IMG/VR virus record: IMGVR_UViG_3300009702_000039
Span: 1-43,911 of that record
Source: a virus
Direction: 5' to 3' (one strand)
DNA: 43,911 bases
The notes under the pieces are model-generated. The model had not been told where the DNA came from and did not search any database. It saw nothing but the letters and a program-made list of their open reading frames with translations. The translations under genes and the position numbers were made by a program. Shown here piece by piece: positions 1 to 43,911 of this stretch; the first letter of the stretch is position 1; every line of letters begins with the position of its first letter.

Positions 1-176
1 TAAGGAATGACGCACGATTGGTTGCGAGAACCGTTGTTGCTCATAATGCACAAATCGTTGGTTTACTTGGTCAGGCAGAGGCATTGCAGCGATTATCTTA
101 CGCAATGCTGGATAATATGGCCCCGAATGAAGGGCCATCGGGTAAGTATAGAATAGGTACACAAAAGGAGAAGTGA
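1..176 (+). CDS. C-terminal end of an unknown protein (truncated by window edge)
   Basis: The frame beginning at base 3 is open from the window edge to a TGA at 174-176, giving the last 57 residues of a protein that starts outside the window. The visible part is helical and mixed in charge (RNDARLVARTVVAHNAQI near its start, GTQKEK at the end). An AAAAGGAG Shine-Dalgarno for the next gene lies inside its last codons, and the next ATG follows the stop after one base, so it belongs to the same operon as the lysis-type genes downstream. I do not recognise the family. Confidence 0.5.
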   Translation, partial: RNDARLVARTVVAHNAQIVGLLGQAEALQRLSYAMLDNMAPNEGPSGKYRIGTQKEK

Positions 177-177
177 T

Positions 178-321
178 ATGACAGGAACATTGATTATTAT
201 TGGTATTACAAGTGTGGTAGCAGTTTTTGCTGCCGGATGGTTGATTGGAAGGAAGTGGAATACGAAGGTGGAAACCAAGCTTCGCGATGAACTGGACAAG
301 ATTAAGAACTTACGCCGATGA
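178..321 (+). CDS. small membrane protein, 47 aa
   Basis: A 47-residue protein with one N-terminal hydrophobic segment (residues about 4-23, TLIIIGITSVVAVFAAGWLI) followed by a strongly charged tail rich in K, R, D and E that looks helical. It starts one base after the previous stop, with AAGGAG about 7 bases upstream of the ATG, and its stop overlaps the ATG of the next gene. The topology and its place beside a holin-like gene suggest a lysis accessory or short inner-membrane spanin-like protein. That role is inference only; the product is far shorter than typical Rz proteins. Confidence 0.55.
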   Translation: MTGTLIIIGITSVVAVFAAGWLIGRKWNTKVETKLRDELDKIKNLRR

Positions 322-680
322 TGTATAAATCACTGCTAGAGTTCCTGTTCATTACTTTCCTGTTTTGCCAGACGGCATTCGCTATGGGAGGTATTGAACA
401 GGAACTTCAGTGTACCGCTAAGTCAACATGGGGTATTGGCACATTCGATACGGTGATAACGCCTTTAGGTCACAAGAAAGCGCTACGCCAAATGGTGTAT
501 GATAATCATAAACGATTGATTGCATTGGTCAGATGGGAACATTGGCCCCATGGCCCTAATATGGTGGTGTCCCTTAAGAGTGTGCCGGTCAGTACGAATG
601 ACCGGGCAGTTATGATGTATTACATTTATCACGGTTGCCGTTTGATTTCGACAAAGAGGCTGGTATTATGGCCTCTTTAG
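318..680 (+). CDS. secreted hypothetical protein, 120 aa
   Basis: A 120-residue protein with a clear cleavable signal peptide: charged start, hydrophobic core LLEFLFITFLFC and a likely signal peptidase I site after AFA near residue 22. There is no lipobox, because the cysteine in the core is preceded by F rather than G, A or S, so it is not an Rz1-type lipoprotein. Two ATG codons at 318 and 321 are possible; the first overlaps the stop of the preceding gene, indicating coupled translation with no Shine-Dalgarno of its own. Two further cysteines (near residues 32 and 107) could form a periplasmic disulfide. It sits in the lysis cluster, but I do not recognise the family. Confidence 0.6.
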   Translation: MMYKSLLEFLFITFLFCQTAFAMGGIEQELQCTAKSTWGIGTFDTVITPLGHKKALRQMVYDNHKRLIALVRWEHWPHGPNMVVSLKSVPVSTNDRAVMMYYIYHGCRLISTKRLVLWPL

Positions 681-711
681 ATGGTGAACATATTTTCAAA
701 AGGGGGATGAC

Positions 712-1062
712 ATGTGGGGTGTATTAGGAAAGATATTCGGGAGCACGAAAATCATTGATGCCGGTATCAATAGCATTGATGCCCTGGTGTTTACACCTGA
801 AGAAAAGTCCAAAGCGAAGCTTGCGCTACTCAAGGCATATGCACCATTCAAAATTGCACAGAGGTACCTGGCTATAATCTTCGCCGGTCAATTCTCAATG
901 GCCTTCTTTGCTGCTTTGATTCTGTCACTGTTGGGGCAGCCTATTGACCCGGTGTTGAAGGTGGTCGCTGCCTTTTCCCTCGGTCAGATTATGCTGGCAA
1001 TAGTGGCATTTTATTTCCTTGGTGGAGCTATCACCGGAAGCTTTGGGAAGAAGAAAGAATGA
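712..1062 (+). CDS. holin-like protein (3-TM GTA-type holin family)
   Basis: A 116-residue protein beginning MWGVLGKIFGS, with a polar helical stretch (TPEEKSKAKLALLKAYAPFKIAQR) followed by two hydrophobic segments (about residues 59-78 and 85-107) and a basic KKKE end. This order matches my memory of the 'holin of 3TMs, for gene-transfer release' family, whose members are usually 110-150 residues long. A holin would form the membrane lesion that releases endolysin at the end of infection. AAAGGGGGA precedes the ATG at a normal distance. No endolysin is visible in the window; it may lie upstream of base 1. Confidence 0.65.
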   Translation: MWGVLGKIFGSTKIIDAGINSIDALVFTPEEKSKAKLALLKAYAPFKIAQRYLAIIFAGQFSMAFFAALILSLLGQPIDPVLKVVAAFSLGQIMLAIVAFYFLGGAITGSFGKKKE

Positions 1063-1163
1063 AACGTACAATCTGTTTCATCTGCTTGTTCCCAGCGTAC
1101 TTTGTATACTGCATATTCAACATGCCTCGCAGGCCCGGGAAGCAATATAACAAGTCAACATAA
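1059..1163 (+). CDS. tiny hydrophobic protein, 34 aa
   Basis: An ATG at 1059 overlaps the TGA of the holin-like gene in the ATGA arrangement common in this genome. It opens 34 codons ending in TAA at 1161-1163. The product has a hydrophobic, cysteine-containing N-terminal half (FICLFPAYFVYCIFNM) and a basic tail (PRRPGKQYNKST). It could be a small membrane lysis accessory. No family is recognised, and the support is coding context only. Confidence 0.35.
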   Translation: MKRTICFICLFPAYFVYCIFNMPRRPGKQYNKST

Positions 1164-1180
1164 ACTCTATGAGGAACTCC

Positions 1181-2233
1181 ATGACCGATAAAGACATTGG
1201 AACAAAAGTCCCAAGAATCCGCCTGTCCGACAAAGAGTATGACTTGATAATGCGAGTGAGAAACCTCAACGTCACCGCTGAAGGTCTATCCCTCGTTGGC
1301 CGGTCGACCTACACCGGAAAGGACGGTACACAGTCAGGCTGGACGATTGAGCGCAAGGATAAAGCGAAAGAGATGGACATGATTAACGCTGTCGCTGCCG
1401 CTTTGAATGAACACATTACGAAAGCGAAACCAATGCGACCTAAAGCCCTCGAACTCGATACCAACCTATTGAATCAATTCACAGTGACCGACCACCACCT
1501 CGGCATGTTGGCCTGGGGTGAAGAGACTGGCGCAGACTGGGACTTGGACATTGCAGAGGATACTCTTGTCATGGCCATGGCCGACCTGATTCAAAGGGCA
1601 CCTGCTGCGTCTACTGCTCTCTTCGCACAGCTCGGAGACTTCCTGCACTTCGACAGTATCCTCCCGGTCACTCCGACGTCTGGCCACATACTCGACGCAG
1701 ACACTCGATTCAGGCTCCTAATTAGAACAGCGATACGGGTCGCTCGCCGGGTGATTAACATGCTGCTGGAAACTCACGAACATGTGCATGTGGTCATGGC
1801 CGAGGGCAACCATGATGAAACCTCAGCGATGTGGCTGAGCGAAATGTTGGCTGAGTTTTATATCAACGAGCCGAGGGTGAGCATCGACACTTCACCGGAT
1901 TGCTATTACTGTTACGAGTTCGGCAAGACCTCGCTGTTCTATCATCACGGACACAAGAGAAAACCTGCCAATCTTGACGATGTATTCGTAGCGAAGTTCC
2001 GGGAGGTGTTCGGCAGGACTGAGTTCAGCTACGGTCACACTGAGCACTTGCACAACGAGAGGTCTGTAGAATCGAACTTGATGATAATCACTCAACATCG
2101 TACACTCGCGTCACCGGACGCATACGCCTCTCGCAATGGCTGGATTTCAGGACGTGAGGCGTCCGTCACCACCTACAGTAAAACGAAGGGTCGCATCGGA
2201 GAACAGATGGTCACCCCGGGGATGTTAATATGA
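1181..2233 (+). CDS. calcineurin-like metallophosphoesterase
   Basis: A 350-residue protein with the metal-binding motifs of the calcineurin-like phosphoesterase superfamily in order: DHH (about 103), GDFLHFDS (152-159), GNHDE (209-213), YHHGH (about 253-257) and GHTEHLH (about 286). These provide the Asp, Asn and His ligands of a two-metal site. Similar 'phosphoesterase' genes occur in many podophages, and their substrate is unknown. I choose the ATG at 1181 because GAGGA at 1171-1175 sits 5 bases before it; the in-frame ATG at 1169 lacks a Shine-Dalgarno. It is the first gene of a three-gene nucleotide-metabolism-like group after the lysis genes. Confidence 0.8.
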   Translation: MTDKDIGTKVPRIRLSDKEYDLIMRVRNLNVTAEGLSLVGRSTYTGKDGTQSGWTIERKDKAKEMDMINAVAAALNEHITKAKPMRPKALELDTNLLNQFTVTDHHLGMLAWGEETGADWDLDIAEDTLVMAMADLIQRAPAASTALFAQLGDFLHFDSILPVTPTSGHILDADTRFRLLIRTAIRVARRVINMLLETHEHVHVVMAEGNHDETSAMWLSEMLAEFYINEPRVSIDTSPDCYYCYEFGKTSLFYHHGHKRKPANLDDVFVAKFREVFGRTEFSYGHTEHLHNERSVESNLMIITQHRTLASPDAYASRNGWISGREASVTTYSKTKGRIGEQMVTPGMLI

Positions 2234-2302
2234 ACCACGAAATGGTACGCTGGTGCCACACCGGCATAGGAAAACAGCTTGAACTTTATACGGAGGAAAG
2301 GG

Positions 2303-2548
2303 ATGAAGAAGATGGTCTACATAGCGTCGCCTTATTCAGGGGACGAGCAGAACAGGTTCGAGAAAGTGAGGGACTACGTAGCTCAGGTGATGCTCAAAGG
2401 TGAAGTAATACCCTTCTTACCCATTGTTCACTGCCATGATATTGCCCATGTGCACAACCTTCCCCGCACTCATAACTTCTGGATAGAGATGGGCTTCGGA
2501 TACCTTGTCCGATGTGATGAACTGTGGATACTGACACTCCCAGGCTGA
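2303..2548 (+). CDS. DUF1937-like protein (nucleoside 2-deoxyribosyltransferase fold)
   Basis: An 81-residue protein starting MKKMVYIASPYSGDEQNRFE. The YIASPYS motif followed by an R-x-x-x-V helix and a later D-E-L-W-I-L strand is typical of DUF1937 and of the nucleoside 2-deoxyribosyltransferase-like Rossmann fold, although the protein is short for a full enzyme. The start at 2303 is set by GGAGG at 2292-2296, six bases upstream. A longer in-frame version from 2279 has no such site. It is probably involved in nucleotide salvage or sensing; the exact reaction is not inferable. Confidence 0.65.
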   Translation: MKKMVYIASPYSGDEQNRFEKVRDYVAQVMLKGEVIPFLPIVHCHDIAHVHNLPRTHNFWIEMGFGYLVRCDELWILTLPG

Positions 2549-2627
2549 TGCGCTTCGCAGGGTGTAAAATGTGAGACTATGTTTGCACATAAGCATCGCA
2601 TCCCAGTGAAATATAAAGGAGTTGACG

Positions 2628-2963
2628 ATGTCACCGAATGAAGCCAAAGGATTGAAGGTCTGTCAGGGCAAGCTCGACTGGGAGCTTCTGCCTGACGAAG
2701 TGCTGAAGGAATGTATAAAGGGGTTGATGGACGGTAACCTGAAGTACGAGAGAGACAACTGGAAGCTGCAGGATGGAGAAGTTCAACGTGACTACCGGAA
2801 TGCGGCTAAACGTCATATAGCCGCTGACAAGGCTGGCGAAGTGTATATCCCTGACCCCAAGGGTGACATCGAGGTGCGTCATCTGGCATCAGCAATCAAC
2901 TCACTCATGATAATGATGTGGCATCAGATGAAGGAAGAGAAAAGCAACTCAGAGGTTGCTTAA
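2628..2963 (+). CDS. dATP/dGTP diphosphohydrolase-like domain protein
   Basis: A 111-residue protein with KLDWELLPDEVLKECIKGLMDG, then KYERDNWK. This spacing of 'K...LLP...L...LM.G..KY...NW' matches my memory of the N-terminal domain of phage dATP/dGTP diphosphohydrolases (all-alpha NTP pyrophosphatase-like). The C-terminal part contains HIAADKAGE and a second helix pair with HLASAINSLMIMM. AAGGAG at 2616-2621 places the start at the ATG at 2628. Enzymes of this type remove particular dNTPs. Catalytic activity is not proven by the sequence because the usual acidic cluster is only partly recognisable. Confidence 0.6.
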   Translation: MSPNEAKGLKVCQGKLDWELLPDEVLKECIKGLMDGNLKYERDNWKLQDGEVQRDYRNAAKRHIAADKAGEVYIPDPKGDIEVRHLASAINSLMIMMWHQMKEEKSNSEVA

Positions 2964-3014
2964 CTGTCCTAATTTGTCAACATATATGGATACAAGAGCG
3001 CAAAGAAACCTTGT

Positions 3015-3039
3015 AATCTCGGACTCCACTTCCGAGATT
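3015..3039. terminator. stem-loop, possible terminator of the rightward genes
   Basis: AATCTCGGA (3015-3023) and TCCGAGATT (3031-3039) form a perfect 9-bp stem with a 7-base loop, 50 bases after the last rightward stop codon. No run of T follows on the plus strand, so factor-independent termination is doubtful. Confidence 0.35.
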
Positions 3040-3132
3040 GCATAGCTATAGTATGCATGATGGCCGTTGAATAAACCCGGGTGTCTTAAAATGTAGGTAG
3101 ATATTCATAAGTGCCGACGTTATGGGACAGGG

Positions 3133-3246
3133 TTGCATATAGCCGCTATGTAGCCTTGCACATGGCCGCTGTAGGAATGCGTAATAGTCGTGACTAATCG
3201 GCAATAGCGTACATTTTTGTAACTTAGCGTGCAGTTTTGTAAACTT
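3133..3246. repeat. two pairs of degenerate direct repeats
   Basis: TTGCATATAGCCGCTATGTAG at 3133-3153 is repeated with changes at 3156-3174 (TTGCACATGGCCGCTGTAG). AGCGTACATTTTTGTAACTT at 3206-3225 is repeated as AGCGTGCAGTTTTGTAAACTT cut at its first bases at 3226-3246. Each pair is head to tail with a period of about 20-23 bases, close to two helical turns, as expected of protein-binding sites or iterons. Confidence 0.55.
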
Positions 3247-3252
3247 CTGACA

Positions 3253-3294
3253 ATTATCACCAATAAAGACATATTACTTTTTATTGGTGATAAT
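3253..3294. repeat. 15-bp perfect inverted repeat
   Basis: ATTATCACCAATAAA (3253-3267) and TTTATTGGTGATAAT (3280-3294) are perfect complements around a 12-base loop. This is the longest perfect hairpin in the convergent gap. It could act as a transcript end in either direction or as a cruciform or protein site. No U-run follows on either strand. Confidence 0.6.
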
Positions 3295-3297
3295 GTG

Positions 3298-3325
3298 CCA
3301 AGAAAAAGTGGTGTGTTTTTCTTGG
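3298..3325 (-). terminator. 10-bp stem-loop near the end of the leftward operon
   Basis: CCAAGAAAAA (3298-3307) and TTTTTCTTGG (3316-3325) form a perfect 10-bp stem with an 8-base loop, about 58 bases beyond the helicase stop. The A/T runs are inside the stem rather than after it, so this is only a possible terminator for the leftward transcript. Confidence 0.4.
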
Positions 3326-3330
3326 TGAAC

Positions 3331-3383
3331 TTCAATTTAGTACCTGTGAGGTCTATATTCAATTTAGTACCTGTGAGGTCTAT
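3331..3383. repeat. tandem 26-base repeat with ACCTGTGAGGT dyads
   Basis: A 26-base unit starting TTCAATTTAGTACC and containing ACCTGTGAGGT occurs twice with a 27-base period (3331-3356 and 3358-3383), ending at the helicase stop codon. Each unit contains the small dyad ACCT-GTG-AGGT. Identical adjacent copies suggest a recent duplication or a selected binding site. Confidence 0.7.
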
Positions 3384-4931
3384 TTAGAAGAAGTTCACGT
3401 CGAGTTCGTTTGTTGTTACACCTGACCTGTACCGTTGGATGGCGGCCTTCAATCCAATCTGGTCATCTGTCTTCCGTTCGATGGAGTCAGCTACAGCCAA
3501 ATCAATAGTGTCTCTGCATAGAATCCTGATGATTGACACAGAGTTCTTCTGCCCCTGTCGGTCGAGCCTGCCGCACATCTGCTCATAATACTCGAGGTTC
3601 CAGTTCAGCCCGAACCATACAATGATACTACCGGATTCCTGAAGCCCGTCGACCCCGTGCCCCATGGACGCGGGATGTCCAATCAACAGCTTTATCTCGC
3701 CACTGTTCCACTTGTCGATGACTGACTCCGTGTGCTTTGCGGCAGTGGCGGTAAGGTTCACTGGCTTCAGCTTCTTGAACTTCTTCATGATTCGCTCAGC
3801 ATCAGCTTTGAACGTGTAACTACACAGCACCGGCGCACCACCGGCCTCCTCAAGAACATCCTCAAGAGCCTCCAGCTTTGCGTCATGCAGTTCAGTGTAC
3901 TCATGTGACAGGGCGTTCAGATACGGAGAGCCATTGCAAAACTGCAGACACTTGTTTGATACACTCGACTTGTTGAACAGCTCTATCTCACTGCCATTGT
4001 CCAACCTGGTGAACAGCTCAGCCTCAATTTCCCTGTATGCCCTCATGGCCTTCGGCGGCAAGTCTATCATCATGTTGACTGTATTACTCTTAGGCAAGTC
4101 GAGATAATCAGCAGTGTCCATCTTTATCGTGATGTCACTGATACGACTCTCGATGAACTTCTTGCCAATGTCTGTCGGAGAGTATTTCCACCCCATGTAA
4201 TCGCTGGTGAAGTAACTGTCCCTGTAATGAGTAATAAACTCACCCAGGCGTTTGCCCCCGTCTACCGCGAGGTACTGGCCGTGAAGGTCGATGTATCCGT
4301 TTGATGCCGGGGTGCCGGTCAACCCGGTACGATATTTGATGTGTGGAATAATCTTCCGCCACCCTGTGAAGTGAACCTTGGTCTCGACTGTCCCGCCACG
4401 TCTGTCCTTACGTTTCCTGTCTCTGTTCCCACCGGCCATGCGAAGGCTGGTAGAGTTCTTCACCTTGGAGACTTCATCATACACAATCATCTGAAAAGGT
4501 AGCGGCCTGTCTTGGCTGATGTAATAATGGTCAAGGGTCTCAGCCAGCCAGTTCATGTTCTCATAGTTTATCAGGTAGATGTCAGCGTCAGCGAACAGTA
4601 GCCGGGAACGCTTGTCCTTGGTGCCATGGATGACACTGAATCGAAGGTGCTGCGTGTGAGACCACTTCCGGGCCTCACGTGCCCACACCGAGTTGATAAC
4701 ACGCAGGGGGCCGAATACAAGAGTCTTCTGCACCTGGCCGGCACGCATCCGGTCGACTATGGTGGTCAGTGTAATGGGTGTCTTGCCAAGTCCCATCTGT
4801 AGCCACAGCATCGACTCGTCATGCGTGAGCTGGTGCATGATGCATTGGCGTTGATAATCATGGAGCTGCTTAGGACTTAGATTCACGCAGCCTCCTGTAA
4901 TATGCTTTGCTGGCTGCCATTGCCGCAGCAT
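3384..4931 (-). CDS. SNF2-family (SF2) DNA helicase
   Basis: A 515-residue superfamily 2 helicase/translocase. Visible motifs are GLGKT (47-51, motif I), LVFGPLRVINSVW (Ia), YDEVSKVKN (about 150, a DEVS version of the DEAD box), TGTPASNG (III), and in the second half GHGVDGLQES and CGRLDRQGQK (V-VI, Q-x-x-G-R-x-x-R-x-G-Q). This is the Swi2/Snf2 layout seen beside VRR-NUC and the polymerase in BcepC6B-type phages. ATG 4931 has GAAGGA upstream. A GTG at 4886 has a stronger AGGAGG and begins exactly where the conserved L-x-x-x-Q-L-H-D-Y-Q region begins, so the true protein may be 15 residues shorter. Confidence 0.88.
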   Translation of the reverse strand: MLRQWQPAKHITGGCVNLSPKQLHDYQRQCIMHQLTHDESMLWLQMGLGKTPITLTTIVDRMRAGQVQKTLVFGPLRVINSVWAREARKWSHTQHLRFSVIHGTKDKRSRLLFADADIYLINYENMNWLAETLDHYYISQDRPLPFQMIVYDEVSKVKNSTSLRMAGGNRDRKRKDRRGGTVETKVHFTGWRKIIPHIKYRTGLTGTPASNGYIDLHGQYLAVDGGKRLGEFITHYRDSYFTSDYMGWKYSPTDIGKKFIESRISDITIKMDTADYLDLPKSNTVNMMIDLPPKAMRAYREIEAELFTRLDNGSEIELFNKSSVSNKCLQFCNGSPYLNALSHEYTELHDAKLEALEDVLEEAGGAPVLCSYTFKADAERIMKKFKKLKPVNLTATAAKHTESVIDKWNSGEIKLLIGHPASMGHGVDGLQESGSIIVWFGLNWNLEYYEQMCGRLDRQGQKNSVSIIRILCRDTIDLAVADSIERKTDDQIGLKAAIQRYRSGVTTNELDVNFF

Positions 4932-4965
4932 GACGTTCCTTCAATATGCGAGATTTCTCTATCAT
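4870..4965 (-). CDS. possible small basic protein, 31 aa
   Basis: An ATG at 4965, just after the nuclease stop, opens 31 codons (MIEKSRILKERHAAAMAASK, then YYRRLRESKS) ending in TAA at 4870-4872. It overlaps the N-terminus of the longer helicase start. If this small gene is real, the helicase would start at the GTG at 4886, whose AGGAGG lies within this frame. The Shine-Dalgarno for 4965 itself is weak, so confidence is low. Confidence 0.3.
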   Translation of the reverse strand: MIEKSRILKERHAAAMAASKAYYRRLRESKS

Positions 4966-4973
4966 GAGCGGTG

Positions 4974-5402
4974 TCACTTGCATGAGAGAACCTCCTCCAT
5001 GAACTCATCTACGCCAGTCTTCCCATACACAACGCGAACCTGAGCACCTTCTATTTGTAGTCTGACGTGCTCACGTGTCTGAGCTGATGACAGCACTCCA
5101 TCGTCAGTCTTCACTTCAACAAACCAAACCCTGCTGTTGTGAATTACAATCTGGTCTGGCACTCCTATATGACTCGGTGATACCCACTTACGAGAGAGTC
5201 CTCCTACAGACTCGACGCATCGCTTCAAATATGATTCTACATTGTGCTCTCGTGTGCCCATCTCATTCTCCTCTATATTCTCAATTCCAGAATGCAGAAT
5301 CTGATTGTCTTCCAGCGGGTAGTGTTCACACTCAGTGATGTAATATCCACCTCTGCCCTCTACTATATCAGCCCCACACTTTTCACATCTGAAGCTGCTC
5401 AT
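4974..5402 (-). CDS. VRR-NUC domain nuclease
   Basis: A 142-residue protein. The N-terminus has a CxxC plus later C (CEKCGADI, then ITECEHYPLED), likely a small zinc site. The C-terminal 90 residues are a VRR-NUC (PD-(D/E)xK) domain: WVSPSHIGVPDQIVI supplies the catalytic Asp, WFVEVKTDDG supplies E-x-K, and a Q-x-R-E-H helix follows. Such stand-alone VRR-NUC proteins are common beside phage SNF2 helicases and may act in recombination or junction resolution. The start codon overlaps the polymerase stop (ATGA), so the two are translationally coupled. Confidence 0.85.
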   Translation of the reverse strand: MSSFRCEKCGADIVEGRGGYYITECEHYPLEDNQILHSGIENIEENEMGTREHNVESYLKRCVESVGGLSRKWVSPSHIGVPDQIVIHNSRVWFVEVKTDDGVLSSAQTREHVRLQIEGAQVRVVYGKTGVDEFMEEVLSCK

Positions 5403-7402
5403 CCTATTAACGGCAGCACTAGCTTCTCAGCTTCGGTAACGTACCAGTTATAGTCAATGTCACCGAAGTCGTGACCCTGCATGTTGTTGCATATCATAAC
5501 CGTACTGCCAGTGTGGATACCGGTACGTCGTTCGCCGTAGGTGCTCCGGTTCTTTGTGTGAATCCTTGCGTCCCAGACATCCTCCCCTATTTCATCTATC
5601 ACGTCAAGGTAGGTACTTTCACTGACCCCATTCGCCTTGCAGAACTGCCCGGACTTCCCTCTCGGCGGCACCACCTTCTCCAGAAAGTCACCGTCTGTGC
5701 TGAGGTAATACCGGATAATGTTCGGCATCTTCTCACCGCCCCATTCAAGCGAGGCACTGCGTGGCACCTTCGTCCTAAGCAGGAAATCGTACACGTCCTC
5801 ATGATTCTCAATGAACTCTCTGATGTCAGTTCCTCGCACCAGCGCGGCCTCGGCGGCCTTGGCCACCACCCGGGCTGACCAGTCCTTGTGGTGAGGCAGC
5901 TCCCGGGTGCCGGGGTTCTCAATAGCAGTCACATAAGCATACGCACCAATCCTCTTCAGGTTGCCGTCTTTGTATTCAGCAATGTAGGAGTTGACATCCC
6001 GAATGAACATCCTGGTATACAGAGCCTCCTCCAGCTCCAGCCTTGTCACTCCCTCCCACCAGCGACACACCTCCCGGGAATGCTCGAGGTACTCGCGTGG
6101 GCATAGGTACGTGATACCATCAGTATTGCACTGCACCATGCTCAGCCCCGGTATCTTCAGCATCTGTTCGATGAGCATACACAGCAGCAGCTGACCGTTG
6201 ATGGTGATGCTCATCGTATAGGCTGTATCATAAAACGGGCTAAACTTGTTGTTCGACCCACCGTACGCCCCGTTCAACGCCAGCTTGTATGCCTCGTTCT
6301 CGGCAGTCTTCTTCTTGTATGTCTTCCTTGTTTCATAAACTCCAAGATATGCGAAACAGAAAGCAGGCCCGAGGTGCGCCGGGTACAGTCCGTTCTTGAT
6401 GCCGAGGTTCGGGTAGAACGAACTGACGTCAACATCGACTAGCTGGTGGGTCTCGTTCGAGCGAACAACAGTTTGATGAATCGAAGCATGCAGCCCACCT
6501 GTTCCAAAGTTGTAATCAATACCATTGACTGATGCCTTCAAGTCTTTGAACACTCCCTTCGTCTCAGTGATTGTCTGAGCAGCCAGCCACTGGTGGATAC
6601 GGCGAAACTCAGAGTTCTCGAGAGACACATAAGGGAATATCACATCGGCCAGAGCGAGACTCTTGCGGATTGTTTGTTTCTTCTGCTTGCGTCCATCCAC
6701 AGTGGTATAGCAAGACACTCCATGCTTCTCCATCTCCATTATCAGCAACGTCTCACCAACCTTCACGTCGCTCATGTTCCGCATGTTCCGTTTGAACTTG
6801 TTACTCAGGTCTTCACGCAGCTTCAGGGCAGGCTGAGAGAGCTTGAGAAAGTCATCGGTGGCCACTACATCATGGTAATTGTACTCCTCCAACACGTCAA
6901 TCTGGTCGCCTGTCAGCACAGTACCGACGGGGAACGGCAGGTCTTCAACGCTGTCCATTCTCATATTGAACTCGAGCACCTTCAAACTGGTGGCCTTGGA
7001 CACATTGTCAAAATGATGCATCTTATACAGGTCAATCTGTGGCACCACCTGTTCAGAATCCCAGACAAGGTGTGCGAATCGGTTGGTGAAAGGAGTGTTG
7101 ATTATGGACATGGCCTTGTCGTATATGTCAGGCACCGTGCAATATACATAGTTGTATATGAAGTGAATCACCGGGTAATCGAAGCCAAGGTTATTGAACC
7201 CGACTAGCTTGCACCGGCTCTTGGCCAGAGCGTCCATCCAGAGCCGGAGCAGCGGCAGGTCATTGCGCCGGTCACTCGCCTCGAATACCCAGCGGCGTCC
7301 TGTTACTGCATCACGAGCCGTGAGTGTGAAAGCATTCGGAAATGTCTCGATGTCATATACAACATTGTGACCTGGTTCTATACCGAACAGGAAATCAGGC
7401 AC
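5399..7402 (-). CDS. compact family B-like DNA polymerase with 3'-5' exonuclease
   Basis: A 667-residue replicative polymerase. The exonuclease domain is shown by YDIETFPN (16-23, Exo I with D17 and E19), VGFNNLGFDYPVI (about 67-79, Exo II) and YNYHDVVATDDF (about 175-187, Exo III Y-x-x-x-D). Polymerase motifs are DVSSFYPN (A, about 325), KLALNGAYG (B, about 372) and CNTDGI (C, about 425), the D-x-x-S-x-Y-P / K-x-x-x-N-G-x-Y-G / x-T-D-x set of family B. It is shorter than cellular family B enzymes but normal for this phage type. Translation must start at GTG 7402 because the next ATG lies beyond Exo I; it overlaps the upstream gene by 8 bases. Confidence 0.9.
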   Translation of the reverse strand: MPDFLFGIEPGHNVVYDIETFPNAFTLTARDAVTGRRWVFEASDRRNDLPLLRLWMDALAKSRCKLVGFNNLGFDYPVIHFIYNYVYCTVPDIYDKAMSIINTPFTNRFAHLVWDSEQVVPQIDLYKMHHFDNVSKATSLKVLEFNMRMDSVEDLPFPVGTVLTGDQIDVLEEYNYHDVVATDDFLKLSQPALKLREDLSNKFKRNMRNMSDVKVGETLLIMEMEKHGVSCYTTVDGRKQKKQTIRKSLALADVIFPYVSLENSEFRRIHQWLAAQTITETKGVFKDLKASVNGIDYNFGTGGLHASIHQTVVRSNETHQLVDVDVSSFYPNLGIKNGLYPAHLGPAFCFAYLGVYETRKTYKKKTAENEAYKLALNGAYGGSNNKFSPFYDTAYTMSITINGQLLLCMLIEQMLKIPGLSMVQCNTDGITYLCPREYLEHSREVCRWWEGVTRLELEEALYTRMFIRDVNSYIAEYKDGNLKRIGAYAYVTAIENPGTRELPHHKDWSARVVAKAAEAALVRGTDIREFIENHEDVYDFLLRTKVPRSASLEWGGEKMPNIIRYYLSTDGDFLEKVVPPRGKSGQFCKANGVSESTYLDVIDEIGEDVWDARIHTKNRSTYGERRTGIHTGSTVMICNNMQGHDFGDIDYNWYVTEAEKLVLPLIG

Positions 7403-7598
7403 CGGCTTTCATTTCCTCGATGGTTTTGATTGCGTCATGAGTGTCATGTAGCCCAGTCTCTGCCACATAGCGCAGTGCGATTTCATCATAATAGGACACT
7501 CCGATTAGAGTGCCACCATAGAATGGAGTATCGACCTCCATTTCAGGTCGCTTCTCTTCTTTGTCATTGTAATGGATGACCAGTGTCAGTATGCTCAT
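7395..7598 (-). CDS. hypothetical protein, 67 aa
   Basis: A 67-residue acidic protein (MSILTLVIHYNDKEEKRPEM, ending MKAGA) with GGAGG eight to nine bases before its ATG. It overlaps the polymerase start by 8 bases and probably couples translation into that gene. It looks like a beta strand, then a turn-rich middle, then a C-terminal helix. No family is recognised. Confidence 0.7.
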   Translation of the reverse strand: MSILTLVIHYNDKEEKRPEMEVDTPFYGGTLIGVSYYDEIALRYVAETGLHDTHDAIKTIEEMKAGA

Positions 7599-7676
7599 AT
7601 CTTCTTTCCTCCATGTGTTATAGGGTGAGCAGTTAAAAGCATGCTCAGGCTCTTCTCCCGTCCTACCAACTTTACA

Positions 7677-7943
7677 TCACAGCGATGCCCGGTCGTTTCT
7701 TTCACGACGTCTCTGCATCTCCTGTTTCCCCTGATGCGGTGAATACTTTGACCGGCTGACGTGCTTCGGTTCAATACCACCTTCATATTCAAGAAGCAGC
7801 TGATACTGTTGATGAGGGTCATGAGTCTCATGCGCAAGCAGCTTCTGTTCAGTACCATCCTTCAGCTTCCGAGTGATGTATCCACGACGTGCTCTCGGTC
7901 GCCGGGCACTTCTTTCCTTCTTCGGATTTGTTCTTGTTTTCAT
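7677..7943 (-). CDS. basic hypothetical protein, 88 aa
   Basis: An 88-residue, very basic protein: KTRTNPKKERSARRPRARRG at the start and HQGKQEMQRRRERND near the end. Three ATG codons in a row lie at 7949, 7946 and 7943; the GGAGG at 7951-7955 best fits the third (7-base spacing). The composition suggests nucleic-acid binding. No known family is recognised. An overlapping frame on the same strand (7595-7858) is most likely not used. Confidence 0.6.
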   Translation of the reverse strand: MKTRTNPKKERSARRPRARRGYITRKLKDGTEQKLLAHETHDPHQQYQLLLEYEGGIEPKHVSRSKYSPHQGKQEMQRRRERNDRASL

Positions 7944-8030
7944 CATCATACCTCCAGTCCTTCCTTCAGTTTCTTACACTCAGACATGTATCTACTTCAT
8001 GGCTCACATCGTTAAAGGATTCGCCAAGCG

Positions 8031-8282
8031 TTAATTCTCTCTCGGCCCATATACATATTTGTAAACTCGGTGTCCGTGACTACGCCTCGTTTCACTGTGC
8101 AGCGTGGCAAAGAAATAAACACCATGTTCTCTATACAACTTATTAACCAATCGAATAGCTGACTTCCTGGTGTATTTTGTGAACCATCCGTTTACTAATT
8201 TCATACCAGCAATCCACTGCTCATCGGTGTTTCGTATGTTGTCAACAAAGATACACCACATTGTCCTATGTTTTGGTTTCAT
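8031..8282 (-). CDS. basic hypothetical protein, 83 aa
   Basis: An 83-residue protein starting MKPKHRTMWCIFVDNIRN, with RKSAIRLVNKLYREHG in the middle and a basic, aromatic C-terminus (RVYKYVYGPREN). The ATG overlaps the previous stop, and GGGGAG lies 5 bases upstream. It resembles small nucleic-acid-binding phage proteins only in composition. Confidence 0.65.
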   Translation of the reverse strand: MKPKHRTMWCIFVDNIRNTDEQWIAGMKLVNGWFTKYTRKSAIRLVNKLYREHGVYFFATLHSETRRSHGHRVYKYVYGPREN

Positions 8283-8764
8283 GTCACTCCCCACTCAGTA
8301 AGTAACTTGCATACTGCCATAGCATCTTCTGTGGAACCTACGGCTGCGCCACAACCTTCTCGTGCGGTATGTGCCATGCGGGAACACCATAAATTTGAAC
8401 TATGGTAGAATACATGCTTCGTTTGATTTGCATCATTCCAATCAGGCACAAAGCCAGACTTAGCATTTACTAATGTGCATGCTAGTATGATTGCGTTGTT
8501 AAGTCGGACATATTCCCAAATACGCTCCATGTCTGTACCCTCGGGGAATATATTGAACATGTGGTAACAATCAATATCCGAACTCATTTCTGCCCAACCA
8601 TGCTCATTAAGACAATGCCCACTCTTTGGCCTCTCGTATTCAACCGCCTCTTTCACTAGCGTATAGCCAGCATTCTTAGCGGCTTTTTCAAACTCTTCCT
8701 CTGATACTTTAGCTCCTTGTACATAGCATTTGGAACCAAGATATACTTCACTAATGTTAATCAT
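8279..8764 (-). CDS. hypothetical protein, 161 aa
   Basis: A 161-residue protein, MINISEVYLGSKCYVQGAKV at the start, with several Cys and His residues (GHCLNEHGW, DIDCYHMF, NLWCSRMAHTAREGCGAA). AGGAGG is followed by a normal spacing to the ATG. The repeated Cys/His could coordinate a metal but do not form a standard zinc-finger pattern. I do not recognise the family. Confidence 0.7.
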   Translation of the reverse strand: MINISEVYLGSKCYVQGAKVSEEEFEKAAKNAGYTLVKEAVEYERPKSGHCLNEHGWAEMSSDIDCYHMFNIFPEGTDMERIWEYVRLNNAIILACTLVNAKSGFVPDWNDANQTKHVFYHSSNLWCSRMAHTAREGCGAAVGSTEDAMAVCKLLTEWGVT

Positions 8765-8765
8765 T

Positions 8766-8966
8766 TTACTTCCTCCTCTTCACCTTCCTCTTCTCAACAT
8801 TCCTGGCTACACATACATAGTTAATATACAGCCCATTGATATGGGTAACGATTGCTTCACCTGCTATGGAGCAATCGTGGAAGGACTCAAACTGCACAGT
8901 ATCGATGTTGGTTGACACTCCTTGTGCGCCAGTTGTGAATACCCAGTAGAATAGTAGGTACTTCAT
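8766..8966 (-). CDS. small exported or membrane protein, 66 aa
   Basis: A 66-residue protein with a signal-like hydrophobic start (MKYLLFYWVFTTGAQGVS) and a very basic end (NVEKRKVKRRK). The start at 8966 is set by GAGGAG and GGGGAG just upstream; a longer frame reaching 9011 lacks such support. It could be an inner-membrane protein with a basic cytoplasmic tail. No family is recognised. The 180 bases upstream of it contain no further gene I can support. Confidence 0.55.
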   Translation of the reverse strand: MKYLLFYWVFTTGAQGVSTNIDTVQFESFHDCSIAGEAIVTHINGLYINYVCVARNVEKRKVKRRK

Positions 8967-9146
8967 TCTCCCCTTCTCCTCAAATTGTTTACAGTCGCCA
9001 TGGGTAAGCACACTCCGTAAAATAATTACCGGTCTCTCCCGACTGTCACCCTTCCATGAGACATCACTCAGGTTTCTATTTTCCTTAGGGTGTGATGCCC
9101 TTGCACTGCTGGCTTACCCGGGGCCACCGGAGCAGCGCGGAACTTG

Positions 9147-9878
9147 TTACGCGAACGAAGGCGCAATCATCATACCCTGCGCGATGAGTGCCTCATCCGT
9201 CCAGTTTTGCGCAAGGTACTGCTCACGAGTGAACCCTTGCGCCTTGTCGGTCATGAGATACTGCGGTGCCGGGGCCGATGGAGCAGGTGCCGGGGCCGCT
9301 GGAGCAGGTGCCGGGGCGGCCACAGGCGCAGCGGCCACAGGCGCAGCGGTCACAGGCGCAGGAGCAACACCACCGACACCAGCAAACATCTGTTCAACCG
9401 TCGGCTTGTTGTCGAGGCGACCCATGGGAGGCTCTTCCTCGGTAATCATGACACCGTTCAACCAGCCACCGATACCACCGGTGCCCTTCACATAGCCACT
9501 GATGCCGATGTTGACGTGCGCCACCATGCCGGAGAACACACTGCCCGGGTCTACGACCTTCTCGTAGTTGGTGTTGACAACAGCAGGACGGTCATCGGCC
9601 TTCGCGGTGCAGGTGATGACATACCACCCGGCAAAGCGAGGGTCATAATAATCCTTGCCCTGATACTTGGCGTCATAGAGACTAAAACATTCGTCAGTTC
9701 CCGTGTATCCTCCGGGGAACGTCTCGACTTTGGCAGCCTCAATGGCAGCATTTATCTGGGCGACCTGGGGGTCGTTAGCGGGGATAAGAACAGCACAGCT
9801 GAACTTGGCCTCATTGGCACCCTTTGGAATCTTCGGGGTGAATAGCGTTGGAAATGAAATAATACCTTTTATTAACAT
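9147..9878 (-). CDS. DUF2815-type single-stranded DNA-binding protein
   Basis: A 243-residue protein whose N-terminal 150 residues match DUF2815 as I remember it: a strand starting LIKGIISFPTLFTPK, FSCAVLIPANDPQ, KDYYDPRFAGWYVI and VNIGISGYV. DUF2815 proteins have an OB-like fold and are thought to be phage ssDNA-binding proteins. After PTVEQMFAGVGGV comes a low-complexity Ala/Pro linker of about 45 residues (encoded by short GC-rich repeats), then a C-terminal tip containing EQYLAQNWTDEALIAQG. Such a flexible linker and tip are typical of SSB-like proteins that recruit partners. AGGAGG lies close upstream of the start. Confidence 0.82.
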   Translation of the reverse strand: MLIKGIISFPTLFTPKIPKGANEAKFSCAVLIPANDPQVAQINAAIEAAKVETFPGGYTGTDECFSLYDAKYQGKDYYDPRFAGWYVITCTAKADDRPAVVNTNYEKVVDPGSVFSGMVAHVNIGISGYVKGTGGIGGWLNGVMITEEEPPMGRLDNKPTVEQMFAGVGGVAPAPVTAAPVAAAPVAAPAPAPAAPAPAPSAPAPQYLMTDKAQGFTREQYLAQNWTDEALIAQGMMIAPSFA

Positions 9879-9890
9879 GTTACTTTCCTC

Positions 9891-11162
9891 CTACAGGAAT
9901 GAGATTTGAGCAGGTTGCTCAGTTACACCGGCGAACATTTGTTCGGGGGTTTCTTTCGTTAGGCGAGCAACTTTCTTGAGCGTCAACGCGCCTTCAGTAT
10001 ACGTGACATAATCACGTTCGAGTTTCTTTCTTTGTTCCGCTGTGAGCTTATCACTCTTCAACGCAACAGCTGGCGACACCAGCTTCGGTGGATAGATGTC
10101 ATCCTTCTTGAACCGACGCGCCTTCAGAAGCTTCACAATATCAGCCTCATCCTTGTTCCATTTGCGCGAGCCTCTGCCGGGCGACATTGCATAGCCGTCC
10201 ACTGGCACACCTGATTCAATGCGAGCCTGAATCTCGGCGTCAACTCGGTCAAAGATAGCGTTCGCTGCTGCGCGAGCGTCAGCAATATCAGCCAGCTTCC
10301 CGTTGTCAATCGCCTTAATGTCAGTCAGCGCCGACGTCAGTGATTCAAACAGAGTCGTGCCTTCTGTTGTTGCTACTTCATCAGTCATTTTACTTATCCT
10401 CCTCATTGACTGGTCTGCCTGCGCAGAACAGTTCGGTTTGTGTTTGCACCATTGGCAGTGTTTGCCAGACACCAGCAGTGCTTTCGGGTCATCAGTGGCC
10501 TTCGCCGCTACACCCAGCTTCTTGATTTCCTCCATCACCACATCCTTGGTATAACTGTGAGACCTGATTGGACGTGATGTCTTGGGTTGAACGATGGTCA
10601 CTTGACACATCATTGCTTTACCGGACACCACCTCATATACCTTGCCTCCGAGATACCCGATGAGTTGTGGATTGTCTTTCTCCTCAACCCAGCCACGGCC
10701 ATCCTTGTAATCAATCACCTCGAGGAACTCACACTTCTTTTTGTTATTGGTCACAGTGATAGTAGTGTCTGCCGTACCATACCAGTCAGACCGACCGACA
10801 ATGTTCCCCGGGTTGGATTGAGACTCGGACTCAACGGTGACAAGACATCCCGGGAACTGTTTCTGCAACAGCTTTACTCGTGAACCCACGTAGTTAAGAT
10901 GCATTTGTGCCCTTTCAGCCCGGTCACGATTGACAATCCAACCCAGCGGCTGGTCTTCATGACCTACACCAATGATTTGGTCAACGAATGACGCAGCATT
11001 CACGCCGTTCTTCAGGCATAACTCGACAAGCAGATGAGTGCCGGTGCCGTCGATGGCCGCCGCCCCGGATACGTCAGGGTATGGTGCTTCTTCCATGACA
11101 GACCCTGGGCAGTGAGGCCAACGGTGGTTAGAAGGACTCAGACGAGCGTGAGCTGTTCTCAT
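9891..11162 (-). CDS. DUF2800 nuclease (RecB-like PD-(D/E)xK)
   Basis: A 423-residue protein with the DUF2800 signature at its N-terminus: HARLSPSNHRWPHCPGS, then DGTGTHLLVELCLKNG. The nuclease core is suggested by LEVIDYKDGRGWVEE followed by NPQLIGYLGG (D-x-K plus a Q-L-x-x-Y helix, as in RecB/Cas4-type nucleases). A cysteine group (HCQWCKHKPNCSA) could hold an iron-sulfur or zinc site. It is probably a recombination exonuclease partner of the adjacent DUF2815 protein. The C-terminal tail contains TPEQMFAGV, almost the same motif as in that neighbour. The start overlaps the previous stop (ATGA). Confidence 0.85.
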   Translation of the reverse strand: MRTAHARLSPSNHRWPHCPGSVMEEAPYPDVSGAAAIDGTGTHLLVELCLKNGVNAASFVDQIIGVGHEDQPLGWIVNRDRAERAQMHLNYVGSRVKLLQKQFPGCLVTVESESQSNPGNIVGRSDWYGTADTTITVTNNKKKCEFLEVIDYKDGRGWVEEKDNPQLIGYLGGKVYEVVSGKAMMCQVTIVQPKTSRPIRSHSYTKDVVMEEIKKLGVAAKATDDPKALLVSGKHCQWCKHKPNCSAQADQSMRRISKMTDEVATTEGTTLFESLTSALTDIKAIDNGKLADIADARAAANAIFDRVDAEIQARIESGVPVDGYAMSPGRGSRKWNKDEADIVKLLKARRFKKDDIYPPKLVSPAVALKSDKLTAEQRKKLERDYVTYTEGALTLKKVARLTKETPEQMFAGVTEQPAQISFL

Positions 11163-11566
11163 TTCTTCACCTTTTTCACTGCTGCAATTACATCAGCATA
11201 GTGTGACGGGTCGAGTTCATTGATTGAGCTGACACCGAACTTCTTCAGCGCCTTGTCAATCGGTTCACGACGACCCAGACGATTGAACTCTTCAACCAGT
11301 GCCTCGTTCAACTCGACAGGAGTCATGCCTTCTGTTTCAACGACTGGCAACTCAGTGCTCGGAGTTGCGCTACTCTCAGGCGCAGCTGGAGCAACGGGTG
11401 TCGGAGCTGGTGGGGCAGGCATCTTCGGAGTATTCGCAGCAGGTGCAGGAGCCGGAGCTTCCACAGGTGCAGTGACATCTGGAGCGATACCATTCTCAGT
11501 TTCATTTTGATTGACCAGTTTTTCGAGTGCATTTGCAATCCTCTCAATGTTTTTTTCAATGCTCAT
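11159..11566 (-). CDS. Ala/Pro-rich hypothetical protein, 135 aa
   Basis: A 135-residue protein with an N-terminal helix (NIERIANALEKLVNQNETEN), a long Ala/Pro/Val linker (about residues 28-75) and a folded helical C-terminus (DKALKKFGVSSINELDPSHY, then VIAAVKKVKK). GGAGGAG precedes the start, which overlaps the end of the ribbon-helix-helix gene by 11 bases. Two small domains on a flexible linker suggest an adaptor in the recombination or replication complex encoded next door; that is inference. Confidence 0.65.
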   Translation of the reverse strand: MSIEKNIERIANALEKLVNQNETENGIAPDVTAPVEAPAPAPAANTPKMPAPPAPTPVAPAAPESSATPSTELPVVETEGMTPVELNEALVEEFNRLGRREPIDKALKKFGVSSINELDPSHYADVIAAVKKVKK

Positions 11567-11750
11567 AAATCTCCTCCAGTTTTGAATCCACCTCAGCCTT
11601 CTTCGTAATCTTCACTCGACCCTCTATAACAGCGTCGACCATCTCACGAAGCAGGTCGCTGTGGTTTATTCCAAGGTATTCACACTTCTTCACGAAGCCT
11701 ATTTTTGAAGCCTTGGGTAATCTGATAGTGATAACATCATTAAGTGCCAT
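11556..11750 (-). CDS. ribbon-helix-helix DNA-binding protein
   Basis: A 64-residue protein: VITIRLPKASKIGFVKKCEY then LGINHSDLLREMVDAVIEG. The alternating strand I-x-I-R-L-P followed by two helices is the Arc/MetJ/CopG ribbon-helix-helix pattern, with the strand side chains contacting DNA as a dimer. AAGGAGG lies just before the ATG. It could regulate the leftward operon, perhaps at one of the repeated sites in the divergent region, or be a DNA-structure protein. Confidence 0.75.
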   Translation of the reverse strand: MALNDVITIRLPKASKIGFVKKCEYLGINHSDLLREMVDAVIEGRVKITKKAEVDSKLEEIYEH

Positions 11751-11791
11751 GTCTCCTCCTTTATTTTGTGTTTACGAACACTACTCCTTTG

Positions 11792-14332
11792 TTATACGCT
11801 CGTCAACCCCCTTTTTTGATTTAGTCTCACCGCTGCTTTTTGATTCTCGTATTCTTTGAGCAGTTCAGCCGGTGTCATCATCCTGTATTTGTACATGTCT
11901 CTGATTATCCATATCCTTGTGCGGCTTCGGCCAGCCTTCTTTTTCACAAAGTGGTCTACACTACTCATCACCTTGCCGACCCTGGTACAGGTGAACCAGT
12001 CCGGGGCAGCGTTCATCAGACTTGCGTCGAACTGTCCGACCGATTGAATGGTCTCAGCTACATCAGATGCAGTCACGAGGTCTGCCCGGAGCGCACCAAT
12101 CTTCCTGTTTGCAAAGTTCTCAATGGTCACTTGGGCCGGTGACTTTGACTCTTCCCTAATTTCACGCAGGAACTCTGTCATTGGTGGAGGTGCGCCGGGG
12201 TTGAACTTGGATACATCCAGCTTCATTAGGAAGTCAATGCAGTATGCGTAACCCCCGTTCTCCATCCATGCCCAACTCTGCTCCCAGTATTTTGCCCAGT
12301 CCGGGTACATCTCCTCATGTTCATCACGGACAATCAGGTCAGTCCATACCGCATAGAACCTACGGCTCGTGCTGTTTATCTGCACCGGTAACGTGGAGTT
12401 CGTAGACATTGTACAGTTCACAATGTTCCTGACCTGCAGCCGGGCAATACCTTTCGGGTTCGGGCGCAGCTTGTCTGGCGGAGCGGCGGCCAGTGGCTTC
12501 AGTCTCGCACTCACCTCCTTTGCCTGCCGGTGGTCACCCAATTCTGTCTCATTGATGTGCAGGTGCTTGGCACTGAGCAGATAGTCATCGAAATCACTCA
12601 GTAACTCTATGCCAGAGATGGTCGTCGAGTATTCACCGACGGCTTTTACCAGGGGATACAACAGATAATCTTTACCTACCCCCTCTCTGCCACCGAGTAA
12701 GAGTACGTGGTTTATCTTACGCTCCGGGTGCTGGATAGTATAGGCCATCCACTTCAGCATATGCTCTTGATGTTCACCCCAACCCATGGCTTCCCAGTGA
12801 CGCAGCCAAGGGTTGCAATCTCCCGGGACACCGGCCACCGTGTGAATGGCTGACCATGAGTTGCCGTACTTTACGTTGCGCTCAGTAAATACTCGCGGCG
12901 AGCGTGGTACGAAGTCAAGCTTGTCAACCTTCTCGACTTGTCCCATCTCCAACGCTGTCTTCCGCACCTCCGGGTCAAGGTCATTGAACGCATTCTGAAA
13001 CGCCTCGGGCCTGTAAAAGATGCGAGTGTTACAATCGTAAAACTGATTCAGTTCTTTCACAAACAGGAATGACGACAGGAACACTGCCCTCTTCTTGTCG
13101 TCAGCATACCACTGTTTGCGCAAGTCTTTGAGCACTTCCTTGAGGAAGGTCTTCGTCCACCGCATGGCATCGGCCACCTCAGTCTGGCGCAGGTCACGCT
13201 CCATGACCGGCATGCTCTCAATGGCATGTAGCAGCTTCTCGGCAATGTCTCGCGCTTGGGGGGAAGAAGGAACCTCCCTCCGTAACATGTCGAAGTATTC
13301 GTCAATGCCGTTGGAGGAAAGAGGAGGGGAGACGGCATCGGTACCCTCGACACTGGGAGGGAGGTCTGTCGGCAGTGTACTCGCACTATCAACAGATGCA
13401 AACATTCTTTTCATTTGCCATGCCTTGAACTCGTTGCCGAATCCCGGTTTGTATTGTTCGATGTAACGCAGCAGGTCTCCACCGTTGCGGTCGTGGCAGC
13501 TTCCATGATGACACTTAAAGCCAATGGAGCCGTCGTCATTGGTGAAGATTGCAGCTCCCGAATCATCTTGTCCTGTGTGTCCTTCTACCCATGGGCAGGT
13601 GATGTCGAAGCGTCCGTCAGAGCGAACCTCTTTCACATTTATGAGGTTTTCGAGCTGTAGGATAGGATGGTCTGGGATGTCAGCGGCACCGTCGATACGC
13701 CCTTCCCGGCGAACAGCGTCAAGGTTCACAGACAGCGGTGCCGCCAGCTCCTCCATAGATGACCGGCGCTCAGGTTCCCATAGCAACATGCGACACTTGA
13801 ACGGCTCCCCGTCGACCAGCTTGGTTATCTTATGATTGTATCCTTCAGGCAGCCTCACGTATCGTGTGACACCCTTCATGCCTGAGTCTTTGCCATCCGG
13901 TGACAGGCCATTGGCAATCAGTCCGTCAAGCAGGTTCTCCACTCGGTGCCGCTCGGTGCACGGTTCATTCAGTATGTATCCCCATTGCTCTGACCCAGGT
14001 GATGTCTCCAGAATCCACGCAGGCTCCGGCAACTTCTGTGCCTCGACCAACGACAGCTTCTCCTTCACGTCGTCAAGCACAATCACCCGGGTTCGCAGGA
14101 AATTGACTTTACGACGACGAGCTATCCCTTTCTCATCCGGGGAGAATATCGAGATGGTAAAGTATTGATTCGACCCTTCAGTCAGTGTGTATCGACTTGC
14201 CCAGTCACCCTTCCACGCGATGAGATGTTTGTCCGAGGGGATGTTGCTCGGGTCATACATAAAATCGGTGATGTGAGCGAACGGTGCATCTTCAGCAAAC
14301 AGTGCTTGAAGGAACTCTTGGTTCGTTGGCAT
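11792..14332 (-). CDS. primase-helicase (RepB-like primase plus DUF5906 SF3-type helicase)
   Basis: An 846-residue replication protein. The N-terminal 200 residues resemble RepB/AEP-like primases (RTRVIVLDDVKEK, WILETSPGSEQWGYIL, GVTRYVRLPEG). A middle segment contains a Cys/His cluster, FKCHHGSCHDRNGGDLLRYI, seen in similar primase-helicases. The C-terminal half is an AAA/SF3-like helicase with Walker A GGREGVGKD (about 546-554), then HLHINETE and CTMSTNSTLP with an arginine pair (TSRRFYAV) typical of DUF5906. ATG 14332 has GAGGA six bases upstream. It likely loads at the origin and primes for the polymerase encoded downstream. Confidence 0.85.
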   Translation of the reverse strand: MPTNQEFLQALFAEDAPFAHITDFMYDPSNIPSDKHLIAWKGDWASRYTLTEGSNQYFTISIFSPDEKGIARRRKVNFLRTRVIVLDDVKEKLSLVEAQKLPEPAWILETSPGSEQWGYILNEPCTERHRVENLLDGLIANGLSPDGKDSGMKGVTRYVRLPEGYNHKITKLVDGEPFKCRMLLWEPERRSSMEELAAPLSVNLDAVRREGRIDGAADIPDHPILQLENLINVKEVRSDGRFDITCPWVEGHTGQDDSGAAIFTNDDGSIGFKCHHGSCHDRNGGDLLRYIEQYKPGFGNEFKAWQMKRMFASVDSASTLPTDLPPSVEGTDAVSPPLSSNGIDEYFDMLRREVPSSPQARDIAEKLLHAIESMPVMERDLRQTEVADAMRWTKTFLKEVLKDLRKQWYADDKKRAVFLSSFLFVKELNQFYDCNTRIFYRPEAFQNAFNDLDPEVRKTALEMGQVEKVDKLDFVPRSPRVFTERNVKYGNSWSAIHTVAGVPGDCNPWLRHWEAMGWGEHQEHMLKWMAYTIQHPERKINHVLLLGGREGVGKDYLLYPLVKAVGEYSTTISGIELLSDFDDYLLSAKHLHINETELGDHRQAKEVSARLKPLAAAPPDKLRPNPKGIARLQVRNIVNCTMSTNSTLPVQINSTSRRFYAVWTDLIVRDEHEEMYPDWAKYWEQSWAWMENGGYAYCIDFLMKLDVSKFNPGAPPPMTEFLREIREESKSPAQVTIENFANRKIGALRADLVTASDVAETIQSVGQFDASLMNAAPDWFTCTRVGKVMSSVDHFVKKKAGRSRTRIWIIRDMYKYRMMTPAELLKEYENQKAAVRLNQKRGLTSV

Positions 14333-14334
14333 GT

Positions 14335-14715
14335 TCAATCCTCGCTCGTCAGTCGACTAGCGTAGCGTTGGTTATGCTGAAAGGCAACACTCATTTCTTT
14401 TAGACGTTTTGCCTCAGCAAACATTCGCATCACCCGCTGTTCTCTGGTGATGTCGTATGGAGACTCCTTCAACCATCTCTTCTGCGCCCTCTGTGCTCTC
14501 TTGTAATGGTTCTTGGCTATCTTTGGCAGGAGTTGTCCCATGACAGTACGATGAAACTCCTCCGCATGTGGAACTCCTGCTCTCTCACAAACGATAGCCC
14601 AGTTAGCGTCCGCTACAGCGACACAGGCGTCGCACACATTGGCCTTCTCATACCAGATGTCTTCGAGAGTGTTGGTTATCACGGCTGACCACAGGTGTTT
14701 GCATGGCTCATACAT
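14335..14715 (-). CDS. hypothetical protein, 126 aa
   Basis: A 126-residue protein with a Cys/His-containing N-terminus (MYEPCKHLWSAV, ANVCDACVAVAD) that could bind zinc, and a helical, basic C-terminal half (KRAQRAQKRWLKE, AEAKRLKEMSVAFQHNQR). It starts at ATG 14715, overlapping the previous gene by 8 bases, and ends just before the primase-helicase, so it may be an accessory replication factor. No family is recognised. Confidence 0.6.
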   Translation of the reverse strand: MYEPCKHLWSAVITNTLEDIWYEKANVCDACVAVADANWAIVCERAGVPHAEEFHRTVMGQLLPKIAKNHYKRAQRAQKRWLKESPYDITREQRVMRMFAEAKRLKEMSVAFQHNQRYASRLTSED

Positions 14716-14896
14716 CACGACTGTCTACCTTGTTGAAGATGGCTATAATCTCTCGAGTAAGCTGAGCCTTCTCATGTTTCCCGGCTGCTACATAATGAGC
14801 CAGCCTCTCCTCTGCGTCATGACGATGTTTCAATCGAACCTCAGGTCGAGCGAAAAAGTAATGGCTGAATACTGTGTGCCGTTGTCCGGCATTCAT
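14708..14896 (-). CDS. hypothetical protein, 62 aa
   Basis: A 62-residue, His/Arg-rich helical protein (MNAGQRHTVFSHYFFARPEV, then RLAHYVAAGKHEKAQLTREI). Its ATG overlaps the previous stop codon (ATGA), and the downstream gene overlaps its end. No family is recognised; the support is tight operon packing. Confidence 0.55.
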   Translation of the reverse strand: MNAGQRHTVFSHYFFARPEVRLKHRHDAEERLAHYVAAGKHEKAQLTREIIAIFNKVDSRDV

Positions 14897-15114
14897 TGGT
14901 GAATGGTCTCTCTGTATCTGATTGTATCTTCCCTTGCTTCTATGTTCAAGAGGGTCTTGGTCATCTTTTTACCGATGTTATATGCTGCATTAGTGATTGT
15001 TGTCCCTCCTAACGTGCCATCGGCAATCCGGCCCCGGTCTTCCTCGCTCGCTCCGGCGCATAATCCTGTCAAAGCAGCAGCCACCATCTTTCGTCTCAAG
15101 TCACGCTTTTCCAT
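14893..15114 (-). CDS. hypothetical protein, 73 aa
   Basis: A 73-residue helical protein, MEKRDLRRKMVAAALTGLCA at the start, with a Gly/Thr-rich turn (DGTLGGTTITNAAYNIGKKM). GGAGG lies 10 bases before the start, inside the end of the upstream gene, which it overlaps by 14 bases. It resembles small host-related phage proteins of unknown role. Confidence 0.6.
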   Translation of the reverse strand: MEKRDLRRKMVAAALTGLCAGASEEDRGRIADGTLGGTTITNAAYNIGKKMTKTLLNIEAREDTIRYRETIHQ

Positions 15115-15301
15115 TTTGCATTATCCTCCTTCCTTCTTTGACACACTGGCTACATATTGTTCTGTATGGTGGCAAGTCTGACGTGATATAAACAACCTTA
15201 CCCTCGTCCTCCGGGGTTCTCTTCCGCCCACAGAAACTGCAGGTCTTGTGAACAAAACTCTTCGGCAAGGTACGAATCAATCGCATCTTTGTCTTCTTCA
15301 T
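15101..15301 (-). CDS. zinc-finger-like protein, 66 aa
   Basis: A 66-residue protein with two CxxC knuckles (KTCSFCGRKRTPEDEG and RTICSQCVKEG) 26 residues apart, a classic four-cysteine zinc ribbon. The start at 15301 is an ATG overlapping the stop of the 29-residue membrane ORF (ATGA). A longer frame back to 15376 would have no Shine-Dalgarno and would include low-quality sequence. Small zinc-ribbon proteins often bind host RNA polymerase or DNA; the role here is unknown. Confidence 0.6.
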   Translation of the reverse strand: MKKTKMRLIRTLPKSFVHKTCSFCGRKRTPEDEGKVVYITSDLPPYRTICSQCVKEGRRIMQNGKA

Positions 15302-15387
15302 CGGTGCCACCTGTACCACCTGGGTGACAGCAACAGATACAGTGCCACCGGTATCAAGATATAAATCCACATCCACAGGTTACTCAT
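15298..15387 (-). CDS. tiny membrane protein, 29 aa
   Basis: An ATG at 15387 overlaps the end of the upstream gene and opens 29 codons: MSNLWMWIYILIPVALYLLL then SPRWYRWHR. This is a single transmembrane helix with an aromatic, basic tail. Its stop overlaps the next ATG (ATGA). The perfect end-to-end packing on both sides supports real translation. It is one of at least four such mini membrane proteins in this operon. Confidence 0.5.
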   Translation of the reverse strand: MSNLWMWIYILIPVALYLLLSPRWYRWHR

Positions 15388-15835
15388 GCTCGTTTTTCCA
15401 CAGCGTGTAAGTCGCCTTTCCTATAGATGACAGAAGATAGTCGTTAAAGTCTGACTTCTCGGGAGGCTGCATTGACATCAGTTCAGCTGCCTCTTCTTCA
15501 GTCACCACTCCTCTGTCACACAATAGTTGAATGAGTCTTTCAATCAAGGGAGCTGTTATCTGTTCAATAGGGTGTTGCTCAGGTTCCCTGTTGCCTTTAT
15601 GAGAAGTTGCAACGACCACTTCCTTACGTGTTGCATGGCGATAATTCCGCATGTTACTCGAACTAGTCTTCACTCCGACATTGTGTCCTGTGAGCTTGAT
15701 TAAACTGAAATGATGAATGGAACCTAACGCCGGGTAGCTCACTAACCCTGTGACTCGGAACACATCGCCCATGGTACAGTTGCCACATGACGCCGCTGTA
15801 CGTACTACATAATCGCCTTTCCTAAACTTGGCCAT
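15380..15835 (-). CDS. hypothetical protein, 151 aa
   Basis: A 151-residue protein. The N-terminal half has an SH3-like look (FRKGDYVVRTAASCGNCTMG, VFRVTGLVSYPALGS), and the C-terminal half is helical and acidic (ERLIQLLCDRGVVTEEEAAE). GAGGAG six bases before ATG 15835 sets the start; an in-frame ATG further upstream (15856) would place this Shine-Dalgarno inside the gene. It follows directly after a terminator-like hairpin. No family is recognised. Confidence 0.6.
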   Translation of the reverse strand: MAKFRKGDYVVRTAASCGNCTMGDVFRVTGLVSYPALGSIHHFSLIKLTGHNVGVKTSSSNMRNYRHATRKEVVVATSHKGNREPEQHPIEQITAPLIERLIQLLCDRGVVTEEEAAELMSMQPPEKSDFNDYLLSSIGKATYTLWKNEHE

Positions 15836-15860
15836 ATTGGTCTCCTCTTTCCTCAAGTTG

Positions 15861-15894
15861 AAAAAGATGAGGCAGCATCACTTTCACTGCCTCA
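15861..15894 (-). terminator. intrinsic terminator or attenuator within the leftward operon
   Basis: On the minus strand TGAGGCAG and CTGCCTCA (15887-15894 and 15868-15875) form an 8-bp stem with an 11-base loop, followed by ATCTTTTTC. This is the only hairpin plus U-run I see in the leftward operon. It lies between the promoter-proximal small genes and the gene at 15835. No promoter is visible after it, so it is probably partial and would lower expression of the replication genes unless antiterminated. Confidence 0.6.
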
Positions 15895-15907
15895 CCCGGG
15901 TGCTTCT

Positions 15908-16078
15908 TTAAGCAGCGCGTTTGGTTAACGCTTCGACTTCATCAGGGCTCTGCTCCGCCCAGTGGTCGCCTTCCGTGCAGAAACGCAGCAGGCCCACCTT
16001 GGTGCTACGATAAGCACCTTCGGTTCTCTTGTTGCACTTTGTACAGAAACGCCGTCCATCTGCAGATGATTGCATCAT
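15908..16078 (-). CDS. small Cys-containing protein, 56 aa
   Basis: A 56-residue protein: RRFCTKCNKRTEGAYRST, then RFCTEGDHWAEQSPDEVE. The CxxC plus later C and H may form a zinc site. AGGAG lies 7 bases before the first of two ATG codons (16078, 16075). It ends just before the terminator-like hairpin at 15861-15894. No family is recognised. Confidence 0.6.
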   Translation of the reverse strand: MMQSSADGRRFCTKCNKRTEGAYRSTKVGLLRFCTEGDHWAEQSPDEVEALTKRAA

Positions 16079-16111
16079 AATAAATCTCCTTTTACTTGGT
16101 TTTGTGTTACT

Positions 16112-16291
16112 CTACTCAGCCTTCAGGGCCACCCCCTTTCCCTCCTCCGAGCGGCACATGCTACGCTCTTCTACAGGTGCGTCAAGTGTCTTGAACTTCT
16201 TGCGACAATCGGGGCACCGGCCTTGCTCGTCAATGCCACCGGCGTCCGTCGACCAGTAGCGGCCACAGAACTCACACTCACCGGCCTTCAT
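16112..16291 (-). CDS. zinc-ribbon protein, 59 aa
   Basis: A 59-residue protein with two CxxC pairs (GECEFCGRYWS and GRCPDCRKKFK) about 19 residues apart, a small treble-clef or zinc-ribbon fold. The ATG overlaps the preceding stop in an ATGA, and it ends with TAG at 16112-16114, one of few genes here to use that stop. The role is unknown; phage zinc ribbons often act on host transcription. Confidence 0.6.
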   Translation of the reverse strand: MKAGECEFCGRYWSTDAGGIDEQGRCPDCRKKFKTLDAPVEERSMCRSEEGKGVALKAE

Positions 16292-16476
16292 TCATTCAGC
16301 CCCTTGATAAGCTCCTCACCCATGTCCAGCCTGCCCATCACGTAGGCTCTGTCGAACAGGGCGCGAAGCTCAAGCGGAGTGACCGTAGCCTCGCCGTCAC
16401 GCATAATGATGTAACCTTTGTCAATGGTGTTGGTTACTGCTTCATAGAATTTATAGTCTATACTTTTTCGTCCCAT
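16288..16476 (-). CDS. hypothetical protein, 62 aa (follows hammerhead 1)
   Basis: A 62-residue protein: MGRKSIDYKFYEAVTNTIDK, then EATVTPLELRALFDRAYVMG. It starts 50 bases after the predicted cut of hammerhead 1, with the GAGGAGAG Shine-Dalgarno carried by the ribozyme element. It is mostly helical. No family is recognised. It would be the first gene on the RNA made by cleavage at 16527/16526, which then continues toward the replication genes. Confidence 0.65.
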   Translation of the reverse strand: MGRKSIDYKFYEAVTNTIDKGYIIMRDGEATVTPLELRALFDRAYVMGRLDMGEELIKGLNE

Positions 16477-16490
16477 CTCTTCTCTCCTCG

Positions 16491-16554
16491 AGCTGTCTCA
16501 TCAGTGCCGGTAGCTCATCTCCAACAGACCTGGTCTCCCGGGTTTCGACAGTTA
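16491..16554 (-). ncRNA. type II hammerhead ribozyme, copy 1
   Basis: Minus-strand order is CUGUC (stem II, 16551-16547), GAAA (16546-16543), stem III ACCCGG-GAGA-CCAGGU, then C, stem I UGUUGG with loop AGAUGAGCUA and CCGGCA, then CUGAUGA (16504-16498) and GACAG (16497-16493). Stem II is GACAG/CUGUC, 5 perfect pairs. The predicted cut follows the C of GUC, between 16527 and 16526. Stem III has one C-A mismatch in its third position, the only defect in the core. It overlaps the stop codon of the pentapeptide-repeat gene, and the next ATG is 50 nucleotides after the cut. Confidence 0.9.
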
Positions 16555-17013
16555 CACCAGCCCGCTTCTGAGTGATACGTTCTTCAATCTCGCTCCTCTG
16601 AAGTTAGCTCCGACCAAGGTGACATGGTTCAGGTCAACTCCGGTCATATTGGCATCTTGCAGGTTAGCACACTTCAGGCTCGCTCCGGTAAGCTCCGAGT
16701 TACTCAGGTCAGCGGCACGCAGGTTCGCACCGTGCAGGCTCGCCCCGGCCAAGTCGGCTCGGTGCAGGCTCGCCCCTGTTAGGCACGCATACTGCAGATT
16801 TGCACCTATCAGGTCTGCTCCCATCAGGTCAGTCTCTTCCATGTTTGTACTGACCAATGTGGCATAGTGCATTCTTGCATACTGCAGGTTCACCCGACGC
16901 AGGTCGGCACAGCGCAGGTCGGCATAGCGCAGGTTGGCACGTTGGCCTCCCCTTTCATGGTGTAGCCACAGTCTGTGCTGCTCCAGTATATCATCCAGCT
17001 TTTTTTGATTCAT
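16552..17013 (-). CDS. pentapeptide-repeat protein
   Basis: A 153-residue protein. After about 30 N-terminal residues (NQKKLDDILEQHRLWLHHE) come at least 20 tandem pentapeptides of the A(D/N)Lxx type (for example ANLRYADLRCADLRR, GADLIGANLQY, GASLHGANLRAADLS), which fold as a right-handed four-sided beta helix. Some members mimic DNA and bind gyrase; this one is unassigned. ATG 17013 is chosen because AAGGAGG lies six bases before it, and it overlaps the upstream stop. Its own stop codon TAA sits at the edge of hammerhead 1 (16552-16554). Confidence 0.85.
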   Translation of the reverse strand: MNQKKLDDILEQHRLWLHHERGGQRANLRYADLRCADLRRVNLQYARMHYATLVSTNMEETDLMGADLIGANLQYACLTGASLHRADLAGASLHGANLRAADLSNSELTGASLKCANLQDANMTGVDLNHVTLVGANFRGARLKNVSLRSGLV

Positions 17014-17426
17014 TTTCTTCCTCCTTTCCATTCTGGTGGGTCACATGGCTCTGCGTGCTTCCATACTGCTCCATTTGAATCTTCGTATGGGAATGTTATT
17101 CCATCACTGTAATTTATAATGTATCTTTCACAATTTTTATCCATCCTTGGTTCAAGCACGCTACCCCAAACCTTTGCCCAATGGGATTCCGTTGGTATCC
17201 ACTTCCGCTCTGGTGGTGTGCCATAGTCGAACTGTGTCCCATCACGGAAGGTGAGGGTTGGGTCGTAACTCTTTTGGAGTCTACCATCAAGTGTGAATGT
17301 TTTACATCTGCCATCTCTAAACATAACGCCAACAGGACAGTAATTGGTTTGTACTACACTCATTACAATACCCTCCCCGAACTTAGGATGCTTTACCTCA
17401 TCCCCTTTACAGAATATCTGTTTCAT
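17010..17426 (-). CDS. hypothetical protein with UvrD/PcrA-tudor-like N-terminus, 138 aa
   Basis: A 138-residue protein. The start KQIFCKGDEVKHPKFGEGIV strongly recalls the small Tudor-like barrel at the C-terminus of UvrD/PcrA helicases ('GD.V.HPKFGEG.V'), continuing with VMFRDGRCKTFTLDG. A second, similar barrel may follow (WAKVWGSVLEPRMDKN, RYIINYSDGITFPYE). AAGGAG fits ATG 17426 better than the in-frame ATG at 17432. In UvrD this barrel contacts RNA polymerase, so a host-transcription role is possible but untested. Confidence 0.65.
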   Translation of the reverse strand: MKQIFCKGDEVKHPKFGEGIVMSVVQTNYCPVGVMFRDGRCKTFTLDGRLQKSYDPTLTFRDGTQFDYGTPPERKWIPTESHWAKVWGSVLEPRMDKNCERYIINYSDGITFPYEDSNGAVWKHAEPCDPPEWKGGRK

Positions 17427-17439
17427 TTTCATCTCCTTA

Positions 17440-17511
17440 TTATGTAATGTACAAAATGCCCAGTGACCAGAGAATGACTCCGGTCACCAGTGTTTGCATC
17501 TCCTCACTCAT
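17440..17511 (-). CDS. tiny membrane protein, 23 aa
   Basis: ATG 17511 opens 23 codons, MSEEMQTLVTGVILWSLGIL then YIT, ending in TAA at 17440-17442. It is almost entirely one transmembrane helix. It overlaps the end of the 47-residue gene by 8 bases and has GGAGAAG upstream. The stop of this frame is followed within 10 bases by the Shine-Dalgarno of the next gene, so it fills the gap exactly. Low confidence because of its size. Confidence 0.4.
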   Translation of the reverse strand: MSEEMQTLVTGVILWSLGILYIT

Positions 17512-17647
17512 CGTCCGCTTCTTCTCCAAACAGTTCTCTCAGCTCCTGAGTCTCGGTGAAGCTGAGGCACTCCTCGTCAGTCAAGTTTGACAGACTACTC
17601 TGTCCTGAAGCTTCGTCCAGTGCCTGTTCAATATCGAAATGTGTCAT
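17504..17647 (-). CDS. acidic hypothetical protein, 47 aa (follows hammerhead 2)
   Basis: A 47-residue, strongly acidic protein: MTHFDIEQALDEASGQSSLS at the start and LRELFGEEADDE at the end, with no predicted membrane segment. Its ATG is exactly 50 bases after the predicted cut of hammerhead 2, using the GAGGAGAG of the element. Very acidic small early proteins can be DNA mimics or inhibitors, but nothing specific supports that here. Confidence 0.6.
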   Translation of the reverse strand: MTHFDIEQALDEASGQSSLSNLTDEECLSFTETQELRELFGEEADDE

Positions 17648-17661
17648 CTCTTCTCTCCTCG

Positions 17662-17753
17662 AGCTGTCTCATCAGTGCAGGTAGCTCATCTCCTGCAGAC
17701 CCGGCCAGCTGGACAGCTGAAGGCTGTACGGCTGCTGGCCGGGTTTCGACTAT
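17662..17753 (-). ncRNA. type II hammerhead ribozyme, copy 2 (extended stem III)
   Basis: The same minus-strand architecture as copy 1, but stem III is an 11-bp perfect helix (ACCCGGCCAGC with GCUGGCCGGGU) capped by a 24-base region that can form an inner hairpin ACAGC-CUUCA-GCUGU. Stem I is UGCAGG/CCUGCA, fully compensated relative to the other copies. The cores GAAA (17747-17744) and CUGAUGA (17675-17669) and the GUC cut between 17698 and 17697 are intact. Stem II is weakened: GACAG faces AUAGUC, giving three pairs, an A-A mismatch and a G-U. The AUAG contains the stop codon of the upstream gene. The next ATG is 50 nucleotides after the cut. Confidence 0.85.
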
Positions 17754-17959
17754 CGGGGTATCAGTTCTCGACTGACCACTTCATCCTCCACTATGTGACA
17801 GTGTATCTCGTATTCTTTGTTGTACTCTCCACCCATGTCGATGAGCTGATACACGTGAGCCGGTTTCAGGCCAAACTTGTTGACCACCTCCTCAACGGTT
17901 TGAGTATTCCTCTGCCATCTTTTGTACAGGTCGATGAGTTCGATTTTGCTAATGTTCAT
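17750..17959 (-). CDS. helix-turn-helix-like hypothetical protein, 69 aa
   Basis: A 69-residue protein: NISKIELIDLYKRWQRNTQT then VEEVVNKFGLKPAHVYQLID. The second part has the length and hydrophobic pattern of a helix-turn-helix (V-x-x-V-x-x-K-F-G-L-x-x-x-x-V-Y-x-L). AAGGAG lies 8 bases before ATG 17959, which overlaps the stop of the 33-residue gene. A longer frame reaching 18082 reads through the ribozyme leader and is not the likely start. The TAG stop lies in the stem II strand of hammerhead 2. Confidence 0.6.
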   Translation of the reverse strand: MNISKIELIDLYKRWQRNTQTVEEVVNKFGLKPAHVYQLIDMGGEYNKEYEIHCHIVEDEVVSRELIPR

Positions 17960-18057
17960 AGTAAATCTCCTTGTCCTATCAGATACGCAATTCCAAGTAC
18001 TGCCCAGAATGCGGTACACCACATAAATACAATCAAGTCTTTCTGCCACCAGTTCAT
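17956..18057 (-). CDS. tiny membrane protein, 33 aa (follows hammerhead 3)
   Basis: ATG 18057 opens 33 codons: MNWWQKDLIVFMWCTAFWAV then LGIAYLIGQGDLL, a single membrane helix. It starts exactly 50 bases after the predicted cut of hammerhead 3, with the element's GAGGAGAG as Shine-Dalgarno, and its stop overlaps the next ATG (ATGA). This placement makes it convincing despite its size. The function is unknown. Confidence 0.6.
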   Translation of the reverse strand: MNWWQKDLIVFMWCTAFWAVLGIAYLIGQGDLL

Positions 18058-18071
18058 CTCTTCTCTCCTCG

Positions 18072-18135
18072 AGCTGTCTCATCAGTGTCGGTAGCTCATC
18101 TCCAACAGACCCGGTCTCCCGGGTTTCGACAGTTA
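18072..18135 (-). ncRNA. type II hammerhead ribozyme, copy 3
   Basis: All elements are perfect. Stem II is GACAG (18078-18074) with CUGUC (18132-18128); GAAA is at 18127-18124. Stem III is ACCCGG-GAGA-CCGGGU with a GNRA tetraloop. The GUC cut lies between 18108 and 18107. Stem I is UGUUGG/CCGACA with loop AGAUGAGCUA, and CUGAUGA is at 18085-18079. The upstream gene's TAA stop (18133-18135) abuts stem II, and the next ATG is 50 nucleotides after the cut. This is the copy I would treat as the reference. Confidence 0.95.
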
Positions 18136-18327
18136 CACCGGCAGCAGCTCATCCAGGTAGTCCGGCTCAAGTCCGAACATATCCTTTACCACTTCCTCAG
18201 CATTCATCCAGTCGCCGTTGTCGAAGTAGCATCTCACAGCCTCCTTCGCATCGAATATCAGGTCATCCGCCTCTTCGGCTGAGATGCCATCGCGCTTCAT
18301 TATCACTTCTTTGATTGTGCTCGTCAT
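18133..18327 (-). CDS. hypothetical protein, 64 aa
   Basis: A 64-residue acidic helical protein: MTSTIKEVIMKRDGISAEEA, then RCYFDNGDWMNAEEVVKDMF. GGGGGTGGG precedes ATG 18327. It overlaps the last 65 bases of the upstream 81-residue frame. Its TAA stop touches hammerhead 3. The ISAEEADDLI and GLEPDYLDELL segments look like paired helices. I recognise no named family, though similar 'stop codon then small acidic helical protein' genes are common in phages. Confidence 0.65.
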   Translation of the reverse strand: MTSTIKEVIMKRDGISAEEADDLIFDAKEAVRCYFDNGDWMNAEEVVKDMFGLEPDYLDELLPV

Positions 18328-18508
18328 CCCACCCCCAGTGCTTCTTTGTTGATTCAAACGAGGAGAATGCCGTCCGTGCAAAAAGTACCTTCTCCATCGT
18401 CTCGAGATTGTAGCCGATGATAGACGTCACCAGCTCCAGCTCCTCCTGTGTGGCGAACTGATTGTCCACCAGATAATCCCATGCTGTTTCTACACCTGTC
18501 TTTTTCAT
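18263..18508 (-). CDS. hypothetical protein, 81 aa
   Basis: An 81-residue protein: MKKTGVETAWDYLVDNQFAT, then LVTSIIGYNLETMEKVLFAR. The 'I..GYN.ETM..VL.ART' pattern recalls a small hypothetical protein found in many phages and hosts. AGGAGG lies 7 bases before ATG 18508, directly after the stop of the 144-residue gene. Its last 20 residues (KKHWGWDDEHNQRSDNEARW) overlap the next gene in another frame and look less protein-like, so the true end may have been altered by a small insertion or deletion. Confidence 0.6.
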   Translation of the reverse strand: MKKTGVETAWDYLVDNQFATQEELELVTSIIGYNLETMEKVLFARTAFSSFESTKKHWGWDDEHNQRSDNEARWHLSRRGG

Positions 18509-18942
18509 CATTTCACCTCCTGAAAGAATGCTTCACCGTTGCTTGCCCGGCCAACCATCTGCAGCTCGGGGCCGAAGGCTCCTGCTACACACTTCCGGAA
18601 CCCGGCCTCTACTCTCCGGCACCACTGTTCGCTCAGTCCCTCCGTGCGGTCACTGTAGTTATAGTCATCGTCCCGGGGCACCAAGCACACGGCCACCAGT
18701 CCGCAGTATTCACTCACGGTGACATAGGCCAAGTCGTTTGCCAAGATGGCGTGGTCTTCACGGCCCAGCCACTTGTCACAATCGTACAGGCTCGGGTACT
18801 GCTGCTGCAGGTTGTCGGTCAGGCTCTCCACCGCCCAGTCCCAGTTCTCTCGGGCGATGAATTCGTCGACAGTGCTGTCAATCTCAACGGTCGTGAACAC
18901 TGTTACTGTTGCCCCGCTTGGGGTTGATACGCTTCGTCCCAT
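18508..18942 (-). CDS. conserved phage hypothetical protein, 144 aa (follows hammerhead 4)
   Basis: A 144-residue acidic protein starting MGRSVSTPSGATVTVFTTVE, then PSLYDCDKWLGREDHAILAN and VTVSEYCGLVAVCLVPRDDD. I remember this 'MGRSVSTP...KW.GRED...L.N..A...VSEYCGLV.V' pattern as widespread in phages and plasmids, but without a known function. The start is 50 bases after the predicted cut of hammerhead 4, with the element's Shine-Dalgarno. Its stop overlaps the next gene's start. Confidence 0.75.
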   Translation of the reverse strand: MGRSVSTPSGATVTVFTTVEIDSTVDEFIARENWDWAVESLTDNLQQQYPSLYDCDKWLGREDHAILANDLAYVTVSEYCGLVAVCLVPRDDDYNYSDRTEGLSEQWCRRVEAGFRKCVAGAFGPELQMVGRASNGEAFFQEVK

Positions 18943-18956
18943 TGTCTCTCTCCTCG

Positions 18957-19020
18957 AGCTGTCTCATCAGTGCCGGTAGCTCATCTCCGACAGACGGCCC
19001 GGAGGCCGTTTCGACAGTTA
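18957..19020 (-). ncRNA. type II hammerhead ribozyme, copy 4
   Basis: Stem II is GACAG (18963-18959) with CUGUC (19017-19013), and GAAA is at 19012-19009. Stem III is ACGGCC-UCCG-GGCCGU with a UNCG-type tetraloop, completely different in sequence from copies 1 and 3 but fully paired. The GUC cut lies between 18993 and 18992. Stem I is UGUCGG/CCGGCA with loop AGAUGAGCUA, and CUGAUGA is at 18970-18964. The upstream TAA (19018-19020) abuts stem II, and the next ATG is 50 nucleotides after the cut. Confidence 0.95.
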
Positions 19021-19386
19021 CTTCTTCTGTTTCTCAATCACCCTTGTCGCGTCTCTCCTCATCGCTGCTGCAAGGTGCTTGTTGAACGCCGCATTGGTCA
19101 TGGTGCTCCAGTTCGTGTTCAGGCCAATGTGCTGCTGGATGTCCTTGAGGGTGAGTGGAATATCCACACTTTCTCCATTCTCATGTTTCTGCAGGAACGA
19201 ACATACTCCATGCTCCCACATATGCACCCTGATGTACACTTCCTCGTAGTTGCGCTCGGTGATTATGTTGAACCCGAGACTGTTACCCGCCCATATCAGC
19301 GCCTCAGTAACCGGGTTCAATCTATCTTCACTCCAGCACAGGTTTTTGTAATCCTTCACGTTTTCAACGCTCCAGTTTAATGCCAT
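19018..19386 (-). CDS. hypothetical protein, 122 aa (follows hammerhead 5)
   Basis: A 122-residue protein: MALNWSVENVKDYKNLCWSE, then NPVTEALIWAGNSLGFNIIT and a basic end (RVIEKQKK). Its ATG is 50 bases after the predicted cut of hammerhead 5. The DNA of its last codons (encoding KQKK and the stop) is duplicated upstream of hammerhead 5, so the ribozyme has been copied together with the tail of this gene. No family is recognised. Confidence 0.7.
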   Translation of the reverse strand: MALNWSVENVKDYKNLCWSEDRLNPVTEALIWAGNSLGFNIITERNYEEVYIRVHMWEHGVCSFLQKHENGESVDIPLTLKDIQQHIGLNTNWSTMTNAAFNKHLAAAMRRDATRVIEKQKK

Positions 19387-19400
19387 TGTCTCTCTCCTCG

Positions 19401-19464
19401 AGCTGTCTCATCAGTGCCGGTAGCTCATCTCCGACAGACGACCCGGAGGCCGTTTCGACAGTTA
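19401..19464 (-). ncRNA. type II hammerhead ribozyme, copy 5
   Basis: Stem II is GACAG (19407-19403) with CUGUC (19461-19457), and GAAA is at 19456-19453. Stem III is ACGGCC-UCCG-GGUCGU, which keeps pairing by a G-U relative to copy 4. The GUC cut lies between 19437 and 19436. Stem I is UGUCGG/CCGGCA with loop AGAUGAGCUA, and CUGAUGA is at 19414-19408. It is the first ribozyme after the promoter, about 200 nucleotides into the transcript, between the 39-residue and 122-residue genes; the ATG is 50 nucleotides after the cut. Confidence 0.95.
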
Positions 19465-19479
19465 CTTCTTCTGTTTCTC

Positions 19480-19599
19480 CTATAAGATGACTGCAGCGCC
19501 AACGGCACCACAGACTATCGGTAGCAACATGCCACCGGTCATAATTGAAATAACTACTGCTACGGTAAGTCCCAGTATAACTGCGCGTGCTTGTTTCAT
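19480..19599 (-). CDS. small membrane protein, 39 aa (first gene of leftward operon)
   Basis: A 39-residue protein: MKQARAVILGLTVAVVISIM then TGGMLLPIVCGAVGAAVIL, two hydrophobic segments separated by a TGG turn. AAGGAGG lies six bases before ATG 19599, so longer upstream frames are not needed. It is the only gene between the promoter and the first ribozyme, so its mRNA would be released as a separate short RNA of about 200 nucleotides. The function is unknown; immediate-early membrane peptides can act in superinfection exclusion. Confidence 0.65.
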   Translation of the reverse strand: MKQARAVILGLTVAVVISIMTGGMLLPIVCGAVGAAVIL

Positions 19600-19645
19600 G
19601 TTGAGCCTCCTTGGTTTGGTCGGCGTCTCTGCTGCCGATGCCGCA

Positions 19646-19675
19646 ATTATAGCGCCGAGAAAAAACAATTGTCAA
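19646..19675 (-). promoter_or_regulatory. consensus sigma-70 promoter of the leftward operon
   Basis: On the minus strand TTGACA (19675-19670) and TATAAT (19651-19646) are both perfect consensus hexamers with an 18-base spacer. Transcription should start near 19639, about 40 bases before the first gene. No other consensus promoter was found in the leftward operon, so this one may serve all genes from 19599 to 3384. Confidence 0.85.
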
Positions 19676-19742
19676 GCACTTGTTTCACAGGTGTGTCGTT
19701 TTGTCACACAAGTGTTATACAGTTTCAATGGTGCGTGGAGCT

Positions 19743-20131
19743 AGTGTCCGCATTATTGTTCAACGATTCCAGTAACTTAGGTAATGTACATCTCAGGAGC
19801 TGTGGTTAAAGTGTCCGCGTAGTATCCGCAGTAAATGTCAATAATATCAATACGTTAGAAGATTACAGTTGTTCATGTGTCCCTGTTGCGGACACTATAT
19901 AAAAGTCAATAATAACAAGGTGTTGGTGTATGTTTACGGTAAGTTTACCGGACACTATACGTTATTCTGTGAAAATCGAAAAGTGTATATGTGTGTCGCT
20001 GGAGTTCTCAGTTTTCAGTTTTCTAGTTAGAGTGTCCGCATGATGCTCTGAGAATGTCGTAAGTTGCTGATATACAAGGGAAAATAGGTGCGGACACTAG
20101 GGCCAAATAAAGTGTCCGCGAGAGTGTCCGC
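19743..20131. repeat. iterated AGTGTCCGC motif, seven exact copies
   Basis: AGTGTCCGC occurs exactly on the plus strand at 19743, 19810, 20031, 20111 and 20123, and as GCGGACACT at 19888 and 20090. One-mismatch copies lie at 19821 (AGTATCCGC) and 19948 (CCGGACACT). Several are flanked by TA-rich sequence, as in CTATATA. Spacing is irregular (12 to 143 bases) with mixed orientation. Such sets are usually binding sites for a repressor or replication initiator, or small phage promoters. A chance occurrence of seven 9-mers in 390 bases is not plausible. Confidence 0.85.
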
Positions 20132-20137
20132 GTTTTC

Positions 20138-20168
20138 AGAATCTGTTTAATATCAAGCACTTACAGCA
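20138..20168 (+). repeat. 31-base direct repeat, first copy
   Basis: A 31-base unit beginning AGAATCTGTTTAATATCA and ending in AGCA occurs here and again at 20484-20514 with two mismatches, 346 bases apart. Nine bases after this copy lies GTATACATTTGTA (20177-20189), whose exact inverse TACAAATGTATAC (20526-20538) follows the second copy. The two composite elements bracket the other repeats of the control region. Confidence 0.75.
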
Positions 20169-20198
20169 CTGATGTCGTATACATTTGTAAAACAAAAC

Positions 20199-20273
20199 TG
20201 TCGAGGATTTCATGGATTGCAAGATTAGCATGCTGCAGAGTCAATGATAGCCCCATTTGCAGAATCCTCGACA
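20199..20273. repeat. 11-bp inverted repeat with 53-base interior
   Basis: TGTCGAGGATT (20199-20209) and AATCCTCGACA (20263-20273) are perfect complements. The interior contains the palindrome AGCATGCT. The element could form a long stem-loop RNA, an initiator-binding dyad or an attachment-like core. GGAGG follows directly and precedes a 13-codon frame at 20291-20332, so a regulated leader is also conceivable. Confidence 0.5.
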
Positions 20274-20377
20274 TATGGAGGAATCCGGATATGTCAGACA
20301 AACCGTTACGATTGTATCACCAAAATCCGTGACATTCACTCGATTATCAACAGTCTAATTTCATCAATGTCGAAATA

Positions 20378-20470
20378 ATAGTGACACTGTGAGTAAGGTT
20401 ACTCCTGAAATAGTGACACTGGGGGTAGGGTTATTAGCTCTGTTACACACACTGGGAGTAGGGGTATTAG
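20378..20470 (+). repeat. three tandem ~32-base repeats
   Basis: The unit ATAGTGACACTG followed by GGGTAGGGTTATTAG-like sequence starts at 20378 and 20410. A third, more diverged unit keeps CACTGGGAGTAGGGGTATTAG cut to its core at about 20450-20470. The conserved CACTG cores lie at 20385, 20418 and 20450, so the period is 33 then 32 bases, three helical turns, suggesting a protein bound to one face of the DNA. Confidence 0.7.
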
Positions 20471-20483
20471 AGCAGGATTTCAG

Positions 20484-20514
20484 AGAATCTGTTTAATATC
20501 AGGCACTTAGAGCA
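20484..20514 (+). repeat. 31-base direct repeat, second copy
   Basis: Second copy of the unit at 20138-20168 (two mismatches), followed by the inverted 13-mer TACAAATGTATAC at 20526-20538. It lies about 120 bases before the terminase small subunit gene. Confidence 0.75.
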
Positions 20515-20570
20515 TTCTGTATGATTACAAATGTATACATGACCATTGTGCAACAGATTGCAATGATTCA

Positions 20571-20603
20571 TTGACTATCGTGCACCGTGCCAGACAATAG
20601 TCA
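20571..20603 (+). promoter_or_regulatory. possible rightward promoter with overlapping dyad
   Basis: TTGACT (20571-20576) and GACAAT (20593-20598) with a 16-base spacer are a weak match to a sigma-70 promoter. The same stretch contains the dyad TGACTAT (20572-20578) / ATAGTCA (20597-20603). Located 30 bases before the packaging genes, it could be a regulated late promoter, but the -10 match is poor. Confidence 0.3.
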
Positions 20604-20632
20604 GCAACTATGCGTCACAGGAGCCGAGAGAT

Positions 20633-21079
20633 ATGGGAAAATTGACCGTGAGAATGGGGCCGCTGGCCGGTCTGCATCGGAGCCACGCGCTGCTCATCAT
20701 TGAGTGGCTCAAGGACTTCAGCCTGCAGCGTGCAGCAGAGGCCGCCGGTATGACGTTTGAGAATGCAACCAAGGTCATGAAAAGGGAAGACGTGCGTGCC
20801 ATCGTAGACGGACAGCTCGAGGAGCTGATGCACAATTCACAGATTGATGCGCAGTGGCTGCTGTTCGAGCTGGTGGACAATCACCGGCTGGCCAGGCAGC
20901 AGGGCAACATTGCAGCGTCCAACGCAGCACTCCGCATCATAGCTCAGCACGTCACGGTGAAGGCACTCGCACCGATAGCCGTCGACCATACGTCATCCGA
21001 TGGCAGCATGACACCGGCCCCGGCCATGACACCTGATGAGCTGCGTGGCATTGCCGATGAGCTGGAGGCTGCCTGCTGA
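20633..21079 (+). CDS. terS: terminase small subunit
   Basis: A 148-residue protein in the first structural position. An N-terminal helix-turn-helix (WLKDFSLQRAAEAAGMTFEN then ATKVMKREDVRAIVDG) matches the DNA-recognition domain of phage small terminases, followed by helical oligomerisation sequence (NAALRIIAQHVT) and an acidic end (PDELRGIADELEAAC). AGGAG lies 9-10 bases before ATG 20633. It selects the packaging site and hands DNA to the large subunit encoded next. Confidence 0.75.
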   Translation: MGKLTVRMGPLAGLHRSHALLIIEWLKDFSLQRAAEAAGMTFENATKVMKREDVRAIVDGQLEELMHNSQIDAQWLLFELVDNHRLARQQGNIAASNAALRIIAQHVTVKALAPIAVDHTSSDGSMTPAPAMTPDELRGIADELEAAC

Positions 21080-21080
21080 T

Positions 21081-23231
21081 ATGTTCATGAGGGGTGGAGA
21101 AGCTGTTGATAAGTCTGTGAGTAACTCTGGTACAAGCTGTGCAGAGGCTGTGGATAAGCCTGTGGATAAGCTGGGGAGAACCTGTGAAAAAGCTGTGGAG
21201 ATTGACTTCATAAAGGCGACCCGGGGGAAGGGGGAGGGGGCCATGCATAAAAACATGTCCTTCCTGCTCCCAGAATCCGCACCAGATTTTTTACAATGCC
21301 CCACAGAAAAAAGTGACTCTTTTTTACAATGCCCCACAGAAAAAAGTGACACAGAAAATGTTGATTTTACAGAACCACGTGAATCACGTTTTTCTGAGCA
21401 GTATGAGAAAACTGATTCAGAAAAACACATTTCAATTTCTGAAGTTGATTCAGAAAAACGCGATGCAATTTTGAAAGTGAAACTGCTGACAGATTTTTTA
21501 TTTTTTACACGCTGGATGTTCAAACATGTCCTCGGTAAGCAGTTCATTGTAGCCCGGCACCATAAAATTATTGCCAAGGCGTTGACGAAGGTGGCGAGCG
21601 GTGAAATAACACGCCTGATTATCAACGTGCCTCCTCGATACGGTAAGACAGCTCTGGCCGTTCACATGTTCAATGCGTGGATACTTGCCAACAACTCGGC
21701 ATCCAGAAGCATCCATCTGAGCTACTCTGACGACCTGGCCCTGGACAACTCATCGGCTATCCGTGACATCGTCAAGCATGACGAGTTCCAGCGTATGTTC
21801 CCCGTTAAGCTGCGCACAGACAATGACTCGAAGAAGAAGTGGTACACTGATACAGACGGCGGGCTGTACAGTGTTGCGTCCGGCGGGGCCATCACCGGGT
21901 TCGGCGCGGGTGCCATGGAGCGTACCATATCCGGTACAGGCTCGCCTGCTGACGGGTTCGGTGGGTTCATCAGTATAGATGACCCGTTGAAGCCGGACGA
22001 TAGCTACAGCGATGCGGCACGGACGGCGGTGAACCGGCGCTACAACGGCACCATCGCGTCGCGTGTCAACTCTGAAGAGACACCTGTCGTAGTCATCATG
22101 CAGAGGCTGAACGAGGACGACCTCAGTGGGTTCCTGCTGGACGGAGGCTCCGGGGAGGAGTGGGTGCACATCTGCCTACCGGCCATCAACGAAGACCCGG
22201 AGGTCGGGCCTGTGGGTGAGCCGCTGTGGCCGGAGAAGCATAGCCTCGAGCGACTGAGGCAGATGGAGCAGGCTGACCCGTACACCTTCGCGGGACAGTA
22301 CCAGCAGCGCCCGGCACCCATCGGCGGCGGACAGTTTAAGGATGAGTGGTGGCAGTTCTACCGCAAGCCGCCGCAGATACTGTATCGGCAGATTTACGGG
22401 GACACCGCGATGAAGATAAAAGAGGTGAACGACTTCAGTGTGCTCCAGTGCTGGGGTCGCACTGATAAGGGTATCGTGCTGCTCGACCAGCTGCGTGGCA
22501 AGTGGGAGGGGCCGGAGCTGTTGAAGCAGACGGTGGCCTTCTGGAACAAGCACTCGCATGTGAAGGGGATGGGCACACTGAGGAAGATTTGCATTGAGGA
22601 TAAGGCGTCCGGCACCGGGCTGATACAGAGCCTGCAGCGCAGGAAGGACGACGATGGTAACATGCTGCCGAGCATCCCTGTTAAACCAATACAACGTGGC
22701 ATTGACAAGATAGTACGAGCCAATGATGTGTCTCCATGGGTGGAGGCCGGACACGTGTCATTGCCTCAGGATGCACCATGGCTGAGCGACTATCTGGCTG
22801 AGTTCGGCATGTTTCCGAAGGGCAAGCATGATGACCAGATTGACCCGACAATGGACGCAATTAAGGATATGCTACAGGAGGCAGACATGAGTTTCATTCC
22901 ATCAGCAGAGGTGTGCAAGTCAATCAGAGCAGGTAGTGGCCACTATATGGGCGATGACCCCCTCATCGGAGGACTGTATATCGCCAAGAACGCCAATGAA
23001 AAGAGTTTCATTCAGTTCCGGCGCGGCAAGGATGCGTGTAGCGAGACGAGTTACACTATCAACTGGGAGAAGAGTAGTGACCCGGTGAGGCTGAGGGAGC
23101 TGGTGGTTAAGACCATCGAGAAGCATAAGCCCGACATGATGTTCATCGGAGAGGCCGGTGCAGGGCTGCTGTGTGACGACTTGCTGGCTCTCGGTCATAA
23201 CATTACACGGGTCATCATGTCCGGGGAGTAG
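21081..23231 (+). CDS. terL: terminase large subunit with N- and C-terminal extensions
   Basis: A 716-residue packaging motor if started at ATG 21081. The ATPase has Walker A PPRYGKTAL (about 184-192) and Walker B GFISIDDPLKPDD (about 296-308); the nuclease has YGDTAMK (about 439), IEDKASGTG (about 506) and HDDQIDP (about 583). The first 120-150 residues are low-complexity and repetitive (VDK repeats, a duplicated FLQCPTEKSD unit), so ATG 21243, preceded by a purine-rich GGGGGAGGGGG, is an alternative start. Residues after about 603 form an extra domain (GGLYIAKNANEK, FIGEAGAGLLCDDLLALG) like a degenerate RNase H-type nuclease. The stop is TAG. Confidence 0.88.
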   Translation: MFMRGGEAVDKSVSNSGTSCAEAVDKPVDKLGRTCEKAVEIDFIKATRGKGEGAMHKNMSFLLPESAPDFLQCPTEKSDSFLQCPTEKSDTENVDFTEPRESRFSEQYEKTDSEKHISISEVDSEKRDAILKVKLLTDFLFFTRWMFKHVLGKQFIVARHHKIIAKALTKVASGEITRLIINVPPRYGKTALAVHMFNAWILANNSASRSIHLSYSDDLALDNSSAIRDIVKHDEFQRMFPVKLRTDNDSKKKWYTDTDGGLYSVASGGAITGFGAGAMERTISGTGSPADGFGGFISIDDPLKPDDSYSDAARTAVNRRYNGTIASRVNSEETPVVVIMQRLNEDDLSGFLLDGGSGEEWVHICLPAINEDPEVGPVGEPLWPEKHSLERLRQMEQADPYTFAGQYQQRPAPIGGGQFKDEWWQFYRKPPQILYRQIYGDTAMKIKEVNDFSVLQCWGRTDKGIVLLDQLRGKWEGPELLKQTVAFWNKHSHVKGMGTLRKICIEDKASGTGLIQSLQRRKDDDGNMLPSIPVKPIQRGIDKIVRANDVSPWVEAGHVSLPQDAPWLSDYLAEFGMFPKGKHDDQIDPTMDAIKDMLQEADMSFIPSAEVCKSIRAGSGHYMGDDPLIGGLYIAKNANEKSFIQFRRGKDACSETSYTINWEKSSDPVRLRELVVKTIEKHKPDMMFIGEAGAGLLCDDLLALGHNITRVIMSGE
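21104..21169 (+). repeat. DnaA-box-like repeats inside the terminase gene
   Basis: TGTGGATAA, the complement of the DnaA box TTATCCACA, occurs exactly at 21149-21157 and 21161-21169, and as TGTTGATAA at 21104-21112. They encode the VDK repeats of the N-terminal extension. They may be fortuitous coding repeats or true DnaA sites. Confidence 0.5.
21287..21350 (+). repeat. tandem 33-base repeat in the terminase gene
   Basis: A 31-base sequence starting TTTTTTACAATGCCCCACAG is identical at 21287-21317 and 21320-21350 (33-base period). It encodes the duplicated peptide FLQCPTEKSD. The surrounding 250 bases are much richer in A and T than the rest of the gene. Confidence 0.8.
22887..23231 (+). CDS. 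possible internal in-frame start: separate C-terminal domain of terminase
   Basis: AGGAGG at 22876-22881 sits five bases before ATG 22887, in frame within the terminase large subunit gene. This is one of the best Shine-Dalgarno sites in the late region and would yield a 114-residue protein (MSFIPSAEVCKSIRAGSG to the common end) equal to the C-terminal extra domain. In-frame internal starts that make a stand-alone C-terminal product are known in phage head genes. The alternative is chance: the same bases encode a plausible LQEADM helix. Confidence 0.45.
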   Translation: MSFIPSAEVCKSIRAGSGHYMGDDPLIGGLYIAKNANEKSFIQFRRGKDACSETSYTINWEKSSDPVRLRELVVKTIEKHKPDMMFIGEAGAGLLCDDLLALGHNITRVIMSGE

Positions 23232-23240
23232 AAGAATAAG

Positions 23241-23537
23241 ATGCAGTTCAAAACCAAGGAAGCAGAGATGTATTGGGCAATGCGTCTGTGGGTAATAGAC
23301 TCCGGGTCACTGCCGCTGTGTCATCAGATGGAGCAGCAGATGACAGCGATTGAGTTCAGTTACGACAAGATGGACAGATTAAACATTGACTTCTCTCCTG
23401 AGTGGTGCTCGGCTCTCGCACTGACATTTGCCTATTTTGTACCGAAGAGAGAAGACCCGAGAAGCGAGCTGGATAGGCTGCCGGGTACTCGAGAAAAGGG
23501 ACATGTTGGCGATTACAATCCACTTGATTTTGTATAA
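23241..23537 (+). CDS. hypothetical protein, 98 aa
   Basis: A 98-residue protein: MQFKTKEAEMYWAMRLWVID at the start, with FSPEWCSALALTFAYFVPKR in the middle. It lies between the terminase and portal genes. The Shine-Dalgarno is weak (GAAGAATAAG). It is mostly helical and has no membrane segment long enough to be certain. No family is recognised. Confidence 0.65.
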   Translation: MQFKTKEAEMYWAMRLWVIDSGSLPLCHQMEQQMTAIEFSYDKMDRLNIDFSPEWCSALALTFAYFVPKREDPRSELDRLPGTREKGHVGDYNPLDFV

Positions 23538-23548
23538 GGAGACTTATT

Positions 23549-23794
23549 ATGTGTTTTTTTGGCGGAGGTTCCCCAGCACCAGCACCAACACCGGCAGCAC
23601 CCCCGAAGCTGCCTGAAGCACCTGTAACACCGACGGACAACAGCGGTAAAGCAGGTCAGGCTGATTCCATTCGCAGGCGGGCCGCGGCGGGCAAGTCCCG
23701 GGCGACCAGTAACATTTTATCCAGTCCGCTGGGAATCAGTGATGCACAACAGAGTCAGACATCGTTAGGTACCAAGACGCTTTTGGGAGCTTAA
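23549..23794 (+). CDS. Pro/Ala-rich small protein before portal, 81 aa
   Basis: An 81-residue protein beginning MCFFGGGSPAPAPTPAAPPK, then a polar region (RRRAAAGKSRATSNILSSPL) and TKTLLGA at the end. Short proteins with this 'GGG...PAP.P' start, an RRR...TS middle and a T(L)LG(A) end are common next to the portal in podophages; their role is uncertain, possibly head-tail junction or scaffold. AAGGAG lies about 8 bases before ATG 23549. Confidence 0.65.
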   Translation: MCFFGGGSPAPAPTPAAPPKLPEAPVTPTDNSGKAGQADSIRRRAAAGKSRATSNILSSPLGISDAQQSQTSLGTKTLLGA

Positions 23795-23795
23795 T

Positions 23796-25472
23796 GTGGG
23801 AAGAGAACTGACAGAGATTGCCAAATACAACAAGCGACTGGCATCGCTTAGGTCTGAAAGGTCATCTTTCATCCCGGTGTATCAGGAGCTTTCTGATTAC
23901 GTATTGTCACACCGGGGTCGGTTTCTCACTACTGACCGGAACAAAGGTTACAAGCGTAACACTAAGCAGATAAACAACACTGCCCGGCTGGCCAGTCGCA
24001 CATTGGCTGCAGGTATGATGTCAGGCATTACCTCACCGGCTCGACCATGGTTCAGACTGGGTACGCCAGACCCTGACTTGATGGAGTTTGAGTCAGTGAA
24101 GCAGTGGCTGCACAGAACACAGATGGTCATGTATCGCGTGTTCGCTCAGTCGAACTTCTACAATTCAGTACATGTCCTGTATAGCGAGCTGGGTACATTT
24201 GGCACCGGGGTGATGGGAATCTATCCGGACTTTAAGAATGTGATTCGCTGTCGTCCGTATACGGTCGGTAGTTACATGCTGGGCACAAACGGCATGGGCA
24301 TCGTTGATACGTTCTATCATGAGCACGAGTTGACCGTGGGGCAGATTGTCAAAGAGTTCGGCATAGACAACGTCAGTGAACATATAAAGCAACAGTGGAA
24401 CACTGGCAATACTGAAGCATGGTTGCCTCTTGTTCACTTGATTGAGCCGAATGACAACCGGGACAGAATGAGTCCGCTGGCACGGGACAAGGCGTATCGG
24501 TCAGTGTATTATGAGAGAGGGAAGAACAGGGCTGCTGAAAATGCATTCCTGCGCCGGTCAGGGTTCGATGACTTCTCTATCATCGCGGCACGCTGGGACT
24601 TGGGTGGCGATGACATCTATGCCACTGATTGCCCGGGCATGACTGCGTTGGGTGACATTAAGGCACTGCAGCTTGGCGAGCGCCGCAAGTTTCAGGCACT
24701 GGATAAGGTAGTCGACCCACCGATGCAGGGGCCAGCTGCTATGAGGAACAAGGTCAACAAATCATTGAGGAACGGTGAGTATATCACTACCGATGGTTCC
24801 GGCTCGGTAAGCTCGATTTATGGTAACTTCCGACCAGACCTCGCCGCCATGGTGAGCATTAACAACGAGACAGAGAGTCGCATCAACGAGGCATTCTATA
24901 AAGACCTGTTCCTGATGCTGGCCAACACTGACCGGCGTGAGATTACAGCACGTGAGGTGGCGGAGAAGCATGAGGAGAAGTTGTTGATGCTTGGCCCGGT
25001 GCTCGAGAGGTTCCACAGTGAAGGACTTGACCCTATCATCGACATCACTTTCAACAAACTGCAGAGAGCCGGTGTGTTACCGCACCCGCCGCCAGAGATG
25101 AATAATGTACGTCTACAGGTGAACTATGTGTCCGTGTTGGCTCAGGCCCAACGGCTGGTGGCGCTTAGTAGTCTGGACAGGATTGGTGGATATATCGGTA
25201 ACCTGGCACAACTTTGGCCTGAGGCTCGTAACAAGTTCAACGTGGAACAGTCGATTGATGAGTATGGTGATTCACTCGGCATTGACCCCAAGATTATCAG
25301 GAGCGATGACGAAGCTGCAGCACTCACAGAGAAAGACCAGCAAGCACAACAGGTGGCACAGCAAGCTGAGGCAAGTGCCAGAGCTGCTGATATTGCCCAT
25401 AAGCTGGGTAACGCTTCAACTGCTGATGACACTGCACTCGGAGATACCATGAAGAAAGCAGGAATGAAGTGA
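23796..25472 (+). CDS. portal (head-to-tail connecting) protein
   Basis: A 558-residue protein of the T7-type bacteriophage head-to-tail connecting family. The N-terminus (IAKYNKRLASLRSERSSFIP), LASRTLAAGMMSGITSPARP and WFRLGTPDP are characteristic, as is TADRREIT-like sequence (NTDRREITAREVAEKHEEKL) before the C-terminal helices. Twelve copies would form the ring through which DNA enters the head. Translation starts at GTG 23796 with GGGAG six bases upstream; the ATG two bases earlier is out of frame. Length is normal for the family. Confidence 0.92.
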   Translation: MGRELTEIAKYNKRLASLRSERSSFIPVYQELSDYVLSHRGRFLTTDRNKGYKRNTKQINNTARLASRTLAAGMMSGITSPARPWFRLGTPDPDLMEFESVKQWLHRTQMVMYRVFAQSNFYNSVHVLYSELGTFGTGVMGIYPDFKNVIRCRPYTVGSYMLGTNGMGIVDTFYHEHELTVGQIVKEFGIDNVSEHIKQQWNTGNTEAWLPLVHLIEPNDNRDRMSPLARDKAYRSVYYERGKNRAAENAFLRRSGFDDFSIIAARWDLGGDDIYATDCPGMTALGDIKALQLGERRKFQALDKVVDPPMQGPAAMRNKVNKSLRNGEYITTDGSGSVSSIYGNFRPDLAAMVSINNETESRINEAFYKDLFLMLANTDRREITAREVAEKHEEKLLMLGPVLERFHSEGLDPIIDITFNKLQRAGVLPHPPPEMNNVRLQVNYVSVLAQAQRLVALSSLDRIGGYIGNLAQLWPEARNKFNVEQSIDEYGDSLGIDPKIIRSDDEAAALTEKDQQAQQVAQQAEASARAADIAHKLGNASTADDTALGDTMKKAGMK

Positions 25473-25723
25473 GTAAACAGGAAGACCCCAGAAGTATTGA
25501 ACTCGCGGACTTGAATTATGTGATGAGTAGTCAGGCAGGGCGTAATGTGTTGTATCGCTTTTTAAGATACAGTGGATTAGATGTTGACAACTTTAACAAG
25601 GACACACATATTCACGCGAAGAATGCAGGTCGACGAGAAGTTGGCCTGTTCATGCGGGATGAGTTGAAATACGCATGTTACAACAAATACATGTTGATGA
25701 TGAAGGAGAATGAGGATGGCTGA
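25469..25723 (+). CDS. Bbp19-like head protein
   Basis: An 84-residue protein: LNYVMSSQAGRNVLYRFLRY then AGRREVGLFMRDELKYACYN and KYMLMMKENED. This matches my memory of the small Bbp19-type phage protein encoded between portal and scaffold. It starts at GTG 25469, overlapping the portal stop, with AGGA about eight bases upstream. The next gene starts within its last codons. Its exact role is not known. Confidence 0.75.
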   Translation: MSKQEDPRSIELADLNYVMSSQAGRNVLYRFLRYSGLDVDNFNKDTHIHAKNAGRREVGLFMRDELKYACYNKYMLMMKENEDG

Positions 25724-26405
25724 TGAACAGACGGTGGAAGGTGGGACGTCTACAGAGGGGCAGGAAACTGAAGGTGGAACATCTGTAGAGGATAAAGAAA
25801 ACCAAGGTGCAGCTGGCACTGAGGGCAACGGTACAGACGAGGGTACCGAACAGAATACGGACAAGTCTGGAAAAGACGAGTCCAATGAAGATTCGTCCAA
25901 AGAGGGCGATGAGGCTGGCAAGTCGGCAAACGATGTGCCGGAGAACTACGACGACTTTACGATGCCTGAAGGCATTGAGGTTGATGAGACTGCTCTTAAA
26001 GAAGCTGCTCCTGTTTTTAAGGAGCTGGGATTGAATCAGGAGCAGGCTCAGAAACTCGTTGACCTTCAAGCTAAGATGGCCGTCGAAGGTCAGAAAGCAC
26101 AAGTTGAAGCCTTCAATGCTCAGCTTGATGATTGGGATACTCAGTCGCTTAACGATAAAGAGTTCGGTGGTGATAAGTTCGATGAGAACATTAAAACTGC
26201 TTCGCTTGCTGTCGAGAAGTTCGGTACTCCCGAGTTAAAGACTATGTTGGAAACACATGGCCTTTATGCACACCCGGAAGTGGTTCGTTTCTTTTACCGG
26301 GTTGGCAACACCCTGAAAGAGGATAACCCCGGCAGCGGTGGAAATCCTGTGAAGGGAAAAACTGACAGAGTGACCCAGCTGTACGGGCCTCAAAATAAAG
26401 AATAA
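25716..26405 (+). CDS. scaffolding protein
   Basis: A 229-residue protein directly before the capsid gene. The first 75 residues are very acidic and low complexity (E, G, D, T, S), the middle contains PENYDDFTMPEGIEVDETAL and a long helix (EQAQKLVDLQAKMAVEGQKA), and the end is flexible and basic. The 'P..Y....P.G...D......F...A...GL...QAQ.L' pattern is typical of podophage scaffold/head-assembly proteins. Start 25716 is set by AAGGAG 7 bases upstream rather than the in-frame ATG at 25710. Confidence 0.8.
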   Translation: MADEQTVEGGTSTEGQETEGGTSVEDKENQGAAGTEGNGTDEGTEQNTDKSGKDESNEDSSKEGDEAGKSANDVPENYDDFTMPEGIEVDETALKEAAPVFKELGLNQEQAQKLVDLQAKMAVEGQKAQVEAFNAQLDDWDTQSLNDKEFGGDKFDENIKTASLAVEKFGTPELKTMLETHGLYAHPEVVRFFYRVGNTLKEDNPGSGGNPVKGKTDRVTQLYGPQNKE

Positions 26406-26417
26406 AGGAGATTTACC

Positions 26418-27416
26418 ATGACTACTATTGGAGCAACATTCGTTGATTTAATCGACGTATATAAGCAGCAAGATGGTTCCGGCAATTTCGTGCCGGTCAT
26501 CGAAATGCTGTCTGAACTTAACCCTATTCTCGACGACGCATTGGCTGTCGAGTGTAACAAGGGAACAACTCATCTGCACACTGTGCGTACCGGCCTTCCG
26601 GCTGTTACGTGGGGCCGCCTGTATCAGGGCATCCCTCAGAGCAAGTCTGGCAAGCAACAGGTGGAAGACACCACGGGCTTCGTGGAAGGTTTGTCCAGTG
26701 TTGACAAACGTATCCTCGAGCTGAGCACCAACGAAGGTGCTGTCCGATTGTCCGAGGCCAAGAGCTACATTGAAGCGATGAACAACGAAGTCGCGTCCCG
26801 TATCTTCTATGGTAACACGGCTTCTGACCCTGAGCAGTTCATGGGTCTGGCTCCTCGCTACAATTCGCTGACCGCGCCGAATGGCAATCAGATTATTGAT
26901 GCTGGTGGTACTGGCAGCGATAACACGTCCATCTGGTTCGTGACGTGGGGTGATGAGCAGACTGGCCTGTTGTATCCGAAAGGCACGCATGCTGGTGTAA
27001 CCCGGGAAGACAAGGGTGAACAGCGTGTACTGGATGCTTCCAATAACCCGTACTATGTGAAGGAAGAAATGTTCACATGGCACATTGGTTTGTATGTCAA
27101 AGACTGGCGCTACAATGCTCGTATTGCCAACGTCGATGTCAGCAACATGCAGGCAGGTACCGTGAAACTGTATGACTTCATGCGCAAAGCGTACTACAAG
27201 CTGCAGAGTCGTCGTGTACCAGGTGGCCGTCAGGCTATCTACTGTAACCGCGACGTACTTGAGGCACTGGATGCGCTGGCTTTCAACGCCGGTGCAACTG
27301 ATAACTTCACCCGTCTCCGCGTGAAGGAGATTGAAGGTGAAGAAGTGCTGACGTATCGTGGCATTCCGATTCGTGAATCGGACGCCGTGCTGAATACTGA
27401 GGCGCGTGTAGTATAA
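26418..27416 (+). CDS. major capsid protein
   Basis: A 332-residue protein with a strong AAAGGAG before ATG 26418. FVPVIEMLSELNPILDDALA at the start, the LPAVTWGRLYQGIPQSKS region and SRIFYGNTASDPEQFMGLAP match the major capsid protein of BPP-1/BcepC6B-type podophages (HK97 fold). It follows the scaffold and precedes the cement protein. A hairpin with a GNRA loop follows the stop codon, which may stabilise the highly expressed message. Confidence 0.9.
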   Translation: MTTIGATFVDLIDVYKQQDGSGNFVPVIEMLSELNPILDDALAVECNKGTTHLHTVRTGLPAVTWGRLYQGIPQSKSGKQQVEDTTGFVEGLSSVDKRILELSTNEGAVRLSEAKSYIEAMNNEVASRIFYGNTASDPEQFMGLAPRYNSLTAPNGNQIIDAGGTGSDNTSIWFVTWGDEQTGLLYPKGTHAGVTREDKGEQRVLDASNNPYYVKEEMFTWHIGLYVKDWRYNARIANVDVSNMQAGTVKLYDFMRKAYYKLQSRRVPGGRQAIYCNRDVLEALDALAFNAGATDNFTRLRVKEIEGEEVLTYRGIPIRESDAVLNTEARVV

Positions 27417-27429
27417 TTGACCAACGGAT

Positions 27430-27447
27430 GGGGAGGGCAACCTCCCC
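27430..27447 (+). terminator. stem-loop after the capsid gene
   Basis: GGGGAGG (27430-27436) and CCTCCCC (27441-27447) form a perfect 7-bp stem with a GCAA tetraloop 14 bases after the capsid stop. No U-run follows, so it is more likely an mRNA-stabilising or processing structure than a full terminator. Confidence 0.5.
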
Positions 27448-27478
27448 TCCATAAATAAATTGTCCAAAGGAGGACGCT

Positions 27479-27907
27479 ATGATTTTTTCTGCTAATCAAA
27501 TCTTTTCTGACGCACAGGCAATTACTGCCACCACGTTATCCACCAATGTCATTGACCTTGGTGCGGCTGGCACACCTTACGGTGGCAAGGCTGCGCTGAA
27601 TGCCGACGTTGGCAAAGGCAATGATATTCCTTTGCTGGCTCAGGTGGTCGCTGACTTTAACAACCTGACCAGCTTGACCGTTGCGGTCGAGACTGGCACA
27701 ACTGCATCTCTGGGCACTGTGTTGGCTCAGGAGACTATTCCCGTAGCTGACCTTGTTGCTGGTAAACAGTTCAGTGTTGATGACCTGCCTCAGGGTGTCA
27801 AACGCTATCTGGGCTTCCGTTATACGGTAACCGGTACTGCGCCGACTACTGGTGCTATCACCGCAGGTATCACCATGGGCAACCAGACCAACGTCACTGG
27901 TGCGTAA
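27479..27907 (+). CDS. capsid cement/decoration protein (Bbp16-like)
   Basis: A 142-residue protein with AGGAGG eight to nine bases upstream. VIDLGAAGTPYGGKAALNAD, GKGNDIPLLAQVVADFNNLT and LPQGVKRYLGFRYTVTGTAP match the Bbp16-type capsid cement proteins encoded after the capsid gene in BPP-1-like phages. It is rich in beta strand. Such proteins trimerise on the outside of the head and stabilise it. Confidence 0.8.
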   Translation: MIFSANQIFSDAQAITATTLSTNVIDLGAAGTPYGGKAALNADVGKGNDIPLLAQVVADFNNLTSLTVAVETGTTASLGTVLAQETIPVADLVAGKQFSVDDLPQGVKRYLGFRYTVTGTAPTTGAITAGITMGNQTNVTGA

Positions 27908-27916
27908 GTAGGTAAC

Positions 27917-27940
27917 GGGGCAGTTTCGGCTGCCCCATTT
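27917..27940 (+). terminator. probable terminator after the capsid-cement pair
   Basis: GGGGCAG (27917-27923) and CTGCCCC (27930-27936) pair perfectly around TTTCGG, followed by ATTTCCTT. The hairpin is strong and the U-run short, so partial termination is likely; this would keep the capsid and cement messages more abundant than the tail genes. Confidence 0.6.
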
Positions 27941-27974
27941 CCTTAATTATTACCCGATTTCAAGGAGAAGAACA

Positions 27975-28265
27975 ATGGCAAAATGTGTATATGAAGTTAC
28001 TGAGAAGACATTCTTCGGAGGTATTCTTTATGAACCAAATGGCAAGCGGCCATATATCGTGACTGAGGAGCCACTGAAGAAGGTGCCTGCTCATCTCAAG
28101 CTACTCAGGAAAAAGGCTGAAGTTGACGCTGCGCTGGGTTCTCAATCTGACCCGGAGGCCAGGCCAAGAAACAGACTGAGCATGAGGCTGAGCTGGCAGC
28201 TCTTGAAGCTGACTCTCGTGGGCCGGAAGAGCTGTAATGGCTCTCACTCCCATCCCCAAGACTGA
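27975..28265 (+). CDS. hypothetical head-region protein, 96 aa, probably frameshifted
   Basis: AAGGAG precedes ATG 27975. The first 58 residues (MAKCVYEVTEKTFFGGILYE, VPAHLKLLRKKAEVDAALGS) look like a real phage protein, but the C-terminal 37 residues are unlike it and run 29 bases into the next gene. In the -1 frame the DNA from 28157 encodes GQAKKQTEHEAELAALEADS then RGPEEL and stops at TAA 28235-28237, which overlaps the next ATG exactly. The original end was therefore probably in the -1 frame, with the shift located between 28151 and 28160. Confidence 0.6.
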   Translation: MAKCVYEVTEKTFFGGILYEPNGKRPYIVTEEPLKKVPAHLKLLRKKAEVDAALGSQSDPEARPRNRLSMRLSWQLLKLTLVGRKSCNGSHSHPQD

Positions 28266-28530
28266 CGATTCGCCAGCGATAGCCGAGGGAGACGCGCATT
28301 ATCCCTATGGCACTGAGTTGCATTTTGATGATGACACTCTCGAAGCTCTCGGTATTGACCTGAAAGCCGGTCAAAAGATGGAGATAAAAGCTGAGGGGTT
28401 TGTCGAGCGTCGCACAGATGAGGCCGAGGAAGGCGAAGAACCTGAGACACATCTTTGTATTCAGCTCACTGCTATTGATGTACAGGCTAAAGGCCCAGAC
28501 AGGGTCTCTGCGTTATATGGCGATGGCTGA
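28237..28530 (+). CDS. capsid staple-like hypothetical protein, 97 aa
   Basis: A 97-residue acidic protein: TELHFDDDTLEALGIDLKAG then QKMEIKAEGFVERRTDEAEE and THLCIQLTAIDVQAKG. The 'L...L.ALG....G......G.V.............LQ.T.' pattern resembles short phage proteins called capsid staples, which brace the head from inside or outside. It overlaps the next gene by one base (TGATGG). The identification is from memory of the pattern. Confidence 0.5.
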   Translation: MALTPIPKTDDSPAIAEGDAHYPYGTELHFDDDTLEALGIDLKAGQKMEIKAEGFVERRTDEAEEGEEPETHLCIQLTAIDVQAKGPDRVSALYGDG

Positions 28531-29192
28531 TGGCATCGGAAGTCGAAATATGTAATCTTGCTCTTGGCAACATTAGAGCAGGAAGCATCAACTCTCTGGA
28601 TGAGTCAGGTCTTCAAGCGGAGACCTGTAAACTACGATACCCGATTGTGCGTGACATGTTGTTGGCTATTGCCGACTGGAACTTTGCTATGCAGTTTGAA
28701 GCGTTGGCTGTGCGTAGTGAAACAATCTTTGGTTGGGTATATGTGTACCAAGTGCCCTCTGACTGTTTACATATTTCCAAGCTACAACTCAACTATGCCA
28801 CTGTCTCAGCAAACGATGTTGCAGGTTCGTCAGCTGTGTCACGCAGGATGGAGTCATATTATCAGCCTGACCTCGACGCGCAGGTGAAATACAAACGGAT
28901 AGCGTTGTCTGATAATACACAGGTGATTCTGGCCAATGATTCTAATCTTCGCGCATGGTATCGTGCCCGGATGACTGACACTACAAGATTCAGTCCTGAG
29001 TTCGTTATGGCCTTGTCATGGCTCCTCGCTGCAGAAATTGCTGTTCCAATCGTAGGCTCTGGCGAAGGTCGAGCGTTAAGGAAAGACGCACTTTCTATTT
29101 ACAAGAGTGAGCTTGCGGCAGCTGTATCTTCCAATGAGAATGAGGAATACTCTCCCCCTCCTGAAAGTGAACACGTTCTTGTGAGGTCGTAA
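28530..29192 (+). CDS. tail tubular protein A-like head-tail adaptor
   Basis: A 220-residue protein. MASEVEICNLALGNIRAGSI and CKLRYPIVRDMLLAIADWNF match the N-terminus of the T7 gp11-type tail tubular/adaptor family ('A.....I...AL..I......L.........C...Y...RD..L....W.FA'), followed by WVYVYQVPSDCLHI. Such proteins form the ring between portal and tail nozzle. It starts at ATG 28530, overlapping the previous stop, and its own stop overlaps the next start. Confidence 0.75.
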   Translation: MASEVEICNLALGNIRAGSINSLDESGLQAETCKLRYPIVRDMLLAIADWNFAMQFEALAVRSETIFGWVYVYQVPSDCLHISKLQLNYATVSANDVAGSSAVSRRMESYYQPDLDAQVKYKRIALSDNTQVILANDSNLRAWYRARMTDTTRFSPEFVMALSWLLAAEIAVPIVGSGEGRALRKDALSIYKSELAAAVSSNENEEYSPPPESEHVLVRS

Positions 29193-30049
29193 TGGCCGAA
29201 GTTATTCAAGCAAGCTTTACGTCAGGCGAACTGGCCCCTGGTCTTCGTTCTCGTGTAGACCTTGCCAAATATGCTACGGGCCTCGCCCTATGTGAGAACT
29301 TCATCATCAAAGCGCAGGGTGGTGCTTATAGTCGCCCGGGAACCCGGTTTGTAGATGAGGTGGGTGACAGCACCAAGGTTGCTCGACTCATCCCATTCAA
29401 GTTCAATTCGACACAGAATTATGTCCTTGTGTTTGAAGACCTGAAAATGAGGGTAGTCCGTGATGGGGCATATATCCTATCGGGTGGCACACCTTATGAA
29501 ATCACCACTCCGTACACTGAAGCAGAGCTGAGTTATCTCGTGTTCGCTCAGGATGCTGATGTGATGACCATCACTCACCCGAGTCATGACCCTTATGACC
29601 TTGGCCGGGTGACTGAGACGAACTGGACTCTTACACTCACAGGGTTCACCCCTTCTGTTGTTCCTCCGGCTACAGGCCCGGTATTGACAATTGTTGGGAC
29701 AGGCGCGGGCAGCTATAACAAGAATTATACATATGTGGTCACAGCAGTCGACGCCGATGGGGTAGAATCTGTTGCTTCAGCTTCCAGCACTCTCAACACT
29801 CCCTCGTTGTCGACGACTGCGGGCATACACTTGTCATGGCCTGCTGTGATAGGTGCTGACCATTATCGAATATATAAAGACCCGTCGAATGGAACTGGTG
29901 TGTATGGGTGGATTGGTAACTCTACTGTTACGACATTTGAAGATTACAACGTGGCCCCGGTTACCAGTGATGCTCCACCACAGGCGAGAACCCCGTTCGC
30001 AGGAGCAGATAACAAACCGTCATGTGTCGGATATTATCAGCAGCGGTAG
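29192..30049 (+). CDS. tail nozzle/tail tubular B-like protein, part before an in-frame amber
   Basis: Codes for 285 residues: MAEVIQASFTSGELAPGLRS, ENFIIKAQGGAYSRPGTRFV and IPFKFNSTQNYVLVFED are typical of the large podophage tail protein often called tail tubular protein B-like. A fibronectin-like insert follows (TYVVTAVDADGVESVASAS). The frame meets TAG at 30047-30049, after CVGYYQQR, exactly where I expect 'QQRL(I/V)YGGTNNQPQT'. The same frame then stays open to 31276, so the intact product would have 694 residues with the amber at position 286. Confidence 0.75.
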   Translation: MAEVIQASFTSGELAPGLRSRVDLAKYATGLALCENFIIKAQGGAYSRPGTRFVDEVGDSTKVARLIPFKFNSTQNYVLVFEDLKMRVVRDGAYILSGGTPYEITTPYTEAELSYLVFAQDADVMTITHPSHDPYDLGRVTETNWTLTLTGFTPSVVPPATGPVLTIVGTGAGSYNKNYTYVVTAVDADGVESVASASSTLNTPSLSTTAGIHLSWPAVIGADHYRIYKDPSNGTGVYGWIGNSTVTTFEDYNVAPVTSDAPPQARTPFAGADNKPSCVGYYQQR

Positions 30050-31276
30050 ATTTATGGTGGTACAAACAACCAACCTCAGACTATATTCACCACTGAGACA
30101 GGAATCTACAACTCGCTCCGAACCTCATTCCCGACCAAGGACACTGACGCAATCACGTTCACGGTAAAAACGAAACAGGTCAACCCCATCAGACATATTG
30201 TTGACATGGAGTCATTGATATTATTCACCGCTGGTGATGAACGACGAGTGACTGAATCACAGGACAACGTATTGACTCCGGCTAGTGCAGGCTCCAAGAC
30301 TCAGTCTACCAACGGCATCTCAGCAACTGTCGCACCTGTCGTGGTGAACAGTACCATTTTGTATGTTCAGGAGAAGGGAGCCAGAGTTCGTAATCTGGAC
30401 TATGACCTTACTGCCGGTATCAGTGGCAAATATACAGGCTCTGATTTATCCATCATGGCCAAGCACCTGACCGACGGATACACCATTGTCGCTATGGATT
30501 ATTCCCTTGAACCTGATGGAATCCTGTGGCTTGTTCGCAGTGATGGAGTTCTCCTCGGTCTGACTTACCTGAAGCAACAGAAGGTATGGGGTTGGCATCA
30601 CCACGTAACCAAAGGCAAAGTGGAATCGCTCACGGTAATAAGTGAAGCTGGGCGTGATGCGGTATATATGGTGGTCAATCGTACAATCAACGGAGCTACC
30701 GTTCGATATATCGAGCGACTTGAGCCTCGCATTGTGACCAGCGCAGCTGATGCGTTCTGTGTTGATGCCGGTCTGACATACAACGGTGCCCCGGCGACAA
30801 CCATCAGTGGACTTGACCATCTCGAGGGCGAGAGCGTCGCGGTGCTTGCTGATGGCAATGAAGTAACAGGATTAACGGTGACAGCTGGAGCAATCACTCT
30901 GCCGATAGCTGCATCAATCGTTCACATAGGATTAGCGTATACACCGGTGCTCGAGACTCTTGACCTTGATTCCGGGTCACGATTCAACGCTGTCCGAGGG
31001 AAAGAGGTGAGTGTATCTCATGTCACTCTTGAAGTTGAAGACAGTCGTGGTGGCTGGGTCGGGCCGAGACCAGACGCCGATGGTGATGTAGAAATCATGC
31101 ACGAAATCAAACCTCGATTTGATAGTGATTGGTATGACGCTATTGCATTGCGAACGTTCAAAGAAAACATTGATATTGAGCCAAAATGGTCGAGCGGCGG
31201 TGGCATTAGAATTGAGCAACGTAGCCCTTTACCGATGGGTATTATATCCATCACTCCCCGGTTCGATGTCGGTTAA
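30050..31276 (+). CDS. tail nozzle/tail tubular B-like protein, part after the amber (same frame)
   Basis: Continues in the same frame directly after TAG with IYGGTNNQPQTIFTTETGIY, PTKDTDAITFTVKTKQVNPI and RHIVDMESLILFTAGDERRV, all characteristic of the middle and C-terminal part of the same tail protein. The first internal ATG is at 30206 (MESLILF) but has no Shine-Dalgarno. This half is therefore either made by amber read-through as part of one 694-residue protein or is not made. The end overlaps the start of the following gene by 11 bases. Confidence 0.7.
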   Translation: MYGGTNNQPQTIFTTETGIYNSLRTSFPTKDTDAITFTVKTKQVNPIRHIVDMESLILFTAGDERRVTESQDNVLTPASAGSKTQSTNGISATVAPVVVNSTILYVQEKGARVRNLDYDLTAGISGKYTGSDLSIMAKHLTDGYTIVAMDYSLEPDGILWLVRSDGVLLGLTYLKQQKVWGWHHHVTKGKVESLTVISEAGRDAVYMVVNRTINGATVRYIERLEPRIVTSAADAFCVDAGLTYNGAPATTISGLDHLEGESVAVLADGNEVTGLTVTAGAITLPIAASIVHIGLAYTPVLETLDLDSGSRFNAVRGKEVSVSHVTLEVEDSRGGWVGPRPDADGDVEIMHEIKPRFDSDWYDAIALRTFKENIDIEPKWSSGGGIRIEQRSPLPMGIISITPRFDVG

Positions 31277-31727
31277 GTTCACCCAGCCGACAGAGGAAGC
31301 GATTAACTTCATCGCTGAAAATATGCGAGACGGGGACTTGGTTGAGGTACTGGCATCTGGCATATTTACTGACCCGCTGACAGCGTTGAAATATGCCGTA
31401 GATAATTCTGACTACAGTATCTTGGTGACCGATGAACATGACACCCCGTTAGCGTTGTATGGCATAGCAATCCGCCGGGGAGTCACTGGATTAGGTGTGC
31501 CATGGCTACTCAGTTCGGCGCATGCATTAGACCACAAGCGTGAGTTTCTATTGAATACGCCGACTGTAATCAAAGGAATGCTGGACTTGTGCCCAAGACT
31601 TGTGAATTATGTGCATGTTGAAAACAGAATAAGTATTCGCTGGTTGAAATGGTTGGGGTTCACGATTGAAAAGCCGGTCAAGAATAAGTTGGGCGAAGAG
31701 TTCTGTCGCTTCAGCAAGGAGGTGTAA
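31266..31727 (+). CDS. T7 gp13-like protein, GNAT-like fold
   Basis: A 153-residue protein: MSVKFTQPTEEAINFIAENM, ALKYAVDNSDYSILVTDEHD, LALYGIAIRRGVTGLGVPWL and HVENRISIRWLKWLGFTIEK. This is the pattern of the phage T7 Gp13-type family (a GNAT-like acyltransferase fold without obvious catalysis) placed between tail and internal virion genes. ATG 31266 lies within the end of the previous gene; coupling rather than a Shine-Dalgarno must start it. Confidence 0.7.
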   Translation: MSVKFTQPTEEAINFIAENMRDGDLVEVLASGIFTDPLTALKYAVDNSDYSILVTDEHDTPLALYGIAIRRGVTGLGVPWLLSSAHALDHKREFLLNTPTVIKGMLDLCPRLVNYVHVENRISIRWLKWLGFTIEKPVKNKLGEEFCRFSKEV

Positions 31728-31729
31728 TA

Positions 31730-32314
31730 ATGTGTGACCCGACAATGATGACAGTCATCGCCATTGGCGCTTCAGCTCTTGGAACGGTGCAACAGATGAG
31801 TGCAGCCAGTGACCAGGCAGATGCTCAGAGAGCCAATGCTGCTCGAGTTGACGCTGCCAACAGATATAATGCTCGAGTTCAGGAAAACAAAGCAACTCAG
31901 ATTAGAAACAAAGGTGTTCAGGCAGAGAATGCCCAGCGTAACAAGGTGGCCACTCTCATTGCTAAACAACGGGCAACTACGGCTGCTAATAACAACGTCG
32001 TTGGTATAGGTTCTGCTGCGAACTTGACGAATGATTCTGCTGCGCTTGGCGAAATTGACGCAATGCAGATTAAGACCAACTATCAAAACGACGCTCGGGC
32101 TGTGCTTGACCAATCGAAGTTGGATTCTTACACTGCATCGACTAAGGCAGCCAGCCTACGAGACAACGCCAGTATCACCGAGGCAAAGGGCACTTCTGCT
32201 CTATTGTCTGGTGTTGGTCAGCTCGGTGGGCAGGCTGTTGATGCAGGATGGTTCTCTCCTGACAGTGCAGCCGTTCAGCCTACAGCTACCAATAATGCGC
32301 CTCGGTGGGTCTGA
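31730..32314 (+). CDS. internal virion protein, gp14-like
   Basis: A 194-residue protein with AGGAGG before ATG 31730. An N-terminal hydrophobic stretch (MMTVIAIGASALGTVQQM) is followed by a long Ala/Gln/Asn-rich coiled helix (AANRYNARVQENKATQIRNK, VATLIAKQRATTAANNNVVG), the layout of T7 gp14-type ejected core proteins that insert into the outer membrane during DNA delivery. The end overlaps the next gene by one base. Confidence 0.7.
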   Translation: MCDPTMMTVIAIGASALGTVQQMSAASDQADAQRANAARVDAANRYNARVQENKATQIRNKGVQAENAQRNKVATLIAKQRATTAANNNVVGIGSAANLTNDSAALGEIDAMQIKTNYQNDARAVLDQSKLDSYTASTKAASLRDNASITEAKGTSALLSGVGQLGGQAVDAGWFSPDSAAVQPTATNNAPRWV

Positions 32315-33999
32315 TGCCTGTCGTTAAACAATATGGCCCCTCTCCTCAAGTTGCACAGAAGATTACTGCTACACCGAGGGCAGTAGCTCCTATAACACAT
32401 TTGGAAGATTCATCTGCCATCGGTAGAAACTTCATCAACTTCGGCCAGTCCATCGACGCGATGGGTAAACAGATGGAACAGACAGCAGCAGAGGACGCGC
32501 TGGTCAAGTTCGAGCGTGAGCAGAACAAACTCATGTATGACCCCAACAGCGGGTACATGAACCTGCACGGAAAGGATGCGTATGACGCCGCTTCCGAAAC
32601 CAACAGACATCTTGAGAAATTGAAGAAGACCACACTTGAAGGAGTAAAAGGTGCGCGAGCACAGCGGGCACTATCGAAGGCGATTGATGCGCATATCATA
32701 AACACTCAGCGCAAGGTGTTGGCTCACTCAGCGAAAGGGTTACATGAATGGCAGGCCGGGGTGACAAAGGCAAGGATGAGCATTGCCAATGAGAATGCTG
32801 TAAATAATTGGAAAAATCCACTGGAGTTGAGGAAGCATGTGGCTATTCTTGACAGCACCCTCAATGATAATCTTGACGCTCAGGGAATGAGTGACCCTAA
32901 AATACGTAAGGCTTCTATCAAAGAGGCTCATGAGTCTGTTGCTGTTGCTGCCGTGAAAACTGCTGCATCTTCAAGTTCTGCTGAGGGGTTGAAGGCACTC
33001 AATGACTATGGTGATATGCTCAATGAATCACAGAAGCAGCAGCTCAAGGACAAGATTGAAAGACAGATGAAAGCCGATAAGTCTCGTACTGATTCCACTT
33101 ATGCAATCTCCAAAGCGGACACGATGATACAAGACTTTGCCGGAGACCCTGATAACATTGACCTTGCCGGAGCTGAAAAAGTAATCAACGCTATTCCTGA
33201 TGCCAAGACTCGCAATGCAGTGCGTGGACAGTGGTTGCACCGGGTAAACCAGGTAGTCTCAGAGAAGAAAGCGGAGCGGTCTAATACGGCAGATTTATTC
33301 GTTAAGACTGTCATGAACGGTGGGTCTGTTGCCTCGTTCATTGCTGACCACAAAGATGAGTGGAACGATTTGAAACAGACACAAAAGGACGCGCTCATGG
33401 CAGGAAAGGGGGTTGTAAGCGACCCTTATGTGGTGAACAAATTACAAACGCTCCCTGATGCAGAACTGGCCAAGATTGACATCAACGATGACAGGTTCTT
33501 CGGAAAACTGTCACCGGCAGACAGGTCATCGTTCTCCAAAATGATTAAGAATGCACGAGAAGGCAAGGGTCACTTCTTCGCACGAACCAAAGCCAAGGTT
33601 ATCTCGAACCTGACGACAGAACTCTTCGGGAAAGAGAAGAACTGGGGCAAGAGCAAGCGTGAGCGCGTCGGTGAGTTTATGGTGAACATGCAACGTGAAA
33701 TTGACAGAGCAACCACTGATGCCGGTCATGAGCTTCCCCCGGATGAACTGAACAAAGTCGTACATGAGGCTGTGCGCCCGTTCTTGACTGATAAAGGTTT
33801 CTTTTATGACACCACAGTGGACATAGGTGATGTGAAGCTGCCGGAATTGGCGGCCATGAATAGAGTGCGCCTTCAGATTGGTGACGAGAATGCGCCACTC
33901 ATTGCTGATGTTCGTAAGGAGATGAATGACAGGGGCATTCCTGTTACGTATGAGCGACTTGCCAAAGCGGTCGGTGATGCACTCAAAGGAGGGAAGTAA
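32314..33999 (+). CDS. internal virion (ejection) protein, 561 aa
   Basis: A 561-residue, helix-rich protein: MPVVKQYGPSPQVAQKITAT, DALVKFEREQNKLMYDPNSG, YMNLHGKDAYDAA. 'YM...GKDA...' plus long Lys/Ala helices is typical of the gp15-like ejected core protein of podophages. ATG 32314 overlaps the previous stop. It ends one base into the giant gene. With its neighbours it would form the DNA-ejection channel across the cell envelope. Confidence 0.7.
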   Translation: MPVVKQYGPSPQVAQKITATPRAVAPITHLEDSSAIGRNFINFGQSIDAMGKQMEQTAAEDALVKFEREQNKLMYDPNSGYMNLHGKDAYDAASETNRHLEKLKKTTLEGVKGARAQRALSKAIDAHIINTQRKVLAHSAKGLHEWQAGVTKARMSIANENAVNNWKNPLELRKHVAILDSTLNDNLDAQGMSDPKIRKASIKEAHESVAVAAVKTAASSSSAEGLKALNDYGDMLNESQKQQLKDKIERQMKADKSRTDSTYAISKADTMIQDFAGDPDNIDLAGAEKVINAIPDAKTRNAVRGQWLHRVNQVVSEKKAERSNTADLFVKTVMNGGSVASFIADHKDEWNDLKQTQKDALMAGKGVVSDPYVVNKLQTLPDAELAKIDINDDRFFGKLSPADRSSFSKMIKNAREGKGHFFARTKAKVISNLTTELFGKEKNWGKSKRERVGEFMVNMQREIDRATTDAGHELPPDELNKVVHEAVRPFLTDKGFFYDTTVDIGDVKLPELAAMNRVRLQIGDENAPLIADVRKEMNDRGIPVTYERLAKAVGDALKGGK

Positions 34000-36900
34000 T
34001 GGGGATTGAGAATATCAACTGGGGCGAAGTGTCTCAGATTGGTACCGGTACCGACACCAGTGTCGGCAGCACCAGTGATATGACAGGTCTCGTGCTTGAC
34101 GAGGCGATGAAGAAGAACCCTGACCAGATGGCAAAGGTCAAGAGTTTGTCCAGTAAATCGGGACTTCCTGAGCCAGTGGTCGAAGCTAACCCTGACCAAG
34201 TAGAGCGGGACATTCATATCAATGACATCAACCCGGCCAAGCTGGCTAAAGAAAGCCCCCACACTCACGCGCTGATAAGTGACTATAACTCAGCAACCGT
34301 TGCTTATGATGATACAAAGAAACTGAGTTCGCTTGAAAAGCTGCTCACCCCGGCAGCCTCAGCTGCGCAGGGAACTCTTGGTGTTGAAGAATCACTGCTC
34401 CGCATCCCAAGTGGAGTTGAATCGTCATTCACATATCTGTCCCAACTTCTCGAGAATAAGACAGGACTGCCAGCAGCAGCTGACCCATTGAGAGGGTTGG
34501 AGACTATTGCACGCGGGTATCATCTTGCCCTTGCTCCGCTGACTGACAGATTTCGACAAGCTCAGAAAGTTCTGCCGCAGATAGCCGAACCGTTCAAACG
34601 GGTTGGACTGATGAATCAGAAAGGAGAAGATACGCTTAATTCTGCGATGAAGGGTGACTACGGCCCGATGCTCGATATGTTAACCAATCCAGAAGCGTTA
34701 TCCTCATACGCTGCAAACGCGCTACCGTCGATGATTGTAGCCATGGCTGGTGGTGGGGTGTTTCGCACCACTGCGGCACTTGAGGGTGGTTCTGAACTGT
34801 CCTCTCAGGCACAACATGAAGCTGACACAGGGAAGCCTATATCAGCTCAGGATAAGACACTGGCGTTTACTCAGACCGCTCTTGTCAACGGGCTGCTTGA
34901 AAGGTATGGCATCAATCTGTTCCGCCGATTCCCTATATTTAAGAAGTTCTTCAAACAGGCAGATGAGAAAGGTATTGACCTGAACAAGGTCACTGATGCT
35001 CTTGAATCCAAAGGTGTGAGAGTAAAAGACATCATTGCCGTTGGCCTCGGTGAAGGATTGACTGAGGTTGCTCAACAGTTTAATCAGAACTTGGCAGAGA
35101 AGACGACATACGACCCGAAACAGTCTCTCACCAGCGGAATGCTTCAATCGTTCATTGGCGGGCATCTCGCGGGAACAGTGGCGGGTTCTGCCGGATATGT
35201 TGCGGATAAAGCTCAGCGTAGCAAATACAGGTCTGAGTTAGAACAGCTACAGATTGACAGTGTAAATGCAGCAGCCACTGACTCAAAGACTCGCGCCCGG
35301 TCGCCGGAGACATTTAAGCAGTTTGTAAAGAGTGCGGCGGGTGAACAAAATGTATACATCGCGGCAGGGCCTGTGAAAGCATATCTACAGGAAAAGAGTC
35401 CTGAGGATGTTGCAGCAGACCCTATGTTAAAGTTGATGTCAGACCAGATTGATAACGCCTCCGAACTGGGTGCTGATGTTGTAGTACCGATTGAAGACTT
35501 CGCCACTCATATGGCAGGCACTGAACACTATGACGCGCTACGTGCTCACATGACTCTGAGTCAGGATTCAGTTTCACCGTATCAACAGCAGCAGAAAACA
35601 CAGGAAAATGCAGACGCAACTTTCATCAACAACTTGGTCGAAGAGGCCAACAAGTCTGCCAGTGAATATGTTGAAGCACAGGACATTTACAATACTCATC
35701 GTGACCAGATTATTGACACAGGGCGAATGAGTCCAAAGGACGCCAGCGTCGCTGCTCAACTCTACCCGGCACTGATTACAGTGAAGGCAAAAGAGCTGGG
35801 TAAATCGGTAAAGGACACATATGAGATGTTCGGTCTCACTGTGCGCGGCCCTCAGACAGGTGTTGCTGATACCTTGGCGGCTCATGCTGCCGGGTTCAAG
35901 TTCAACGCTCCAGAGGTTGCCTCTGCGGTTGATACAAACGGTGGCGTAACGCTCAATCGAGACGGTAGCAACTTCACCGGTACCACCGGGTACATCGCCA
36001 CGGTGCGCTCAAAGAACATCGACAATCTCGACAATCTTGAACAGGAGCTGAGTTCATTCCGGAATGAGAATGCCAAGTTACTGGGCTACAACAATGGATT
36101 GGTTGGTGTGTTCAAGCTCAGCGATGGTAGATACAGTCTTGACATGAACGTACATACCAATGACCGGGCTAAGGCTGTCGAGATTGGTAAAAAGAACAAC
36201 CAAGAATCAATTTATGATGTGGCCAATAAGAAAACAATCTCGACGGGTGGCAAGAGCGGCCCGGGGCTTGACTTGGCTCAAGCTGAGAAAATGATGCAAG
36301 ACATAGGAGGCACTTATGACACCGGAACAGGAAGAGGCTCAAGCCTTCAGCAGACGGCAGGAACAACAGAGAACAGCAGCGGGAATGCGCGGGAAGAAGA
36401 TGGCTCACTCCAAGGACTCCCAAGAATCAACGGGGCAGCATCCTCAGAAGCAATAACGAATGTCGCAGAGAAGTACATGGCCGATGCTGGCCTACCATAC
36501 TTCCCTCCGAACAGGTTCGCCCCGGTAGACGAGGAGCGTGCCACCCGGATTGCACAAGCCTATGATGACATGGAGCATGACCCGGCTGACCCTGAAGTGA
36601 AGGCGGCGTATGACGCGCTGATTAAAGAAACAATAGCTCAGTACAACGCAATACTAGACGCAGGTCTGAACATCGAGTTTGTTCCTGAGGGGGTCGAGTA
36701 CCCCTATGAACAGAACCCGAGGATGGCTACTGAGGATGTCACTGACAACAGTCATCTCTGGGTATTTTCCACCCGGGAAGGATTCGGTTCTGATGACACA
36801 TTTGACCCGGTAGACAACCCACTGCTGCAAGAGACCAAGTTCAAGATTTCCGGTCAGACCGCTTTGGTGAATGACTTGTTCAGGGTCGTACATGATTACT

Positions 36901-39900
36901 TTGGTCATGTCAAAGAAGGAGTCGGATTCCGAGCGGCAGGTGAAGAGAACGCATGGCGTGCTCACTCTGCAATGTTCTCCCCTCTCGCTCGGAAAGCACT
37001 CACCAGTGAAACACGAGGTCAGAACAGCTGGGTGAACTTCGGCCCTTACGGCACACAGAATCGTACAGCGAGCGGTGCTGACACTCATTATGCAGACCAG
37101 AAAATAGGTCTACTTCCTCAATGGGCAATTGATGAAGGCAGGAATGACGCTGTCACACAACTCGGTGATATTGATGTACCGGTCGACGCGAACGGCAACA
37201 TTCGACTCACTCACCACAGTCACACTGAGAACCTGAGTCTCCTCGACCCAAGCAAACATGGCACAGGAATGGCAGGCAGAGAGCGTCAACGGAAGCGAGA
37301 CAATCCGATGGCGTGGGTCGACCGGACCTATTACGGCATTGAAGAGGGCACCGCTGATGATTACAAACCTGAGCCTGAGACCGGCCCGGTAACGTATCAC
37401 ACGTTCATCAACCCGGAATCACTCTACGATGCAACTGCTGACCCTGATGGTCTCAAGAAGAACTCTACCGACTTTGGCGTGTTCGACACAACAGTATATG
37501 AGAAGAACATTCGTGATGCAGGTTACTCAGGCTACTGGGTGAATGACAAACAGCAGGGTCTGGTCGTTGCTGCATTTGATAAGGCACCGGTCAATGGTGT
37601 CATCGGTGATACTACGTACAAGCAGTCGGTACCGCTTCGACGTCAGACACAGACCCTGAGGAACTTTGGCCTTGACCCGACGAAAAAGCACACGACTCGA
37701 GAGGTTGCTGCTGCACTGGAGGCACGTACCCGAAAGAAGTTTGGCAAGATAAAAGAGTCTGACCGGAGTCCTGAAGCATCGAAGAAGATTGCCAAGTGGA
37801 TGGTACAAGAGGTGCTGTTCGAGCTGGAGACCCCTGACCAGTCTGCCACCGGGTGGTACACTGCGAAGTTCCAGAATGCACTGGACACTTTTGCTGAGAG
37901 GTTTCCTGAGCTAAAGGATGACAAGAATGCGAGGGATATGCTCACCCTGTTCATTGCTATCACCAGTGATGGCCAGAAGGTTGTGCCAAACTTCAAACAA
38001 GCAGCTAATATCTATGAAAGGTTCAGGAAAGATGGTTCTCTCGGCTCCAATCGGGAGACCGTTCGCCAAGGGAGCGTTGATTCAAACCTCAAGGTGATTG
38101 GTGACTTATTGCAGACGATGTCAATCAAAGAGTTGCATGATTATCTGCTACACGAGGACACAGTCAGTTCTTTGAGGAGGATGGCCAAGAAGGCCGGGGT
38201 GGAGTTCAAGACTGATTATCAGGCACAGACCAAACTTCCAAGAGCTGCTCTGGTTCTGGGGCCGAAGTTGGGCGCGTTCTATGCCAACCTGATGGGAGAA
38301 CAAGGTTATCTTACCATGGACAGATGGTGGGTGCGCACCTTCAACCGGTATCGTGGTACGATATTACCCAAGGTGGTGGGTACAGCTAATCGGCCCACCG
38401 ATTCAAAAGGTAACAAAATCGGACTGGCCAAGTTCAAAGAGTTGATTGGACAACCTGAACTGAGTGACGATGAGGCACTCAGTTATGTAGCCAAACATCA
38501 CGGCATCTATGAAGCTCGCAAATATAAGAATGGCACTCCAATCGAGAAGTCTGCCAACACGTTGTATAAGGCTGCGTTCTCAGAGATAGCCACCTCCCCT
38601 AATAATGCCAGCGAACGGACATTCATGATTGACACCGTGGAGCGTGCCAGAAAGTCACTGAAGCGTCGAGGTCATGATTTGACCACTGCCGACATTCAAG
38701 CTATACTGTGGTACTACGAAAAACGATTATATGGAGATTTGGGTGCAAGAAAATCGGCAGACGTCAGTTACGAAGAAGCAGCAAAAAGGGCCATCAGTAA
38801 TGATAGACTCGCAGGACAAGATATTCAGTCCAGAGCTGCGGCGACTCCTATTGGCGAAAACATCTACAACCAAGAAGCAGGTGTAATCAAGGGCGAGTAC
38901 AACCCGACCCAGAGGTTGATTAACCTTACAGAAGCATCTGACCTTTCTACATTCTTACACGAGTTCGCCCATTTCGCGTTGGACATGGAGCGCAGGTTCC
39001 CCACGGGTAATCGACTGCAGAGTATCGACAACTGGTACAAGCGTAACGCTGAGTCTGTGGCCAAGGAAGCCGGTTTCAATGACATGAGCATCACCATACT
39101 CGCTAATCATGTCCGCGAGTTCATTGACAACGGTACGACCGGGGATAAACGCACAGACTCAGCTATTGACCGGGCGATACATGAACAGTTTGCCCGGGGC
39201 TTTGAGACTTATCTCATGGAAGGCAAGGCACCGTCGGTCGAGCTTCGTAACGCATTCCGCACATTCGCACGATGGCTTGTTCAAGTGTATCATGCTATCA
39301 AGGGCGACCTGAAGGTGAACCTTGACCCAGAGATGCGTCAAGTCTTCGACCGGATGCTGGCCACTGAGGAACAGATTGCCATGGCCGAAGCTCGCACTCG
39401 TTTCGAGCCGATGTTCACCGATGCGGCGATGGCCGGGGCGACTGAGGAAGAGTATGCAGCTTACCTCGCACGACAGGAAAAAATGAAGGACAAGTCAACT
39501 GAGACCTTGCGTGACAAGATAATTGGTCAGCTCACCCGGCAGACCAAGAAGTGGTGGAAGGAAGAGAAGGCTGACGTCATTGACGAAGAGGTGACCAAGC
39601 TCAAGAGTGAGCGTGTCTATGTCGCCATGAACACATTACGCAATGGTAAAATTAAACTAAATCATGCGGCTGTGAAGGATGCTTATGGTGAAGTTGTTAC
39701 CAACAAGCTCGGTAAAACTCAGCTCCGTATTCCACCGAAACTGGTAGGCATGACCAAGAAGGGCGGCGAGGGTGTTGACCCTGATGAAGCTGCTGCATTC
39801 CTCGGGTACTCCTCTGGTGATGAGATGGTCAAAGAGATTGTTTCTGCGGAGAACATAAACAAACTGGCAGATACCCGGGCTGAAGAGATTATGAAGGAGC

Positions 39901-42692
39901 GTCACGGTGACATCCTGCATGACGGCACCATTATGCAGGAAGCAGATGAAGCTGTTCGTAACGAGGAGCGCGGCAAGCTGATACTGCAGGAGCTGAAGTT
40001 CCTGTCACGTGGCACTAACCAGGCGGCCATTGACCGGCAGACTTTGAAGTCATTGGCTGAGCACGCCATCGGCAAGCAGTCATTCAGAAAGATTAACCCA
40101 GCGCGTTACAGGAAGGCCGAGCTGCGTGCGGCTCAGGAATCAGCAGCTGCTCTTGCCAAGGGTGATAAAGAAGCTGCAGCAGAAGCCAAGCAACGACAGG
40201 CTCTGAATTATTACCTCGGCATGGCCGCGACTGCAGCCAAGAATGATACGATGAAGATTGTTGACCGGATGGCCCGGTACCGGAAGAAACAGGTACAATT
40301 GAACATTGCCAAAGCGGAGAACGGGTACTGGGAGCAGCTGCAGAAGATTCTGTCTCGCTTTGAGTTCCGTAGGAGTGCGACACTGAAGAAGGTCGACGCT
40401 GTGAACCAGGGCCTGGCCGAGTGGGTGAAGGAACGTGTCGAACAGGACGGCGACGGTCTTGTGCTATCTGCTGCCGTATTAGACCAGAGCTACATCACCC
40501 ATTGGAAGAATGTACCTTATTCTGATTTGGTGGGCATCGCTGACTCTGTGAAGAATATCGAGTATGTTGCCAGATACAGCAACAAAATGAACGCTTTGAA
40601 GACCGACTTGGAGTTCAAGGAGCTGGTACAGAAGTGGGTCGGCTCGATGAATGAGAGGGTGAAGAGCGTATTCAAACCTCAGCGCACCAGCACTACGAAG
40701 AAGAAGAGCTATTCCAAGTTCGCAATGGCACAGATGACCAAGATTCCATGGCTGGCCTCATGGCTGGACGGTGGTGAACGCACCGGCATATCGCACGATA
40801 CCCTGGTTCAACCGCTGGTTGATGCTTATGACATGGAAATGAAGATGTGGCATGAGCATGGTGAAGGGGTCATAAACCTAATCAAGAATCGGAGCAAGGC
40901 TGATAAGAGACGTCACGCACGTACCGTGTTCATCCCTGAGATAAAGGACGAGAACAATGATGGCAACCTGCTCGGTCACCAGATAATCGCTGTAGCATTG
41001 AACACCGGCAACCAGAGCAATCTGAAGAAGTTACTGTTGGGCGAAGGATGGGCGAACCCGGAAAACGAATCAGAGATTGATATAAACAATCCCAAGCTAC
41101 AGGCGGTGCTGGCGCACATGACCCAGAGTGACTGGGAACTGGTACAACACATCTGGGATAAGATGGAAGAATTGTACCCGATGTTGGCTGAAGAGCACCG
41201 GCGCACCACCGGCCTCACGCCGCCAAAGATAGAGGCGTCCGAGGTAAATACACCCTTCGGTAAGTTCCGGGGCGGATACTACCCTGTCAAGTATGATTCA
41301 CAGCGGTCTCACCGAGCTGACCTGAACAAAGAGAAACAGGACGCACAAACTGAGTCGATGTTTGGCTCATTCGGCAGCATTCAGGCGTCCGTGAACGCAT
41401 CTGCCACGAGCGAGCGTACAGGTTACTATGGCCCTATCGACCTGAACATGAATGTAATTCCGAACCACTTTCAAGAGACGATTCATTATATCGCCTTCCA
41501 TGACCCGGTGCGCGAAATTAACAAGCTGATAAATAACGCTGAGGTCGCTGCTACAATCAAAGCCAAGTTGGGTGAGGAAGAGTATAAAAGGCTGCGCCCA
41601 TGGCTCAATGACGTGGCTAAGGATGGCCGGGCTGACAAGACAAAGACGATGCTTGGCCCTGTTCTTCAGCAGCTGCTCCTCGGCGTGACGCTCGGGGTGA
41701 TGGGCTTCAAGGTATCGACCGGCCTGATTCAGATTTCCGGTCTGTCCAACACCATTGCCGAAGTTGGGGCTGCTAACACGCTTCATGCTGTCCGCAACAT
41801 TCTTGGCAGCCCCAAGACGATGAATGCTGCGTGGGAGTTCGCCAGAGACAACTCGAAGGTAATGTCTCACCGGATGAAAACCATGGATAGAGAACTGAGG
41901 AACGCGATGCTCCAACTTGAAGGCAAGGCCGGTTGGTTTCCTGCAATGCAAGAAGCATCCATGAAGCATATCGCCTTGGTTCAAACATACATGGTCGACC
42001 TGCCCACGTGGCATGCGGCGTACATCAAGGGCATGAACGAGTGGGGTGACGAAAAGCGTGCGTTCAAATATGCAGACTGGGCGGTGGAGAATGTGCAAGG
42101 TTCTGGTCTCACTCATAACATGGCTGAGGTTATGCGTGGCAGTGCTGAGACCAAGACGTTCACCATGTTCATGACGTTTTATAGTTCATTGTGGAACGCG
42201 ACCCGTGACTTGAAGAAAGGTGCCCACTCATCGACAACTGTTGCCGCAAAACTGATGTTCATGTTCGCCATCCCTGTGCTGCTCGATATGCTGCTGCATG
42301 GTTCGTTCGGTGGCGATGATGACGATGACAAGTCGAACATGGAGAAGTATCTGCTCAATCTGGCTCTCTACCCGACACAGAGTGTTCCATTCCTTCGTGA
42401 TGTAGTGAACGGTGCGCTGGGTGATTACAGTTACAACATCACACCGGTGGCTCAGGTACTGTCATCAGGTCTGCAGAGCAGCAAGACCTTGATTAACTCG
42501 ATGCTTACCGATAAAGAAATCAGTCAGAGACAGGCTCATACCACAGTGAAGAACCTCAGCAAGATTGCGGGAGCTACGTTTGGAATCCCTGGAGTAAATC
42601 AGGCATGGGCTACAGGTGAAGAATTGGATAAGGTGTTGCGTGACGGAGAAGACCTGACCATTAAAGAGTTGCTTTACGGGCCGAAGAGGTGA
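33999..42692 (+). CDS. giant internal virion polyvalent protein, 2897 aa
   Basis: A single open frame of 2897 residues with AAGGAGGG before its ATG. Recognisable parts are: a helical N-terminal third; HDYFGH (965-970) followed by FRAAGEENAWRAHSAMFSPL and WVNFGPYG, a domain I know from phage polyvalent proteins; an ADP-ribosyltransferase-like strand region (TYHTFINPESLYDATADPDG); a GYLTMDRWWVRTF region; a zinc-metalloprotease motif HEFAH (1654-1658); long coiled helices; and near the end a hydrophobic segment (LMFMFAIPVLLDMLLHG) and a DDDDD stretch (about 2773). It is probably ejected with the DNA to act in the envelope or against host defence. Confidence 0.8.
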   Translation: MGIENINWGEVSQIGTGTDTSVGSTSDMTGLVLDEAMKKNPDQMAKVKSLSSKSGLPEPVVEANPDQVERDIHINDINPAKLAKESPHTHALISDYNSATVAYDDTKKLSSLEKLLTPAASAAQGTLGVEESLLRIPSGVESSFTYLSQLLENKTGLPAAADPLRGLETIARGYHLALAPLTDRFRQAQKVLPQIAEPFKRVGLMNQKGEDTLNSAMKGDYGPMLDMLTNPEALSSYAANALPSMIVAMAGGGVFRTTAALEGGSELSSQAQHEADTGKPISAQDKTLAFTQTALVNGLLERYGINLFRRFPIFKKFFKQADEKGIDLNKVTDALESKGVRVKDIIAVGLGEGLTEVAQQFNQNLAEKTTYDPKQSLTSGMLQSFIGGHLAGTVAGSAGYVADKAQRSKYRSELEQLQIDSVNAAATDSKTRARSPETFKQFVKSAAGEQNVYIAAGPVKAYLQEKSPEDVAADPMLKLMSDQIDNASELGADVVVPIEDFATHMAGTEHYDALRAHMTLSQDSVSPYQQQQKTQENADATFINNLVEEANKSASEYVEAQDIYNTHRDQIIDTGRMSPKDASVAAQLYPALITVKAKELGKSVKDTYEMFGLTVRGPQTGVADTLAAHAAGFKFNAPEVASAVDTNGGVTLNRDGSNFTGTTGYIATVRSKNIDNLDNLEQELSSFRNENAKLLGYNNGLVGVFKLSDGRYSLDMNVHTNDRAKAVEIGKKNNQESIYDVANKKTISTGGKSGPGLDLAQAEKMMQDIGGTYDTGTGRGSSLQQTAGTTENSSGNAREEDGSLQGLPRINGAASSEAITNVAEKYMADAGLPYFPPNRFAPVDEERATRIAQAYDDMEHDPADPEVKAAYDALIKETIAQYNAILDAGLNIEFVPEGVEYPYEQNPRMATEDVTDNSHLWVFSTREGFGSDDTFDPVDNPLLQETKFKISGQTALVNDLFRVVHDYFGHVKEGVGFRAAGEENAWRAHSAMFSPLARKALTSETRGQNSWVNFGPYGTQNRTASGADTHYADQKIGLLPQWAIDEGRNDAVTQLGDIDVPVDANGNIRLTHHSHTENLSLLDPSKHGTGMAGRERQRKRDNPMAWVDRTYYGIEEGTADDYKPEPETGPVTYHTFINPESLYDATADPDGLKKNSTDFGVFDTTVYEKNIRDAGYSGYWVNDKQQGLVVAAFDKAPVNGVIGDTTYKQSVPLRRQTQTLRNFGLDPTKKHTTREVAAALEARTRKKFGKIKESDRSPEASKKIAKWMVQEVLFELETPDQSATGWYTAKFQNALDTFAERFPELKDDKNARDMLTLFIAITSDGQKVVPNFKQAANIYERFRKDGSLGSNRETVRQGSVDSNLKVIGDLLQTMSIKELHDYLLHEDTVSSLRRMAKKAGVEFKTDYQAQTKLPRAALVLGPKLGAFYANLMGEQGYLTMDRWWVRTFNRYRGTILPKVVGTANRPTDSKGNKIGLAKFKELIGQPELSDDEALSYVAKHHGIYEARKYKNGTPIEKSANTLYKAAFSEIATSPNNASERTFMIDTVERARKSLKRRGHDLTTADIQAILWYYEKRLYGDLGARKSADVSYEEAAKRAISNDRLAGQDIQSRAAATPIGENIYNQEAGVIKGEYNPTQRLINLTEASDLSTFLHEFAHFALDMERRFPTGNRLQSIDNWYKRNAESVAKEAGFNDMSITILANHVREFIDNGTTGDKRTDSAIDRAIHEQFARGFETYLMEGKAPSVELRNAFRTFARWLVQVYHAIKGDLKVNLDPEMRQVFDRMLATEEQIAMAEARTRFEPMFTDAAMAGATEEEYAAYLARQEKMKDKSTETLRDKIIGQLTRQTKKWWKEEKADVIDEEVTKLKSERVYVAMNTLRNGKIKLNHAAVKDAYGEVVTNKLGKTQLRIPPKLVGMTKKGGEGVDPDEAAAFLGYSSGDEMVKEIVSAENINKLADTRAEEIMKERHGDILHDGTIMQEADEAVRNEERGKLILQELKFLSRGTNQAAIDRQTLKSLAEHAIGKQSFRKINPARYRKAELRAAQESAAALAKGDKEAAAEAKQRQALNYYLGMAATAAKNDTMKIVDRMARYRKKQVQLNIAKAENGYWEQLQKILSRFEFRRSATLKKVDAVNQGLAEWVKERVEQDGDGLVLSAAVLDQSYITHWKNVPYSDLVGIADSVKNIEYVARYSNKMNALKTDLEFKELVQKWVGSMNERVKSVFKPQRTSTTKKKSYSKFAMAQMTKIPWLASWLDGGERTGISHDTLVQPLVDAYDMEMKMWHEHGEGVINLIKNRSKADKRRHARTVFIPEIKDENNDGNLLGHQIIAVALNTGNQSNLKKLLLGEGWANPENESEIDINNPKLQAVLAHMTQSDWELVQHIWDKMEELYPMLAEEHRRTTGLTPPKIEASEVNTPFGKFRGGYYPVKYDSQRSHRADLNKEKQDAQTESMFGSFGSIQASVNASATSERTGYYGPIDLNMNVIPNHFQETIHYIAFHDPVREINKLINNAEVAATIKAKLGEEEYKRLRPWLNDVAKDGRADKTKTMLGPVLQQLLLGVTLGVMGFKVSTGLIQISGLSNTIAEVGAANTLHAVRNILGSPKTMNAAWEFARDNSKVMSHRMKTMDRELRNAMLQLEGKAGWFPAMQEASMKHIALVQTYMVDLPTWHAAYIKGMNEWGDEKRAFKYADWAVENVQGSGLTHNMAEVMRGSAETKTFTMFMTFYSSLWNATRDLKKGAHSSTTVAAKLMFMFAIPVLLDMLLHGSFGGDDDDDKSNMEKYLLNLALYPTQSVPFLRDVVNGALGDYSYNITPVAQVLSSGLQSSKTLINSMLTDKEISQRQAHTTVKNLSKIAGATFGIPGVNQAWATGEELDKVLRDGEDLTIKELLYGPKR

Positions 42693-42723
42693 TATGTTTC
42701 CGCAGGAACTACAGGAGTGAGTC

Positions 42724-42759
42724 ATGAAACCTGAATATAGCTTGTCAACTGAAGCATAA
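42724..42759 (+). CDS. possible 11-codon leader upstream of the tail fibre
   Basis: AGGAG at 42713-42717 lies six bases before ATG 42724, which opens MKPEYSLSTEA and stops at TAA 42757-42759, overlapping the tail fibre ATG by one base. It may merely couple translation into the tail fibre, whose own Shine-Dalgarno is absent. The 66-base gap also holds an 8-codon frame from 42694. Confidence 0.3.
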   Translation: MKPEYSLSTEA

Positions 42760-43911
42760 TGACTGTCATTACTACAGCCATCACTTCCGGGCCATACACT
42801 GGCAATGGCGTTGCGGACACGTTTGCCTTCGGGTTCAGGGCCAAGACCATCAGTCAGATTGACGTATATGAAACCGACACGCTCGGTGCGATAACAAAGC
42901 TCACTCCGACCACTGATTTCACTGTGCCTGTTCTGGGCAATCCTACTGGCGGCGATGTAGTGCGTGTCGCCGGGCCTTTGCCAACAGGTTACACTTGGTA
43001 CATTCGAGCGAATTATATCGAATCACAGGAGACCTCTTTCGCGTCCCAGGGTGCGTTCTTCCCTGCGGTGCATGAGGATGCCTTCGATAAGATTACATTG
43101 ATACTGCAGCAACTGACTGACGTAGACAGCAGGGCACTGCGGGTAGCTGATACTGACTTCACTGTTGACCCGACAAAGCAGTTCATCCCGGCCATTGCCG
43201 ACCGTGCTAATAAAGGGTTGGGTTTTGATGCTAATGGTATACCCATGGCCATACCAATCATTACTCAAGCGATGCTTGATGCTGTTACCAGTGCTGCCAC
43301 GAATGCAGCAGCAAGTGAAACGAATGCAGCAGCAAGTGAAACGAATGCAGCAGCAAGTGCCACGAATGCAGCAGCAAGTGCCACGAATGCAGCAGCAAGT
43401 GCCACGAATGCAGCAGCAAGTGCCACGAATGCAGCAGCCAACAAAGACGCAGCCAGCGGCTATGAATCCCTCATGCCAGCAGGCAAGCAATCGCTTACAC
43501 CTACACATGGACTTGTAGCATCGAATGGTAAAGCAGTGTCACTCCCCACAGACTATGCCTTGCAAACATGGAGCGATGCGCTAACGAGTGGACTATATGC
43601 CGTTACCTTGACAATAGCACAGAATGGATTACCAGCAGGCACATGGTATATTGAAGTATTACGACGTAACGTGGATGCCTCTGGGTCGCAATATCGGTTC
43701 ATTCGTGCAACAGAAATACTGGGAGTAGGTAATAATATATATCAATCTAAAGACCATAATGGAGCTTGGACACCCTTTGTCAAGATAGCCACAGAATCTT
43801 CACAAAACAATTTCACCGCCCGCCAGACATGGCAATTCGGTGCAAACATTGCCTCCGCTTCCACAGTAACGCTAGGCACTGATGGCAATGCTTTCCACCT
43901 AACAGGCACGA
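42759..43911 (+). CDS. tail fibre protein, N-terminal part (truncated by window edge)
   Basis: Open from ATG 42759 to the window end, 384 codons. The first 110 residues (SGPYTGNGVADTFAFGFRAK, YTWYIRANYIESQETSFASQ, GAFFPAVHEDAFDKITLILQ) are the T7 gp17-type N-terminal domain that attaches the fibre to the podophage tail. A run of TNAAASE/A heptapeptides (about 180-227) forms a flexible or coiled stalk. The part after about residue 250 (WSDALTSGLYAVTLTIAQNG, KDHNGAWTPFVKIA) looks like a receptor-binding tail-fibre module. The C-terminus and any chaperone lie outside. Confidence 0.85.
   Translation, partial: MTVITTAITSGPYTGNGVADTFAFGFRAKTISQIDVYETDTLGAITKLTPTTDFTVPVLGNPTGGDVVRVAGPLPTGYTWYIRANYIESQETSFASQGAFFPAVHEDAFDKITLILQQLTDVDSRALRVADTDFTVDPTKQFIPAIADRANKGLGFDANGIPMAIPIITQAMLDAVTSAATNAAASETNAAASETNAAASATNAAASATNAAASATNAAASATNAAANKDAASGYESLMPAGKQSLTPTHGLVASNGKAVSLPTDYALQTWSDALTSGLYAVTLTIAQNGLPAGTWYIEVLRRNVDASGSQYRFIRATEILGVGNNIYQSKDHNGAWTPFVKIATESSQNNFTARQTWQFGANIASASTVTLGTDGNAFHLTGT
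43296..43439 (+). repeat. 21-base tandem repeats in the tail fibre stalk
   Basis: Six full units plus one partial unit of 21 bases, consensus GCCACGAATGCAGCAGCAAG plus T, start at 43296, 43317, 43338, 43359, 43380, 43401 and 43422. Two units begin with GAA instead of GCC. Each encodes (A/E)TNAAAS, so copy number changes keep the frame and alter stalk length. Confidence 0.9.

Follow-up and report, generated by a model that had tools for sequence, protein, structure and literature searches.

What are five self-cleaving ribozymes doing between the first genes of a single phage operon? We examined this question in the viral record IMGVR_UViG_3300009702_000039, whose whole length of 43,911 nucleotides is called the window here. 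The record encodes a terminase, a head-tail adaptor, major head and tail proteins and a DNA polymerase; it is a podovirus-like phage with a leftward operon that carries the ribozyme array at its start. An initial annotation had described five minus-strand elements as type II hammerheads by which the phage processes its own early polycistronic RNA, and had known of no described case of five in line.

In a cmscan search of the whole 43.9 kb record, the only ribozymes were five type II hammerheads (Rfam RF02276), all of them on the minus strand between 19460 and 16487. Hammerheads 1-4 score between 37.7 and 45.4 bits, all above the family's gathering score of 37 bits. Hammerhead 5 falls below it (33.4 bits, E 0.004) with its core and pseudoknot intact; its stem III is interrupted by a C·A mismatch, and it is possibly weakened and may cut slowly. 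The motifs CUGAUGA, GAAA and GUC (the NUH cleavage triplet) are present in all five copies, and the exact 3' module CTGATGA-N-CAGCTCGAGGAG occurs five times in the window and never in 100 shuffled sequences. With the RF02276 matches and an exact core in 5/5 copies, the identity of the elements stands, and their part order, stem pairing and invariant core are as first described.

According to alignments and minimum free energy (MFE) folds, stems I and III are closed by loops and stem II is open. Together with the permuted order of parts, the invariant core and the GUC site, these are traits of RF02276. A further shared trait, overlooked at first, is a pseudoknot between loop I (GAGCU) and the 3' tail beyond stem II (AGCUC), which is recognizable by sequence in every window copy and is found in the majority of type II members. 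The anatomy is less uniform than initially described: unlike typical members of the family, hammerhead 4 has a stem III longer by 30 nt (11 bp plus an inner hairpin), and hammerhead 5, with its mismatch, scores under the cut-off. The hammerhead three-way junction is the MFE structure of four of the five copies folded alone; for hammerhead 4, stems I and III form and the 3-bp stem II is absent. The fold z-score of hammerhead 4 is -3.5 in a range of -3.5 to 0 across copies, a measure that discriminates poorly for elements so short.

The stem I and III pairs cited as covariation can be read as stated. Among the five copies, stem I pairing is 1.00 against 0.93 with shuffled arms and stem III pairing 0.95 against 0.50, and some shuffles match the observed value. 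This covariation is weak because the copies are recent duplicates, and for the same reason their own sequences show little selection. Pairwise identity over 97 nt is 62-99%, the highest value being that of hammerheads 1 and 2, and the TAA adjoining hammerhead 1 (19464-19462) resembles the end of ORF2. The identity of the copies and the shared ORF2 codons therefore indicate that the module spread by duplication.

The assignment to gene junctions is confirmed: five copies lie within 3 kb on one strand, each abutting a stop codon or sitting just past one, and the next ATG starts 10 nt after each ribozyme's end (Table 1). Between each predicted cut and the following AUG there is a leader of exactly 50 nt, and the ribozymes occupy the space from the stop to the Shine-Dalgarno (SD) sequence; the stop TAG at 17752-17750 even extends into the stem II strand of hammerhead 4. 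Three of the five units delimited by ribozymes comprise more than one gene, and not every junction in the window is covered by a ribozyme. The promoter is the sole TTGACA-18-TATAAT site within 15500-21200, with 46 nt between its 3' end and the first start codon. Other promoter signals and junction terminators showed no excess over chance. This perfect promoter and the replication genes downstream make the designation as an early operon plausible.

Table 1. Features of the array region. Ribozyme coordinates were taken from the covariance model, and predicted cuts were derived from the GUC/stem I boundary.
Feature	Coordinates	Strand	Remarks
Sigma-70 promoter TTGACA-18-TATAAT	19646..19675	minus	12/12 consensus matches; upstream of array
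ORF1 (39 aa), first cistron	19480..19599	minus	ATG preceded by AAGGAGG; no Pfam or PHROG match
Hammerhead 1	19397..19464 (cmscan 19460-19397)	minus	RF02276 43.1 bits; predicted cut 19437/19436
ORF2 (122 aa), single-gene unit between hammerheads 1 and 2	19018..19386	minus	ATG 10 nt past ribozyme; stop abuts next ribozyme
Hammerhead 2	18953..19017 (cmscan 19016-18953)	minus	RF02276 45.4 bits; predicted cut 18993/18992
Three-gene unit of overlapping genes: ORF3 (18508-18942), ORF4 (18263-18511), ORF5 (ending 18133)	18133..18942	minus	From ORF list; no family match for ORF3, ORF4 or ORF5
Hammerhead 3	18068..18132 (cmscan 18131-18068)	minus	RF02276 37.7 bits; predicted cut 18108/18107
Two-gene unit: ORF6 (about 33 aa), ORF7 (17750-17959, 69 aa)	17750..18057	minus	
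Hammerhead 4, extended stem III (11 bp)	17658..17752 (cmscan 17751-17658)	minus	RF02276 37.9 bits; predicted cut 17698/17697
Multi-gene unit: several small ORFs, ORF10 (17010-17432), pentapeptide-repeat protein (16552-17031)	16552..17647	minus	Pentapeptide-repeat protein: PF00805, E 1.7e-35
Hammerhead 5	16487..16551 (cmscan 16550-16487)	minus	RF02276 33.4 bits; predicted cut 16527/16526
62-aa ORF opening the long downstream part with primase, SSB, DNA polymerase and helicase genes	16288..16476	minus	

In the form in which it was put, the claim of novelty is not supported. Clustered phage hammerheads were published in 2011, when Perreault et al. reported prophages in which multiple hammerheads flank individual genes or blocks of genes and proposed a role in mRNA processing (PMC3088659). 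Tandem and triple arrangements were shown to cleave, tandem phage hammerheads in vitro and those of A. tumefaciens also in E. coli; the longest array found in that text is a triple one (PMC3088659). Our survey also yielded arrays of 24, 13, 12, 11, 9, 8, 7 and 6 copies, which rules out that five in line is without precedent. The window array is a further example of the published type, in which multiple copies flank genes or short blocks in phage DNA (PMC3088659); it differs from the 2011 clusters in copy number (five here, 24 in the IMG/VR record G019 and 8-13 in R4-type phages) and in its defined position between stop and SD.

These longer arrays show the placement as a rule. G019 has 24 ribozymes in 7.6 kb, with exactly one ORF in 22 of the 23 intervals, and 13 cultured Streptomyces phages have 8-13 hammerheads each, R4 among them with nine. 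A stop upstream and an SD with start downstream accompany 70 of 86 ribozymes in 16 records versus 10% of random positions, and 114 of 136 in the Streptomyces phages versus 11%. In G019, stem I pairing is 1.00 versus 0.51 for shuffled arms (maximum 0.70 of 2000) with 22 of 24 arms distinct; the stems diverge freely, and pairing and core are retained. The pseudoknot partners covary across the copies of G028 and across those of G006. A ribozyme is retained at two orthologous junctions in all 13 Streptomyces phages, among which the gene content between ribozymes varies. Hammerhead arrays recur in unrelated phages.

The closest relatives of the window phage found by DNA polymerase (57-69% identical) contain no hammerhead and no other Rfam ribozyme, and those found by terminase contain none except for a single copy in one 117 kb relative. 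In a search for named relatives of the array region, the pentapeptide-repeat gene alone matched phage DNA, and a search for relatives of ORF3 gave none. The single close match to a window ribozyme sequence is G110, an unrelated contig with five copies.

In sister phages without hammerheads, the same junctions hold a covarying tRNA-like minihelix (5-bp acceptor-like stem, 11-nt linker, 6-bp T-stem and T-loop), of which no description was found in the sources searched. Ten of 13 genes behind a minihelix have orthologs behind a hammerhead, compared with 4 of 45 other genes (Fisher p 4e-6, the entries not being fully independent). Phages Lika and Endor1 carry such minihelices. The replacement of one element by the other argues that cleavage of the junction RNA is what is selected. 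With about even confidence, we suggest that phages divide early polycistronic RNA with interchangeable cleavage modules at gene junctions, hammerheads in certain lineages and in their sister lineages a minihelix that host tRNA-processing enzymes cleave, that every small early gene or group thereby receives its own hairpin-ended mRNA, and that the window array is one such case. Two weak AT-rich tRNA-like matches in the window, one of them within ORF1, were rejected as chance.

For the window, the self-processing first proposed is supported: most probably, the five ribozymes act as self-cleaving punctuation that splits the promoter-proximal mRNA co-transcriptionally. Starting at the promoter (19675-19646), host RNA polymerase would transcribe the operon leftward. 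Each ribozyme would fold as it emerges, and self-cleavage would follow on the 3' side of GUC, some 25-55 nt beyond the adjoining stop. On the upstream mRNA the stop codon would stay complete, and hairpin III with a 2',3'-cyclic phosphate would form the end; the downstream mRNA would begin with a 5'-OH and hairpin I, and could form the pseudoknot just before the SD. In this way the 3.1 kb leader part would give RNAs of about 203, 444, 885, 410 and 1171 nt plus a long replication-gene RNA, six molecules with hairpin-capped ends whose decay would be uncoupled. Nested folding, with the pseudoknot left out, predicts an SD accessibility of 0.63-0.76 before and 0.61-0.83 after cleavage; since cleavage barely alters it, the benefit would lie in stability or uncoupling. 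We infer cleavage in vivo, end protection and an effect on expression, next to the observed anatomy, placement and conservation of arrays in other phages. A terminating ribosome would cover the 5' part of a ribozyme, and translation could thus block cleavage. Early mRNA of phage T7 is cut by host RNase III between early genes, leaving hairpin-ended mRNAs. The window array would resemble it in both respects, although a host protein cuts there and the RNA itself here, which makes this an analogy, not kinship.

Other functions were weighed against punctuation. The uncleaved ribozyme with its pseudoknot beside the SD could be a regulated switch governing translation of the next gene, with cleavage, or its blockage by ribosomes, as the signal. 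The pseudoknot strand does adjoin the SD (AGCUC followed by GAGGAG), and the ribozyme often contains the stop (of 77 stops measured, 31 end at +2 or +3). However, the SD is predicted mostly open before and after cleavage in the nested folds, and the presence of an unrelated tRNA-like element in the ribozyme's place in sister phages speaks for cleavage rather than SD masking; we regard a switch as unlikely. It is still less probable that the elements are primarily gene-cassette borders, near-identical repeats for swapping small early genes by homologous recombination with RNA activity secondary. The similarity of the window copies, the last ORF2 codons common to copies 1 and 2, and the differing inter-ribozyme gene content of the 13 Streptomyces phages would fit, but recombination would favor sequence identity over compensated divergence. 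Copies in G019, G028 and the Streptomyces phages share little beyond the core yet keep good stems, and the strict retention of core bases with loss of flanking identity in G019 contradicts a border role there.

Circularization is very improbable. RtcB ligates 5'-OH and 2',3'-cyclic phosphate ends, and host RtcB, which is present in E. coli and other bacteria used as control genomes, might join the units into circular mRNAs, the predicted ends being exactly its substrates. No RtcB was found in six array phages searched, though, and a search by Perreault et al. for spliced or circular products was negative (PMC3088659). Least credible is that the copies are degenerate, inactive leftovers of duplication with no present function. 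Damage to hammerhead 5 and the relatives without an array could be read in this way, but four of five copies are wholly intact, every core base included, most differences in stem III from one copy to another are compensated, and arrays recur in unrelated phages at conserved orthologous positions.

Many bacterial and phage hammerheads were described in 2011, and our literature search found no proven function for any of them. The order of stop, ribozyme and SD is now a quantitative rule in unrelated phages. R4 and its relatives, with their conserved arrays, sister phages without them and the minihelix swap, make the function of phage hammerheads testable in a laboratory host. In addition, the arrays offer natural parts for protein-free cutting of polycistronic RNA.

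The whole window was searched with Rfam, the covariance-model check proposed in the initial annotation. RF02276 (type II hammerhead) was returned at all five annotated minus-strand junctions and nowhere else in the window; four matches exceed the gathering score, and the remaining one scores 33.4 bits. The 3' module CTGATGA-GA-CAGCTCGAGGAG is present five times, compared with zero occurrences in 100 shuffles. The core described as never changing is indeed the same in all five copies (CUGAUGA/GAAA/GUC). By sequence, each copy could also form a pseudoknot between GAGCU of loop I and AGCUC located 3' of stem II, as in the type II members reported by Perreault et al. (PMC3088659), for which such a pseudoknot is typical and required for speed. 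When folded singly, four copies were predicted to reach the three-way junction. Copy 4 has an 11-bp stem III and a stem II of just 3 bp, and stem III of copy 5 contains a C-A mismatch. As for the stem covariation originally proposed, the pairing is present but does not stand as evidence from five copies alone, because shuffling of arms sometimes equals the observed pairing. With 62-99% identity over 97 nt, the copies are recent duplicates that by themselves say little about selection; therefore, other arrays were looked for.

The right part of the 43,911-base IMG/VR record encodes terminase, head-tail adaptor, head, tail and internal virion proteins, and the leftward genes include primase, SSB, a SNF2-type helicase and a DNA polymerase with 62% identity to polymerases of Vibrio phages of comparable genome size. 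One plus-strand ORF occupies a fifth of the genome. The ribozymes are spread over the first 3.1 kb of the leftward operon, giving five units with 1, 1, 3, 2 and several genes. Upstream stop codons adjoin or overlap the ribozyme in copies 2-5; the TAA before copy 1 matches the duplicated end of ORF2 (the second cistron, between copies 1 and 2) and lies 16 nt past the true stop of ORF1 (the first cistron). The leader after each copy is almost identical, so that all predicted downstream RNAs have a 50-nt 5' UTR. Approximately 100 nt, including the final ORF2 codons (EKQKK-stop), are common to copies 1 and 2, which places ORF2 between two nearly identical direct repeats, a recent duplication. The gene before copy 5 encodes a pentapeptide-repeat protein, and its DNA resembles that of P22-like Salmonella phages.

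Coordinates of the ribozymes, minihelix example and other features discussed in the text
Feature	Record	Position	Basis
Hammerhead copy 1	Window	19460-19397 (minus)	Rfam search
Hammerhead copy 2	Window	19016-18953 (minus)	Rfam search
Hammerhead copy 3	Window	18131-18068 (minus)	Rfam search
Hammerhead copy 4	Window	17751-17658 (minus)	Rfam search
Hammerhead copy 5	Window	16550-16487 (minus)	Rfam search
Sigma-70 promoter (12/12 consensus), start of leftward operon	Window	19675-19646	
Copies 1 and 2 with common sequence	Window	18950-19480	
Pentapeptide-repeat gene	Window	16552-17031	
ORF of 2897 aa	Window	33999-42692 (plus)	
Array of 24 type II hammerheads spanning 7.6 kb	G019 = L126 (IMGVR_UViG_3300017605_000570)	9000-18500	RF02276 count
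Nine hammerheads	L293, Streptomyces phage R4 (JX182370)	40500-51071	
Example minihelix	L321, Streptomyces phage Lika	3742-3782 (reverse-strand offset)	

Comparison arrays were taken from two IMG/VR pattern scans, and RF02276 was counted over 100 of the records they gave. Among the matches listed, array sizes of 24 (record G019), 9, 8, 7 and 6 copies were observed, which carry no inference on frequency among all phages since the records were picked by hammerhead pattern. In G019, small genes are separated by one ribozyme at almost every boundary, often with the stop codon inside the ribozyme, and in 22 of 23 inter-ribozyme intervals there is exactly one ORF, with its start 6-13 nt past the preceding ribozyme and its stop at the following one. 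A stop upstream together with an SD and start downstream was found for 70 of 86 ribozymes in 16 records, compared with 10% of random positions. The stem arms of G019 differ in nearly all copies with pairing kept, and pseudoknot partners covary between copies in two further records (G028 and G006). An unrelated GC-rich 12 kb contig (L323, IMGVR_UViG_3300027881_001510) contains five type II hammerheads, one of which agrees with the window's copies in the letters of its stem I loop and pseudoknot.

The nine-copy record proved to be Streptomyces phage Diane. Whole-genome searches of 17 related Arquatrovirinae revealed 8-13 ribozymes in each of 13 phages, and none in Endor1, phiHau3, Lika and Celeste; the classic phage R4 has nine. 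Of the 136 ribozymes in these 13 phages, 114 have a stop codon before them and an SD with a start codon after them (11% for random positions). When grouped by downstream protein, the ribozyme is kept at two junctions in all 13 phages and at another in 12, and stems at conserved junctions show compensated changes. At one junction, Marav, phiScoe1, Alvy and Thestral have a back-to-back pair of complete hammerheads 1-2 nt apart. Three annotated R4 genes (gp60.1, gp67.1 and gp75.1) are short ORFs on top of ribozymes; for gp72, gp76, gp77, gp79 and gp81, the start is annotated inside or upstream of a ribozyme. Across the Streptomyces phage loci (L293, L308-L319), CUGACGA replaces CUGAUGA in about 30 copies, and the cleavage site is GUU or GUA instead of GUC in about 15.

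Inspection of orthologous junctions in the hammerhead-less Streptomyces phages revealed a 40-nt tRNA-like minihelix. Its acceptor-like stem has 5 bp and its T-stem 6 bp; the linker is 11 nt long and contains GG, and the T-loop reads TTCGAGN. Endor1, phiHau3, Lika and Celeste contain 28 minihelices on the minus strand (5-9 per phage; approximately zero in shuffled sequence), all 28 in the stop-to-start position; none was reported by Rfam or ARAGORN, and a pattern search found none in the 13 hammerhead-bearing Streptomyces phages. All 12 pairs are formed in each of the 19 distinct sequences, both sides being changed in eight pairs, and one linker base covaries with the final T-loop base. Orthologs behind a hammerhead were found for 10 of 13 genes behind a minihelix versus 4 of 45 other genes (Fisher p 4e-6, with entries not independent because Lika and Celeste are closely related), and two of the four exceptions are apparently minihelix variants outside the strict pattern. 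Ten more minihelix records (~50 kb) also have no hammerheads, and three shorter ones have a single weak match apiece, below the cut-off. We read hammerhead and minihelix as two means of RNA cutting at the same junctions, the minihelix being a putative target of host RNase P or tRNase Z.

Self-cleaving punctuation is the best account of the array. The compensated divergence is not explained by DNA recombination, and masking of the SD received no support from nested folding. Terminator signals in the array region show no excess over chance, and RtcB is not encoded by any of six array phages checked. For the phage, candidate gains of cleavage are that hairpins III and I would protect RNA ends, that decay of the units would be uncoupled, and that small early genes might be separated from replication genes.

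Clustered prophage hammerheads were described by Perreault et al. in 2011, who proposed RNA processing and showed that tandem arrays cleave in vitro and that a triple array does so in E. coli (PMC3088659). A 2023 paper found bacterial hammerhead and twister ribozymes enriched close together and close to Mu-like phage genes, for a reason given as unknown (PMC10085705). The initial view of the five copies as phage RNA self-processing was right in kind, but its claim of a first fails against the 2011 study and arrays of up to 24 copies. No account of arrays in R4-type phages or of the minihelix was found in the open-access literature; either may be described elsewhere, as in subscription journals. 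The window's array belongs to an already known kind of system, and its interest lies in the general placement rule and the testable cultured phage system that were reached from it.
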